Shown here in pieces: positions 1 through 64,000 of a DNA stretch of 64,000 nt. Origin of the DNA: Halisarca cf. caerulea. Taxonomy: Eukaryota; Porifera; Demospongiae; Chondrillida; Halisarcidae. A program made the translations under genes and the position numbers. The stretch lies in the NCBI GenBank assembly GCA_963170055.1, contig CAUJGJ010000243.1, positions 218,501 to 282,500 on the forward strand, in the 5' to 3' direction. Numbering within the stretch: position 1 is the first letter of the stretch; the number at the start of each line of letters is the position of its first letter. The notes beneath the pieces were generated by a model. The model was not told where the DNA came from. It made no database searches and worked only from the letters and a program-made list of their open reading frames with translations.

Positions 1-2061
1 TACCACATCAAGGCGAGCTCCTTCTTCTCGATTAGCAGTAGCATGTCTGAGTGTTTCTCCAGATAGTGGTTGCAATGTCGGTTCTACACCAACATTGTGG
101 CATACTTCAGACATAAGCTCAGCTGTAATGTCCCTGATTTCATTATGTCTGATGGTTGGAAAACCACCACATGAGCATGTCAGTGAGTGATCAACAGAGA
201 ATGTTTGTCCACAAATACAATTCTTGGGTAGTCGTGTTGGCTGCCATCCATATCTCAAAGCTAGCGCGTCTTTGAAGTCTCCCTTATGAAGAAAGAACCC
301 ATGTTCCTCTAGAGGAAGTGCAGTGAGCCAGGTTGAAGCTCCCTTCTCACATGCCATCTGTGTAGCCCTCTTCATGTTAGGTGGAAGTTTGCTCATCAGA
401 TCATCTAGCTTTTCCTTTTCTTGTTGTTTCTTCTGTTTGTGGATTTCATATTTCGTGCTGGATTGATCGCCTGGTTGTTCAGGGACATTTTGGTGTTGTT
501 GGATAATTAGGGCTGCCATGGAGGCCGTAATTCGTCGTGAATTTTGGTGTTGTAGATCCGCCTGCTGAGTTGGATCAGGCATTCCAAGACCTCCAAGGCG
601 AGCCGGGAGTGATATAAGCTCTCTTTCCAGGGCGCTGATAGTAGAACGACCAGTAATAGCAGGAATGAGTTTCGTTGCAATAGCTTCTTCGAGAGGCTGT
701 AGCAGGTCGGAGATTCCAGGTAATGTGCACATGAGAAAGTTCCATTTGCTCATGACACAGTGTGTGTAGGCTGCATAGGCAGCATGGGGTTGAGTTCTTG
801 CAATCTCAGCTAACGATTGAATTTCTCCAACCCATGATTCAACTTTCATCTGCACAAATCTCTCCACGAATGCGGTGTCTCCAAGAGCACTACCTAGGTG
901 TCTTCTACCTTCTACTGTGATATTTATCCCAGTGTTCTGAAAAATTTCTTTGGCTTCTTCTAAATTTCCTTCTTTGACAATTATCCATGACTTTTCTGCA
1001 TTTGGGAAATACCCATAAGCAGTGCCATGTTTCAATAGTGCGTCCCACCAGTTTCGCAGTGAGTGTAGGTGAGCAGAAGCTGAAGCATCATCTGCAAACC
1101 ATACCTGCTTGACATTTGGATCTTGCAGCTTGTTGATTAGTGGTGTCACTGCGAGTGCGTACATGGCCATGGCCAACGGATCGCCTTGTGTAGTGCCTTC
1201 TTGTGAGAAAAGTGTCTGGCCATTGATGTATAGGGGCACATCCTCTCTGTATGTATTAATCAGTACAGTGGCAAGTGATGGACATATTGTTCGAATGTTT
1301 CTCAGAGCATTTTCCCTGTTGAGGGAGTTGAAGGCATTGGTTGCATCCACCAAAAGAACAGCATCTGCATTGTTCTCAAAAATATCCCGCATCGCATGTA
1401 TCGCAGCTTCACAGCCAGCTTCTTGACCTGCACATAACTGCTTTGAACCGGCTGCTTCCATAATTGATGGTTTGAGGATGGAAAGGATGGCACGGCCTAT
1501 TATCCGTCTGACTGTTTCTCCAATCCCAATTGGCCTCACCCCAGGGCATTTGTCTAGAGCAATTAGTCGGCAGGCAACTAAAGCAGAGGTTCCATTTGGG
1601 TCAACGTAGGATGTACAAATTCTCTTTGTGACAAGTGCAATGGCATTGCACAGGTCCACAGAGCATTGACCAAAGGATGAGCACAGACGTTTCCAACCTG
1701 CTGCATCCACACCTGAGGGACCGGCAGCACCATCTGATTTGAGTGCCGATTCAAGGATAAGCTTACCATCAATTTGTTCAAACAGAATGGGATGAACATT
1801 TGCATGCACATTGGACTGTTCAAATATAGCTTCTGGTGACGGTGGTTGTCTAGGTGGATGTTTGTTTAGTAGACTTTCTTTTACTTCATCATTGAGAGGG
1901 AGTGTTGAGCTGGAATTGTTATGATCTTGCAGTATTCTCATTGCAGCCTTAAGTTTTCCTTCCTTGATCAGTGTTGCAAAACGTCTGGCGTTGTCGTGTG
2001 TTCCATTTTTACTCTTCTGTAACCGAAGGAACTGGCGTTGGATAGTGGCTGGATTTCCCAT
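1..2061 (-). CDS. Non-LTR retrotransposon reverse transcriptase (partial, runs off window)
   Basis: The minus strand is open from a stop at 2095-2097 to base 1; the first ATG is at 2061. In order the product has a short N-terminal region, RT blocks with CPGVRPIGIG (near 1535), DATNAFNSLNRENAL (near 1340), QGDPLAMAMYAL (near 1170) and the catalytic FADD box (about aa 322-325, 1087-1098). At about aa 615-632 a Cys/His cluster (CICG...H...CSCGG) leads into GGFPTIRHNEIRD and EEGARLDV at the window edge. A Cys-His knuckle followed by an RHN-type segment resembles the restriction-like endonuclease tail of R2/CRE-type elements; that assignment is inference. The frame is intact, so the copy may be young, but its 5' side ends in a rearranged duplication, so it is 5'-truncated. 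A degenerate relative lies at about 30.2-31.5 kb. Confidence 0.85.
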   Translation of the reverse strand, partial: MGNPATIQRQFLRLQKSKNGTHDNARRFATLIKEGKLKAAMRILQDHNNSSSTLPLNDEVKESLLNKHPPRQPPSPEAIFEQSNVHANVHPILFEQIDGKLILESALKSDGAAGPSGVDAAGWKRLCSSFGQCSVDLCNAIALVTKRICTSYVDPNGTSALVACRLIALDKCPGVRPIGIGETVRRIIGRAILSILKPSIMEAAGSKQLCAGQEAGCEAAIHAMRDIFENNADAVLLVDATNAFNSLNRENALRNIRTICPSLATVLINTYREDVPLYINGQTLFSQEGTTQGDPLAMAMYALAVTPLINKLQDPNVKQVWFADDASASAHLHSLRNWWDALLKHGTAYGYFPNAEKSWIIVKEGNLEEAKEIFQNTGINITVEGRRHLGSALGDTAFVERFVQMKVESWVGEIQSLAEIARTQPHAAYAAYTHCVMSKWNFLMCTLPGISDLLQPLEEAIATKLIPAITGRSTISALERELISLPARLGGLGMPDPTQQADLQHQNSRRITASMAALIIQQHQNVPEQPGDQSSTKYEIHKQKKQQEKEKLDDLMSKLPPNMKRATQMACEKGASTWLTALPLEEHGFFLHKGDFKDALALRYGWQPTRLPKNCICGQTFSVDHSLTCSCGGFPTIRHNEIRDITAELMSEVCHNVGVEPTLQPLSGETLRHATANREEGARLDVV

Positions 2062-2387
2062 CTTTTTACGAAAATACGGCAAAACCTGTAACTGTTACAC
2101 TCAACCAGGATTGAAGCTAGTGATCTTGTAGTATTCTCATTGCAGCCTTAAGTTTTCCTTAAGATATGATCTTGTAGTATTCTCATTGCAGCCTTGTAGT
2201 ATTCTCATTGCAGCCTTAAGTTTTCCTTCCTTGATCAGTGTTGCAAAACGTCTGGCGTTGTCGTGTGTTCCATTTTTACTCTTCTGTAACCGAAGGAACT
2301 GGCGTTGGACAGTGGCTGGATTTCCCATCTTTTTACGAAAATACGGCAAAACCTGTAACTGTTACACTCAACCAGGATTGAAGCTAG
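1930..2387 (-). repeat. Imperfect ~190-bp duplication at the RT 5' end
   Basis: Bases 1930-2119 recur almost identically at 2196-2387, separated by two partial copies of a ~40-bp piece. The duplicated part encodes the RT N-terminus (GNPAT.QRQFLRLQKSKNG). Both copies end at the same sequence (accaggattgaagctagt). It looks like a scrambled 5' end produced during target-primed integration or by later slippage. Confidence 0.85.
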
Positions 2388-2474
2388 TCTGGCGTAGCTC
2401 AGACCCAATCTCGCTCGGCCATTTTCGGGGACTGACGTCAGTCACGGCGAGCATGGGTCTGGCTACGCGGGACT
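2386..2474. mobile_element. Short foldback element centred on TGACGTCA
   Basis: An imperfect palindrome of about 89 bp. The left arm begins agtctggcgtagc and the right arm is its diverged complement ending gctacgcgggact. The centre is the CRE-like palindrome actgacgtcagt (2431-2442). It is probably a miniature foldback element. A regulatory role for the CRE-like centre is possible but not shown. Confidence 0.55.
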
Positions 2475-3305
2475 AGATTAAAGCCTTTTCACCGAGGTGT
2501 ATTGCGTAATCACTAATGTGGGGGTTCCCCTTACTTCTGACGTGCCTGAGGTCGGAACGCCCCTTGATCGCCTCGTGTAACGTTTCTGAAGGTGCGTTTC
2601 ACCAAAGACCCTCAAATACCTATGGTTTCACGTCCCCTTTGTGATTATTGTTCATAAATGTATACAACTGTGGCCTTCACCCCCAATCTGCTACCTTTAG
2701 CTCTAGTTTGCATTGTATTTCGTTATCACTATTGTTTCTGTTAATCTCAGCATAGATACTCTATACTTCGAAGTATAGAGTATCTATGATCTCAGCCTAG
2801 TACCTGTATTCACTCTGGCCCTACATAACTTTTCCTCGGCGTTGCCTGCCAGGATTCTGGGCGCAACTCACACTGTACGCCATTTGTACTCCTGAGCGAG
2901 ATTTTTGTGTCCATTGTTGCCCCTCTGAGAGCAATAGAAAGGTCCCCCATCTCCCAATGACCTTTGATTGCAGGTAGTGAGCTTTTGTTCATGTGAGAAT
3001 GCACAGGGTTGTGTTGGGAAGACCAGTTCAAACAAAGCTTGCTACATGTACACATTTAGCATAGTGTGCCTTGTTCCTGGAATTTTGTAATGTTAGTGTA
3101 CATCTTCTACTTTCCTCTTCTTCTGATGTACATCATTCTCACGAATGATTTGAATGAAGCTGTCCTTTGTTGCAAAGAAAGTGTTCGACTGCCTTGCAGA
3201 TCTTGATGTAGGCTAAATGTTTGATGTTGGTAGATAAAGTATAATTTGATGTGGCAGTGACTCTTATTGCAGTAACTGTTCTTTTTTGATTTTATTTATG
3301 TTTAG
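2475..3305. other. Non-coding stretch before the first recognised exon
   Basis: No convincing coding exon was found. It contains a perfect palindrome (2751-2788). From about 3100 onward it has sequence homologous to the intron upstream of the other alpha exons (around 4980-5324 and 11490-11839), for example the stretch tcctttgttgcaaa. The first exon(s) of ROCO-A were not identified and may lie left of this window. Confidence 0.5.
2751..2788. repeat. Perfect 38-bp palindrome
   Basis: Two 19-base arms meet with no spacer at ttcgaa (centre between 2769 and 2770). Each arm carries tagatactctatacttc or its complement. Perfect spacerless palindromes of this size are unstable, so this is probably recent. 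Confidence 0.9.
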
Positions 3306-3362
3306 GATTGGCAGCTATGAGTGAAGATCCAGCGAGTAAACCTCCGAAGGGGGATGACCTCC
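3306..3362 (+). CDS. ROCO-A 57-nt exon, type alpha (copy 1)
   Basis: Acceptor tttatgtttag, donor gtgagt, exactly 57 nt, phase 1 in and out. Read in phase 1 it encodes GLAAMSEDPASKPPKGDDL, a short Ser/Pro/Lys/Asp-rich and probably disordered peptide. Two further copies at 5325 and 11840 have the same length and phase, and homologous intron precedes all three. The joining to ROCO-A is inferred from phase compatibility. Confidence 0.7.
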
Positions 3363-3655
3363 GTGAGTAGTGTGTGTTTAATTGTGAATTTGATCCCCGA
3401 CTGCTTTTTCTATTGTCTTGCTTATGCTCTTATATCTTTCAACTTCTGTCTAATCGCAATTAATTTTTTCTATGTAATATGTGTGTACATATGTCCCACA
3501 GTACTGACTTTTTGATCCAAGGCTGTGCATACTGTATACAACATTGTGACCATGATGTCTCACATTGTTCATATAGAAATCACACCAATATGCTTATTTT
3601 GTGAGACTCAGTGTAATTGTCAGTTTTACTTACTTTCATTGTTGCCTTCATGTAG

Positions 3656-3712
3656 CATTGGAAACCAGTAGTCAGGAACCAAAAAGTGGCCCTTCAAAGG
3701 TTGATACATCCG
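3656..3712 (+). CDS. ROCO-A 57-nt exon, type beta (copy 1)
   Basis: Acceptor ttgccttcatgtag, donor gtaaga, 57 nt, phase 1 in and out. It encodes LETSSQEPKSGPSKVDTSG. It aligns with the alpha exons (L..xS.xP.S.P.K.D) and with a second beta exon at 13019. The intron just downstream (tataatagtgcatga) is also shared with that copy, so exon and flank were duplicated together. Confidence 0.7.
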
Positions 3713-3923
3713 GTAAGAATCCAGTATATAATAGTGCATGAAGAGGACTTTTGATTGATTCTGTTAATTCGCTTACATTCCCACGTGTGTGTACTGTACT
3801 ACTTGGAATGTATGGCAAACAGTATATTACATACAATAGATTGTACTGTCTGATAGCCTCCTCAAGTGCTGACCACAGTGCACTGGTTGCTTCCCTTACA
3901 TGTCACAAACTGAACACTATACC

Positions 3924-4593
3924 CATCACAGGTACACTGTACCGGACATGAGTACTACCCATCACAGGTACACTGTACTGAACATGAGTACTGCCCATCA
4001 CAGGTACACTGTACCGGACATGAGTACTACCCATCACAGGTACACTGTACTGAACATGAGTACTGCCCATCACAGGTACACTGTACCGGACATGAGTACT
4101 ACCCATCACAGGTACACTGTACCGGACATGAGTACTACCCATCACAGGTACACTGTACTGAACATGAGTACTGCCCATCACAGGTACACTGTACCGGACA
4201 TGAGTACTACCCATCACAGGTATACACTGTACTGGACATGAGTACTACCTATCACAGGTACACTGTACTGGACATGAGTACTACCCATCACAGGTACACT
4301 GTACTGGACATGAGCACTACCCATCACAGGTACACTGTACTGGACATGAGTACTACCCATCTCAGGTACACTCTACTGGACATGAGTACTACCCATCTCA
4401 GGTACACTGTACCGGACATGAGCACTACCCATCACAGGTACACTGTACTGGACATGAGCACTACCCATCACAGGTTCACTGTACCGGACATGAGTACTGC
4501 CCATCACAGGTACACTGTACTGGACATGAGCACTACCCATCACAGGTTCACTGTACTGGACATGAGCACTACCCATCACAGGTACACTGTGTG
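3924..4593. repeat. 36-bp minisatellite, about 18-19 copies
   Basis: The tandem unit is catcacaggtacactgtac followed by yggacatgagyactacc. The period is 36 bp throughout, except for a 2-bp insertion near 4220 (caggtatacac). Because 36 is divisible by 3, long frames stay open on both strands (+ strand periodic MSTTHHRYTVPD/LD). It lies in the intron between exons 3656-3712 and 5325-5381 and is read as non-coding. Confidence 0.95.
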
Positions 4594-4652
4594 GAGGATG
4601 TACGCAAACCCAAGTTTTGTTAGCAGTAGGGGTTCTGTTTGAGGAATTGACT

Positions 4653-4792
4653 TACAGCCGGTGAAGCCTCTATAATAAGGGCACCATTGGGAGGGCAGTA
4701 AGCTGTCCTGTGTATGGAGGTGTCCTTATACCAGAACAAATGTACTATTTTGCCAATTTCAGAAGTGTCCTCTAATAGAGGTTTCTCTGTAA
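4653..4792. mobile_element. Miniature element, pogo/Tigger-like termini
   Basis: The left end acagccggtgaagcctctat is roughly complementary to the right end tagaggtttctctgtaa. It resembles other elements in the window with ACAGT.AACCT-type ends (42569, 55972, 59506). No coding capacity. Confidence 0.45.
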
Positions 4793-5324
4793 TACAATGT
4801 CATTTCATTAAGCATTTGTATACTATAGATAAACCACTCCTGTTTCTAATGACATAAAGCTACACATTTTCCATGTGGTACATTTATGAAAGTGATTATG
4901 CAAACAAATCCATGCTCCTTCTATAGTATTGGTTATAAATTACTGTACGTTAGGAAATTTTTGTGACAATGCATCACTGATTGCCTGCAGCTTTAGTTTT
5001 GGACACTAACATGATTTGTGCTAAACATAGTACGTAGAATTTGAACAATCCTTTTTTCCTGCAAATAGTAAAGAAGGCATACTGGACCTACATGTCTTAA
5101 GATACCTGTTGAGAACACTGTTTTCTGTGTACTTTTCATTAACAAGTGTATGTATGTACTTCTCATGGAATACTCGAGTGAAGTAGTCCTTTGTTGCAAA
5201 TAAAGAGATTGACTGCTGTGCAGATCTTGATGTCCAATAGATAAGTGTAGAACAAAGTAGCTGTGGATTTGTCAATGATTTTAGTGCTAGTTGAAATTGC
5301 CTGATTACTGTTTCATGCTTATAG

Positions 5325-5381
5325 GATTGGCAGCTATGAGTGATGTACCAGAGAGTAAACCTTCAAAGGGAGATAACCTCT
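5325..5381 (+). CDS. ROCO-A 57-nt exon, type alpha (copy 2)
   Basis: Acceptor catgcttatag, donor gtgagt, 57 nt, phase 1-1. It encodes GLAAMSDVPESKPSKGDNL. It is closest to the copy at 11840, and the upstream intron 4980-5324 is nearly the same as 11490-11839. Confidence 0.72.
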
Positions 5382-5558
5382 GTGAGTACTGTGTTTATTG
5401 TTGTGAATGTTGAATGATATGATAAACTGGGTTAATTTGGAACAGTGGGTCAAAGGCAGTGTCAGCTGCAACCTACACACGTTATTGCTGATCATTGTGG
5501 ATTGATATCATACATTTATTGCACTATATTTTATGATGTTTCTATTATTTACTTGCAG

Positions 5559-5579
5559 TTGAGAAATTGAAGAAACAAT
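5559..5579 (+). CDS. ROCO-A microexon B1 (21 nt)
   Basis: Acceptor tatttacttgcag, donor gtaagttcccc, 21 nt, phase 1-1. In phase it encodes (x)EKLKKQ, a charged, coil-like heptad. The flanking intron is shared with seven other microexons while the exon itself differs from them. Confidence 0.7.
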
Positions 5580-6957
5580 GTAAGTTCCCCACCACTCCCA
5601 CTCCCTCCATCCTATACACAGTACCAATGTACAGTATTGTTGTATCATGTGATGTGACCAAGGTTCTGTTTGTAACTGATGCTGTTCATCCGCATGTTGT
5701 GTTTGGTGTGTTTTGATGTGTTTCATGTCTTGTGTATGTGTGTACCTGATCACATGACAAGACCATTGCTGACTGTTGAAACTATGCATGCAAACTAATG
5801 TACAATCCACCCAATACCTGGGATGATATTCTTCAGCTTACTACATACTTATGTAAGGGTTCATTAATAGTCATCCTTGACTCTGTGTTAACATTTTCCT
5901 TGGTTGGTATGTACAATGTCATGATAAGGGATGTATGGAAGGTGTATGTTGAAGACTAAATTCGTAACGAGAGATTTTCCCCAAAGATTGTTTGACAATC
6001 ATATGAATAGTGCCATTCTATATCTTGTAGATGTATAAAAAACTAGAACAAAGTTCGTTTTTTGTGTGATCCTCATATCATACGTATGTTTGGTTGATTT
6101 ATGTATGGGCAGTTTGCAGTATTTATGTATATGTGTACTTACGTACATGGTAGATGTGTATTGTCTGATTTCTGTACCATTTAACATACATACTTATCAG
6201 CGACAAGGTAGTATTCCCATACACTTTATTTACAATTTTTTCTTAGTTGTTAAGTACAATGTTATGATGAGGAAGAAACCCAACAGTAAATAATCTTTTT
6301 TCCATGCCAAATATAGCATTCAGGTTGATCTACTTCTTTTTACTGAATTCACCATGATTGAGCAATATTATGTCATACTACAGCCCAATTGCACAATCAT
6401 AGCAGCAAGTGATAATTGTTGGCAGGTCTTGCTGATTGAATTAAGAATCCATACCCCGTTGCAGTATTTATGTATAATATTATGTGTACTTAATGTACTA
6501 TGGTAGATGTACATTGTCTGATTTCTGTACCACTTAACATACCTGTGAGTGATCTTAGTAGATTACTGTGTTCAAATTCCTACCTCACAGAGGTACAATG
6601 CAGTGCTATGTAGTAGGTTGTGCTGCAGGATGTAGGAATGTACACACTGCAGGCAGTCCATCTAAACTCCACCTACTAGTAGTAGATCAGTGTCCATGTA
6701 GTCCAATGTGTGTCTAGCCCTATACCCATCTATCTCCATGTGTGTTTAGCCCTAAGCAGTACTCAGCAACTGTGCACAGTTGACGACACAAGCTACATGT
6801 ACAAATTTCTATGTAACTTTGACTATTCCATCCTACACCTCGTATTAGAATACTGATAGTGCTACCATTAACTATTGCTATTGTCCTTTTGTCACAATGA
6901 TACATATCATACATTTATTGAACTATATTTTATGATGTTTCTATTGTTTACTTGCAG

Positions 6958-6978
6958 ATAAGGAACGAGATAGAACAG
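6958..6978 (+). CDS. ROCO-A microexon B2 (21 nt)
   Basis: Acceptor gtttacttgcag, donor gtaagttcccc, 21 nt, phase 1-1. It encodes (x)KERDRT. Intron flanks match the other B units. Confidence 0.68.
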
Positions 6979-7239
6979 GTAAGTTCCCCACTACTCCCAC
7001 TCCCTCTATCCTATACACAGTACCAATGTACAGTATTGTTGTATCATGTGATGTGACCAAGGTTCTGTTTGTAACTGATGCTGTTTATTCACATGTTGTG
7101 TTTGGTGTGTTTTGATGTGTTTTATGTCTTGTGTATGTGTGTACCTGATCACATGACAAGACCATTGCTGACTGTTGAAACTATGCATGCAAACTAATGT
7201 ACAATCCACCCAATACCTGGGATGGTGTTCTTCAGCTTA

Positions 7240-8649
7240 TGGTACGCTTCATAAAAAAAGAAACTGACGAGAATAGCCCTTTCTGGTTCAAATTTGACAC
7301 TTTCCATCACGTTTAGCGTTAGGCAAGTTTTTATTAGCGGTATATAGGCATTTGATGTTTGACAACCGCTAAATTAAGTGCCAACCGCTAAGTGCTAACG
7401 AATACGGTTTACGTTAAAACTTGAATTTCTCTTTATGAAGGTAATAATTAATTTAGATGTGACAGCAAGACACATCTTGAGGTATATTCATAGCTTCAAA
7501 GACAAGATGACACGTTTGGAAAGTTTCGCGATGGATATTCTGTCCAGCAGGCGCTGTGAAGGAAATGTTGAGCATATGGAAATTCGCTGCTTCGTAAAAT
7601 AGCTCACAAACGTCACTCCTTCGAATTTCTTAGGAATCGATAGAAGAATACATTCACTTTGCAGCATTTAACCCTCCTACCCTCACATACATTGTCACAT
7701 TTTTCATATTCGATTTTTTTCAAAGCTTTTTCTAGGCTTTGGTTGGGTCTACATTTACAAGTTTGAGCTCATTGTGATCGGAAAATGTTGAAGAATGTCA
7801 AAGTCAAAAGAAATTGTGGTTTCCATTGGTAACCAGGTCGCAATCACTATAATATTATAAACACAATACATTTGCAGCGAAAATGGATATTCATCTTCTA
7901 GAATTTTTGTAGTTCTTATGCAAACATGAGTAATACAAACTGTACATCATCTAGAAGAGCTCGTTTTTGCCTTTCTTTTGATATATGATGAACAACTATC
8001 AGTGACATTCCTGCTAAGATACACGTCAAAATGTATTATTACTGAATACAACAGGCGGAAACGTATAGAGATAGTATTGTCAGGATATAAACTTGTTCAA
8101 ACCTTTCGACTACATTCCTAATAGTTTTCCTTCCAATCTAAGCCATTTTCGCCCATAAACAAAGTCTTCAGAAGAGTTTTAGCATGTCTACATTTGACGA
8201 GCGGAAGACATTTTTCCAATAATGTACGGAAAATGTACTGTTTTACAGACCTTTTCCAGTGTTATGCGGTGATTTTGATGTAACAAATAGTACTATGGGT
8301 TTGGAAAGGGCTGGTCCACAAATAAAGCGGATATAGTAGGGTTTTACTCTTCAGGTCAAATCTATAGGAAACAAGCTGTCGATCTGTATATGACATGACC
8401 GTATGCGCGCTAACGTTCAAGCTATAAAAATTTCTGAAAAGTTGCCAGATTTCGCACGCACGAGAGTAGGAGGGTTAAGGGGTGAACTGAGAAAAGATTA
8501 TTTCGGATAAACGCTATCAGATTATGGCTTCTGTGAATCGCCCAGTGAAGCGATAATTTCGCTTTCGCAACTGATATTCTGTCACCAGAAAAGCGTGAAT
8601 ACCCGTTAGAGGATTTCGGTTGGCATCACGATTTTTTTGAAGCGTACTG
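7240..8649. mobile_element. TA-flanked element X (1.4 kb, non-autonomous)
   Basis: Unit homology stops at cttcagctta (7239). The left end tggtacgcttcataaaaaa is the imperfect inverse of the right end ttttttgaagcgtactg (8633-8649). TA dinucleotides flank both ends (7238-7239, 8650-8651), as expected of Tc1/mariner-type insertions. No transposase is recognisable. Confidence 0.6.
7671..8475. mobile_element. TA-flanked MITE Z nested in element X
   Basis: The left terminus accctcctaccctc (7671-7684) is inverted at the right as gagagtaggagggt (8462-8475), with one mismatch. TA flanks both ends (7669-7670, 8476-8477). It has no coding capacity and sits wholly inside element X, so it inserted later. 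Confidence 0.7.
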
Positions 8650-8651
8650 TA

Positions 8652-9411
8652 CACAGGGTATTTATAACCGTCCAGGAATAAAATGCAAAAATGGCCGTCT
8701 TGAAATAGCAGCACGAATTATCGATCGTTTCTACTTAGTTGACATGATTTTCGCCCAGTTCTTCTTACTGGACGAAAGTTGTATATATTCCGCGCATGTT
8801 GGTACTTAACTCGCAATTGTTTCTATTGTCTGAAGAAAGATAGTGAGCTAGGAATACATAGCAGTTTCAGACAAACTTCGCCTTGGTTACACCTTTTAAT
8901 CCCTCTGAATTCATATCGAACAACATGAAAAGACAGAGCAAGTGGTGAGCTATCCGAAAATCGTTCCGGGCTATAGGTTATAATCTTCCGTAAGAAAGTT
9001 ATAACCGAAAAACCTCTTTTTTCACCCTTCAAACGGCCAAAAATTGCCATAAATGGTCCAATTGGGAGAAACTGCTTGATTGTAGTACTATGCCCGGAAA
9101 GATTTTCACAAACCGATACATCTTGAGATTCCATCGAAGTAGGATTTGGTGGGATTCGAAGGCATCTGAGGTCTAACCAAGCGACTTTATCTTCGCCCTC
9201 AACAAAACTGCCATTTTCGTGACGTTTCACGAATACGTAGGCATAGCGTCACAAAAGACGCCTTCTTCCCCCATTCTGTTGATATGTGAAATTTCGAACG
9301 TCACCTGAAAGACGCTAAATGATGCATTAAAAACAGCAGCTAATTGATGACGTTGAAAACAAGCACCGCCCACAATCAGAACAAGCAACAGACGGTTATA
9401 AACACCCTGTG
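8652..9411. mobile_element. TA-flanked MITE Y (760 bp)
   Basis: Ends cacagggtatttataaccg (left) and cggttataaacaccctgtg (right) are inverted repeats with one mismatch. TA flanks both ends (8650-8651, 9412-9413). Intron-unit homology resumes exactly after the right TA (ctacatacatatgtaag). A 135-codon minus-strand open frame inside (8823-9230) resembles nothing known and is probably chance. Confidence 0.75.
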
Positions 9412-10479
9412 TACTACATACATATGTAAGGGTTCATTACTAGTCATCCTCGTGACCATTACTTTCTCATACTATTGGTCACATTTATGACGTACCCGGA
9501 TATAGTATGCTATCAGCGATAAGGTAGTATTGCCATTTTCTGTGTTTACATTTTCCTTGGTTAGTATGTACAATGTCATGATAAGGAGATGGTTTGTGGA
9601 AAGTATATGTTGAGGACAAAAGCGATAGCGAGACATCTTTCCCAAAGATTGTTTGACAATCATGTGAATAATGTCACTCTGTATCTTGTGGATGCAAAAC
9701 CTAAACACAGTCCTTTTTGTATGTGATCATATGTTTGGTTTATGTATGGTCAGTTGCAATATATTTTATGTACATGTGTACTTACATACTATGGTAGATG
9801 TGTGTTGTCTGATTTCTGTACCACTTAACATACCTGTGAATGAATTAGTAGATTACTGTGTGCTGTGTGCAAATTCCTACCTCACACAGGTACAATGCAG
9901 TGCTACGTAGTAGGTTGTGCTGGAGGATGTAGGAATGTACACACTGCAGGCGGTCCATCTAAACTCTACCTACTAGTAGTAGATCAGTGTCCATGTAGCC
10001 CCATGTGTGTCTAGCTCTATACCTGTCTATCCCCATGTATGTCTAGCGTTGTACCTATCTAGCCCTGTGTACCAAACATCCCTTACTATACATTGCAAGC
10101 AATCAATGAGATTTTTTTATTTTTATTTTTATTTTTTTTTCAAAAGACAGACATGTAGACCTTAGAATAAAGAAAGAAAAAAAAATAACACTATAATTTA
10201 TATCACAGTAAGGTTAACAATATGTGTTACCGAAATCTATGAGATTGTGACACATTGCATTGAGGTACACCTGACAAGCGAGACTCAGGAACAGTGCACG
10301 GTTGACGACACAAGCTACATGTACAAATTTCTATCTAACTTGGACTATTCCATCCTACACCTTGTATTAGAATACTGATAGTGCTCCCATTAACTATTGC
10401 TATTGTCCTTTTGTCACAATGATATATATCATACATTTATTGCACTATATTTTATGATGTTTCTATTGTTTACGTGCAG

Positions 10480-10500
10480 GGGAGGAATTGAAGAAAACAA
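10480..10500 (+). CDS. ROCO-A microexon B3 (21 nt)
   Basis: Acceptor gtttacgtgcag, donor gtaagttcccc, 21 nt, phase 1-1. It encodes (x)EELKKT, a near relative of B1. Confidence 0.68.
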
Positions 10501-11839
10501 GTAAGTTCCCCACCACCCCCACTCCCTCCATCCTATACACAGTACCTATGTACAGTATTGTTGTATCATGTGATGTGACCAAGGTTCTGTTTGTAACTGA
10601 TGCTGTTTATCCACATGTTGTGTTTGTTGTGTTTTGATGTGTTTCATGCCTTGTGTATGTGTGTACCTGATCACATGACAACACCATTGCTGACTGTTGA
10701 AACTATGCATGCAAACTAATGTACAACCCACCCCATACCTGGGATGGTATTCTTCAGCTTACTACCTGCGTATGTAAGGGTTCATTACTAGTCATCCTTG
10801 TGACCATTACTTTCTCATACTATTGGTCACATTTATGATGTACCTGGATATAGTATGCTATCAGCGATGAGGTAGTATTGCCATTTTCTGTGTTTACATT
10901 TTCCTTGGTTGGTATGTACAATGTCATGATAAGGACATGGTGTGTGGAAGGTATATGTTGAGGGCGAAATGATAACAAGAGATCTTCCCCAAAGATTGTT
11001 TGACAATCATGTGAATAATGTAACTCTGTATCGTGTGGATGCAAAACCTTAACAAAGTCCATTTTGTATGTAATTCTCCTAATAGTATCCTATGTTTGGT
11101 TTATGTATGGGCAGTTACAATATTTATGTTTATGTGTACTTACATACTATGGTGGATGTGTGTTGTCTGATTTCTGTACCACTTAACATACCTGTGAATG
11201 AATTAGTAGTTTACTGTGTGCTGTGTTCAAATTCCTACCTCACACAGGTACAATGCAGTGCTACGTAGTAGGTTGTGCTGGAGGATATAGGAATGTACAC
11301 ACTGCAGGCAGTCCATCTAAACTCCACCTACTAGTAGTAGATCAGTGTCCATGTAGCCCCATGTGTGTCTAGCCCTGTACCTGTCTATCCCCATGTATGT
11401 CTAGCCTTGTAGCTATCTAGCCCTATGTACCATACAGTATAAATTACTGTATGTTAGGAAATTTTCATGACAATGCATCACTGATTGCCTGCAGCTTCAG
11501 TTTTGGACACTAACATGATGTGCTAAACATAGTACGTAGATTTTGAACAATCCAGGAATGTATGAACTTTTTCCTACAAATAGTAAAGAAGGCATACTGG
11601 ACTGACATGTCTTAAGATACCTGTTGAGAACACAGTTTTCTGTGTACTTTTCATTAACATGTGTATGTGTGTACTTCTCATTGATTACTCGAGTGAAGCA
11701 GTCCTTTGTTGCAAATAGTGAGATTGACTGCCGTGCAGATCTTGATGTCCAATAGATAAGTGTAGAACAATGTAGCTGTGGATTTGTCAATGATTTTAGT
11801 GCTTGTTGAAATTGCCTGATTACTGTTTCATGTTTATAG

Positions 11840-11896
11840 GATTGGCAGCAATGAGTGATGTACCAGAGAATCAACCTTCGAAGGGAGATAACCTCT
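11840..11896 (+). CDS. ROCO-A 57-nt exon, type alpha (copy 3)
   Basis: Acceptor tcatgtttatag, donor gtgagt, 57 nt, phase 1-1. It encodes GLAAMSDVPENQPSKGDNL. With the 13019 exon it repeats the alpha-beta order seen at 3306/3656. Confidence 0.72.
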
Positions 11897-13018
11897 GTGA
11901 GTACTGTGTTTATTGTTGTGAATGTTGAATGATATGGTAAACTGGGGTAATTTGGAACAGTGGGGTAATTCAGGACAGTGGGTTAAAAGCTGTGTCAACT
12001 GCAATTATTGCTGCTCATCGTTGATTCCGTGAATTGTGCATAAATTCAGCATTTTTTGTAAGTATAGCCAGACAGCTTATCCATAGCAAACAAGTAATTC
12101 GAGTTTAAAAAACTTGTGGGCTGCTTATGGTCCTGGAAACTCAAATCCGTCTGAGACACGCTCAGTGACGCATTAAAAACAGCTGCTAATTGATGATGTT
12201 GCTTTTCTGTTCAAATTGATGTTCTGTTTAATGTTTCCTGACGTATACGGTATATGATAGGGTTAGTGTGCCTGCCTGCATTCCGGCAACCCAAAAATGA
12301 AAACCTCGTCCTGAATTAACCCAGTGTTCCAATTATCTTGTTTTGCCCTATTTCTGTTCTCCTGGATCATGCTTGTATAACGTTTGACTTCTGTATAATC
12401 ATAATTTTATTCTTTCTACATATGTATATCCCACAGTACAGTCATTCTGATGGTAATATTACACCTGGTTGATGTGAAGATAATACCGTATTATAGGGAG
12501 GAATTTTTCACTGATAGGAATTTTTGTGAATCTTCAAAAGTTGTCAAAGTATAATTTAGCATTGAATTTTTATATTTTCGCAAAATTGGACTTTTGTGTG
12601 TTCCGTTTCATTAATGGTAAAGCCTATTCTTCGGAGAATCAGTGGACTGCTGGTGCGTTTCCATGCAGGGAAGTGTACTCTTCAATCTTACCTTGCACTT
12701 TGCAGGTGAACTACACTGATGTTGACTTTATGCACCTCCTCGTTAGCATACCACATTGTAGTTCAAATAACCCTTCAGTTAAGGCAGAGAATCCACTTGT
12801 AGGCTTTATCCATTGATGACGAGAGTGAAACTGAAATGCACGGACACAACTTCAACACGTGGAGCTGCTGAAAATGACTGCCTATAAACAAACAATAGTA
12901 AAATAATTTTTACGAGTTGATTAGGCCACGTGGAAAGCGCCAAATTAATGTCCTTGTGAAAATCATTTGTGAGTTTCATTGACAGTTATACTTGTATTGT
13001 TCTCTTGTACACATGTAG
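11897..13018 (+). other. Intron between alpha-3 and beta-2
   Basis: About 1.1 kb without a recognised gene. It contains remnants resembling other repeats: 12088-12150 (attcgagtttaaaaaactt) resembles 33925-33980, and 12160-12200 (cattaaaaacagctgctaat) resembles part of element Y. A 96-codon open frame at 12526-12816 has no recognisable product. Confidence 0.5.
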
Positions 13019-13075
13019 TAGTGGAATGCAGCATTGAGGAACAAACAAGTGGTCCCTCAGAGTTGGTTATACCCG
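13019..13075 (+). CDS. ROCO-A 57-nt exon, type beta (copy 2)
   Basis: Acceptor cttgtacacatgtag, donor gtaaga, 57 nt, phase 1-1. It encodes VECSIEEQTSGPSELVIPG, aligning with LETSSQEPKSGPSKVDTSG of the 3656 exon. A second AG three bases downstream (tag|tag) could shift the acceptor by one codon. Confidence 0.68.
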
Positions 13076-13186
13076 GTAAGAACCATGTATAATAGTGCAT
13101 GAGGACGACTTGTGATTGATTGTGTTGTAGCTGTTCCAAGAGATTTTGTTTGATTATACTGTGTGCTGTGTGCGAATTCCTACAGT

Positions 13187-13978
13187 GCACATGTGGCAGT
13201 CGGGAGTAGAAATGAAGAATTTGGTGTGGGACATGGAATTCACTTTTTTGCAGAAAAATGTTTTTTGACATGTTGACTTATAGTCCTGAAAGTTTCAGTA
13301 CCAATCTCCACCAAAATTTGTGTAAAATGATCCCCTAGAAGGTCCTCCTCTGCTCGCAATTGTGGCCAAAATACAAGGGGAAAATGGCCGCCAGTCCAAC
13401 GGCGCCAACAAAAACTGCATTATTTAGGGTGTAAAGAACAATGGGACAGTGAAACAAATACTTCTTGTAGCTTTCAATGCATAGGTAAATCTAGGTATCA
13501 ATGCATTGGTAAAAATAGGTAAAATGGCGATAACTTTGACTACAAAACTGCTAGTGGCTACCAGAAATCGGCCAAGCTCACTAGGGCGAGGTTTTCTTCG
13601 AACAACTCAGTCTTAAAATGCTCGCAGAGATACCTAACAACTTTGAATAGACGTAGGAGGAGGAGTAGAAGTGGCTGGTTCACTTTGAGTGCAAAACTTG
13701 CGGCTGTTAGCAGATTTTAGTGACAAAAAGTTCCTTTGCACGCTGTAGAACAACAAATAACCCCTTTGTTTGTACTTCGAAAATGGTTGGCGAGGTTAGT
13801 ACAAGTAACAGTACAAAACTACATGTTCCAGGCTTCAAATAGAAGCCCAGGTCATTACTAGATTATTAGATACCTTTTATAAGAGGCTAAAACAAAGTTA
13901 GGGAAATTCGAAGCTCATTTTCTCATCATTATGCAATGTACCTAATTCCTAATTTCTACTCGCAACTGCCACACATGC
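13187..13978. mobile_element. MITE W with ~38-bp terminal inverted repeats
   Basis: Left end gcacatgtggcagtcgggag and right end ctcgcaactgccacacatgc are inverted, and the inverted similarity continues through tagaaat/atttcta. It is 792 bp with no coding capacity and interrupts duplicated intron downstream of beta-2. Confidence 0.7.
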
Positions 13979-15050
13979 ATACTTATACACGCTGTGAAAT
14001 TTTCACAATTGTAATTTTGTGGATTTCATGAATAGGATGAACTTGAAATATTTGTTCCTTGAAACTATTTTTTATTAATTTTTATTATTCTTAATTTATT
14101 CATCTAATGTTGGTGCATTATATACCAATATGGCTGCTATCCAACACCGAAGATTGCGGGTGGATTAGGCACCCTTGTCTAATATACGAAGAACAAAGAT
14201 GAGAAAAAATCTTTGTATCTGAGTGACCTATGACACTGTCTTTTAACAACGCTCTCTGCATATCGAGTGTACAAGTTTCTCACTTGTTGCCTCATAAACC
14301 AGAGTTAGGCATACATATTTAAACGTGACAAAGAATATTAAGCGGGGTCTACTTCCATTTTGCCTTTTAGTTGAAACCATTTCATTTTCACCACATGCAC
14401 GCTTGTGAAAAGTATTGTGTAACAGTCCATCTACTCGAGCAGTACAAATGAATCTTACGATGACATAATATGGTTAGGCTATTGCACAACAAACAGGTGT
14501 AATAGCCAAATTAGAACTTACAAAAAAATTATGCCTACCCTCCTGGGACAAATTTTGCAGTAGTACATGAAAATTTTGTGACGTAGGGTACATATAATGA
14601 TGCTGTGTGGTAGTTGTGCTGTAAGATGTGGGGATTTCCACACTGTACACCCACTCCATCTAAAGTACATGTGGAATGGTGTCTGAGTAGCCCCATGTAT
14701 ATTTAACCCTATACCTGTCTATCCCCATGTATGTCTAGCCTTGTGCCTATCTAGCCCTATGTACCAAACATCCCTTACCATACAATGCAAGCAATCTATG
14801 AGATTGTGACACATTGCATTGAGGTACACTTGACAAGCAGGACTCAGCAACCGTGGTTGATTGTGCATGTTACATGCATAATATGCTGAATCAGGACTTC
14901 TCCCTATCCTCCATGCTGCATCGTAAGCCCCCTATTATGTAGAATGCTAATAGTGCTGGGCTAAAATTAGGAATGTACTTTTGTTGGTATGTTGCATATC
15001 CATTAATTACAGATACTGTATTTTATGATGTTTCTATTGTTTACTTGCAG

Positions 15051-15074
15051 ATGATAAAGAATGGCAGAGAAGTT
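15051..15074 (+). CDS. ROCO-A microexon B4 (24 nt)
   Basis: Acceptor gtttacttgcag, donor gtaagttcccc, 24 nt, phase 1-1. It encodes (x)DKEWQRS. Confidence 0.66.
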
Positions 15075-16133
15075 GTAAGTTCCCCACCACTCCCACTCCC
15101 TCCATCCTATACACAGTACCAATATACAGTATTGTTGTTAAGGTTCTGTTTATAACTGATGCTGTTTATCCACATGTTGTGTTTGTTGTGTTTTGATGTG
15201 TTTCATGTCTTGTGTATGTGTGTACCTGGTCACATGACAAGACCATTGCTGACTGTTGAAACTATGCATGCAAACTAATGTACAATCCACCCAATACCTG
15301 GGATGGTATTCTTCAGCTCACTACATACGTATGTAAGGGTTCATTACTAGTCATCCTCGTGACCATTACTTTCTCATACTATTGATCACATTTATGACGT
15401 ACCCGGATATAGTATACAACAGCGATGAGGTAGTATAGGTAAGACTGTTGGACATTCATGTGAATAATGCCACTCTGTATCTTGTGAATGCAAGACCTGA
15501 GGAAAGTCCGTTTTGTGTGTGATCCTCCTATCCTATGTTTGGTTTATGTATGGTCAGTTGCACTATAATTACGTACTATGGTAGATGTGTGTTGTCTGAT
15601 TTCTGTACCACTTAACATACCTGTGAATGAATTAGTAGATTACTGTGTGCTGTGTTCAAATTCCTACCTCACACAGGTACAATGCAGAGCTATGTAGTAG
15701 TTTGTGCTGCAGGATGTAGGAATGTACACACTGCAGGCAGTCCATCTAACCTCTACCTACTAGTAGTAGATCAGTGTCCATGTAGCCCCATGTGTGTCTA
15801 GCCCTATACCCGTCTATCCCCATGTATGTCTAGCGTTGTACCTATCTAGCCCTATATACCAAACATCCCTTCCCATACAATGCAAGCAATCTATGAGATT
15901 GTGACACATTGCATTGAGGTATACCTGACAAGCAGGACTCAGCAACAGTGCATGGTTGACGACACAAGCTACATGTACAAATTTCTATATAACTGTGACT
16001 ATTCCATCCTACACCTCGTATTTGAATACTGATAGTGCTACCATTGACTATTGCTATTGTCCTCTTGTCACAATGATACATATCACACATTTATTGCACT
16101 ATATTTTATGATGTTTCTATTGTTTACTTGCAG

Positions 16134-16160
16134 GGGGGGCATTTGGCAGAAGTCTTGGAG
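16134..16160 (+). CDS. ROCO-A microexon B5 (27 nt)
   Basis: Acceptor gtttacttgcag followed by a G run, donor gtaagttcccc, 27 nt, phase 1-1. It encodes (x)GAFGRSLG. It is the same length as B7 and shares the NRSL/GRSL end, unlike the acidic-basic 21-nt type. Confidence 0.66.
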
Positions 16161-16571
16161 GTAAGTTCCCCACCACACCCACTCACTCCATCCTATACAC
16201 AGTACCAATGTACAGTATTGTTGTATCATGTGATGTGACCAAGGTTCTGTTTGTAACTGATGCTGTTTATCCACATGTTGTGTTTGGTGTGTTTTGATGC
16301 CTTTCATGTCTTGTGTATGTGTGTACCTGATCACATGACAACACCATTGCTGACTGTTGAAACTATGCATGCAAACTAATGTACAGTTCAACCAATACCA
16401 TGGATGGTATTCTTCATCTTACTACATACGTATGTAAGGGTTCATTAATAGTCATCCTCGTGACCATTACTTTCTCATGCTATTGGTCACATTTATGACA
16501 TACCCGGATATAGTATGCAACAGCAATGAGGTAGTACTATATTTTATGATGTTTCTATTGTTTACTTGCAG

Positions 16572-16592
16572 TTGAGGAAGAGTTGAGAAGAA
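16572..16592 (+). CDS. ROCO-A microexon B6 (21 nt)
   Basis: Acceptor gtttacttgcag, donor gtaagttcccc, 21 nt, phase 1-1. It encodes (x)EEELRR. Its unit is short: only 438 bp separate it from B5. Confidence 0.68.
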
Positions 16593-17810
16593 GTAAGTTC
16601 CCCACCACTCCCACTCCCTCCATCCTATGGACAGTACCAATGTACAGTATTGTTGTATCATGTGATGTGATCAAGGTTCTGTTTATAACTGATGCTGTTT
16701 ATCCACATGTTGTGTTTGTTGTGTTTTGATGTGTTTCATGTCTTGTGTATGTGTGTACCTGATCACATGACAGCACCATTGCTGACTGTTGAAACTATGC
16801 ATGCAAACTAATGTACGATCCACCCACTACCTGGGATGGTATTCTTCAGCTTACCACATACGTATGTAAGGGTTCAGTACTAGTCATCCTCGTGACCATT
16901 ACTTTCTCATACTATTGGTCACATTTATGACGTACCTGGATATAGTATGCTATCAGCAATGAGGTAGTATTCCCATTTTCTGTGTTTACATTTTCCTTGG
17001 TGTTACGTACAATGTCATGATAAAGAGATGGTATGTGCATGGTATACACTCAGGACCAAAACAATAGCGAGAGATATTCCCGAAATATTATTGTTTTAAC
17101 ATTTGTATGAATAATGCCAATCCATATCTATTCGGATGTATAAAAGATTAGGACAAAGTCCATTTTGTGTGTGATCTTCCTATCATTTGTTTGCTTTATG
17201 TATGGGCAGTTGCAATATTGATGTATATTTATTTATGTACATGTGTACTTACGTACTATGGTAGATGTGTGTTGTCTGATTTCTCTACCACTTACATACC
17301 TGTGAACGAATTAGTAGATTACTGTGTGCTGTGTTCAAATTCCTACCTCACACAGATACAATGCAGTGCTACGTAGTAGGTTGTGCTGCAGGATATAGGA
17401 ATGTACACACTGCAGGCAGTCCATCTAAACTCTACCTACTAGTAGTAGATCAGTGTCCATGTAGCCCATGTGTGTCTAGCCCTATACCCGTCTATCCCCA
17501 TGTATGTCTAGCCTTGTAGCTATCTAGCCCTATGTACCAAACATCCCTTCCCATACAATGCAAGCAATCTATAAGATTGTGACACATTGCATTGAGGTAC
17601 ACCTGACAAGGAGGACTCAGCAACAGTGCACAGTTGACGACACAAGCTACATGTACAAATTTCTATATAACTTTGACTATTCCATCCTACACCTCGTATT
17701 AGAATACTGATAGTGCTACCATTAACTATTGCTATTGTCTTTTTGTCACAATATTATTATCATACATTTATTGCACTATATTTTATGATGTTTGTATTGT
17801 TTACTTGCAG

Positions 17811-17837
17811 TTATGGTATTGAACAGAAGTCTTAGAG
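17811..17837 (+). CDS. ROCO-A microexon B7 (27 nt)
   Basis: Acceptor gtttacttgcag, donor gtaatttcccc (weaker than the usual gtaag), 27 nt, phase 1-1. It encodes (x)MVLNRSLR. Confidence 0.62.
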
Positions 17838-18908
17838 GTAATTTCCCCACCACTCCCACTCACTCCATCCTATACACAGTACCTATGTACAGTATTGTTG
17901 TATCATGTGGTGTGACCAAGGTTCTGTTTGTAACTGATGCTGTTTATCCCCATGTTGTGTTTGGTGTGTTTTGATGTGTTTCATGTCTTGCGTATGTGTG
18001 CACCTGATCACATGACAACACCATTGCTGACTGTTGAAACTATGCATGCAAACTAATGTACAATCCACCCAATACCTGGGATGGTATTCTTCAGCTTACT
18101 ACATATGTATGTAAGGGTTCATCAATAGTCATCCTCGTGACCATTACTTTCTCATACTATTGGTCACATTACATGACATACCGGGATATAGTATGCTATC
18201 AGCGATGAGGTAATATAGGTAAGACTGTTTGACATTCATGTGAATAGTGCCACTCTGTATCTTGTTAATGCAAAACCTGAACAATGCCCGTTTTGGGTGT
18301 GATAGTATGTTTTGTTTATATATCATCAGTTGCTGTATTTATGTATAATATGTGTACTTGCGTACTATGGTAGATGTGTGTTGTCTGATTACTATACTAC
18401 TTAACATACCTGTGAATGAATTAGTAGTTTACTGTGTGCTGTGTTGAAATTCCTACCTCACACAAGTACAATGCAGTGCTATGTAGTAGGTTGTGCTGGA
18501 GGATGTAGGAATGTACACACTGCAGGCAGTCCATCTAAACTCCACGTACTAGTAGTAGATCAGTGTCCATGTACCCCCATGTGTGTCTAGCCCTATACCT
18601 GTCTATCTCCATGTATGTCTAGCCTTGTAGCTATCTAGCCCTATGTACCAAACATCCCTTCCCATACAATGCAAGCAATCTATGAGATTGTGACACATTG
18701 CATTGAGGTGCACCTGACAAGCAGGACTTAGCAACAGCACATGGTTGACAAAACAAGCTACATGTGCAAATTTCTATGTAACTTTGACTATTAAATCCTA
18801 CACCTCGTATTAGAATACTCATAGTGCTACCATCAACTATTGCTATTGTCGTTTTGTCATAATGATACATGCACTATATTTTGTGATGTTTCTATTGTTT
18901 ACATGCAG

Positions 18909-18929
18909 GAGAGGAAGAGAGGAGAAGAT
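18909..18929 (+). CDS. ROCO-A microexon B8 (21 nt)
   Basis: Acceptor gtttacatgcag, donor gtaagttcccc, 21 nt, phase 1-1. It encodes (x)EEERRR. It is the last microexon before the retrotransposon and the P-loop exon at 25224, whose acceptor is also phase 1. Confidence 0.68.
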
Positions 18930-19149
18930 GTAAGTTCCCCACCACTCCCTCTCACTCCATCCTATACACAGTACCAATGTACAGTATTGTTGTATCATGT
19001 GATGTGACCAAGGTTCTGTTTGTAACTGATGCTGTTTATCCCCATGTTGTGTTTGGTGTGTTTTGATGCGTTTCATGTCTTGTGTGTGTGTGTACCTGAT
19101 CACATGACAACACCATTGCTGACTGTTGAAACTATGAATGCAAACTAAT

Positions 19150-19668
19150 TGTGAAGTTGAAGCTTCTTGGCTCGAACACTTGTTCAACTAGTTCACTGAA
19201 TTCAACTCAATTCAACACATGCCAACATAAGCCAACTTAAGCCAACTTAATACAACCAAAAAGTGAGGCGATATTTATAGAAAACTAAACAGGATGACCT
19301 TTAAAAGATTAAAGGATGATACAAAACTCTTTGAGGACTAAACCACAAGTGAAAAGAACCTTTGACTCAAAAGACCAGATGAGTGAAAATACTTAATAGT
19401 GGGTACAAAACTGCTAGATAGACAAAATGCTAATGGATTGGAAATGGCTAGACACTGACCTGTACGGTCTACTAAAGCAAAAGGTGAACTACAGAAAAGA
19501 TAACCCTAACTTCCTAGACTAAGTGAATACATCATAAAGAAAAAGCCAACAAACTAACACACATACCGAAGCCTCACAATTACATGTACTCATGCTCAAC
19601 CACACATACTAGTACTATGCAATAGTTAGTTCAAGCATACAATGCAAGGAGAATGAGGAATCTTCACA
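19150..19668 (-). repeat. 3' LTR (519 bp)
   Basis: Same length as the copy at 24127-24645. By eye the only difference noticed is ccctaac here versus ccttaac in the other copy. It carries TG...CA ends. The gag-pol stop codon (19664-19666) lies just inside it. Confidence 0.95.
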
Positions 19669-22600
19669 CTCCTCCCCCCTTCTCCTGCGACACGGCAGTC
19701 TGTCGCGTCTCCATTCGCGATAATGCATCTGCGTTGCTATGATGGCGTCCTGCTCGGTAAGATGTAGTAAACTGATACGGCTGTAAGGCAAGACTCCAAC
19801 GAGCCAACCTTGAGTTGGTATCCTTCAGTCGATCCAGCCATTCCAAACTTCTGTGGTCTGTCTGAATCTGAAAGGGTCTGCCAAGTAGATACACACGAAA
19901 TGCATACACGGCTAGTTTGATAGCCAAGCACTCTTTCTCCACTGTTGAATAGTGCTCCTCTCGTGGTAGTAGCTTGCGACTAAAGTAGGCCACAGGATGC
20001 TCAGTTCCATCATCCTGACATTGACTCAATACAGCACCCACCGACCGTTCTGATGCATCTGCCTGAAGAATGAAATCTCTCTCGAAGTTGGGGCTGTACA
20101 ACACAGGGTTACTACACAAGCTGCTCTTGAGACTCTGGAAAGCTTCCTCGCATTGGGGCGTCCAATTGACCTTGTTTGGACCAAACTTTCTTGTCAAGTC
20201 TGTCAAGGGAGCTGCTGTTGCAGAGTAGCTCGGAATGAACTTGCGATAGTAACCAGTGAGACCAAGAAAGGCACGGACTTGTTTCTTAGTCTCAGGGGTA
20301 GACCACTTCTGAATTGCCTCAATTTTGCTGGTCTCTGGCTGGACAAGTCCATTACCAACAATGTGGCCCAAATAGATGCATTCCTGCATGGCAAATTGGC
20401 ACTTGCTTGGTTTGGCTGTCAGTCCAGCTTCCCGTAATCGACTCAAGATTCTTTGTACCTGCTCAAGATGCGCCTCCCATGACTGGCTGAAGATCACAAG
20501 ATCATCAAGGTAGGCAGCGGCATAGGCTTCTAGACCTCTCAAAAGCCGATCCATCATCCTTTGGAATGTTGCAGGCGCACCTTGTAATCCGAAAGGCATC
20601 ACGGTAAATTGAAATAGTCCCTGGGGAGTAATGAAGGCTGTCTTTTCTTTACTCTCTGGACTCATTGGCACCTGCCAATACCCTTTGGCAAGATCCAGTA
20701 TGGTGAGGAACTTCGCCTGCCCAATCCTATCTATGAGATCATCAATCCGTGGCATGGGATAGGGATCAATCCTGGACTGGCGATTCAGCTTACGATAATC
20801 CACACAAAATCTCAGGGAACCATCCTTCTTCTTGACCAGTACAATAGGGGCTGCCCAGCTACTGGATGAAGGTTCCACAATTCCCGCCTTCAACATGGCC
20901 TGTAACTCCTCCTCGACTTCGGTCCGATACGCATGGGGTACTCTGTAGGGGGGTAAACGAATGGGAGAAGACTCACCAGTGTCGATGCTGTGTTCTGCAT
21001 AGTCAGTTCTCCCTGGGGTACTCTGTAGCACATCCCGATACCCGTCCAACAACTGCCGGAGTGGACCCCGCTGCTTAGCAGATAACTGCTGAGAAATTGT
21101 AATACCATCATCTGGGTTCTCGTCATCCCAGAGCTCCAGTTCACCTTGGACCACATCTGGGTCCATGACATCCACAAAGAGAGCTGTGGATTCTGGCATC
21201 TGCCACTTGCGAAGCATGTTGACATGGAACACCCGCTTTCGTTTCACATGGTCGAACATGTCCACTCGATAGGTGACCTTGCCTAACTTCTCTAGTATAG
21301 GATATGGTCCCTGCCACTTGGCCAATAACTTGTTGGATGAAGTGGGTAGCAAAACTAGGACATGATCTCCAACCTTGAATTCTCGCTCTCGGGCATTTCG
21401 GTCATACCATCTCTTCTGGGTTTGCTGCGACCTTTGTAGATTCTCCTGGGCTAGATTGGACATCTTTTCCAAACGCTTTTGCACCGACAACACATAAGAC
21501 ACCACACTCTCACTGCTCCGTGGGTGTGCCTCCCAGGACTCGCGAAGGACATCCAAAGGTCCCCGTACAGCACGTCCATGTACCAATTCAAATGGAGAAA
21601 ATCCTGTTGACGCCTGAGGCACTTCCCTATATGCAAACAGAACATAGTTAATCAACTTGTCCCAGTCCTTACCTTCCTCAGAGGCAGCCTTCCTCAACAT
21701 TGACTTGAGGGTTTGGTTGAACCGCTCAACAAGACCATCTGTCTGAGGGTGGTAGGGGCTGGTCTGGATGGGTTGGATCCGTAGTAGACGGTATACTTCC
21801 TTCAACAATCTCGATGTGAAATTGGATCCTTGATCCGTAAGGATCTCCTTAGGGATTCCTACCCGTGAAAAAAGAGATATCAGCTCTTCTGCAATGTGCT
21901 CTGCATCAATGGACTTCAAGGGCACAGCTTCTGGCCATCTGGTTGCGTAGTCGCATATGACCAGGATGTAGCGATTCCCACTGCGACTCTTGGGTAGGGG
22001 CCCAACGATATCCATGGCGATCCGCTCAAATGGAACATCTATGATGGGGAGTGGCACCAGGGGAGCCACCTGCTTTCTTCCTGGTGCAGTCTTCTGGCAC
22101 TCTCCACAGCTGCGGCAGAACTCCTCCACATCCCTAAAGATTGTGGGCCAGTAAAACCTCTGAAGAATTCTCTCCAGGGTCTTCTTCCTTCCCAAATGTC
22201 CAGCCATAGGGATAGAATGGGCCAGTTCTAGCACTGTCCTACGAACTGACCGGGGTAGGACCAGTTGCTCCACATCATCGTCTGGTGCATCCTTGCTAGG
22301 TCTGGCCTTGCGATACAGTATCCCTTGGCGGGAGAAGAACTGTCCATTGGGCTTCTCCACGATGGACTCACGTATGACCTTCAGTGTCTCGTCCTCTTGC
22401 TGCATTCCTCGAAGATCCTGTTGGTTGACATCCAGGGCACACTCTTCCCTGGAGTTGTGCGCTGCTCTTTCTTGTCCATTCTTCCGTTTCTGGCTCCTCG
22501 ACAAATGCGGTCTAGAGTGGCTGGTCCCAAACAGGTCGTCATCAAATGCATCCCAGGGCATTTTCTCTGGTTCCAGGGGTTTCGCTGACACTCCGGATTC

Positions 22601-24064
22601 CTGTTCCTTGTCCACTCTAGCCTCCTCTTGCTGCTTCTCTCGTCGTCTCTGCTCCCGTGTAGCAACTGCTACCACCTGCTCGGCTGGCTCTGACACCTGT
22701 CTCCCGGGTGTTCCCTCTAGTAGTTTCCCCAGATCTGGGACATCTCTGCCTAGCAAGACTGGGACTGGGAGCTTGTCTGATACACCAGCCTGCACTGAAA
22801 AAGAATATCCTCCCACACATATACTCACCTCCGCTGTGGGATAGATAGTAACATCCCCATGGGCACACCGAATCTCCAACGTCTTGTCAGAGATCTTCCT
22901 GGGAGCTACCAAATCCCTGTGCACCATGGTCGTTGCTGCTCCTGTATCCAGGAGGATTCGATCCACTGGAAGATTGTCCACAAATCCTGCCCTCAGTGGT
23001 TCCTCCAGGTGGGTTGTACGATTGCCACAAAACATGGCTGGCTTGGAGGGACATTGACTTGCATAGTGCCCCTTTTTCTGACAAGCAAAGCACCAAGGCC
23101 CATCTCTCTCGCCTTTCCTAGGGCTCTGCTGACTAGGCACACTGGTCCCTTTCTCTTCTGGTTTCTTCGTTCCATTCTTGTCATTGCTTCCCCGGCAATC
23201 ACGTGACATGTGACCTGACTTGCCACACTTGAAACACTGCCTCTCTGAATGCCCTGTGGTCCTAGGGCCATTCGGCTCCTCTGTCCGTGACCCCTCCTTG
23301 GACCTCCTAGCTTGAACATAGTCATTTGCTAACTGTCCTGCCTCTGCTACACTTTTAGGCTTCCTCTCACTGACCCAGATCCGCACTCCACTGGGTAGCG
23401 AATTGAGAAGTTGTTCCACTGCAAACAACTCCAGGACCTCCCCCATATCATCACAATGGCGGGTCCACTTTCGCAACAGATCCATTGTTCTGGTGGCCAT
23501 CTCCTGGTAGGACTCCTCCTGCCGCTTCGCCACTGATCTGAATCTCATCCGGTAACTCTCGTCATTGACATTATACCGTTTCAAAATAGCACCTTTCAGG
23601 CTATCATAATCTCCAGCGTCCTCGCCTGCCATTGCTGCATAGGCCTGCTGTGCTTTACCCGTCAGTTGGGGTGCAAGCAGGTAGACCCATTTAGCCTTTT
23701 CCACCTTGTAGGCCTTCATCATCCGCTCGAAGGTTGTAAGGTAGGCCTCAATGTCATCTTGATCACTCAGCTTGGTTAGGCGCAGGTGCTCTCCACTCGT
23801 AAGGACATTCTCCCGGCCCTCACGTCCATTCTGGTTCTTCTCAACCAACTCTCTCATGAGCTCCATCTGTTGGCTCATCTCACGTACTCGGGCATCCATC
23901 TCTCGGTCCCGTCTCTCTCGTTCTTGTGCGATCTCCTCTTCGCGTTTCCTTCGATCATCAATCATGATCTTGAGTAATTCGGCAACACCTGGGGCCTCTG
24001 CCACTGTGTCTTCCATTGCCTCTCTCTCTTGGTATTGTCTCCCTGACCTTGTGGTCATAAACAC
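19664..24064 (-). CDS. Gag-Pol polyprotein, single frame (PR-IN-RT-RNaseH order)
   Basis: This is a 1466-aa frame from ATG 24064. Gag with a charged coiled-coil start (aa 20-80) is followed by two CCHC knuckles (CFKCGKSGHMSRDC, 277-290; CFACQKKGHYASQC, 325-338). The aspartic protease has LLDTGAATTMV (DTG 373-375). The integrase has an HHCC zinc region (616-656), catalytic D685, D744 and E780, and a GPY motif (KWQGPYPI, about 916-923). Reverse transcriptase follows, with LDLAKGYW, MPFGLQGAP and YLDD (1185-1188), then RNase H (QADASERSVGAVL, TDHRSLEWL, NADALSR). Integrase preceding RT is the arrangement known from Gmr1-type gypsy elements rather than the usual RT-RH-IN. No env frame, no chromodomain and no frameshift between gag and pol are seen. 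All catalytic residues are present, so the product looks functional. Confidence 0.95.
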   Translation of the reverse strand: MFMTTRSGRQYQEREAMEDTVAEAPGVAELLKIMIDDRRKREEEIAQERERRDREMDARVREMSQQMELMRELVEKNQNGREGRENVLTSGEHLRLTKLSDQDDIEAYLTTFERMMKAYKVEKAKWVYLLAPQLTGKAQQAYAAMAGEDAGDYDSLKGAILKRYNVNDESYRMRFRSVAKRQEESYQEMATRTMDLLRKWTRHCDDMGEVLELFAVEQLLNSLPSGVRIWVSERKPKSVAEAGQLANDYVQARRSKEGSRTEEPNGPRTTGHSERQCFKCGKSGHMSRDCRGSNDKNGTKKPEEKGTSVPSQQSPRKGERDGPWCFACQKKGHYASQCPSKPAMFCGNRTTHLEEPLRAGFVDNLPVDRILLDTGAATTMVHRDLVAPRKISDKTLEIRCAHGDVTIYPTAEVSICVGGYSFSVQAGVSDKLPVPVLLGRDVPDLGKLLEGTPGRQVSEPAEQVVAVATREQRRREKQQEEARVDKEQESGVSAKPLEPEKMPWDAFDDDLFGTSHSRPHLSRSQKRKNGQERAAHNSREECALDVNQQDLRGMQQEDETLKVIRESIVEKPNGQFFSRQGILYRKARPSKDAPDDDVEQLVLPRSVRRTVLELAHSIPMAGHLGRKKTLERILQRFYWPTIFRDVEEFCRSCGECQKTAPGRKQVAPLVPLPIIDVPFERIAMDIVGPLPKSRSGNRYILVICDYATRWPEAVPLKSIDAEHIAEELISLFSRVGIPKEILTDQGSNFTSRLLKEVYRLLRIQPIQTSPYHPQTDGLVERFNQTLKSMLRKAASEEGKDWDKLINYVLFAYREVPQASTGFSPFELVHGRAVRGPLDVLRESWEAHPRSSESVVSYVLSVQKRLEKMSNLAQENLQRSQQTQKRWYDRNAREREFKVGDHVLVLLPTSSNKLLAKWQGPYPILEKLGKVTYRVDMFDHVKRKRVFHVNMLRKWQMPESTALFVDVMDPDVVQGELELWDDENPDDGITISQQLSAKQRGPLRQLLDGYRDVLQSTPGRTDYAEHSIDTGESSPIRLPPYRVPHAYRTEVEEELQAMLKAGIVEPSSSSWAAPIVLVKKKDGSLRFCVDYRKLNRQSRIDPYPMPRIDDLIDRIGQAKFLTILDLAKGYWQVPMSPESKEKTAFITPQGLFQFTVMPFGLQGAPATFQRMMDRLLRGLEAYAAAYLDDLVIFSQSWEAHLEQVQRILSRLREAGLTAKPSKCQFAMQECIYLGHIVGNGLVQPETSKIEAIQKWSTPETKKQVRAFLGLTGYYRKFIPSYSATAAPLTDLTRKFGPNKVNWTPQCEEAFQSLKSSLCSNPVLYSPNFERDFILQADASERSVGAVLSQCQDDGTEHPVAYFSRKLLPREEHYSTVEKECLAIKLAVYAFRVYLLGRPFQIQTDHRSLEWLDRLKDTNSRLARWSLALQPYQFTTSYRAGRHHSNADALSRMETRQTAVSQEKGGGV
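19669..19682 (-). other. Polypurine tract
   Basis: Read on the minus strand, aaggggggaggag directly precedes the 3' LTR, the expected plus-strand primer position. It also encodes the last residues (GGGV) of the polyprotein. Confidence 0.85.
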
Positions 24065-24106
24065 TCTACAGATACAGGGGTCCTCGCTAACGACTGAAGC
24101 AAAAGG

Positions 24107-24124
24107 ATCCCACTTCTGACACCA
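24107..24124 (-). other. Primer binding site, tRNA-Leu-like
   Basis: Two bases inside the 5' LTR, the + strand reads atcccacttctgacacca, which has the form of a tRNA 3' end including CCA and best fits tRNA-Leu. The minus strand (tggtgtcagaagtgggat) would pair with it. The tRNA identity is from memory of leucine tRNA ends. Confidence 0.8.
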
Positions 24125-24126
24125 AA

Positions 24127-24645
24127 TGTGAAGTTGAAGCTTCTTGGCTCGAACACTTGTTCAACTAGTTCACTGAATTCAACTCAATTCAACACATGCC
24201 AACATAAGCCAACTTAAGCCAACTTAATACAACCAAAAAGTGAGGCGATATTTATAGAAAACTAAACAGGATGACCTTTAAAAGATTAAAGGATGATACA
24301 AAACTCTTTGAGGACTAAACCACAAGTGAAAAGAACCTTTGACTCAAAAGACCAGATGAGTGAAAATACTTAATAGTGGGTACAAAACTGCTAGATAGAC
24401 AAAATGCTAATGGATTGGAAATGGCTAGACACTGACCTGTACGGTCTACTAAAGCAAAAGGTGAACTACAGAAAAGATAACCTTAACTTCCTAGACTAAG
24501 TGAATACATCATAAAGAAAAAGCCAACAAACTAACACACATACCGAAGCCTCACAATTACATGTACTCATGCTCAACCACACATACTAGTACTATGCAAT
24601 AGTTAGTTCAAGCATACAATGCAAGGAGAATGAGGAATCTTCACA
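24127..24645 (-). repeat. 5' LTR (519 bp)
   Basis: Promoter-side LTR of the antisense element, almost identical to 19150-19668. The interval to the gag ATG (24064) is only about 60 bp. Confidence 0.95.
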
Positions 24646-24650
24646 CTAAT

Positions 24651-25223
24651 GTACAGTCCACCCAATACCTGGGATGGTATTCTTCAGCTTACTACATACG
24701 TATGTAAGGGTTCACTACTAGTCATCCTCGTGACCATTAGTTTCTCATACTATTGGTCACATTTATGACGTACCCAGATATAGTATGCTATCAGCGATGA
24801 GGTAGTATCGCCATTTTCGTGTTTACATTTTCCTTGGTTGGTACGTACAATGTCATGATAAGGAGATGGTGGGTGGAAGGTATATGTTGAGGGCGAAAAC
24901 GATAGCGAGAGATCTCACTCAAGGATTGATTGGCAATCATGTAAATAATACCTTGTACATCTGTACTTGTGGGGTTTTGAATAACAGTGTTGGAAATGTC
25001 AATGTGTACCCTGTCCTATACTTGTCCATTGGCAAACAGCAAGGTGTATTGGATGAAAGTTAAATGTTATCATAACACTAGGCACTTATAGGTGACAAAA
25101 AGTGTGCGATTGCCAAAAGATAATGCACACTTTATTCCTTTCTCGTTAGCCACAGCCAATCAACACCTTATCTTTATTTCCTTTGTGTGTCACCTCAAAT
25201 AGTGTAACTTGTTCTGCTTACAG
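24651..25223 (+). other. Remainder of microexon unit B8 and intron end
   Basis: The interrupted unit resumes at aatgtacagtccacccaata and is recognisable to about 24960. Diverged intron follows, ending in the acceptor cttgttctgcttacag. No microexon was seen here. Confidence 0.7.
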
Positions 25224-25558
25224 GGATGCAGAGGAGTGATCTGTCAGCATGCTTGGGTGAAGAGTACGAGGATGTGGTCAAGAAGAATGCCTGCATCACA
25301 CTTCACATTAGCAAGTGCACTACTATCGGACCTCCTCGTGTTGGCAAAACCTGTCTGAAGTACCTTCTAACTGGTCGGAAGTGGGATAAAGAAAAGGGTA
25401 CATCAAGTACTGACGTAATGGAGGCTCCAGAGTGGGTGGAAGTTCACCGTGAAAGTGAAGAGGATACGTTGGAATGCCTGTCTCGGGACAAATGCAAAGA
25501 ATTATTGATAAATGATCTTGCTGCTGGAGAATTTGACTTTATGCAACCTAAAAATAAG
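25224..25558 (+). CDS. ROCO-A P-loop exon (Roc G1)
   Basis: The acceptor ttctgcttacag leaves GG before ATG 25226, so the exon is entered in phase 1, matching every upstream mini-exon; it leaves in phase 0 at gtgaga. It encodes an N-terminal helix-rich stretch, then beta-strand plus Walker A TTIGPPRVGKTCLKYLLTG (GPPRVGKT 25328-25351), followed by an acidic linker. With the next exon it forms a Roc-type small GTPase. The ATG at 25226 could start translation, but phase and splice consensus favour it being internal. Confidence 0.82.
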
Positions 25559-26591
<1,033 letters not shown>

Positions 26592-28478
26592 GATGAGACA
26601 GCGAGTGAAAATCGTAAACCTCCCAAAGTTATTGAGCCACAGGGTGTTGTCTCCTCACCAGCAATCAAACACCTTGAAGAAAGTTTCAACCGTGTTGATT
26701 TCCAGAAACAGCTCCAAGAAGCAAAAAGAGCACAGGAAGAGTTTCACAAGGCTGGGCGGGGATCCACTTCTATGCGGGCCATGAAGTTTCTCCATTTTGT
26801 CGACACTGGAGGTCAGAGAATCTACCACGACGTTCATCCAGTTCTCATAACATCTCCCAGTGTCTACTTGGTAGTCATCAACCTAGTCGACTTTGCAGTC
26901 AAGCATGGTATCTTACCGCCACAGACACCTCATTCCAAAAGTGTTTCAGAAGCTCTTTATTCCAGAAATCCTGAAGTTTTGGATACTACAGAGTCCCCTA
27001 AGGTGCCCACACGTCACAGCAAGGACTTAGATGCAATGGAACTGGCTGAGCATGCACTGCGGAGCATTTATACTTTCACTACCAAAAGTCCCAGTGAATC
27101 GGAGGCTGCTGAAGAAGGCTATTTCCAGATTCGCCCAAAACGACCCAAAATTTTCATAATTGGAACGCATTTGGATTTAATACATAATGATAATCCCGAA
27201 GAGCGAAAGAAATGCTTAAAGGAGTTGAGTGGCAAGATAGTGCAGATGGTAAAAGCTAAGGCTTACACACGGTTCATCCAATATGATGATCAGGACTGCT
27301 GCTTATGGGCCGTTGACAACACACTGGCAGGTCACAGGGAGGAGCAGAAGAAGACAGGGAGTGATAAATACCTTCAGCTATTACGAAGCCTCATCTTGAA
27401 GGAGTCCATGATGTTCGAAGTGACTGTCCCTATTAAATGGCAGCTTTTCGAACACCTAACGTCTCAGCAGTCTCATTTTGGCTACCCTGAACTCCTTCAA
27501 TTTGCACTTTCTAGGAAGTTCTGTGACAGTCAGAGAGAATTTCGATTAATGCTGGAAGTCTTTCACGTCCTTGGTCTGTACTTCTTCAAAATTCCTCATG
27601 GGTATGAAGCACAATCGGGCATAGTTTTTACAAAGCCCAATGTTCTGTACAAGGCTACATCCGAGCTGCTGTGGGCTGCAGTGGATCATGTACAAGCAAT
27701 AGGAGAGTGCCTGATAGATGCCAAGGCCATTCTACAAGGATTAATAGCTGAAGAAAAAGTCATTGAAATTGACGTGGATTGGTTCATTAGCCTACTGTGT
27801 GATCTCAGATTAATAGCAGAAATGAGTAATTCAGCAAGCAAGCAGCATTTGTATGTAATACCAGCAGCTCTGCCTGTTTCTGAGAGGGCAATATGTGACT
27901 TGCAATTTTCAGTCAGTCGTCTTCTTGTTACCTTCACATCTCCACGCAGCTGTGTCTCTTTCCTCCCAAGTGGTCTCTTTTGTGCTCTTATGTCTGATCT
28001 CCTTGGTCAAAGCAGGTACAAACCACGCAAGGATCAGTTGTATAGAGATTGCATTGTATTATCTGTTCCAGGACAAGAGTCAAATGTTTCATATGGTGAA
28101 CTGTACATCTTGGAAAAAGAGTTCTTCATAGAGATGGCATTTCAAGCTACTCCTGACTCTGGTCTCACCCAGGTTGCGGAGATGGCAGGAGAATGCATGG
28201 CTATCCGTGAGTATCTGGATCAGCGAATCAGTATCATCTGGCGGAAAATTTACGAAGAACACCATTTCTCAGAGATCACAGAAGAAATTGAAAGTGCTGA
28301 CTGCAGAGAGGCCATTATGTGGGGATTCTCCTGTCACTTTCACTCAGAGGGAGGGCATATTGCCGAATATTTGTCAGGCCCACAGGGAAGCTGTACTCGT
28401 TGCTTGGATCCCCACTCATCTCTGATAAATCCTGCTTACGACAGCCAGCGTGTTTGGTTCACTAAACTGAATGGGCAG
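26592..28478 (+). CDS. ROCO-A G3/G4 and COR-like exon
   Basis: A phase 0-0 exon of 629 codons. It starts DETASENRKPPKV, then a charged coiled-coil-like segment, then the G3 motif FVDTGGQRIYHD (GACACTGGAGGTCAG 26812-26826), SVYLVVINLVDF, and G4 FIIGTHLD (27162-27176). A COR-like region follows: VFHVLGLYFF, then winged-helix-like VIPAALPVSERA, and a cysteine/histidine-bearing end (CHFHSEGGHIAEYLSGPQGS.TRC). Roc-COR proteins are large GTPases related to LRRK, DAPK1 and MFHAS1. Here no kinase, LRR or ankyrin segment is seen. About 140 residues separate G1 and G3, far more than the ~50 usual, so switch I contains a large insert. Confidence 0.85.
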
Positions 28479-28868
28479 GTAAGCTGATGTATGTAGCAGT
28501 TGTGCTAATTATATGCATATATGTTGTGAGGACGTCATGCCATTAAGTACTATTCTGCGTCTCAGCAATAGTTTGTCGTAGTACAATGTTATATATATGC
28601 ATGTATCATCATTGTTGCTGAACCCTACATTGTCCAGTAAGATTGCATATCTTTGTGATAATAACTATTCACTGTGATTGACATTGTATTGTATATTCCT
28701 TCATTTATTTTTGTATGCTTTCTACACTGTGCCTTTAAAGTTTGCCTTTGTATTGTTTTTAACTATGGCAGCCTATTGTTTCTGTACATGTACATGCTTG
28801 TACATAGAGTATTTACTAACAAATGAATTCTTTGTAGTGTTAATTATTGCTCATCATTATTATTATAG

Positions 28869-28955
28869 TTGTCAATCAAAGATGGTGTGCTGGTTGTTCC
28901 AGACAAGAATGTTGATACTGTACCTCAGCAAGGCATGTCCACAAAGAGTACATAA
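28869..28955 (+). CDS. ROCO-A terminal exon
   Basis: Acceptor attattattatag, phase 0 in, encoding LSIKDGVLVVPDKNVDTVPQ and a short tail to TAA 28953-28955. The position corresponds to the ROCO-B exon at 35149 (AVNEEIDVPGKKG), but here the frame stops, so ROCO-A lacks a Death domain. Spliced coding length from 25226 is 769 codons including stop. Confidence 0.65.
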   Translation: MSIKDGVLVVPDKNVDTVPQQGMSTKST

Positions 28956-29220
28956 CTTCACAACCCTCAGTCAAACTTGAACCTTGATTATTTTCTACCC
29001 ACTTTTACATCAGTTGTTTTCATCAAGACTTAGACTATAAGACTTAGTATTATGTAATGAGGACACCATAAAACTACCGTTTATTTTAAGGATTAGATGT
29101 ATTATTATTACTATTTTTATGTGTAGTATACTATTTTCGATCAGTATTGTTGTAACTTTTGTCATTATATTATTATTTTGAAATTGAGTAAAGTTAAAAC
29201 TTAATAATGCATATTCGTAC

Positions 29221-29226
29221 ATTAAA
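29221..29226 (+). terminator. Possible poly(A) signal ATTAAA
   Basis: ATTAAA lies 266 nt after the ROCO-A stop codon. It is the commonest AATAAA variant; no other support. Confidence 0.3.
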
Positions 29227-29276
29227 GAGATTGTGAGTATAGGATCAAGTTTAGTTGTATTATAGGTTATAATTTA

Positions 29277-30018
29277 CGCATGTGGGACATGTCCGCGCTA
29301 ATTCGGAGGTGTGAAATTTTCGGTCTTTTTTACAGCTTCTGTTCTCTACTTGTAGTAGATGCAGAGAGTCAAACAAGGGATCAAGATGTAGGCAGACATG
29401 TAGACGTTCGTACGATTACCTTTTTGGAAGGCTTGTTTTTATGGCGAAGAATTCGAAGCTACTGAGGTTTTCCTAACCCCTACTAAAAAGCGAAACGCTC
29501 TGGGTGCTACCTGGCGGAACGCTTCCATGGCTATTTTTTAACATAAATCGCTATAACAAAACATTTACTAACTTTTCCATGCGGGTGAGTTGACCGTTCC
29601 TTTCCAAAGCCGAGATCTGATCCATTGGGCCTCAAAAGCCAACATTCAAGCTCCTGTAACTTGCGACAGGAACAAAATCTCTCCCTAGCTCACCCGCATG
29701 GAAAAGTTGCATATTTCCGATGGCTCAAAGTTGACACCAAGAAACTGTCTCCAGCTTGTTCCCTCACGTAGCACCCAGCCGAAAACTATGATTCAGAAGA
29801 AACATCGAGTTAGGTCACAAGCAATCATGTGACAGAGCAACCGTGACGACAGAAAACGTCACTAAACGCGGATTTGCCATTCGTATACGCCCGAATATTA
29901 GTTCGAATCACGAGATAACTGCGTGACTAATAACTTGTAAGCACCGGAAAATTACAATTTATCGCTACGCAAACTGGGAAGCGCTATCATAACAGATCCT
30001 GGACATGTCCCACATGCG
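29277..30018. mobile_element. TA-flanked MITE (742 bp)
   Basis: Ends cgcatgtgggacatgtcc and ggacatgtcccacatgcg are perfect 18-bp inverted repeats flanked by TA (29275-29276, 30019-30020). An internal inverted pair (aacttttccatgcgggtgag near 29571, its complement near 29687) adds a second hairpin. Related sequence occurs at 54003-54090 and near 56395. Confidence 0.85.
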
Positions 30019-30229
30019 TAGGGTTCTATGGCCAGTTCATTGTTCTTCTATATAGTATAGGTAACAATCTGGCCCCGGCCATGCATCACTTCAGACAGCT
30101 GCAGGATCCTATAATGCCAATTGAAGAAATATGCGGAACTACTGATGAAAGGAGTATATGGTCCATGCCGTGCCTCTCGTTTTATCACTGCGATAGCAAG
30201 GCTACACCACTAGCTACCCGGCCCTTGCA

Positions 30230-31490
30230 TGATCAGTCAATCGGTGGCCAAACGGTCCGTGCACGATATCCTTCTGGACAAGCATCCATCAGCACGTTTA
30301 TAGTACATCCTGCAGCTGTTGCTCTAATTAATAGACCATGCATGATCTATAGACTTAGCTTCCCAATATACTTTCCATCCCACCATCTTTGAAGAACTGG
30401 ATGGTATAAGTAATTATGAAGAACAGATGGATGTGCAGGGCCTTCAGTCTAGACATGGACGCCTGTCTTAAAGAATGTTCTCCCAGGCCTCTTTCCAAGG
30501 TGCATCATCTGCATGATCTTTGTTCAGCCCTGGTCACAACAGCAAGACGTATATATAGCCTCTTTAATTCTCTGTATGGTTGATCCAGGCCTGCATGCCT
30601 TTGACATCCAACAGACTAATTGCACTTGACCTATGTCCGGCGGTAAGGCCAATTGGGATTGGAGTAGAAGTTGCCAGATCAGAATTATCAGCAATTTAGC
30701 TAGTCTTTAATTTCACCATTATATATAATGTTGGTATCCAGGACACAACTTTGCATGTGCTAGACAGAAATAATATAGTAACTGTTGTGAAACAGCCATT
30801 CATGCATATGCATGCTCTTGATGAAGTTTTATAGAGATGGAAACCACTGAAGGAGTTCCGATAGCATGCTGCATCAAATGCTTTTAACAATCTGAATTTC
30901 CAGGCCAGACTACGAAATGTTCAGCAGCCATGTCCTGCTCTAGCCAACATATACTAGTTAACATGCACGTACAGACAAGATCCTGGTGGTGAAACAATCT
31001 TTTCTAGAGAAGGCACCACTCGAGGTGACACCCTCGCCATGCATGGCAATGTATGCAGTTGGCATCTTCACACTCATTTTACACGTACAGCTCAAGTCAA
31101 TGGAAGCTCAACAAATTTGGTACGCAGATGACTGGTCTGCTGGCGATAAGTTATCACGCACTTATATGCAGATGGTGGGACAGGATAACAGCTGGCCAGA
31201 TTTGGTCAAAATATATATGGCTATTTTAATTAATCAATTGTCAATGTAGTGAAGTCAATACTCATTGTCAAAGAGGAATATCGATAAATCTACACAACTT
31301 TCAAGGATTCTACCATCCACATCACTACGTCTGATAGCGAGTCGGCTCTACAATTGGAAATGTCACATTCAAAGAAGCTTACATCACGGAAAAGGTTAAT
31401 TGGACAATGGACAGAGAAACTTGAAAATCTCGCACAGATTGCCGTGTCCCAGCTATTTGTTCCTAGTAAGGCTGGTCTTTCAAAAGAGGC
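30230..31490 (+). pseudogene. Degenerate reverse transcriptase relic
   Basis: Scattered, frameshifted matches to the RT at 1-2061 appear in order: LLDKHPS (about 30280), HPTIFEELDGI (about 30377), CPAVRPIGIG (about 30635), MAMYAVGIFTLILHVQLKSM (about 31040), catalytic-box WYADD (about 31118), and STIGNVTFKEAYITEKVN (about 31345). Frame changes and stops separate them. It is an old copy of the same non-LTR family in the opposite orientation. Confidence 0.75.
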
Positions 31491-31546
31491 ACGTATAATA
31501 ATACTGTATATATGATGAATAGAATATTAATAAGGCCACGCCTTAG

Positions 31547-31554
31547 TGACGTCA
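31547..31554. promoter_or_regulatory. CRE/ATF-type palindrome upstream of ROCO-B
   Basis: A perfect TGACGTCA lies 12 bases upstream of the ROCO-B start ATG. Bound by CREB/ATF proteins in animals; use here is inference. Confidence 0.45.
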
Positions 31555-31566
31555 CGACTAGAAACA

Positions 31567-31603
31567 ATGGACGATCATGACCAAAAAGATTTGAACCCCA
31601 AAG
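31567..31603 (+). CDS. ROCO-B first exon
   Basis: ATG in good context (aaacaATGG) encodes MDDHDQKDLNPK, with donor AAAG|gtatac in phase 1. The intron is only 91 nt and its acceptor (ttctttgtacag) restores phase. The five coding exons to 36465 total 1884 nt, exactly 628 codons including stop, which supports the model. Confidence 0.72.
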
Positions 31604-31694
31604 GTATACAGTTTGAGCAGCTATGTATCTTCGTGGTTGTATACGCGTGCCTAGATTTTTACATTATTAAATATGTACGTATTTCTTTGTACAG

Positions 31695-33151
31695 ATGTGA
31701 AGATACTAAAATTCGTGGTTTTGAAGGAAAGAGACGAGGAAGACGCCCACTTCAGGTTTTTACCAAAATGTACCAGCGATACTGGATGGTTCATATGTGT
31801 GAACGCCAAACAAAAAGAGCACCAACACAGCGTCGTCGCTAATGGTGATCTTAGCGTTGAGGATCGACTACTGTCGTTGGAAACGATTACCACGGTCGTC
31901 AACCCGTCGTCCCAGAAGCCCTTTCACGATCCTCTGCTAATTTGCGGGTCCTCCTCCGTTTACATAATGACGTATGATGCAGAGAGGAGTGAAGATACTG
32001 CCCATCGTTTGAATGCAGTCTTAACTGAAATAGCGGGTACATGGTGCGACTCTCAACATCGCATACCTGTGCACATTATCGGGGAAAAAAAGAAAGACCG
32101 TGAGCATATTATAGAGCAGAAAGGCTTGTTTTGTAATCGTCTTGATATTACAGTAGCACAAACACCTCAGTTAATGTTTGATAATATCAAAACCAAGCAT
32201 TTAGAATGTTTTAAATGTACTGGGTGCAGCCCACAACTTCAGCTTAAGGGAATCTTCAAAAAGAAAGCTACCCAGATTGATGAAATCCGATTCAGCGGAA
32301 CGGGACACAAGAATTCCAAACAGATTCTTCATATGCTCTTTGAATTTGGTGCTGTATTTTTCAATACTTGTAACCTAAGACCTGATTCTGAGCACCTTGC
32401 TGTTGATCCTATGTACCTATTTAATCTGCTTTTAAAGACAGTTAGCTGTGAAATTTTTGAACAATATGAAGGCTTTGGAGTGTCCTTGGAAATTTTGCAC
32501 CAACTCTCACAGTACGAAGACCTTTTGTGCTATAAGGATAAATTGGGACTGCTCCTATTAGATCTTGGACTTGTGGTAGAGATTGATAGGGAGTACACGT
32601 TCATACATACTCTAAAGGATGATGAAGATAAAGAGCAGTTTCAGAAGCACTGCACTGCTGGTCCCCTCATAGTTACATATAATGAAGAGGAGAGGTGGCG
32701 GCATACAGAATCAAAAATTTTGCGGGAAATTATTGGAGAATTAGGCAAATTAGGGCCTTTTAAGTTGAAAGAGAGAAAGCGTAGCTATTTTAGGTTCGAA
32801 TATGATGATCTTCTCGGAGGTCATTTGCACATCCGTCAAGAAAAGGGAAAACACATAGAAATTGTCTATGATCAACGAGAGCTTGCTCCACCTGAAAATG
32901 GGCCAATTGTTAATTGGCCGCTAGATATCCACAATGCTTGTAAGAATATCCGAAGGGAGCTAGAAAGGCTACTTCCTTCAAGTATTGTCACCGCCTTAAA
33001 GTGTGAAGAGCATCCTCGAGGGGATTGCATTTCATTGTTCAAGAAAAATGAGCGTGGTTACTGTTGCCTGAAGTGTTCCGATGGGGCATTCTCACATGAA
33101 ATTCCATGGGCAAAGCGTATTTGGTATGATCAGCCTGGGGAACATGTACAG
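31695..33151 (+). CDS. ROCO-B pseudo-Roc/COR-like exon
   Basis: Phase 1 in, phase 0 out (CAG|gttagt). It begins DVKILKFVVLKERDEEDAHF. No Walker A or DxGGQ is present. The strand corresponding to the post-G3 region is kept (SSSVYIMTYDAERSED; compare SPSVYLVVINL in ROCO-A), and the G4 strand is kept but altered (VHIIGEKKKD instead of FIIGTHLD). A COR-like region follows (FEFGAVFFNT, LLLLDLGLVVEID). The C-terminus has a Cys-rich patch (RGYCCLKCSDGAF), like the Cys/His end of ROCO-A. It should not bind GTP in the usual way, so a scaffold or pseudo-GTPase role is inferred. Confidence 0.75.
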
Positions 33152-35148
33152 GTTAGTGCATTTTGTGTGTTAACTTTATAATCTTACCATTGTATACTGT
33201 ACATTGAGTGTGTACAGAACTACTCAATGATATTATGTGAACCCAAAGGTTCCTTATACTATCTGAAAACCACAAGCATTTCTCCGACACTCTGTAATGA
33301 ATGTCCATTACTTAACTGTACACAACTTTACCTGATTTGTCCAACAAATGGTTAATCTAACACATGCATGGGGAACATATGTCATTAGATAAACCAGATT
33401 TTCACTGTATGTATGATCTAATATATTCATGTGCATGTGTATTATGTACTATGTACCTAGTCTAGCCACTATAGCCCTGTACTTCTCCCTGTATGGGCTA
33501 GGAGATGGTAGTATTCTTGTACGGGGGTAGCCGCTAGACTAGTATATATATGTAGTACCATATTTGAGTAAATGATGGTTTGGACATGTATTTATTTCAT
33601 GGTGGCATGGCTGTTATTCAAACCCAAAAGCTCGAATGTCCCCTAACTTGAATGCTTTACAAGTAATTTGAGTGTGTGGGGTGGCAGCCCCCCACAAGTT
33701 TTTAACTCAAATTATTTGTTTAATGCAACCTCACTTTACAGATTTCTCTATGAACTTTTGTTGCCTCTCAAAAGATTCGTCGAAATTCTAAATATTCGTC
33801 AGCAAAAACAACATAATATTATGCCATTGCCATTCTATTACCATTACATAACAAATAATTATGTGCACAAGGTGTAACGGATTTTCAAGCAAAATATGTT
33901 ATATATATACATTGTAAACAAGCGATTCGAGTTTAAAAAACTCGTGGGCCGCCTACGCCTACGGCCCTGGAAACTCGAATCACTTGGAAATCGTTGTTAT
34001 TGACTAAAATAATACTTCCAAGAACTCTTCTGCATGGTCTAAAAGACTCTTCGCTGATAAAATCAGGAGCAAACGAATGAATTTCACCGAAATATAGCCG
34101 AAAGATTATGTACCGACTTCGCGTCCGCCATGTTGTTGACATATATATATATATAGACATCGTTCCGGACACTTCCGGGGAAAGTAAAAATAATATATAG
34201 GGTGTTCGGTTATCACTCTTGGGGTTGCTGGAATTAATGTTTACCAGTGATACTCTTAAGGTGTTAACAAGGTATCAAGTTAACATTACATTTACTTGAA
34301 GAATCTGCTACCATAGCACCCTACAATGGGTGGTACATGAACACCCCTGGTGTGTTATAGGTGTGTTATAGGAGCGAGAGTCCATACTGAGTGTCATGGG
34401 AATTCCTTTATAGTATGTACTTTGGCCTTCATGCATGTCAAAGTATGCATGACTGAAATCAGGTTTTCAGACTTCAATTATATTTACTAGTAATAGTAAT
34501 AACGATACAAAAATAAGATCATGGCCAAAAGCCGCATGTGTTACAACAGTGGGGATGGCAGATTATACAGGTGGTTTAAAAATGTAGTGTTCAATAAAAA
34601 TACAGGGGATGTGTAATGTTATGCAATATTTATAGATGTGTCATCCTGCAAAAATCTCAGTGCATACTTTAGGTAATAAGTATGTAGATGACAATGATAC
34701 TGTAATATTATTACGATATGGGGACGTTTCCACAATACATAACCACTGCAGCCTAATGTGTTCTGAGGTCGGCCTATACTATGTTCTGTCAGTTATTCAA
34801 CTGTACTGTTATACCGTATACGCTTTAATTTTCGCGTGGTTTAATATTTACGGTATTCGCGGATTGGAAGCCATCCGCGAAAGTTTAGACCCGCGAAAAT
34901 TTAAATCGGGCTCTTGTGTAATGGCAAAACATGGCCGTCCGCAAATATTAAAATGCGAAAATCGCTAAAAGACAAAATCCGCGAAATATACACCCCATGA
35001 AAATTGAAGCGCATACGGTATAAGACTTGTTCTTCTCTATGAATGGCCTCTAAAGCCTTGATTGGTCTCCAGAGGCAGGTGCTCTTTCTACTGTTAGAAC
35101 TTGACTGGTTACCGGCAGTTATTAGTGATGATTTAATGCTCTTTCTAG
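33152..35148 (+). other. ROCO-B intron
   Basis: About 2 kb with no recognised exon. It contains a foldback tip at 33925-33980 (cgattcgagtttaaaaaact and its complement) and a TA-flanked MITE at 34814-35018. The acceptor is aatgctctttctag. Confidence 0.65.
34814..35018. mobile_element. TA-flanked MITE, CCGTA family (205 bp)
   Basis: Ends ccgtatacgctttaattttc and gaaaattgaagcgcatacgg are inverted, with TA on both sides (34812-34813, 35019-35020). Internal cgcgaaa/tttcgcg motifs recur. Same family as 37300-37817. Confidence 0.8.
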
Positions 35149-35218
35149 GCTGTCAATGAAGAAATTGACGTTCCCGGCAAGAAAGGTCCTTGCAAGCAAA
35201 CATTGAAGAGACTAAAAG
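35149..35218 (+). CDS. ROCO-B linker exon 3
   Basis: Acceptor ctttctag, 70 nt, phase 0 to 1, donor gtgaat. It encodes AVNEEIDVPGKKGPCKQTLK and continues to RLK, a basic linker between the COR-like region and the Death domain. It occupies the same place as the last exon of ROCO-A. Confidence 0.65.
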
Positions 35219-35255
35219 GTGAATCTGAAAACTTTATTTTTTGTCTGTCCCTGTA

Positions 35256-35286
<31 letters not shown>

Positions 35287-35303
35287 TGTGTGTGTGTGTG
35301 TGT
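35256..35303. repeat. (TG)n microsatellite
   Basis: Short intronic TG tract 37 bases after the donor of exon 35149-35218. Confidence 0.95.
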
Positions 35304-35675
35304 TATGTGTACGTGTATGCGTACTTTATGCATGGTATAATTGTGCAGTTTTGATTCGGAATCGATAAAATTTGTACCTTTGCAACCCTAAGAGCAGACC
35401 TTTAGTGGGTTCAACTTGTATGGTCAGTGAACAACTATAGACAGTGATGAGTCTGCATTTAGTCTATGTTTGTCACTCATCTGAATCAAAAAGTTTGCCC
35501 ATTGGTCAAAGGGGCCCGGATATCAATTTAAGAAGGTCTGTCTATATATATATAGTCATGATATGTTTGGATCCACATATAGTCCATGAATATACTTAAC
35601 ATATATACTTGCTTGAATATTGTAATGCACTATTGTAGTAACATGTTATACTTCCTGAAATTGAACACTGTACAG

Positions 35676-35717
35676 AAGTGAAAGGCGGTAGTATCCAGCC
35701 AAGTCCAGTTGAATCAG
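35676..35717 (+). CDS. ROCO-B linker exon 4 (42 nt)
   Basis: Acceptor cactgtacag, 42 nt, phase 1-1. It encodes EVKGGSIQPSPVES. The donor gtgtgtctatgtgtg merges into a (TG)n tract, so repeat length variation starts about 8 nt from the splice site. Confidence 0.55.
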
Positions 35718-35722
35718 GTGTG

Positions 35723-36006
<284 letters not shown>

Positions 36007-36187
36007 GCTTGCATGTGTGCATGTTTGTGTGCAAGTAAAGGTGTGTCTATGTAATATATAAATGGAGGAATATACATGTATGTGTGTTCCATTTATTTTA
36101 TTTGTGTAGAAGCTAGATCATCAAGGTATATATATGTACATGCGTACGTATGTATGTCTACTCTTCGGAGTGCTTTCCTTTGTTCAG

Positions 36188-36465
36188 GTCCAGATCTTGT
36201 GATAAAGTCCACCACTGATCTTCTACCCTACCTGGATAAGATGAAAACTCAACTGTATCTACTTGGCTGTGCTCTGGGGATCCAGAGTGAAACTGCTGCT
36301 ATCGAGAAAACTTCTGAGGACTCCACTACAAAGTGCTTGCGGGTCTTGGAGCATTGGTTGAAAGTAACCACAAATCCATCTTGGAGTTTATTCTGTTCTA
36401 AGCTCAAGTTAAACGAATCCTTCAACAGTGTGAGAGAACAGATAGAGAAAGACCACTGCAAGTAA
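36188..36465 (+). CDS. ROCO-B terminal Death-like domain exon (DD1)
   Basis: Acceptor ctttgttcag, phase 1 in, stop TAA 36463-36465. It encodes about 92 residues starting GPDLVIKSTTDLLPYLDKMK. Death-fold-like features are LGCALGIQSETAAIE, CLRVLEHWLKVT, NPSWSLFCSKL and a final charged helix ending EKDHCK. The Trp in EHWL and the P-x-W in NPSW match the Death-domain pattern of sponge and cnidarian proteins. Two near-identical exons with the same acceptor phase occur at 44189 and 62812. Death domains pair with other Death folds to build signalling complexes. Confidence 0.78.
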
Positions 36466-37299
36466 TAAGGTACGGCATGCATGGTATTTGTGCTGTGTCT
36501 TTAGGAATAATACCATTTCTTTGTATGACATAAGCAGCAATCATTTTGTCAACCTTATCATCTCTTTTTACTATAATATGTAACATGTAGAGCATAGAAT
36601 GATGGAAGTATTGTCAGACATACTGTTCTATCTGCCTTGCGATGTATTGTACGAGCCTGGATATCCATATAATATGGTACTTAGAACTGAGGAATGTACA
36701 GTGGAACCTGTATAATGCGGACATGTTGGGGACTACCAAAAGTGTTCTGATGACAGAGGTGTCCTGATTTCCCAGGTTTACACCAATATGTTATTCACAT
36801 ACATTCAAACCTCTATCAAAGGACACTTCCGAAATACAGCCACCTCTTTTAACACAATATAGTACCATTGCTCTGTCCCATTTTGACATGCCTTACATTG
36901 AGATGTGTACATTCAAATCCTCCGAAATAAGGACACCTCCATAAACAGGACAGATAACAGTGTTCCCAGCAGATAACAGCGTTATAGGCTTTCACTGAAT
37001 GTGTATGAAAATTTGGGACCATAGCCTAATGTCCAGTTTACACAGGTGTCGAGGTTTTCAGGTGTACTGAATAGCAGGTTTTGCAGTACATGTTGAACCA
37101 TGCTGAAGAATGTTCATGTTAGAAGAATTCTGCATAATAATTTGCATGAACCACCATATTACTAAAAAGTACATTCTCAGTGCATTTTACTCTCTCGTCC
37201 TCACTTGTCCATTGTGTAGGATCATTCTGACTCATAGGCTCCAATGGGAATTCTGAACGCCTGACTAGACTTGTTTGTAAGGTTTTACAAAATTGTATA
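36466..37299 (+). repeat. 3' flank duplicated with the Death exon
   Basis: Sequence after DD1 (for example gagcctggatatccatat, tggaacctgtataat, ctcgtcctcacttgtccat) is also found after DD2 (44464-45609) in the same order. The exon and about 1.1 kb of flank were duplicated together. Confidence 0.75.
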
Positions 37300-37817
37300 C
37301 CGTACGCTTGGAAATTTTCGCGGTACTAAACTTTCGCGGTTTTCGCGGTACAGCACGGCATCCGCGAAAAATTATATCCGCGAAAATCCTATACGACCCT
37401 TTATGTTCAGCGCTATGCACAGGAGTCTTAGCAAAGAACAAAGAAGCAGGAGTGTCGAACGTTTCGTATATTACACCGTGCGTTTTCTCGTCCGTTATGT
37501 CGATCAAGTATTCTTTACCCCCCTCAGACGTTCCATATCTGACTAAAATCTGTAAGGCAGCTGGAGAAGATCAACTGCAACAATTTGCACTTGTATTGAT
37601 AACCGTTCCATGGACTACCAGCCATGCTAACAAACAGAGCAGCCATTTTTCAGTGCATAATTTATATAGGATTACATATTGTTGAGCTAATATAAAATCC
37701 AATCTAAGATCCGCGAATTTGAAATAATTCTGCATCCGCGAATAATTTAGTACCGCGAAAATCCTCAAGTGTTGCGTCCGCGGAAATTTAGTACCGCGAA
37801 AATTTCCGAGCACACGG
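37300..37817. mobile_element. TA-flanked MITE, CCGTA family (518 bp)
   Basis: Ends ccgtacgcttggaaattttc and gaaaatttccgagcacacgg are inverted, with flanking TA (37298-37299, 37818-37819). It is rich in ccgcgaaaat motifs. It interrupts the duplicated flank of DD1 at a point still intact in the DD2 copy, so it is younger than that duplication. Confidence 0.85.
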
Positions 37818-37819
37818 TA

Positions 37820-40120
37820 TTTGTTTTCAACAAATTTTTTTACATACATGAGTTATTATGAATATTGCATTTGCTTGTTAGTACTAGTACTGTATAATTT
37901 GTAGAATTATCTATTCTATTTAACATTGTTTTATGTTGGTTATAATGTAAACATACAGTAGTCTAAGACTGTAAGTATTGTGTGTATGATGATTTGCAGA
38001 TCAATATTAATGTATTCCTGTGTACTGCATAATATTATATTTGACTGAACACCCACCTGTGACCAGCCTGGGGGGCCGGGTCTTCTATATTCTTCAGGCA
38101 TGATTTTATAAGAAATATTGAAGCCCATGCATGGTCACAGCTTTTACAAGTATAATGCATGTAAAACACACCAGTTGGGTATCATTTCATTTCATTTCAT
38201 TTCATTTCATTTAATTATAACAATGGAACCACTTAGTCAATGCAGGCTAATTTACAGGGTTGCCATGAAAGTAATTGGTTACAAATACACAACACACAAA
38301 CAAACATACATACTAATTAATTGTTACTGTCAACTCTTAAATCATGCAATGTTCATCTGTTTTGGTGGCTGTAGTGGGCCATCTTCACTCTTCTCTCTTG
38401 GTGGTGGTAGGGGGGTGCAGAGAAAAAAGGCCAAAGACACCATCAGTGGGATTGGACCTCAATCCATCCCATAGCACATGCTCTGTAGTCACATCAGTAG
38501 CCCACTAAGCCACCAGCACCCCCCTATCATGTACTATTGGGAGTGCTACGAAGTGCTCAGGCAGTGGAGAGCGGATATCATGTACAAGGACAAAGGAGAC
38601 TCGATCTATACATCGTATATAGCCACGTACCTCGGCCCGGGCCATGATCGGCGGGTGAGTAAATTTTCTTATATTGCTGCTCTGGTCCCCTTTTGTCTGC
38701 TAAAAGTTTCAAGATCAAGTATATCAAACAAATCGACATTGCGCAAGAATAGGTTGGGGCTGCAATTATAAGGCATTGCGCAATGGAATATGAGGCGACC
38801 CAAGTTATATTCGATCTCGTACCCAGCCCCACTTCCGCCCGCCATTTTATTTGGGCCATTTTGCGAGAATGGGGTTGGGTACGAGACGCGAGGTACGAGA
38901 CTACCCAAGTTGCCGAATATTGGTTGTTGGAGCATATAAAACGTTGGTTGGAGCAGTATCTGCGGTTGGAGCAATTTTGATTGAACAGGTACGTTATAAT
39001 TCGTAATCTACTGATGGACATTAAGGGAAGTTTAATTTGCCAGAAGGGATTCTGTGAAAAATATTACGAATTACCGTCCTAGTCAATGCATAACGAAGCT
39101 TTAAGAATTCAAAGAATGTCACCGCGCTCATTCAGATTACGACCTGCAGGATTAATATCTCACTACCGCACAGGATTCAGCTGATCGTTAACCAGTGAGT
39201 CTAGTACACGTTTAAATTATCTACTTTGTTTAATGACCCTCGATAGTACGTACTGCCTCCTTTCTGCTTCAAAGAGTTTGAGTAACGTTTACCAGCGGGG
39301 TATTAAATTTTGTTACTGCTAGGGCCTGTAACGTTTGATGTGGTAACTGTCTATAGCTTTACATTCACTGTTACCGTTAATATTGCAGTTTGCCGTTTTA
39401 TGAACTCCGAGACAAAACTGACGAGAAATGACTTATGTAACTTGCGATTGACAGTAACACTTAAATAGTAAATCCTTACAGACCCCTTACATATTACGAC
39501 CACCTGTCTATAGAGACCACACTGAATTGTTTGCTCCCTTGAGTGGTCGTTATAGACAGGTTTGATTGTATATTTTGATTGACCATCGTCCTCACTTACA
39601 CCACTGTTGTAATGGTATGTATATCATACCCACTGGCAGGTTTAAGCTACTTCAAACTCTTTGACTATAGCCTCCGAGTCTATTTAACCGTTAATTTATA
39701 ATCGACATAATGATGTCTGCATGCAGTCAAACTAAACTGCTTTTAAATTAATAAATTTGTTGGTAAGTATTACGAGTGATAAATCATTGACAAGTATTCC
39801 TTATGGTGATGACTTCTTGCTCTCAGCCTTCCTCATCATTATATGGGAGGATGGATACTCAATGATAAAAACCTAACCTTTGTATAGATAATTATCTTGG
39901 TTAATTAATGTTACTGTGCTCGTTAGAATTAAGTGCTAAATTAATGTACTATGTCATAATTTATTGCCAACAGTTAAAAATTGTATTTTTTATTATACGT
40001 AACCACATTCAATTTGTTAGTTACAGTGTGCATGGATGTAATTGTACTAAGTCGTAATTTTTGTGTACAATTTACGTTAAACATTTTGCAGATCCTCCTT
40101 TCCCCTGTACATGCGCAGCC
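37820..40120. other. Intergenic stretch before gene C
   Basis: No gene recognised. Contents: an ATTTC pentanucleotide repeat (about 38181-38212); a foldback near 38815-38888 (tctcgtacccagcccca and tggggttgggtacgaga); and a short repeat with gaccacctgtctatagag and a matching end near 39560 (gtcgttatagacagg). The last ~40 bases before gene C (ttttgcag at 40084-40091) could be the acceptor of a 5' UTR intron. Confidence 0.55.
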
Positions 40121-40138
40121 ATGGCTTCCGGATCAAAT
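40121..40138 (+). CDS. Gene C first coding exon
   Basis: ATG in strong context (gcagccATGG) encodes MASGSN, with donor gtatgt in phase 0. An ATG 10 bases upstream (40111) is in another frame and has a poorer context. The next exon (40752) is also phase 0. Confidence 0.6.
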
Positions 40139-40751
40139 GTATGTTGAATATTATGAATGATGTAAAACATGTTTTCATATATTATATCATAATGCATGCA
40201 TGTATCTTAATAGACAACCCAGTTAATCATAATCATCTATCTTTTTGTACCCAATGCATGGCATATATAGTAAATGCTGTACTCGTAAAAAAAATCTTCA
40301 ATTCAGCATGACGGTGTTGATTCTTCACACCCTTTATAGTTGTCCTTCTTATAATGCTTCACTTAATGTTGCTTGGCTACTTTATGTTGCCGGAACATAT
40401 TAGGCATATATCTACATTAAGACACACAGTTTGTAAAGTTAGTAAGGATCAATATAGCTGCATATATGGGAGTCTCAAAGAACAACTATAAGCCTTCATG
40501 TTGTATATATTGTTACAGTACTGTGTTTATGTAAGATATGGTCATCCTCAGGCTGTATAATTGAGGGTTTTCTATCCTTCTCCACTATATATGATAGGCT
40601 ATTGAACACACAATTTCTAATGCAGCTTGTAAATATTATTATAAAAGAGTATTCAATTTGTATGAAAGCATGTATGTAGCAATGGCTTTCATGTGTGTGT
40701 ATATTACATCATAGATACTGAGTATGTATGCATTTCAATTTACTCATATAG

Positions 40752-41105
40752 ACTAATAGTGATGATGACATTGGAATTGCTGCCAGAATTCTAAACGATC
40801 TGTTTAAATATCTGAGAACAAATCTCCCCATTGGCAATAATATAGCTTCGGAATTGTTTGGATGGAAGCCATCATTGTTAGGGTCCCAAGAACACAAGCG
40901 GATCCGAGCTTTAAATGATCAAGGTAAAGATGATGATGCCTTTCAGACATGGTTCTCATTTGCTACTAATGGGTACACGGAAGTGAGTCTAGTGGAACTT
41001 TGCAAATGTCTGAGGAGAGCAGGAAAAGATGCCAGACCAAAGCTAATAGACATTGCTGAGAAGATAGAAACTGCTATGAAAAGGTTAGCTACTTCACGCT
41101 GGTAG
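40752..41105 (+). CDS. Gene C Death-domain exon
   Basis: Acceptor tttactcatatag, phase 0 in. It encodes TNSDDDIGIAARILNDLFKY and continues with Death-fold features: LFGWKPSLLG, AFQTWFSFATNGYTEVSLVE and LCKCLRRAGKDARPKLIDIA. The Trp-x6-G-x5-L-x2-L-x3-LR pattern is classic for Death domains. Unspliced, it ends at TAG 41103-41105 and gives a 123-aa adaptor-like protein. A donor inside the end (AAAAG|gttagc, exon end 41083, phase 2) allows splicing to 42354 and on to DD2. Confidence 0.75.
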   Translation, partial: TNSDDDIGIAARILNDLFKYLRTNLPIGNNIASELFGWKPSLLGSQEHKRIRALNDQGKDDDAFQTWFSFATNGYTEVSLVELCKCLRRAGKDARPKLIDIAEKIETAMKRLATSRW

Positions 41106-42353
41106 GTTATGTCCGATTAAGACATAAAACAAAATGGTGGACGATGTCAAAGTTCTAAAACAACCCCTCTGTTTTCTGCCGAAACAGAATATACAGTTCC
41201 TAAATATTCTTAAAGAAGAACAAGGACATATCTACTTTAAATAATTTGCAGCCTAGAGGCTAATCCAGTACTTAATATGTCTTTGTGCACCTTTCGTCAG
41301 GCCTACGTGAAAACACAAAGAGTAACAATTATTGCAACTTTCGATCAGAGTTTTCGATCGTTTTTATATATACAAAAGTCGAATGTAACTCTAATGTGGA
41401 ACGAAATGTACGTAAATCAAAAGATGAATTTCACTGCTCCATTCCATGCTTTCAATGAAAAACGACAAAAACACTGCTACAGCCACAAAACGCTGGACAT
41501 TATATGAATGCAACAACATACAGAGATTCGCTTTTGGGTTCTGAGGGTTTGGTCCTTCAGGAACAATCTGTGAAAGTTTCAAATTCAAATTTAAAGCTAT
41601 TTTTCCAAAATTTTGATTGTAATTTCTTTGTGCGGTTGTCTTCCTCCTTCATGGGATAGTAGATGCTGTCAAATGACAATATAGATTAGATTCGGGTCTA
41701 TATCATATACAAAACAGTTATGGCGTTAGTCCAAATGCCATTTAGACCTGTGCATTTCGTTCCAACGGCAAACAAGGTGATTTATTTCAATGCTTTGATA
41801 ACGTCCGCCATTTTATTTTCTGTCCCTGTTGATGTCCCTGTTGATGGTGTATATACCAGCAAAACAGCGCTAAATATGAACGTAGTGTTTGTATAGCTAC
41901 CCCTATAAACCAGTACTGGATATAACCCTGGTGTGATTGTATGGGACATGTATAGGTAGAGCACTATGATGATGTAGTACAATGTATGCCGTGCAGTTTG
42001 CTGTTGTGCCAAGGTGATGAGATGCCGTGGTGAGACCCCTTTGAGTTCTATGTCATGTCTCAGATTATGAATATCATTGATGAACTCTGAATTTCATTTG
42101 CCAGTGTCACCTGTGGAGCTATATATAATAATATTGTATGATAGATCATAGTCCAGCCAGCTGTAGGTGGGTCGCAGCTGGCTGGACAACCTACTATGGT
42201 ATTTTGTCCAGTATTTGTTGCAACCTACTACGGTATATTATTGTCCAGTCTTTGTTGGTGCATGCACACTCATCTGGTCAATTGTTGGAATTGCCAACCT
42301 ATACCTCTGTGTAGTAGCTGTATAGGTGACATCTGCGTATGTTCTATCTGCAG
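41106..42353 (+). other. Gene C 3' region or intron
   Basis: No exon recognised in about 1.2 kb. An imperfect inverted pair (cagccagctgtaggtggg, cagctggctgg) lies at 42153-42184. Confidence 0.5.
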
Positions 42354-42400
42354 TTGCAGATCCGGTAGGAGTGCAAGTACGGAAGAAAATAAAAAGGCAG
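42354..42400 (+). CDS. Gene C candidate linker exon with tandem acceptors
   Basis: Acceptors at ctgcag (exon from 42354) and ttgcag (exon from 42360) are 6 nt apart, so both keep frame. Phase 2 in, phase 1 out, donor gtatgt. It encodes (S)CRSGRSASTEENKKA. It fits between the phase-2 donor at 41083 and the phase-1 DD2 exon at 44189. Length and phases equal those of the ROCO-E exon 59376-59422. Confidence 0.45.
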
Positions 42401-42568
42401 GTATGTGTATAGGATTTCCCTGTTTTCAGTAGATGCCATATGCCATGACATTGTATATTCATATTTGGTTTGCTATGTACGTCTTGTGGTATGTTACAGG
42501 CAGGCGTTGTGTATAATAGCTTTCATGCGGTTCTAAGCTAACTTGTAAATTTTGTCAAATACAGCATA

Positions 42569-42735
42569 ACAGCCAAACCTTGCTACAGTGAACCCTGGAT
42601 ACAATGAACTCCCTGATAAAGCAAACATGGACCTTAGAATGTACACCTATCTAGACTCTATTGTGAATGAACCTTGATATAGTGAACCTTTTCAGTGGTC
42701 CCGAGGGGGTTCATTATAACAAGGTTTGACTGTAT
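42569..42735. mobile_element. Miniature element, ACAGT-AAACCT termini
   Basis: Left end acagccaaaccttgctacag and right end aacaaggtttgactgta are inverted. The internal sequence mirrors this (gtgaaccctgg, ggttcattat). The ends resemble pogo/Tigger-type termini. Confidence 0.65.
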
Positions 42736-43965
42736 AGTGTAGTTACAGGTTGAATGTGAAGGAGGCTGTACATATAGTCAGGAACGCATAATAGTCTGTC
42801 AGGAAAGGCGGCACTGTGGAATGGAGCAGTGAAATTCATGTTTCGATTTTCATCATTTACGTAGTTCCACTGACCAATAATTGGTCCACGCTCCTGGTAT
42901 ATTCATTGGATGCTGGTTCATGCACGTATAAGATTTATTAGCAATATGCGTGAATGGCATGGCTATATACATAAGGGTGCCAATAGGCTGCAATTACTAG
43001 GAGCAATTATATTATATACCAGCCCCCCCCCCCTCCCTTGGAATTTTCCTATATAGATACGCCCCTGTATTATATACCTGTCCTTACATCACATTTCTAT
43101 TTTTCTCATTCTGAGTCAGTACAATTGCACCCAATGACATAAACATTGTTTTATTATATCAATGTGGCTTGTATAAGCTATAGTAAGCTATATATATAAT
43201 ATGTGTAATGGTGTCATTTGCACATGAACTGTTTGGATTTGCTATTCTCCCCATGCATACATGAATTATACAATTCATTGAGCTTTTGTAGGCATGTAAC
43301 ATTCTTCCAATAAACTGGGTACTATATACAGGGTTTTCATCGGGCACATTTCACCCTCAAGGCCCTGTAGTATAACTAGTACCTATTGCTGGTGCAACTA
43401 TAATATGCTCACTGGGAGAACCAGGATACTAATATACGTATATCGTGTGTATACCATACTGCCATGGGTGTAACTGGAGAACATGGAGTGATGTCCTTTT
43501 TTCCAAATTACTATTATGCTTTCAATTTGGTACATTGTATTCCCTATATAGTTCTTGTAGCTTAAGGCTCTTGAAATACGTTTGTGACAGTCAATCTATA
43601 CTACATGGTGGCACCGAGGCACTTCAAACCCTTTCTGGCAATACATAGCTCTGAGGCAACTATCACAGAGTAATCATGTGTCACCATTGGTTGTAAAAGT
43701 TTTGCAGGTTGATATTGTCCGGATCCTGCATTTAGCCCTTTTCAAAAGTGCATTCTTGTGGACAGCCTTTAAAATCTGTAGTCCATGAACCTCAACTATG
43801 GTATCCTAGTTTTGAACTTTTGTGCAAATTGTGCAGTACCATAGACAACAACTATGTAGCCCTAAGTATAGAGCCCTCTCTGTTTACGTGTAAATGAGAT
43901 TGTAATAATATGTAAATTACTCAAATGATGTGCGTAAGTATATGTTATAATACGCAAACACATGC

Positions 43966-44029
43966 ATGCACACACACACACATGCACACACACACACGCG
44001 CACGCACACATGCACACACCCTCGCACAA

Positions 44030-44093
<64 letters not shown>

Positions 44094-44107
44094 CAATGTA
44101 TATATTT

Positions 44108-44150
<43 letters not shown>
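43966..44150. repeat. (CA)n followed by (TA)n microsatellite
   Basis: CA tract to about 44091, then an AT tract at about 44114-44149, ending 39 nt upstream of the DD2 exon. Confidence 0.95.
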
Positions 44151-44188
44151 ATGCATCTCTATAAGTCAGATTGTCACCCTTTGCTCAG

Positions 44189-44463
44189 GTCCAGATCTTG
44201 TAATAAAGTCCACCACTGATCTTCTGCCCTACCTGGATAAGATGAAAACTCAACTTTATCTACTTGGCTGTGTTCTGGCGATCCAGAGTGAAACTGCTGC
44301 TATTGAGAACACTCCCGGGGACCCCACTACAAAGTGCTTGCGGGTCTTAGAGCATTGGTTAAAGGTAACCCCAAATCCACCTTGGAGCATATTATGTGAT
44401 AAACTCAAGATGAGCGAATCATTCAACAGTGTGAGAGAACAGATGGAAAAAGACCACTGTTAA
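44189..44463 (+). CDS. Death-like domain exon copy DD2
   Basis: Acceptor cctttgctcag, phase 1 in, stop TAA 44461-44463. It is near-identical to DD1 and DD3, one codon shorter, with changes such as LAIQSETAAIENTPGDPTTK and NPPWSILCDKLKM. No ROCO-type exon lies directly upstream, so the candidate partner is gene C (40121-42400), which would give a protein with two Death folds. An orphan duplicate exon is the alternative. Confidence 0.6.
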
Positions 44464-45609
44464 TGAACAGGTGTGGTGTGAAATTTCCTGTCTGTTTATA
44501 GGAACACATTCTGCTTAATACCATTTCATAGTATGACATAATGTATATTGAAGCAGCAAGCCTTATGGCAGATACAGCCCTTATTGCTAGCATGATAATA
44601 TTATGTATAGTGTAGAATATTGCAATTGTCAGGCATACAATTCTGTCTGCCTCCCCATATCTTGAGTGAGCCTGGATATCCATACATGCTTCTAGTACTG
44701 AGGAATGTTCAATGGAACCTGTATAATATCGAACATGTTGGCGACTACTAAAAGTGTCCTGATTACAGAGGTGTCCTGATTTTCCAGGGTAGCCCCTATC
44801 ATTCATTATATGTATATGTATGGAAATTTGGGACCATTATTAACCTAATGTCCAGTTTTCACAGGTGGCATGGTTTTCAGGTGTCTTGGATAGCAGATTT
44901 CACTGTTCATGTTCAATGTTTATGTTTAAAAGAATATTGTGCATGTATTTATGCTTGCACACGAGCCATCATATAATTAAATACCATGCAAACAAGCACT
45001 ATTTTATCGGGCGCTCTACTCTACCAGACGTGTTAAAAACGCAGATGAACAACAATTTTACATGCTCTTTAGTACTCGAACATGGCAAAGTAGCATCATT
45101 TTTTAGTTTGGATATTGCCTCCATCTTTTTCCCTCACAAATGGTACTTGTACGTGGCAATGTCACTCTTGTAGGACACTGTTTAGTATTGGTACGATGTT
45201 TTATCGAGGGATGGGTGAAGCAGATCTGTATTGTACATGTATAGCTGAGTGTATAGCTACCAGTTTTATCAATGTTCCTGGGTTCCTGAAGCTGGAGAAG
45301 AGCTAGGAGGAAAATGGGAGGCGGGTAACTGCATTGATAGGCAAACATTTACGTTACTTTTATCATCCGTAATTATTTGGGCAGCATATTTGTTGGGTAT
45401 TTACCAAGCTATTTAGATTCAATCACTCTGAACTAATTAGTAGTCCTTGTCCGATACATTAGGGCATGTACTGTAGTACGTTTTCAGTGCTTTTATACTC
45501 TCTCATCCTCACTTGTCCATGTAGGTGCATTCTGCATGATACATAGGCTCTAGCAGGAATTGTGAACTGTGTAAATAGTCTTGTTTGTAACATTTTATAG
45601 GATTGTATT
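44464..45609 (+). repeat. 3' flank duplicated with DD2
   Basis: Homologous in order to 36466-37299, without the MITE inserted in the other copy. No gene seen. Confidence 0.7.
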
Positions 45610-48600
45610 GTATTTTTGACAATAATACATAATTTATCAGTTTTCATACTCAAGTAACAGTTTCATTTTGAATTTGCAGTTGTTTGTACTTGGATTATGT
45701 ATAAAATAACATGTAATTATAGTTACTATTCATTCTAATACTAATTCATAATGTGGGATTTGGTCATGCTTGCGGCTCTAATACTGCTGCTTATATTATT
45801 TCAAGGAATATTGCATGGCCTGCATGGGGCTGGCCAGGAGGATGTTATATACATGGCACTTTCAATTTAACCGCATCATATAATTTCAGAACAGTTCAGT
45901 ATTAGATCCCAAGGTATAGGATTTTTGATTTTAGCATTCGGGCCACAAAATGCAGCAGCCATGATGTCAGCCATTTGCAGCATCCCAGTTCCCAGACCCA
46001 CAGGTACTATATATGGGTATATGAATTATCATAGCATGGTCTGAACCATGGTACATTCAATATATAATTGCCGATCGAGTGGTTTATATAGTTATTAATA
46101 TTACGAGGATATAGATAAGATGACAGGGTATTTTTAGGTCTAGATCTGTTGTTGTGCAGCTAGAGGTCATGCTGTGGTAATCTTATACAAACACTCCAGT
46201 TGAAGCGAGACACCCTTTGAGTCATGACTGCAATATTAATGTCATGTACTCAGATCGTGAATGTAATTATAATTGACATGGACTATGAATTTTGTGACTG
46301 TTACTACCTGATGTTATAGCCTCTATGGTAATTGGCATGTATCTATTATAGCTATTTGGAAAAATTATTATTGCTCCAGAATTATTGCGCATGCCACCGT
46401 GTAGCTGTTGATCTTTACTGGCTCAGTGAAGTAAGTTGCATGCGGCAAACATTTGCATGCCATAATGTTATGGCAAACAGGTTCTGCCTATATGACTTAA
46501 GACAGCCTACCCACAAATATTTATACTAATTTCTGGATGCTCTCTAACCACTGACCACCTCTTGTTGGGATCAGGCAAGAAATTTGGCTGCATGATTTAG
46601 CTAGTCGAGAAGTGGCAGGAGTAGACATAATCTTAGGTTCATTACTAATAAGATTAGGGAGGGAATTTTATGGCCGTTCAGGCAGTGTGGCCAATTCTCA
46701 TAGAAATTTAAAGCTCGGATTAAAGTTTTCACTATATGTGCAGTGGGAACTGTGAAATAAGACCATCCTGGGGACTGCCTTATACTGTCCCTAATTATCG
46801 GGTGGTCTCAGTTACCAAGTTAATTGATGTTTTTTATAATAATTATAAAAACATGCTATATAAATTAAAGTCTGTGGTACACAGATGCTTGTTTGTAGGT
46901 AGTCTTTAGACAGGTTTTGCGTTGGCTTCCAAATATGGAGACAAAGTAATGATTCAACGTCGACGTCACGGGTCCTCATCATCAAAACACGTGCGCAGCC
47001 ACAAAGCGCGATTTTGAACCGTTTGTATTCACGATATCGATAAAGGTATCCCATCTCATTGATATACCAGCTTAGTTTCTTGCAGACGGAACAGTTCGAT
47101 GGACATGTCTGCGATCATGTATTAAGGACGTCCCCGTTCCGTAGAGACGAACAGATAAGTGACGAGTTAAGTTGTCGTGTTTGGTACATTACATGTAGCG
47201 TAGACTGAGTGTGTAACGTTTCCAGCCTGTACTTTGTCATTCATTTCTCACGCGCACAGTATACATGTACAGAGCATACGACTACGCGCGATTGAGCTTA
47301 GCCTAATATTCGTGTAGAATGTCGATCTGGTAGTTTACAGTAACCGTGCCGGGTCATGTTGGTACTGCTCAAGTTAAATAACTTACTGAAGACGCCTTTA
47401 ACGAGTGAGCTATAAGGTTTCCTACGCATTATAGTTTGTAAAATCAACCTTTCATCGCGCGGAAGAAATTTAAGCCACAAACGTGTTCAAGTTAGATACG
47501 TAGCTTACATTTTTAGCGCCTACTGATCGCTTTCTAAGCACAATCTCGACACGTGGTCTTTGGAAATGCAAACATTCCGTTACTGCAGTTCCTGGAGCTG
47601 TCCACTGTCGTGTTTGGACGTACAGGCTCTTTTATTAGCTACTATTGGTCATACCTTGTTGTTGGGTACGTGGCTATTACAGGGTGGTCACCAGAGGAAA
47701 ATGAGAAAGGGCGGCAGTTGTGTACACCAGTAGTAGGCTACTGCACAGCTGCCATATGATGATGGTTTCACTTCAAAAAAATTCCATATTGGTATCTGGT
47801 AAAGGCCAGGGATAACGGTAATCTGCTCTAAAAACCTCCATTCATGCTATGCTCCTGTGCTCAAGGTTCAAACCCATTATGCTTTCAAATTTACCAATTA
47901 TTTCTTCAAAACTTTAAGTAAGCTAAACACATGCAGTACTATTTTAAACCACTTAACATTGGGTATGCCAGTATAAGCACTGATTATTCCGGACCCGCAT
48001 TATGCATGTGAAATTGCAACACCTATTATTCCCTATTGTATGCCAGCATTTCCCCTCATCCCTAGTAATGAGGAAAATTCACTCAATTTGACAAAGTACA
48101 TATAATATGATGTGCACAGTGTCAGTTCACCTAAGTACCTGAACAAAATAGGAATGAGTCTTAGACTAGTACTTGAACAAAATGGTTAAAACCGAAATTT
48201 AAGGAAGGTGGCCTGCCCTGCTTAAAAGGGCTGGCAAGAACACTTTTATTATTATTATTATTATTATTAATATTATTAACAGATTATTATTTTATTGTGT
48301 CCAATTATGTTTCAAGGGTACCTGAAACACAGCCGATTTTGAATCAAAACGAACTGAGGCCAGCTAATTAGTTGTCCTTGCCACAAGAGTTAACTAATTT
48401 GTTGCCTCTATGGAGGAGTTAATGGCTGTAATTCACTCAAATATGACAAATTTCTGGATCATTGACTTGTTATTGGTACACCAAAGAGGACATTTCAGCT
48501 GAAATAAAACCATCCTAACACCCTCATGTTTTTGGCTTTAATTCTTGAGATACATCCCATTTCTGCTTCAAAATCTGAGTACATTTAGCACAATAACAAG

Positions 48601-49593
48601 CTTTGTTTACAAATTCTCCACAAATATTATGAAAACAGTGAAAAGCCAAACACAGTAGAGACCAGATAAAAATAATCGGACACTACAAAAAATAACCTGT
48701 TTATTGTTATTATATTTCCACAAGCTTAAAGGTGGTGGGTCAGTCGCCATTTCCAGCAGCTATGAATATAATTATCAGACCATGAATATAATTATAGCAT
48801 GCTTACTAGTATACTTGATCATCATCGTACCATTTTTGACGCTTTATTCCAGCACAAAGCCCAGTGTTATCGTCAAGATTCGTCTGAACATTCTTCTAAG
48901 TATGGTGAATGATCGTATGTATGGATTTGCGGAAATTTTGTTCTTCCACTGCACAACGACACCTCAACTATGCCCACAATAGTTGATTTTCTGTCAAACT
49001 GAGGAGATTCCCAAATTCCATACATACGATCTAAAATACGAGAGTAAGCTACAAGTTTGTGTTCAAAATTTAATGCACTTGTTTCGTTGCAATTTGACTC
49101 AATAAAGCGTCAAAGTACTGCGAACACAAAGAGCATCGTTCTGCTTCAGTGCATGTCATTGACTTTTATCATTTACTCTTTGGCCTACACAGGTCTTATA
49201 ATTAACTCAATAAGATAAACTAGAGTAGTAGCACTAATATTGTTCAGTACGATCGATATAACAGCTAAATTAAGTTTTTGCGAAAATTGCGTGAGCAGAC
49301 CGACCTGCCACGTCATTCAGCTTCAATGCGAGGCTCCATATCACTTCATGTAAGGGAAACCAGTTACATTGTTCACCAAAAGGGATCTGGACAATCTATT
49401 AGACTAATAGTATGTGTTTAGTGTAAACTGTGATTTCCAAGTCAATATAGTACATTGAATGGAACATTTTAGGATAATGCTGCATCACGTGCCACCTGGC
49501 TGCTAGTGGTACCGCTGGTCTGTGTCTTGTGATTATCATGTTCTGTGCATTTGCAAAGTCTGAATTGTATTGTTTGTCACAAACATACATATT
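45610..49593. other. Intergenic stretch, no gene recognised
   Basis: About 4 kb of AT-rich DNA. Open frames of 60-90 codons lack recognisable motifs. A TTA trinucleotide repeat lies near 48247-48277. A 24-nt segment at 45890-45913 between AG and GT keeps phase 1 but has no homologue. Confidence 0.5.
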
Positions 49594-50286
49594 AGTCTTT
49601 TTTGATTGGTTTAACGGATGTTTCATTTCATTTGATGGATGTTGCAATTCATTAAACGGATGTTTCATTCCAATTAACAGATATTTTATTGCAATTAACG
49701 AAAGCGTTATTGTACAAGTTTGGAGTAAATTTGAAGCAAGATCTAAAGGTTAAAAACAAACTTCTCCCAGCGCGTTTCATTTTTGAATGCTTTCCTTCTT
49801 CGTCCTTGGACAAGGAACACCTCTTTAGACAGTAGACTGTGGCTAATATGCTTCCACAAGGCGCCAAGAAAGACAGGTAAATGTTTCATCCACCATTCAC
49901 AATCTTCTTGCACCACACTACTGAATCTTTGGCATACACCTTCATATAACCCCTATGCTTTTAAACGAAGGGCTGGAAAGTTTGTAAACTTTTTTAAAAT
50001 TATTTCCGATTTCTCCCATTGAAGAGGTACCTCTCGAATAGTTTCTCCATGAACACTCAAGTCTTCGTAAACCTCCTAAAGAAAGTGTTAGTATATGAAA
50101 ACTTAAGTTTAAGACCTTCAAAAACAAAACGTCTTGTCGTAAAGTTGGGTATTTGGGTAGAAAATTGCTTCAAACTTGAGCTATAGCGCGTTTCTGTTAA
50201 TTGCAATGGAACTTTGGAATCAGTTAAATAAATTGAAACGTCCGTCAAATGAAATGAAAAATACGTTAAACCAATAGAAAAGGACT
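49594..50286. mobile_element. Foldback/MITE with long terminal inverted repeats (~690 bp)
   Basis: The left end (attggtttaacggatgtttc, 49605 on) and right end (50220-50286, containing gttaaaccaatagaaaagga) are inverted over tens of bases. They include several acggatgtttcatt-like subrepeats on both sides. An inverted half-copy lies at about 56440-56628. Confidence 0.75.
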
Positions 50287-50378
50287 GCATTATTAAAATA
50301 ATTACTTATTGACAAATTGACAGATGTAGTTGTCATTAATATTTTATATTATACCCATTGTTTCATTACATTGTGCAG

Positions 50379-50616
50379 CTTTCACAATTGTTACAGTTTA
50401 CGATCAAAAATAGTAACAGAGCTACATACCTACAAGAACGAAGATATGATCAATAGTAGAAGATCATTGAGAGATGTGTGCCTGATAAAGGATTTGCACC
50501 CGGGCAAGGCAGAATGGACTATACATTGCCAAGTAACTTGCAAACGCCCAATCCGAACCTTTGGCAGCCAATATGGTGAAGGAGAAATCATGTCTGTGGA
50601 TTTGGCAGATGCTTCG
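50379..50616 (+). CDS. RPA70-like exon, start of DNA-binding domain A
   Basis: It ends at TCG|gtgagc, phase 0. The encoded SLRDVCLIKDLHPGKAEWTI followed by HCQVTCKRPIRTF and GEGEIMSVDLADAS matches the first strands of the RPA70 DBD-A OB fold (I..L.PY...WTIK.RV..K..IRTW....GEG..FS.DL.D). The true 5' boundary is uncertain; AG sites at 50378 and 50396 are both possible. RPA70 binds single-stranded DNA in replication and repair. Confidence 0.65.
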
Positions 50617-52388
50617 GTGAGCTGCTAGTATAGTTGGTCAGTGATTTGTACATGATTCTGAATGGCTTTTGTTTTTCTCGCATGATCTGGCAAACTTTAA
50701 GACTAGCAACTGTTCCAAAGGTTTTCCTTTCGGCAATAAGACTATGATGTGCTTTTAACTGAAAATCAGTACTTAAAAAGATGAAGTATTAATGAAGCAT
50801 GTACGGACATACTAATAATATTTGAAATTCAATTTTCTAAAATCTAAGAGCAGATTATTTTATTTTGGTGTGATCAGCAGCAAAATTGCATATGGGCTGA
50901 GAACGGAATTGCCCTGTAACATAGGTGTAGGAAGTACGGGGAGGGGGGGGGGGGTAGCAGGAGGGCCTGGGGCACCTCACTGTTAGTGAAAAGGGTTCTA
51001 ATAGTATTTATCGATCTGTTTACATATTGTTGTTGCATACTCTATATCTAGAACCTTCTGTCCCCCTTACTGCACGGTGTGAGTGTTCCTATGCCTCTTA
51101 TTTCTATCAAGCGTGGTTTGTCTGCAACGTACTGCTATCCCATACATACAGTGAAAGTACAAAATTAACATTATGTCTTGAAATTATACATTGTGAATGT
51201 CATTGAGTCTAGCTGTTAAGTTAAAGGTTCCAACTCAGATCTAGCTAGTGTGCTTGCCTTTTATATTTAGCAGTGTTCAGTTAAACTGGGATGTACACCT
51301 CCAGGTTCCTCCAAACTAGAGCCTGAGCCAAGTGTTCGTCCAAAGGTGAGAATATATGATGAACTTCTGAATTTCATACCTTCCGACGAACGAACGATGG
51401 CTATATTTCACGATTTGTTGTTCATTCAGCATGTTGACCTCAATTTTGAATTTTGATGGTTGAAAGCAATCTGATTGGTCGATATTGCACCAATAGACTA
51501 AGTAATCTAGAAAATGGCTGACGCGGTAACACTTGTCACCATCACTTCTTGCTTGTCGCACAATCAAGACAAGGCCTCAAACTTTAATGAGAAGAGAACA
51601 AGGAGTACATACTGTGTGAGGTCGTAAGAAGGGCATGTATAATCCGGATTCCAGCTCAATCTGGAGCGGCATCCAAAGAATGGACCCAATACCAAGCTAC
51701 TAAAGGAAGGCTGAAAATGCATTACTTGTTCAGCACTAGGAGCAAAGGAAAAAGAGGCTTTTTTCAAATTTGCAACTATTGTGTGCACACTTTTTGTACG
51801 GTCACTTCATTTGTAAAATCGTCCAATTCCAACGTCTCATGTGGCTCCTTGTGCAAATCCACGAATTGTTCCTTTTGCTTGTTCATGGGAATTTTGGTGA
51901 TCGTGTGGCCCAGGCTTAAGTCAGATCTGTGTTTGAAACACAGATTATGCATGGAATTGCAGAATACAGGATAACCTCATGATTGTTTTGCTGCTTTCTG
52001 ATCAGATGATTGTATTCTCACGCTTAGAGTTTTGATCAATTCATCATCTAGAAGCTATATTATGTGCATGCACTTTTAAGTTTCCACAAGCTGAAACTAT
52101 CACTAGCTGTTTTCTCAGGTTGGGGGTCATGTCGGGCTCTTGTGTAATGACCAAAATGGCTGTCAAAGGAATAGTATTTGTTGTGACACACAGTATATAA
52201 TATATAGCACAGCTGTGAACTCAATGACATATACAATGTCTTAATTTATACAAGTTCAGGGAGGAAAGGTAGAGAGAAAATAATTATATTCAAAGAAAAG
52301 TGATAGTTATTAAGCATTTATGTTTACATGCATGCTCTTAACTTTAGGTTTGTACGTAGGTGACTAAACTTTTCTTTGCTTTTCAAAG
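50617..52388 (+). other. RPA-like gene intron
   Basis: About 1.8 kb with a G-run repeat fragment (about 50930-50960) and no recognised exon. A fragment at 52131-52170 (cgggctcttgtgtaatg) matches the interior of the 34814-35018 MITE. Confidence 0.5.
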
Positions 52389-52568
52389 GGAGAAATCCGA
52401 GGTGTGGCATTCAATGAAGTTGCTCACAGAATTGATCCTTTACTGAAAATGAACAAGGTCTACATCATATCAGATTTTTCTGGATCCCTACTGCCAGCAA
52501 GAACTGACTGTACTACGCTGGATCACAAATATGAAATACACTTTGGGGAGATTACATACATAGCAAAA
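52389..52568 (+). CDS. RPA70-like exon, rest of DBD-A
   Basis: Acceptor ttgcttttcaaag, phase 0 in and out, 60 codons, donor gtgcgt. It encodes GEIRGVAFNEVAHRIDPLLK followed by MNKVYIISDFSG and DHKYEIHF. This follows RPA70 closely (GEIRATAFNE......PLIEVNKVYYFS......YEMTF). It joins in frame to the 50616 donor, which strongly supports both exons. Confidence 0.78.
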
Positions 52569-55202
52569 GTGCGTATATGTTCATGTATTATGTGTTCACC
52601 ATGCATACATTACACTGTGAATATATATACGTATGTAATCACAAGATCTAGAGGACCACATTATAACCACCTACCCTCCAGGGAATAAATGTGAAAATAG
52701 CCATCTTGACATAGCTCTCTAATTGAATAATTGATTTTTTTTACTTAGTTGGCCAGATTTTGCTCATTTTTCATACCGGAGTAAAGATTTATGCATTCTG
52801 CATGTACGCAGGTGAGTTATGTGCACATAGAGGAAATTTCAAAATGCCCACTGTATATGTTGGTCCGAAATACACCCCCTTTTTCTTCATGGGCAATGGA
52901 TAATGTGGAGAAACAAAGATAAAAAAATGTTGTTTGAACATTTAATCCCGTATTTCTTTACTTCATTTACTTCTAACTAACGTATTGAAGGAGAAAATTG
53001 GAACTGATTTGATGTATATGATTTTAACTTCATCCCAAAACGCAGAGTACTTAAAGATTGTGCGGAGACAAGTTATCTACGGCGTAGAGTTCTTTGGCAA
53101 GGTAGCCAACTTTTCACCAAAGGGCCTCAAGAAATTCCACTTCGTTCCTGAGCTGTGCAGGCTTTTCTGTTCTTTTCAGAGAAATATTTTATGAACACGT
53201 GCACATAAAACGAAAGGAACAAGCTTTTATGAGGCCCTACGATGAAAAGTTAGTCTTACCCTTTGTTAACAAACTTGTAAATTCTCAAAGCTCCAGTGGG
53301 TGGTTTTAATCTCCGCGTTTTGAGAAGAAATCTAGCTGGTAGTCCAAAACACTCTTCTTCTAGCCACAGTCACACGGGCGTCAGGTGACTGTTACTCATA
53401 AACGTATAGTTATGAAAGTATACGGATTTTTGTACGCAAAGCCCGGTTTGCTGGAATTCGAAGCGAAATTGGATGAAAAGGAACAAAACGTGTACAAAAT
53501 TTCGAAAAAATGAAGAACTGGAGACATTTGAGACATACGTGTGCACAAATTCTACGTGGCTTGCTAAATGATCGAAATGCATTGTGAATAGTTACGCAAA
53601 CTGCACCTGATCACAGCTGCTCGATAATGAGATGCAAATTGATTACAATGTGTGAAGCCACAGAAACGCCCCTTAGCTGCTCGATCTGCACATAACCTAC
53701 CTGCGTATTGATGCTGAACCAATGGTAACTTTGATTTTATTCACAGGGTACTGTATTTATAGTGAATCATGCGTGGCTTGATTGGATTATGCTTGTTTCT
53801 TGCTTGCCCTAATGTCGTCGACTAGGGCTGTTGACCATCTTACAGATGATGTTTGGTATTCTATCAATCAACAGGACAGAAAGAGATGGCAACTTTGGTA
53901 GTGTGGAAGCTACATATCCATGAAACATCACAAAAATGTCAGTTTTATTGAGGCAGAAGAAATAGTATCTTGGGAAAACCTCTGCACAAGCCATGGTCGT
54001 GTGCATGTAGGACATATCCGTGCTAATTAGGAGATTTGAAAATTTCCACCTTTTCCACAGCTTCTGTTCTCAACTTGTAGAATCTTCAGAGAATAGCTAT
54101 GTATCATAGTAAGGCTATTCTAATGTCAGCCCCCAACTAAAATTCGATCTGAAGAGCATTTACTTACTAGGTCACATGCATGCATGCATGTGACAGCGCA
54201 ACTGTGATGACAGAAAGCTTCACTATAGAAAAATTATACACAGATTTAATTGACAGATGTCCAAATTTCAGCCTTTACTTACTGTATAGCGGTTTTGTGA
54301 ATGGCTCCATTTCGTGAATCCCTAAACTTCAGCCATTTTTTACATGGGTGATAATGGCAAAGTACCCTGGTGTGTATTGTAATTGCTCAAGGCAAAAAAG
54401 TTTGTACCCTTCAGACTTCCTTCAAAGATCCAAAGTTGTACTTTTGCTTAGTGACGGGTAGTCAAGCCTCAGGATTGCATACTCTGCATGCCTGACATCT
54501 GAAAAGGCGATGTATACCACAAGCTTTTCGAGAAACAACGGACAAAATCTCCTTGCCAACTGAATTACACTAAATTGATGGTAGCAAAAAAATAACAGTG
54601 TAGTCAACTGGCGTGTATGTATATGTATAGCCCGATGTAGTCAAGAATGTCTGCCTAAAGTCCTTTTAAATTTATAAGATTTCACGAATCAAGACTGCTG
54701 GGGTATTGGAGTATTCATGAAATTTGCAAAAATATTACTTTGTGCGAAAACTTCCTGTTATATACGCTATATCAGATTCTTTGAAAAGTATCATTTTATC
54801 AGTGCAAACTGGAGAGTGCTCTGCTAACAAATCTGGCCTTTTCCCATGTGCATGGTTATGAGTACCTCGAGCGTGGATGGTTGCTAACTACTGTACACAG
54901 TGTTAGGGCCACAGACATGTGTATACGTATGTATTGGGCTGGGTGGGGAGAAGGAAATGTACGTGAGGTTAGATGGGTAAGCTTCTCTTCATAATCTTTA
55001 AAGTTGTTATAATTACTCCTTTGGAATTGGCTGTTTCAAATTGGTGAAAAACATGCAGCAACCATGCTTGTAGCAGCTGCTGTTCTGAAACCCTCCTATT
55101 TTAAACAAAATTAATGATTCCATGTACCACTTCAAATTCGCTTAACATATTCCATTAATCCTGAACAATAATAAATTAATGCTTTTATCGTTTAACCTTT
55201 AG
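52569..55202 (+). other. RPA-like gene intron or broken segment
   Basis: No exon found that converts the phase-0 donor at 52568 to the phase-1 acceptor at 55202. A diverged copy of the 29277 MITE end lies near 54003-54090 (ggacatatccgtgctaatta, cagcttctgttctcaacttg). The rest is unassigned. Confidence 0.45.
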
Positions 55203-55292
55203 AAATGACATGGAGTGATACTCTGCCAGCAATGAAGTATAATTTTGTGAGGCTGGCTGATGTTCCACTAGTCAAGGAAGGAAAACTTATTG
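55203..55292 (+). CDS. RPA70-like exon, linker into DBD-B
   Basis: Acceptor aacctttag, 90 nt, phase 1-1, donor gtaaga. It encodes EMTWSDTLPAMKYNFVRLAD then VPLVKEGKLI. This resembles the RPA70 segment between DBD-A and DBD-B (HLP.VQFDF..IDDL....K.SLVD). Only phase 1 is open. Confidence 0.55.
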
Positions 55293-55661
55293 GTAAGATT
55301 TTTCTATGATTGTGTCACTGTGTACAATGAAGACTATTAATTATGCATCATTTATCATATTTGTTGATTTCAACCTCACAAATTGCGCATCATATCAGTG
55401 CATTGTGTACTGAACCTGACAGGAATAACTATAGGTTGAGTCCCTTGTTGTTGTGTTCTCTGTTCTGTATTTTCATCCTTCACTTGTGGTATATGATTGT
55501 CCCATGAATTGGATTAAAATTCTCAACCGTGCAATATATCAATAATGAATCCTTTTAACATGGAAGAGATGTTATTCAAATGTTGTCCTTATCTAGAATG
55601 GCATTTGTCATATAGAAGTTCCCATACATATTGTATATGTGTGATTGTAATTGAATTTCAG

Positions 55662-55733
55662 GGTATTACGATGGTAAATCATTGTATAATGATCAAATGT
55701 CGATTACGACACCATATTGTAATTCTGAAATCA
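55662..55733 (+). CDS. Possible RPA70-like DBD-B exon (72 nt)
   Basis: Acceptor ttgaatttcag, phase 1-1, donor gtacgt. It encodes GYYDGKSLYNDQMSITTPYC then NSEI, weakly similar to the start of DBD-B (IIGI.KSYED..KITVRSNNREV). No further RPA exon was found before ROCO-E. Its phase-1 donor could join the ROCO-E acceptor at 56684. Confidence 0.4.
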
Positions 55734-55971
55734 GTACGTAAATTATGTTAATACCAAGCATATCTATAACTAGTTTCACCTCATTCATTCGCTGTCCAAG
55801 GTTTTCTGTATAACTGACAAAGCAGATAGGCTTGAAGAAGGGTAATCCTCAAATCTCTGCACAGGACTATAATTGGGGGATTTGAAGACTAGCCTACTGT
55901 CAGCTTATTAGTGAATCTCTTGTACGTTAACTGGTACTGTGGAACCTGTGGATTGGGACCGCGCTATTGAG

Positions 55972-56164
55972 TACAGTGAGACCTCACTTATCTGCACCTC
56001 AGATATCCAGTTCCCTCACCTTCCTCAGTAGTTTTTGCCCAGGAACAAATCTGCAACTATCCTACTGTACACTATACTACTGCTCCCTCATTTATTCGGT
56101 TCCCTCACTTTATCTGCAATTTCATCCAGAACGGATGTGTCTAGATAAGTGAGGTCTGACTGTA
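55972..56164. mobile_element. Miniature element, TACAGT-AGACCTC termini
   Basis: Left end tacagtgagacctcacttat and right end ataagtgaggtctgactgta are inverted with one mismatch in 20. Length 193 bp, non-coding. A related but separate end (tactgtggaacctgtg) lies at 55935. Confidence 0.8.
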
Positions 56165-56394
56165 TACACCTTATACTATCCCTAATTCTTGCACTTAACC
56201 TATTTTGAAGGTCCGAATCTGTCGTCGTTTTTTCGGCTTTTCGAAGCTGTGACAACAACGTTAAGTGAACTGTTGTAGCGTTCAATAGTTGAATTAAAGT
56301 TTTATAGGTTTGTTGTACTCTTTAAGCGTACTAAGCGTAAGAAAAGTGGGGGGTGATTTTAGCCGACTTTAGGGCGGCCATTTTGTTGAAAACT

Positions 56395-56628
56395 CACATG
56401 TGGGACATGTCACATCTGCGTAAAGAGGCGTCCTTTGTTCAAGGACGAAGACGGAAAGCATTTGAAAACAAAGTGCGCTGAGAAAAGTTTGTTTTTAGCC
56501 TTTAGATTTTGCTTCAAATTTACTCCAAACTTGTGCAATAGTGCTTCCGTTAATTGCAATGAAATATCTGTTAATTGGAATGAAACGCTCGTTAAATGAA
56601 TTGCAACATCCGTTAAGCTACTTTTGAT
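56395..56628 (-). mobile_element. MITE fragments upstream of ROCO-E
   Basis: A short copy of the 29277-type end (catgtgggacatgtcac, near 56397) is followed by an inverted half-copy of the 49594-50286 element (for example gtttgtttttagcctttaga, gttaattgcaatgaaatatc). It ends about 55 nt before the ROCO-E acceptor. Confidence 0.6.
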
Positions 56629-56684
56629 TTATGTATATAAATGTTATTATTGTCTTTTAAAAAGAAGTATTCTCTTTCCTCAAG

Positions 56685-58823
56685 ATGCAGTTAAGAACGG
56701 GGCAGTTGAAATACAAGTGGGTAAGTGTGTGCTCCTGGGACCTCCTGAAGCTGGAAAGACACAACTGAAGGGAGCCCTACTTGAAGAGTTTGCTGAGGTT
56801 CAGGAAAGCACTCCTGCCTCAACACAAGCGACCCCAGTTATTCATCTCCTTGTGGCAGGCAGTACAAAGTGGGAGCATTTCAACCTCAGGCATTTGCGCA
56901 CCTTCTCTACTAGAAAGAATCTACATAAAAAATCCCTTGGAAATAGTAAAACTACCACTACTCATCCTAGGGAAGACACAGGCATGCAATTCCGCCGCAA
57001 AAAATCTGATCGATCTCGAGAACCAGCTGCTGTGAGAATCCCCGGATCTAATGTTCTCAATTCACCGCAGAGTCATCCCAAAAGTGCAAAGATGAAAGCT
57101 AAAAGTAAAAGTAACTGGGAAATTTTTCAAAGTTTACATGAGGTAGTCATGCATGAACTACTGAAAGAAAGCCGTACAAGTATTACAAATAATTTGGAGG
57201 CGGTAAGGCTCATCTATGTAGTGGATAGTGGTGGTCAGCCATCTTTTATTGACTTCCACTCTGTAACTGCCACTTTCCCTGCATCCTACTTGCTTGTCTA
57301 CAATATGGAGCAAGGGCTAGACTGGAAGCCGCCATATACCCTTCGCAAGATATTCGATACCAAAGTGTTACCAAATAATACACAGTCAAATGCTGACATG
57401 ATCTACCGCTCACTGCTCACTGTGCATCATCTTAAAAGCAAGTTTTCTGATCGCAATACGCAAATTAAATCTCTTCTTGAAAAGAATTTTTGTCCATGTG
57501 CAGAACCACCTGTATTTATTGTGGGAACACATAAAGACCAAGTACTGAAGGTCTCTGAAAGCTCTCAAATGGAGGACGATGAAGAGAGGTTAAAACATCT
57601 CTATGAAAATATTCCTTTAATGCATCAAGTAATGCACACACAGTTTGTAGATAGCTTGTCTGAAGGCTGCGAAGGTATAAAAGAACTTCGAGAGACAATG
57701 TCGGACAAAGGCAGCTTGTGTTCCTTTCACCTACCACTCTCTTGGTTCCACTTGCATCTCATGGCTATGTCGTTGGAATCAGAAGAAATTCCTAATCGAA
57801 ATTTGCAAGTTCAGTCCTATGGGGATCTATGCGAGATGTGCATAAGAAGTGGCCTTGTGAAATCGGAGGAAGAGTTTAAAGCGATGATCATAGTGTTACA
57901 CAGCCTGGGAGTATTCTCCTGTCCGGATTTTGAACTTCGTGGAGGAACAGATGATAGTATCGGCAAAGAAACTATAATTTTTCTTAGCCCAAGTCTACTA
58001 TACGGATATGTGAGTGTTCTTTTGGAGATTCCATTTCGTAATCTTGACAGGACCAGGCACAAGCCCTCACTCCTGCGTCTCCAAGGAGCAGGAGAATTGA
58101 CCGCAGCCACCCTGGCTGAATTGGAAATCCCAAGGAACTTGGGATCATGTAAGGATTTTCATAATAGCCTCTTAAAGTGGCTCGTTAATTGGGGTTTAGC
58201 CGCTAAAATGGATGGTGAAAAGAGGTACTTCATTCCATCTGTTTTACCTCCAAAGTCAGACTTGAAGCAGCCAGGGCATGGGGCAAAGTGTGTTGATCCG
58301 TTTCCACTCTACATCTGTTTTGTGGAACAATGCTCCAATAACTTTACATTCCATTACTTGCCAGATGGTATCTTTCCTCATTTCATTGTGAACTTGGTGA
58401 AAGCTGGATATATCCTACCTCAAAACAATCCTGATTCTGCTAGCACTGATAGCAGCAGTCCTCGCTGCCGGAATGCAATACTTCTTATCCGACAAAAAAG
58501 ACAATTCAATTGCAACATTACGTTTAATGTGCAACTTACTGACGTAACTGACCGACTGTCAGTAAATATGTATCCTGCCGATGACTCTGCCCCTTCAGCT
58601 ACTATGCTGAAGGAAGCTGGAAGAGTGCTCTGTGAATTGAAACTAATAATGCAAGAAACGAACCAAAATTCCAATTGTGCTAGCAGCGATGAGCTTAGAT
58701 TATGTTCACGCTGTCCGTGTACTGAAACTGAGGGAGTTCTTACGAATTTTCATCTGTCACAGCTTGACAGAGAGGGAAGCTGCGATATAATGTCTTGTCT
58801 TCATTCCAAACGGTTGGAGATGG
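56685..58823 (+). CDS. ROCO-E main Roc-COR-like exon
   Basis: The acceptor tctctttcctcaag sets phase 1 (G|AT = Asp), the same as the homologous P-loop exon of ROCO-A. It encodes VLLGPPEAGKTQLKGALLEE (GPPEAGKT 56738-56761) and a Lys/Ser-rich insert of about 155 residues. Then come G3 YVVDSGGQPSF (57224-57238), FPASYLLVYNMEQG, G4 FIVGTHKDQ (THKD 57527-57538), and a COR-like region (MIIVLHSLGVFSC, LLKWLVNWGLAAKM, YFIPSVLPP). A Cys-rich end (LRLCSRCPCTE) follows. All GTPase motifs are intact. The frame could read on to 58909, but a donor at ATGG|gtgctt (phase 1) and an acceptor at 58962 remove 139 nt and restore a Ser-rich frame. An upstream ATG at 56624 lies in the pyrimidine-rich intron end. 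Confidence 0.82.
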
Positions 58824-58962
58824 GTGCTTGGGAAAGACGGAACTCAAGCAAATCAATACATCATGTACTACATGGATTCTACCAGTCTTCAGGCATGTGC
58901 ATTCACTGAGTGTGCACACTTTCGATATGATTATGAACTATTTCGTCCCTTTTACCATTTAG

Positions 58963-59092
58963 ACTCTCCTGTTGATAGCAGTGACAGTGAGGAATCTTGT
59001 CAAACACCAGTCAGTCACATCAGTTCACTGTCAAACAGCTCACATTCCGGTTCACAACATTTGGTCAAGAATGTCAGATTATCCAGAAAAAG
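58963..59092 (+). CDS. ROCO-E Ser-rich exon
   Basis: Acceptor cccttttaccatttag, phase 1 in, phase 2 out, donor gtgact. It encodes (D)SPVDSSDSEESCQTPVSH and a further Ser/His-rich stretch to RLSRK, a disordered linker between the COR-like region and the Death exon. Confidence 0.6.
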
Positions 59093-59375
59093 GTGACTCT
59101 ACAAAATTAATATAAGTTCACTTCCCTTGTTATTATCCACACATGAAACATGTAGCATTTGTGAAACTTGAAAAGTGTGTGGACTTATTTCTCATGTATA
59201 TACATATCTTAGTAAATTATGCATTCAGATGCTATTTATGTTCGTATAGTTTGTATACATGTACAGAGAAACACTAAACTTGAAACGAGCATTTCTTGCT
59301 TACATGATAAGAGCTTATAGTCATATGGCGTCCTTCAGTGCAAATTTGCCAAATTCAAACTTCTTTCTGTTTCAG

Positions 59376-59422
59376 CTCAAACTGCAAGTTTCCTGTGCTT
59401 GAATGCAGTAGCAGTCCATCAG
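59376..59422 (+). CDS. ROCO-E alternative linker exon a (47 nt)
   Basis: Acceptor tctgtttcag, phase 2 in, phase 1 out, donor gtgtgt. It encodes (S)SNCKFPVLECSSSPS. Its phases match the 59092 donor and the phase-1 Death exon, so it substitutes for, but cannot precede, the 59793 exon. Confidence 0.45.
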
Positions 59423-59505
59423 GTGTGTAGGAATGCTCACACAAGTGAGCTAGGATGTAGCCTTCCCCCCTGTTTCTAGGCCTATCTCCATAGTCATGTT
59501 ATATA

Positions 59506-59685
59506 TACAGTGAAACCTGTCTGATCCGGCACCCATTGGGGAATGCAAAACAGTACTGGATTAGCAGGTTGCTGGATTATAGAAGTCAGTTTGTATGGTA
59601 AATTAATGGTCAGTGCCAGAGAACCTTGACCGGTTTAGGAGAATGCTGGTTTATAGAGGTGCTGGATTAGGCAGGTTCCACTGTA
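59506..59685. mobile_element. Miniature element, TACAGT-AAACCTG termini
   Basis: Left end tacagtgaaacctgtctgat and right end attaggcaggttccactgta are inverted with few mismatches. It is 180 bp and intronic in ROCO-E. Confidence 0.75.
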
Positions 59686-59792
59686 GCTGTATATTCTGAC
59701 CACACACAGTATGACCATTGGGAGGTTAGCAGTTGGAACACTATAATATATAACACTTTATAGTATATATTACTTCACACCTCACTACGCAG

Positions 59793-59938
59793 ATCATCCA
59801 AGAGTAGTCGAGGCCACAGCCAGACATCGTACTATAAAGATTACAGTGCCAGTGATGAAGAAAGAGGAAAGGGTACTAAAAACAAGAGGTATCACAGTGA
59901 TCCTAAACAAAGTCGTCTACAGTATGAGCCTCATGCAG
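59793..59938 (+). CDS. ROCO-E alternative linker exon b (146 nt)
   Basis: Acceptor ctcactacgcag, phase 2 in, phase 1 out, donor gtaaaa. It encodes SSKSSRGHSQTSYYKDYSAS followed by DEERGKGTKNKRYHS and QYEPHA. With exons 56685, 58963 and 62812 the sum closes to exactly 898 codons. Confidence 0.55.
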
Positions 59939-60338
59939 GTAAAATGGTGTGCTGTACATTCAATGTGAAGTATTATAGGTAAAGCAGGGATTCCAAAAAA
60001 TTATTCAATGTATACGTCTTGAGAAATGTTGTTTGCTTGTCGACCTAGTATACACAGGGAGGGACTTAGGTGGTAACCCTCCAAAATCATATTCTGGCTA
60101 TACTTAGCTCTGCAGCAGACCATCATTGAGTAGTAGTCTCTGTCCCATTGGTTGCATGGTCCTCCCACTATTCATCCAGAAGTGGGTAAACTGTACGTGT
60201 CGTAGGGTTTGTGGTTTGACACTGTCAAGGATGCTGTGTTTTAGCCTTTTATGTGCTTTTTGTGGACAGCCATGTTTCTCCTTAACATGATGCATGAGCC
60301 TCAATTATGACCCTTAATTGTTCCAATTCCCATTCCAG

Positions 60339-60401
60339 TTCTTCACTTACCTTCAACTTCGCTCTCTTCTCCTGCTTTTGTGCGCAATGGCCTCGAAAAC
60401 G
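60339..60401 (+). CDS. ROCO-E candidate cassette exon (63 nt)
   Basis: Acceptor ttcccattccag, phase 1-1, donor gtaggc. It encodes LHLPSTSLSSPAFVRNGLEN. A symmetrical exon that can be skipped or included before any phase-1 terminal exon. Confidence 0.4.
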
Positions 60402-60543
60402 GTAGGCGTACTTTGCTACTGTACGTATGCATGGTAAACTTTCAAATGCGGTAACAAAATTTACTGAAATACACATTCACATATCAAAGACACAGTTAGA
60501 CATGAACAATACAAACAAAGTCCCGCTGGAGTCAATTCTGTAG

Positions 60544-60809
60544 CCGTAAATCGAGAAGATGGTGAATGCGCCCTTTCTTCTTCTCGTGTGCCTCGCCGTC
60601 ATCAATCCCCACGTTCTGACCAGCGAATCTCCTGCCTGCTTCAAGCTAACGCTGAGGAAATACGTACTGGAGCTGCCCAAGGAGTTGATGTCTCACCACC
60701 GTCAATCAGTCGATGCAGCCTCCATCTACAAGATTTTGTGAACAAAACTTCCCCCAAAAGACTTAAAAGTAGGGATGCCGTATCTGCCTTCCTCGGGCCC
60801 ACCGAGTGA
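60544..60809 (+). CDS. ROCO-E candidate alternative last exon 1
   Basis: Acceptor gtcaattctgtag, phase 1 in, open to TGA 60807-60809. It encodes VNREDGECALSSSRVPRRHQ then SPRSDQ and a C-terminal helix-like stretch (CSLHLQDFVNKTSPKRLKSR). No known domain. It could end the protein without a Death domain. Confidence 0.35.
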
Positions 60810-61176
60810 GGACCTTCTGCTGCTGTGCGGAGGGCAATAAGGACGAACCAATCTATTTCTATTCTACTCCTTGTTTTGGTGCAGCCGTAATCTGTAGATA
60901 TGATCCGTATAACATGGTAAATACGGTATATTCTCGCAAAATAGTACCATACTCTTTCGTATAACAGATATCTGCCAGTCTGTATTTTGATCTTTATACC
61001 TGAACATATTGCTATGAAACTGTAATGATAGTTTCCAATCGCCTTATCGAACAAATCTGTGACTTTGTATGAGAAAAATCGGAAATAATAAAATGGAACT
61101 TTTGCGGTTTTATGGCTTGCGCCACCAAGTGGCATGTGAACGTTTAAGGGTTATGGTCGATTTTGAACTTCTGCAG

Positions 61177-61403
61177 ATAGATTCAATTGCATGTATGCAT
61201 GTTTGTCGAACACTCATCCTTCTCGATCCGGACAGCAACACTCGTCTCTCTCAAGTAAAGCGATCAGGAATCGTGACACTGCACCAAATCAGGCATTCAC
61301 TTCATCATCAATATCAACCGACTGGCCAAAACCATACAGCCATGCACATGATACACACCAGAAACTAAGGATAACAGCATTGCGCCTGTTTCAACCTAAT
61401 TAA
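61177..61403 (+). CDS. ROCO-E candidate alternative last exon 2
   Basis: Acceptor tgaacttctgcag, phase 1 in, open to TAA 61401-61403. It encodes a Ser/His-rich stretch (HPSRSGQQHSSLSSKAIRNR) resembling the other linker exons in composition. No domain recognised. Confidence 0.3.
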
Positions 61404-61739
61404 GATACGTAATACAGTGTCGTAGCACGTGACTACCTAATATAACCTGGTATATAAACTAAGTACTTGCAGCATACGCTGCAACAACAACATAACTACA
61501 TTGTCATGTAGATCCTACACAAAGTATAGTCCACAACTACATACAACTGTTACATTTGTATGCACGTATTGTGTGTATTAAAAGTGTGTGAGTAAAGGAA
61601 TATGCATAATAATATTTTGTATGTGTATATGACACTGTCCTATGTATTACTTATGTGGCAGCTAGATCATCATCATGCATGACATTGTATTTTCACAGGA
61701 TTACAAATTTCACGAATGAGATTGTTCTTGTGAAAATTC

Positions 61740-61822
61740 AATCAGGAATATTTGGCTTGTTTTGGGTAACATATTATAGTAGGGATAATATGTTACCCAA
61801 AACAAGCCAAATATTCCTGATT
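61740..61822. repeat. Perfect 38-bp-stem hairpin
   Basis: The arms 61740-61777 and 61785-61822 are exact reverse complements with a 7-nt loop (agtaggg). The left arm contains tcaggaatatttggcttgtt. It lies in the intron between exon 61177-61403 and DD3. It may be an inverted-repeat insertion or a small-RNA precursor. Confidence 0.92.
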
Positions 61823-62811
61823 ATTATGGAGGCTCACAAAACTTCGTATGATGATTTTTTTTCTGACTGTACAAGAAAAACATAAAAATTCAAAAATGCA
61901 ATGGTAGAAACTTAGGCTCAAATTAAAAGAACACACAGATACTGAACTTACTGGATCGAATTCTGGGTCTTCAGGCTCCATTGCATGGCTGCTATGTCCA
62001 ACGATTTATGCAAAATTCTAAGGTGACTGGTTACAATTCGTTGAACATAAATCAAGCAGAACAAGGTACAAAGACCCTGATTCAGATTCTAGGGGTTTGA
62101 CCTTTTGGGAACAATACCTGAAAGTATCATGCTGAAGATCGGAGATTTCTACCACTGTTTTTCAATGACATTTTTTGTAGTGAAAGCTAGCTTCCTTCAG
62201 TAAAGGCATGTGACGTCACATGCAATCATACAACCAGCACACGGGTTGTGCTCATGGTCACTTTCCACGAACTCGCTAGCAGCTTTCGTTCTTCAGAGAA
62301 CTACCGCGGAACGTACATATAAGCAGGACTGTGTCCCTTGCTAAGCTAATCTCTTATCAAATCAATTAAGTTAGCCTATGTTATTTGTTGTTCCGGGAGG
62401 CCTAACTGCACAGTGCACGAATTCGACGTTTCGAAGCCCACCATTTCCGTTCCAAATTTAGCTTTGCCTTAATTCACAACCATTGCAAAATATTTTGGAC
62501 AAGCATATTACACTTAGAACACTGATTATTCTGGAGCCCAAGCAAAACGTGTAACCTCCAGGTAGTGACCTCATTGACTAGCCAGCAGGTCGCGCGAAGA
62601 ACACGTGATATACCCAATCAATGTGTCCCTATTTTATATATTGCATGCATTCATCACAACTGCATAGACACCCATCATTCCTCGGATTCCGACATAAGAT
62701 ACCTTTCGAATTTCAGCCAAGTTCTAGATTTGCAAAATACACGCCCTGTGAAAATTAGCACTTATGCGATATGTGCATATTTGTACACTTGGACTACCAT
62801 CCATTGTTTAG
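61823..62811 (+). other. Last ROCO-E intron
   Basis: No exon recognised. The end ctaccatccattgtttag is the DD3 acceptor. Confidence 0.55.
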
Positions 62812-63089
62812 GTCCAGATCTTGTAATAAAGTCCACCACTGATCTTCTACCCTACCTGGATAAGATGAAAACTCAACTGTATCTACTTGGCTGTGTTCTG
62901 GAGATCCAGGATGAAACTGCTGCTATTGAGAAAACTTCTGAGGACTCCACTACCAAGTGCTTGCGGATCTTAGAACATTGGTTGAAGGTAACCACAAACC
63001 CATCTTGGAGCTTATTATGTGCTAAGCTCAAGATGTGTGACTCCTTCAACAATGTGAGAGAACAGATTGAAAAAGACCACTTCCAGTGA
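62812..63089 (+). CDS. ROCO-E terminal Death-like domain exon (DD3)
   Basis: Acceptor catccattgtttag, phase 1 in, stop TGA 63087-63089, same length as DD1. It encodes GPDLVIKSTTDLLPYLDKMK and continues nearly as in DD1/DD2, with LEIQDETAAIE, CLRILEHWLKVTTNPSWSLL, and the tail EKDHFQ. The upstream phase-1 donors at 59422, 59938 or 60401 can join it. Confidence 0.75.
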
Positions 63090-64000
63090 ACAGGTGTGGT
63101 ATTGTGTTTGTATAATAATACTGCAGGTCTACATGTTTTGGAATTTGCTCTGCCTAATGCATTTTCACTGCATGATGTACTGTACGTCAAGAATTTCTGC
63201 AGCCAATATACTTGGTGGTTTTCACGGTTTGACAGAATTCACAAACTTTGCTAAAAAAATGGCTGCTGAAGGGATCATACTGCTCTTAGCTATGTCAGGT
63301 TTGCTTCTATGCAAGCATTGGTCATACGAAGTACTCCACTAGAAATTTAGTTTCAATCTCCCTTGGACTCACTTTTCAAGCTTTGAAGAAAGTACATAGC
63401 CATATATGACATAGTGTCTTACCAATAGTCTCAGAGGTTCCACGGCAGTATATAACCAATATAGAGCGAAATGCCGAGATTTACAACCCACCCTTACTCG
63501 GATGCTCTTGACAGATTCACATATATTATATACTAACTTAGTCTATACGAGAAGTGAAAAAAGATACTAAATCATCCACTAATCTAAGGACAAGCTAAAG
63601 CCTTCTAAGCTAAGACATTGTGCAATCTGTAATCAGAGTCCATGAATTTTCCATCGGCAAAATTTTATAATCACCAAAATTGAGACTATCGGCGAAATTT
63701 TGTACTGTACAATCCCTGACATACATGTACAGTTGTATTATGTTGAAGCAGTAAGCCTTATGGCTACCTCATCAGTTATTGCCATACCTGAGGATATAGC
63801 AGGTGATCTAAGATATTATACTAGTTACTTTTATTGTTTAGTGTTTAATTACAATATAACAGTATGGGCATTCATATCCTTACATAGTGTTGTGTAGGCA
63901 TGGTGCAGAAATGTGCCAGCCTTAGCTTGTTCAAAGATCAAGCTGTGATTGCTTGGCGATGTACTTTGCCCATAGGCTGCCGTGATAATGTTCATATATG
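63090..64000. other. Downstream of ROCO-E, no gene recognised
   Basis: Presumably 3' UTR and intergenic sequence. Open frames of 60-90 codons lack motifs. No clear AATAAA close to the stop was noted. Confidence 0.45.

Follow-up and report, generated by a model that had tools for sequence, protein, structure and literature searches.

In Dscam-type clusters, duplicated exons are arranged in tandem and spliced in a mutually exclusive manner, and each of them encodes half of an Ig domain or a whole one. SRRM4-dependent neural microexons are very small and frame-preserving, carry an upstream UGC, and occur as single conserved exons in many genes. Rows of microexons have been described in the schistosome MEGs, where, in the available text of the source, the microexons are shorter than 36 bp and mostly symmetric, 26 of 33 being symmetric in MEGs 26–32 (PMC4671649). 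The same text describes long flanking exons, a core in which microexons predominate, a signal peptide, and a tendency toward small proteins, and in the authors' interpretation the symmetry makes it easier to splice alternatively while keeping the frame (PMC4671649).

The window, i.e., the whole 64,000-nucleotide stretch of Halisarca cf. caerulea DNA that was analysed, contains an array of eight predicted microexons on the forward strand. Array inspection together with a genome scan identified m1 (5559..5579, 21 nt, EKLKKQ), m2 (6958..6978, 21 nt, KERDRT), m4 (15051..15074, 24 nt, DKEWQRS), m5 (16134..16160, 27 nt, GAFGRSLG), and m6 (16572..16592, 21 nt, EEELRR). Array inspection identified m3 (10480..10500, 21 nt, EELKKT), m7 (17811..17837, 27 nt, MVLNRSLR), and m8 (18909..18929, 21 nt, EEERRR). 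An earlier note on this DNA had listed eight segments of 21, 21, 21, 24, 27, 21, 27, and 21 nt, and these lengths are exact, with an AG before and a GT after each segment. As the note had also stated, phase 1 is free of stops in all eight; stops occur in four of the eight in frame 0 and in five of the eight in frame 1. The donor that it had assigned to every unit, GTAAGTTCCCC, follows seven microexons, whereas m7 has GTAATTTCCCC (donor GTAATT). Its peptides EKLKKQ, EELKKT, EEELRR, EEERRR, and KERDRT stand as read, but NRSLR is only the tail of the m7 peptide.

The array also contains 57-nt exons of two types, A and B, on the same strand. Exon A1 (3306..3362, phase 1-1, LAAMSEDPASKPPKGDDL) has an in-frame ATG inside and, by eye, stops in both other frames. 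It is followed by B1 (3656..3712, phase 1-1, LETSSQEPKSGPSKVDTS), by the A1 duplicate A2 (5325..5381, LAAMSDVPESKPSKGDNL), by the A2 duplicate A3 (11840..11896), which was used as a control exon, and by B2 (13019..13075, phase 1-1, VECSIEEQTSGPSELVIP). The block order A, microexons, A, B, microexons recurs in the array.

The next recognisable coding exons, also on the forward strand, belong to a GTPase gene. Exon 1 (25224..25558) has a phase-1 acceptor and encodes the P-loop GPPRVGKT, and exon 2 (26592..28478, 629 codons) encodes the motifs DTGGQ and GTHLD. The two joined exons score 22.5 bits against Pfam Roc (cut-off 27), no COR domain is listed in the Pfam search of this gene, and its match to a PDB chain named Rab family protein reaches only E 0.74. 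A structure model of the 629-residue exon built from three sequences reached a pLDDT of 30 and was discarded. The ROCO identity of the gene is thus weakly supported. In another gene of the window, COR-B scores 17.1 bits (cut-off 27). The last intron before the GTPase exons holds an LTR retroelement on the reverse strand (19150..24645) with one long open frame, LTRs of 519 nt that differ by one mismatch, and CTAAT flanks on both sides; it is not part of the cassette system.

At least 34 cassettes are present in the genome, on two contigs, C227 (the window's contig) and C40. The list comprises 33 cassettes, left after removal of a nested 62-nt candidate (C227:233513), which was dropped because it contains m4 plus the m4 acceptor, and a 34th cassette (C40:3046146, 21 nt, EEVMEE), which was read once the rule was fixed and conforms to it. 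All 34 have a length divisible by three (21–33 nt; 7, 8, 9, or 11 codons), read through phase 1 without a stop, and are bordered by AG and GT, both of which had been required when the 33 were collected; since the cassettes were found by similarity, decayed ones may be missed. Among the 31 distinct exons, stops are found in none in phase 1 versus 13 and 19 in the other frames, while a mean of 12.4 shuffled exons contain a stop (minimum of four in 2000 shuffles). When the 194 Mb genome was scanned for the pattern TTTACTTGCAG-N{9,36}-GTAAGT, 23 sites emerged, all with exon lengths divisible by three and all inside cassette arrays; the reversed-pattern control in the same scan found none. Six cassettes lie upstream of a paralog of the GTPase gene on another contig, others sit before a ZU5-like exon, and further C40 cassettes are found at 2.60, 2.91, 2.97, and 3.03–3.05 Mb. 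The downstream intron of the cassette has 35 matches; C40 and C227 hold 34 of them, and the remaining one, which is 76% alike, lies on C124. The spread of the cassettes is therefore local, and a dispersed mobile element has been rejected on these grounds. The earlier note had placed the array in a ROCO gene. The array does precede GTPase exons, but the Roc score is below the cut-off, and as cassettes also precede the paralog and the ZU5-like exon, the array is not a ROCO peculiarity.

Each unit carries a splicing scaffold made of an acceptor core of ~25–50 nt, the donor, and a downstream intron core of ~75–100 nt. At m8, the downstream core (18930..19029, forward strand, ~+1 to +100) consists of the donor, a C-rich stretch, and TGTACAGTATTGTTGTATCATGTGATGTG, and it is similar behind other microexons. 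In 29 of 33 cassettes, every 25-nt bin from +1 to +75 agrees with the consensus at ≥0.88, even where the outer flanks are unrelated, and the core ends at many natural breakpoints. TGC directly precedes the acceptor AG (T at −5 in 32/33, G at −4 and C at −3 in 33/33), and the donor has A at +3 and G at +5 in 32/33 and T at +6 in 33/33. A single unit folds no better than its shuffles do (z +1.47). The alignment fold contains a single 6-pair stem spanning the exon, with acceptor GUUUAC opposite donor GUAAGU, which is weak (z −3.7; 2 of 100 column shuffles as low) and can pair in 30 of 33 cassettes with almost no covariation. On these folds, RNA structure steering exon choice was set aside, and the stem is kept only as a lead. 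An intronic RNA gene was rejected, as the window has no Rfam match that reaches the gathering level, and one unit has a single chance-level match (E 0.9).

The exon is the part of the unit that differs. In the 11 same-length pairs among m1–m8, the flanks (40 nt upstream and 80 nt downstream) are 88–97% identical versus 43–76% for the exons, in agreement with the earlier note. Across 14 units, exon divergence (median 43%) exceeds alignable flank divergence (3–13%) in 81 of 81 usable pairs, although the smallest ratio is only 1.33. Here, 50-nt flank bins differing by ≥25% were treated as unalignable and dropped, which left 1056 of 1762, and 10 of the 91 pairs were omitted from the count because they had fewer than eight usable bins; in these 10, too, the exons diverge more. 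The alignable flanks of the two paralogous arrays differ by 0.076 on average (0.053–0.131, 43 pairs) versus a synonymous divergence of 0.24–0.30 between the GTPase paralogs. The introns are therefore either homogenised or under constraint and cannot serve as a neutral clock, and part of the exon/flank contrast stems from this. A rate comparison of exon and intron had been named in the note as a refutation test, and the exons do not evolve like the intron. With 81 of 81 pairs in the same direction and the phase-1 differences being replacements, there is good support for its proposal that a splicing cassette was duplicated and then diversified.

The replacement bias was measured on the 24 distinct 21-nt exons, leaving out the 24-, 27-, and 33-nt exons and the 34th cassette. 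In 12 disjoint exon pairs, the ratio of replacement to synonymous codons is 33:0, and for single-base codons it is 20:0 (P 0.003–0.025 by kappa), compared with 26:7 and 26:5 in the wrong frames. Nearest-neighbour pairs, which share exons, give 50 replacement versus 1 synonymous codons, with 35:1 for single-base codons versus 5.5–9.4 synonymous codons expected. Over all pairs, pN/pS is 1.47 (bootstrap 0.99–2.54), and the low diversity at third positions does not reach significance in a permutation test (0.07). The exons are purine-rich (0.73), which may partly reflect splicing enhancers. In the same gene, the control exons A2 and A3 differ at 4 of 57 bases, and the GTPase exons are under purifying selection in the paralog comparison (dN/dS of 0.06 and 0.18).

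The microexons and exons A and B are all phase 1-1, and the first coding exon recognisable downstream has a phase-1 acceptor, in the GTPase gene as well as in the case of the ZU5-like exon; most combinations therefore keep the frame. The earlier note had expected many possible linkers before the GTPase. Combination is open to a limited extent: 186 of the 256 free choices of m1–m8 are stop-free, and TGA arises at 6 of the gene's 91 forward junctions, including the direct joining of A2, A3, m1, or m4 to m8. These skips, together with the stop-free full inclusion (sense codons at 13 of 13 junctions) and the few donors that deviate from GTAAGT, would suit a gene in which all coding microexons are constitutive and form one long fixed charged linker. 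We regard this as unlikely, because fixed use does not need the symmetry of 34 out of 34 exons and leaves the replacement bias and the retained diversity without explanation. Use of a single microexon per block in each transcript, as in Dscam, is a still poorer prospect. The tandem similar exons within similar introns and the repeated block order are consistent with it, but no docking- or selector-type pairing is seen in the unit and alignment folds, symmetric exons do not need exclusivity, and the TGA junctions to m8 speak against it.

A further explanation dispenses with diversifying selection: the exons would show ordinary ancient diversity, and the apparent youth of the introns would be due to gene conversion or to strong constraint. 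Exon distances show no correlation with core-flank distances (rho 0.01), the GTPase synonymous divergence exceeds the unit flank divergence between arrays, and the mean third-position diversity of the exons (0.24) is close to that synonymous divergence. In addition, in the 28 pairs whose flanks are most alike, where there are few synonymous sites, pS (0.45) exceeds pN (0.36), which disagrees with the replacement bias. On the other hand, unit-wide conversion should homogenise the exon as well, unless selection keeps it different, and the replacement codons of the disjoint pairs are frame-specific. We consider this explanation somewhat improbable. That the segments are not exons and represent a non-coding repeat family or relic is hardly credible, even though pieces of the same intron exist without a cassette where one is expected (L003, L014, and L025). 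It was rejected on the retention of frame, length, and splice sites in 34 of 34 cassettes, the frame-specific replacements, and the matching phase of the downstream acceptor.

For the observed anatomy, frame, spread, rate contrast, and replacement bias of the cassettes, the reading that we favour, and hold with moderate confidence, is that symmetric cassette microexons code for a variable charged linker under diversifying selection. The conserved scaffold of each unit would surround a tiny exon of 7, 8, 9, or 11 codons, and each included microexon would lengthen the linker ahead of the GTPase by a short peptide, mostly charged and with a pattern of about x-E-E-E/Q/L-x-R-R, most often in 7-residue steps. 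Units would duplicate and rearrange within and between loci, the introns would remain similar, and selection would favour replacement changes in the exon. From the sequence, we infer that the predicted exons are spliced in with varying inclusion and that the product would serve a probable signalling protein as a variable segment for recognition or spacing. The linker-bearing proteins may be immune-type signalling proteins. A broader proposal, which we put forward only tentatively, is a diversity cassette for intracellular, possibly immune-type signalling. In this proposal, a scaffold of ~100–150 nt would be copied within and between GTPase and ZU5-like genes and kept alike, while a window of mostly seven residues would escape homogenisation and be driven to new sequences, yielding recognition or spacer peptides selectable through microexon inclusion.

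The downstream coding exons resemble those of Roc-COR (ROCO) and Death/ZU5 signalling genes, all under the Pfam cut-offs, and we know of no such microexon array in either. Like the Dscam-type clusters, the array has tandem duplicated exons that differ in alike surroundings, and large protein diversity is possible, but the sponge exons are symmetric and of 7–11 codons. The TGC before the AG in nearly all of the 33 cassettes and the tiny frame-preserving exons are reminiscent of SRRM4-type microexons, from which the sponge cassettes differ in forming a tandem family with diversified exons. With the MEGs they share a size below 36 bp and symmetry, both in 34 of 34. Unlike the MEGs as described in the available text, the microexons of the window are a minor part of their gene (61 residues from m1–m8 versus 740 from both GTPase exons), and the cassettes form a single repeat family whose introns are similar.

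Symmetric microexons in rows are already known from the schistosome MEGs, for which the available text also notes that gene finders tend to overlook exons of such tiny size (PMC4671649). If the favoured reading is true, this family of at least 34 members would offer an exceptionally clear example from nature in which selection targets precisely the exon of a duplicated splicing unit. Because the core is bounded by many natural breakpoints, the intron sequence needed to recognise a 21-nt exon would become testable. It would also become testable whether signalling proteins of this kind use splicing to vary a short linker.

The eight segments of 21, 24 or 27 nt described in the earlier note (m1 to m8, window positions 5559-18929, + strand) were found as it gave them when the window was re-read directly. 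They are accompanied by 57-nt exons, A1 to A3 and B1 to B2, which start and finish in phase 1 as the microexons do. From order, orientation and phase, the series A1, B1, A2, m1, m2, m3, A3, B2, m4 to m8 and two GTPase exons is predicted to form a single transcript of one + strand gene. GTPase exon 1 (25224-25558, + strand) has a phase 1 acceptor and joins GTPase exon 2 (26592-28478, + strand) in phase 0. An LTR retroelement (19150-24645) with an open frame on the - strand sits in the final intron ahead of the GTPase, within the m8 unit. Its 519-nt LTRs differ by one mismatch and CTAAT stands at both ends; it is a recent insertion and presumably Ty3-like. A 36-nt tandem repeat array lies at about 3900-4600, in the B1-A2 intron.

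These microexons belong to a larger family. In a scan of the 194 Mb genome, a 186-nt query taken around m3 gave at least 34 matches, 17 on the window's own contig (C227; the window is C227:218501-282500) and 17 on a second contig (C40), while a 164-nt downstream-intron query gave at least 35. Of the 34 cassettes, 33 were read together and the last one later; AG and GT borders were required in the reading of the 33, not in the m3 search. The 33 comprise 25 exons of 21 nt, four of 27 nt, two of 24 nt and two of 33 nt, and the 34th is 21 nt long. All 34 have a length that is a multiple of 3, are open in phase 1 and are bordered by AG and GT. Among the 31 distinct exons, stops number 13 in frame 0, 19 in frame 1 and none in phase 1, and a mean of 12.4 shuffled control exons contain a stop. 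An independent genome scan for TTTACTTGCAG, 9-36 free bases and GTAAGT returned 23 sites, all inside the known arrays and all 23 multiples of 3; its reversed-pattern control returned 0 sites. Stretches reading N occur near cassettes in three genome stretches (L061, L068 and L069).

The sequence around the microexons is strongly conserved. From -25 to 0 upstream, the consensus match is 0.80-1.00 in 33/33 cassettes. Downstream, from +1 to +75, every 25-nt bin matches at 0.88 or more in 29/33, even amid unrelated outer sequence, the exceptions being C40:2781499 (about 25 nt retained), C227:67713, C227:63885 and C227:233551 (m4). In seven of the eight C40 cassettes between 2.97 and 3.04 Mb the downstream core is nearer the consensus than the acceptor side is. 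This suggests that the downstream core aids recognition of so small an exon. No stable common RNA structure was found in the units by unit or alignment folding, and no family was matched in an Rfam search. In 30/33 cassettes the acceptor GUUUAC (-12 to -7) is able to pair with the donor GUAAGU (+1 to +6), which would loop out the exon and mask the donor.

Divergence was compared over 91 pairs from 14 units, the eight of the window and six of a paralogous gene on C40. Median exon divergence is 0.43, and the medians of 50-nt flank bins, up to 300 nt on each side, are 0.02-0.10. With bins differing by 25% or more dropped (1056/1762 retained), the flanks of a pair diverge by 0.034-0.131 on average. 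The exon exceeds the flank in all 81 usable pairs, and also in the 10 excluded ones, which bears out the proposal that the exon is the part that differs between otherwise similar units. The lowest ratio is 1.33 (m6 and the paralog's fourth microexon). The control pair of duplicated exons, A2 and A3, differs at 4/57 sites (2 replacement, 2 synonymous), with flank divergence of 0.12 over 300 nt upstream and 0.03 over 60 nt downstream (5% over 5053-5352). Between the window and paralog arrays, alignable unit flanks differ by a mean of just 0.076 (0.053-0.131, 43 pairs), while the GTPase exons show dS of 0.24 and 0.30 (dN/dS 0.06 and 0.18); the introns have therefore been homogenised or constrained. 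Exon distance and core-flank distance are uncorrelated.

For the codon-position and pN/pS tests, the set was 24 distinct exons of 21 nt. At first, second and third codon positions the mean diversity is 0.37, 0.48 and 0.24 (permutation test for low third-position diversity, 0.07), and pN/pS is 1.47 (0.99-2.54). In 20 pairs of nearest exons, 50 of the codons that differ carry a replacement change and 1 a synonymous change. Codons differing by a single base are 35:1, with 5.5-9.4 synonymous expected, and 2, 1 and 0 of 1000 simulations were as low at kappa values of 1, 2 and 4. Twelve disjoint pairs, chosen so that no exon is shared, give 33:0, and 20:0 for single-base codons (P 0.025, 0.009 and 0.003 at the same kappa values); read out of frame, their bases yield 26:7 and 26:5. 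One test opposes selection for exon difference: among the 28 pairs whose flanks are closest, pS (0.45) is higher than pN (0.36), with few synonymous sites. On the balance of the tests, we infer that selection favouring different exons best accounts for homogenisation that spares the exon alone. Exons of the 20 nearest pairs differ by 26 transitions and 68 transversions, a higher share of transversions than in flanks (740 and 816); this transversion richness could come from selection for replacements or from repeated hits.

The window GTPase gene, with P-loop, DTGGQ and GTHLD motifs, is probably a ROCO gene, but its Pfam Roc score of 22.5 bits lies under the cut-off of 27. Its C40 paralog shares 96% identity with it in GTPase exon 1 and 89% in GTPase exon 2, and has six other microexons upstream of these exons. 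Between the fifth and sixth lies a death-like exon (C40:2770001-2780000, offset 5009, - strand; Pfam Death 15.3 bits, cut-off 22.6), which had no blastn match in the window. The cassettes at 59-76 kb of C227 precede a ZU5-like exon (C227:79150-79751; Pfam ZU5 18.9 bits, cut-off 21) in a putative shared gene, and the acceptor of this exon is likely phase 1. Elsewhere in the window, a second GTPase-like open frame (56681-58786) scores 17.1 bits for COR-B, under the cut-off of 27, and is 24% identical to GTPase exon 2. Three mutually similar open segments (36217-36462, near 44300 and near 62900) look death-like by eye; a Pfam scan covering the first found no match. Genome-wide, Pfam Roc has at least 119 matches (150/224 candidates scored), including long-open-frame groups on C11, C25, C264 and C345; the remainder probably include many ordinary small GTPases.

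Further comparisons can be made with Dscam and with neural microexons. Schistosome MEGs share with this array the rows of symmetric microexons, but the protein type and the microexon share of the coding region differ (PMC4671649).

The microexons are most likely cassette exons that would extend and vary a charged linker ahead of the GTPase, mostly by 7 residues per step. Full inclusion gives sense codons at 13/13 junctions. TGA arises at 6/91 forward junctions, each onto A3 or m8, and 186/256 choices of m1 to m8 are stop-free with the A and B exons retained. The nearness of a diversified peptide to death-, ZU5- and GTPase-like exons suggests a possible immune or self-recognition role.
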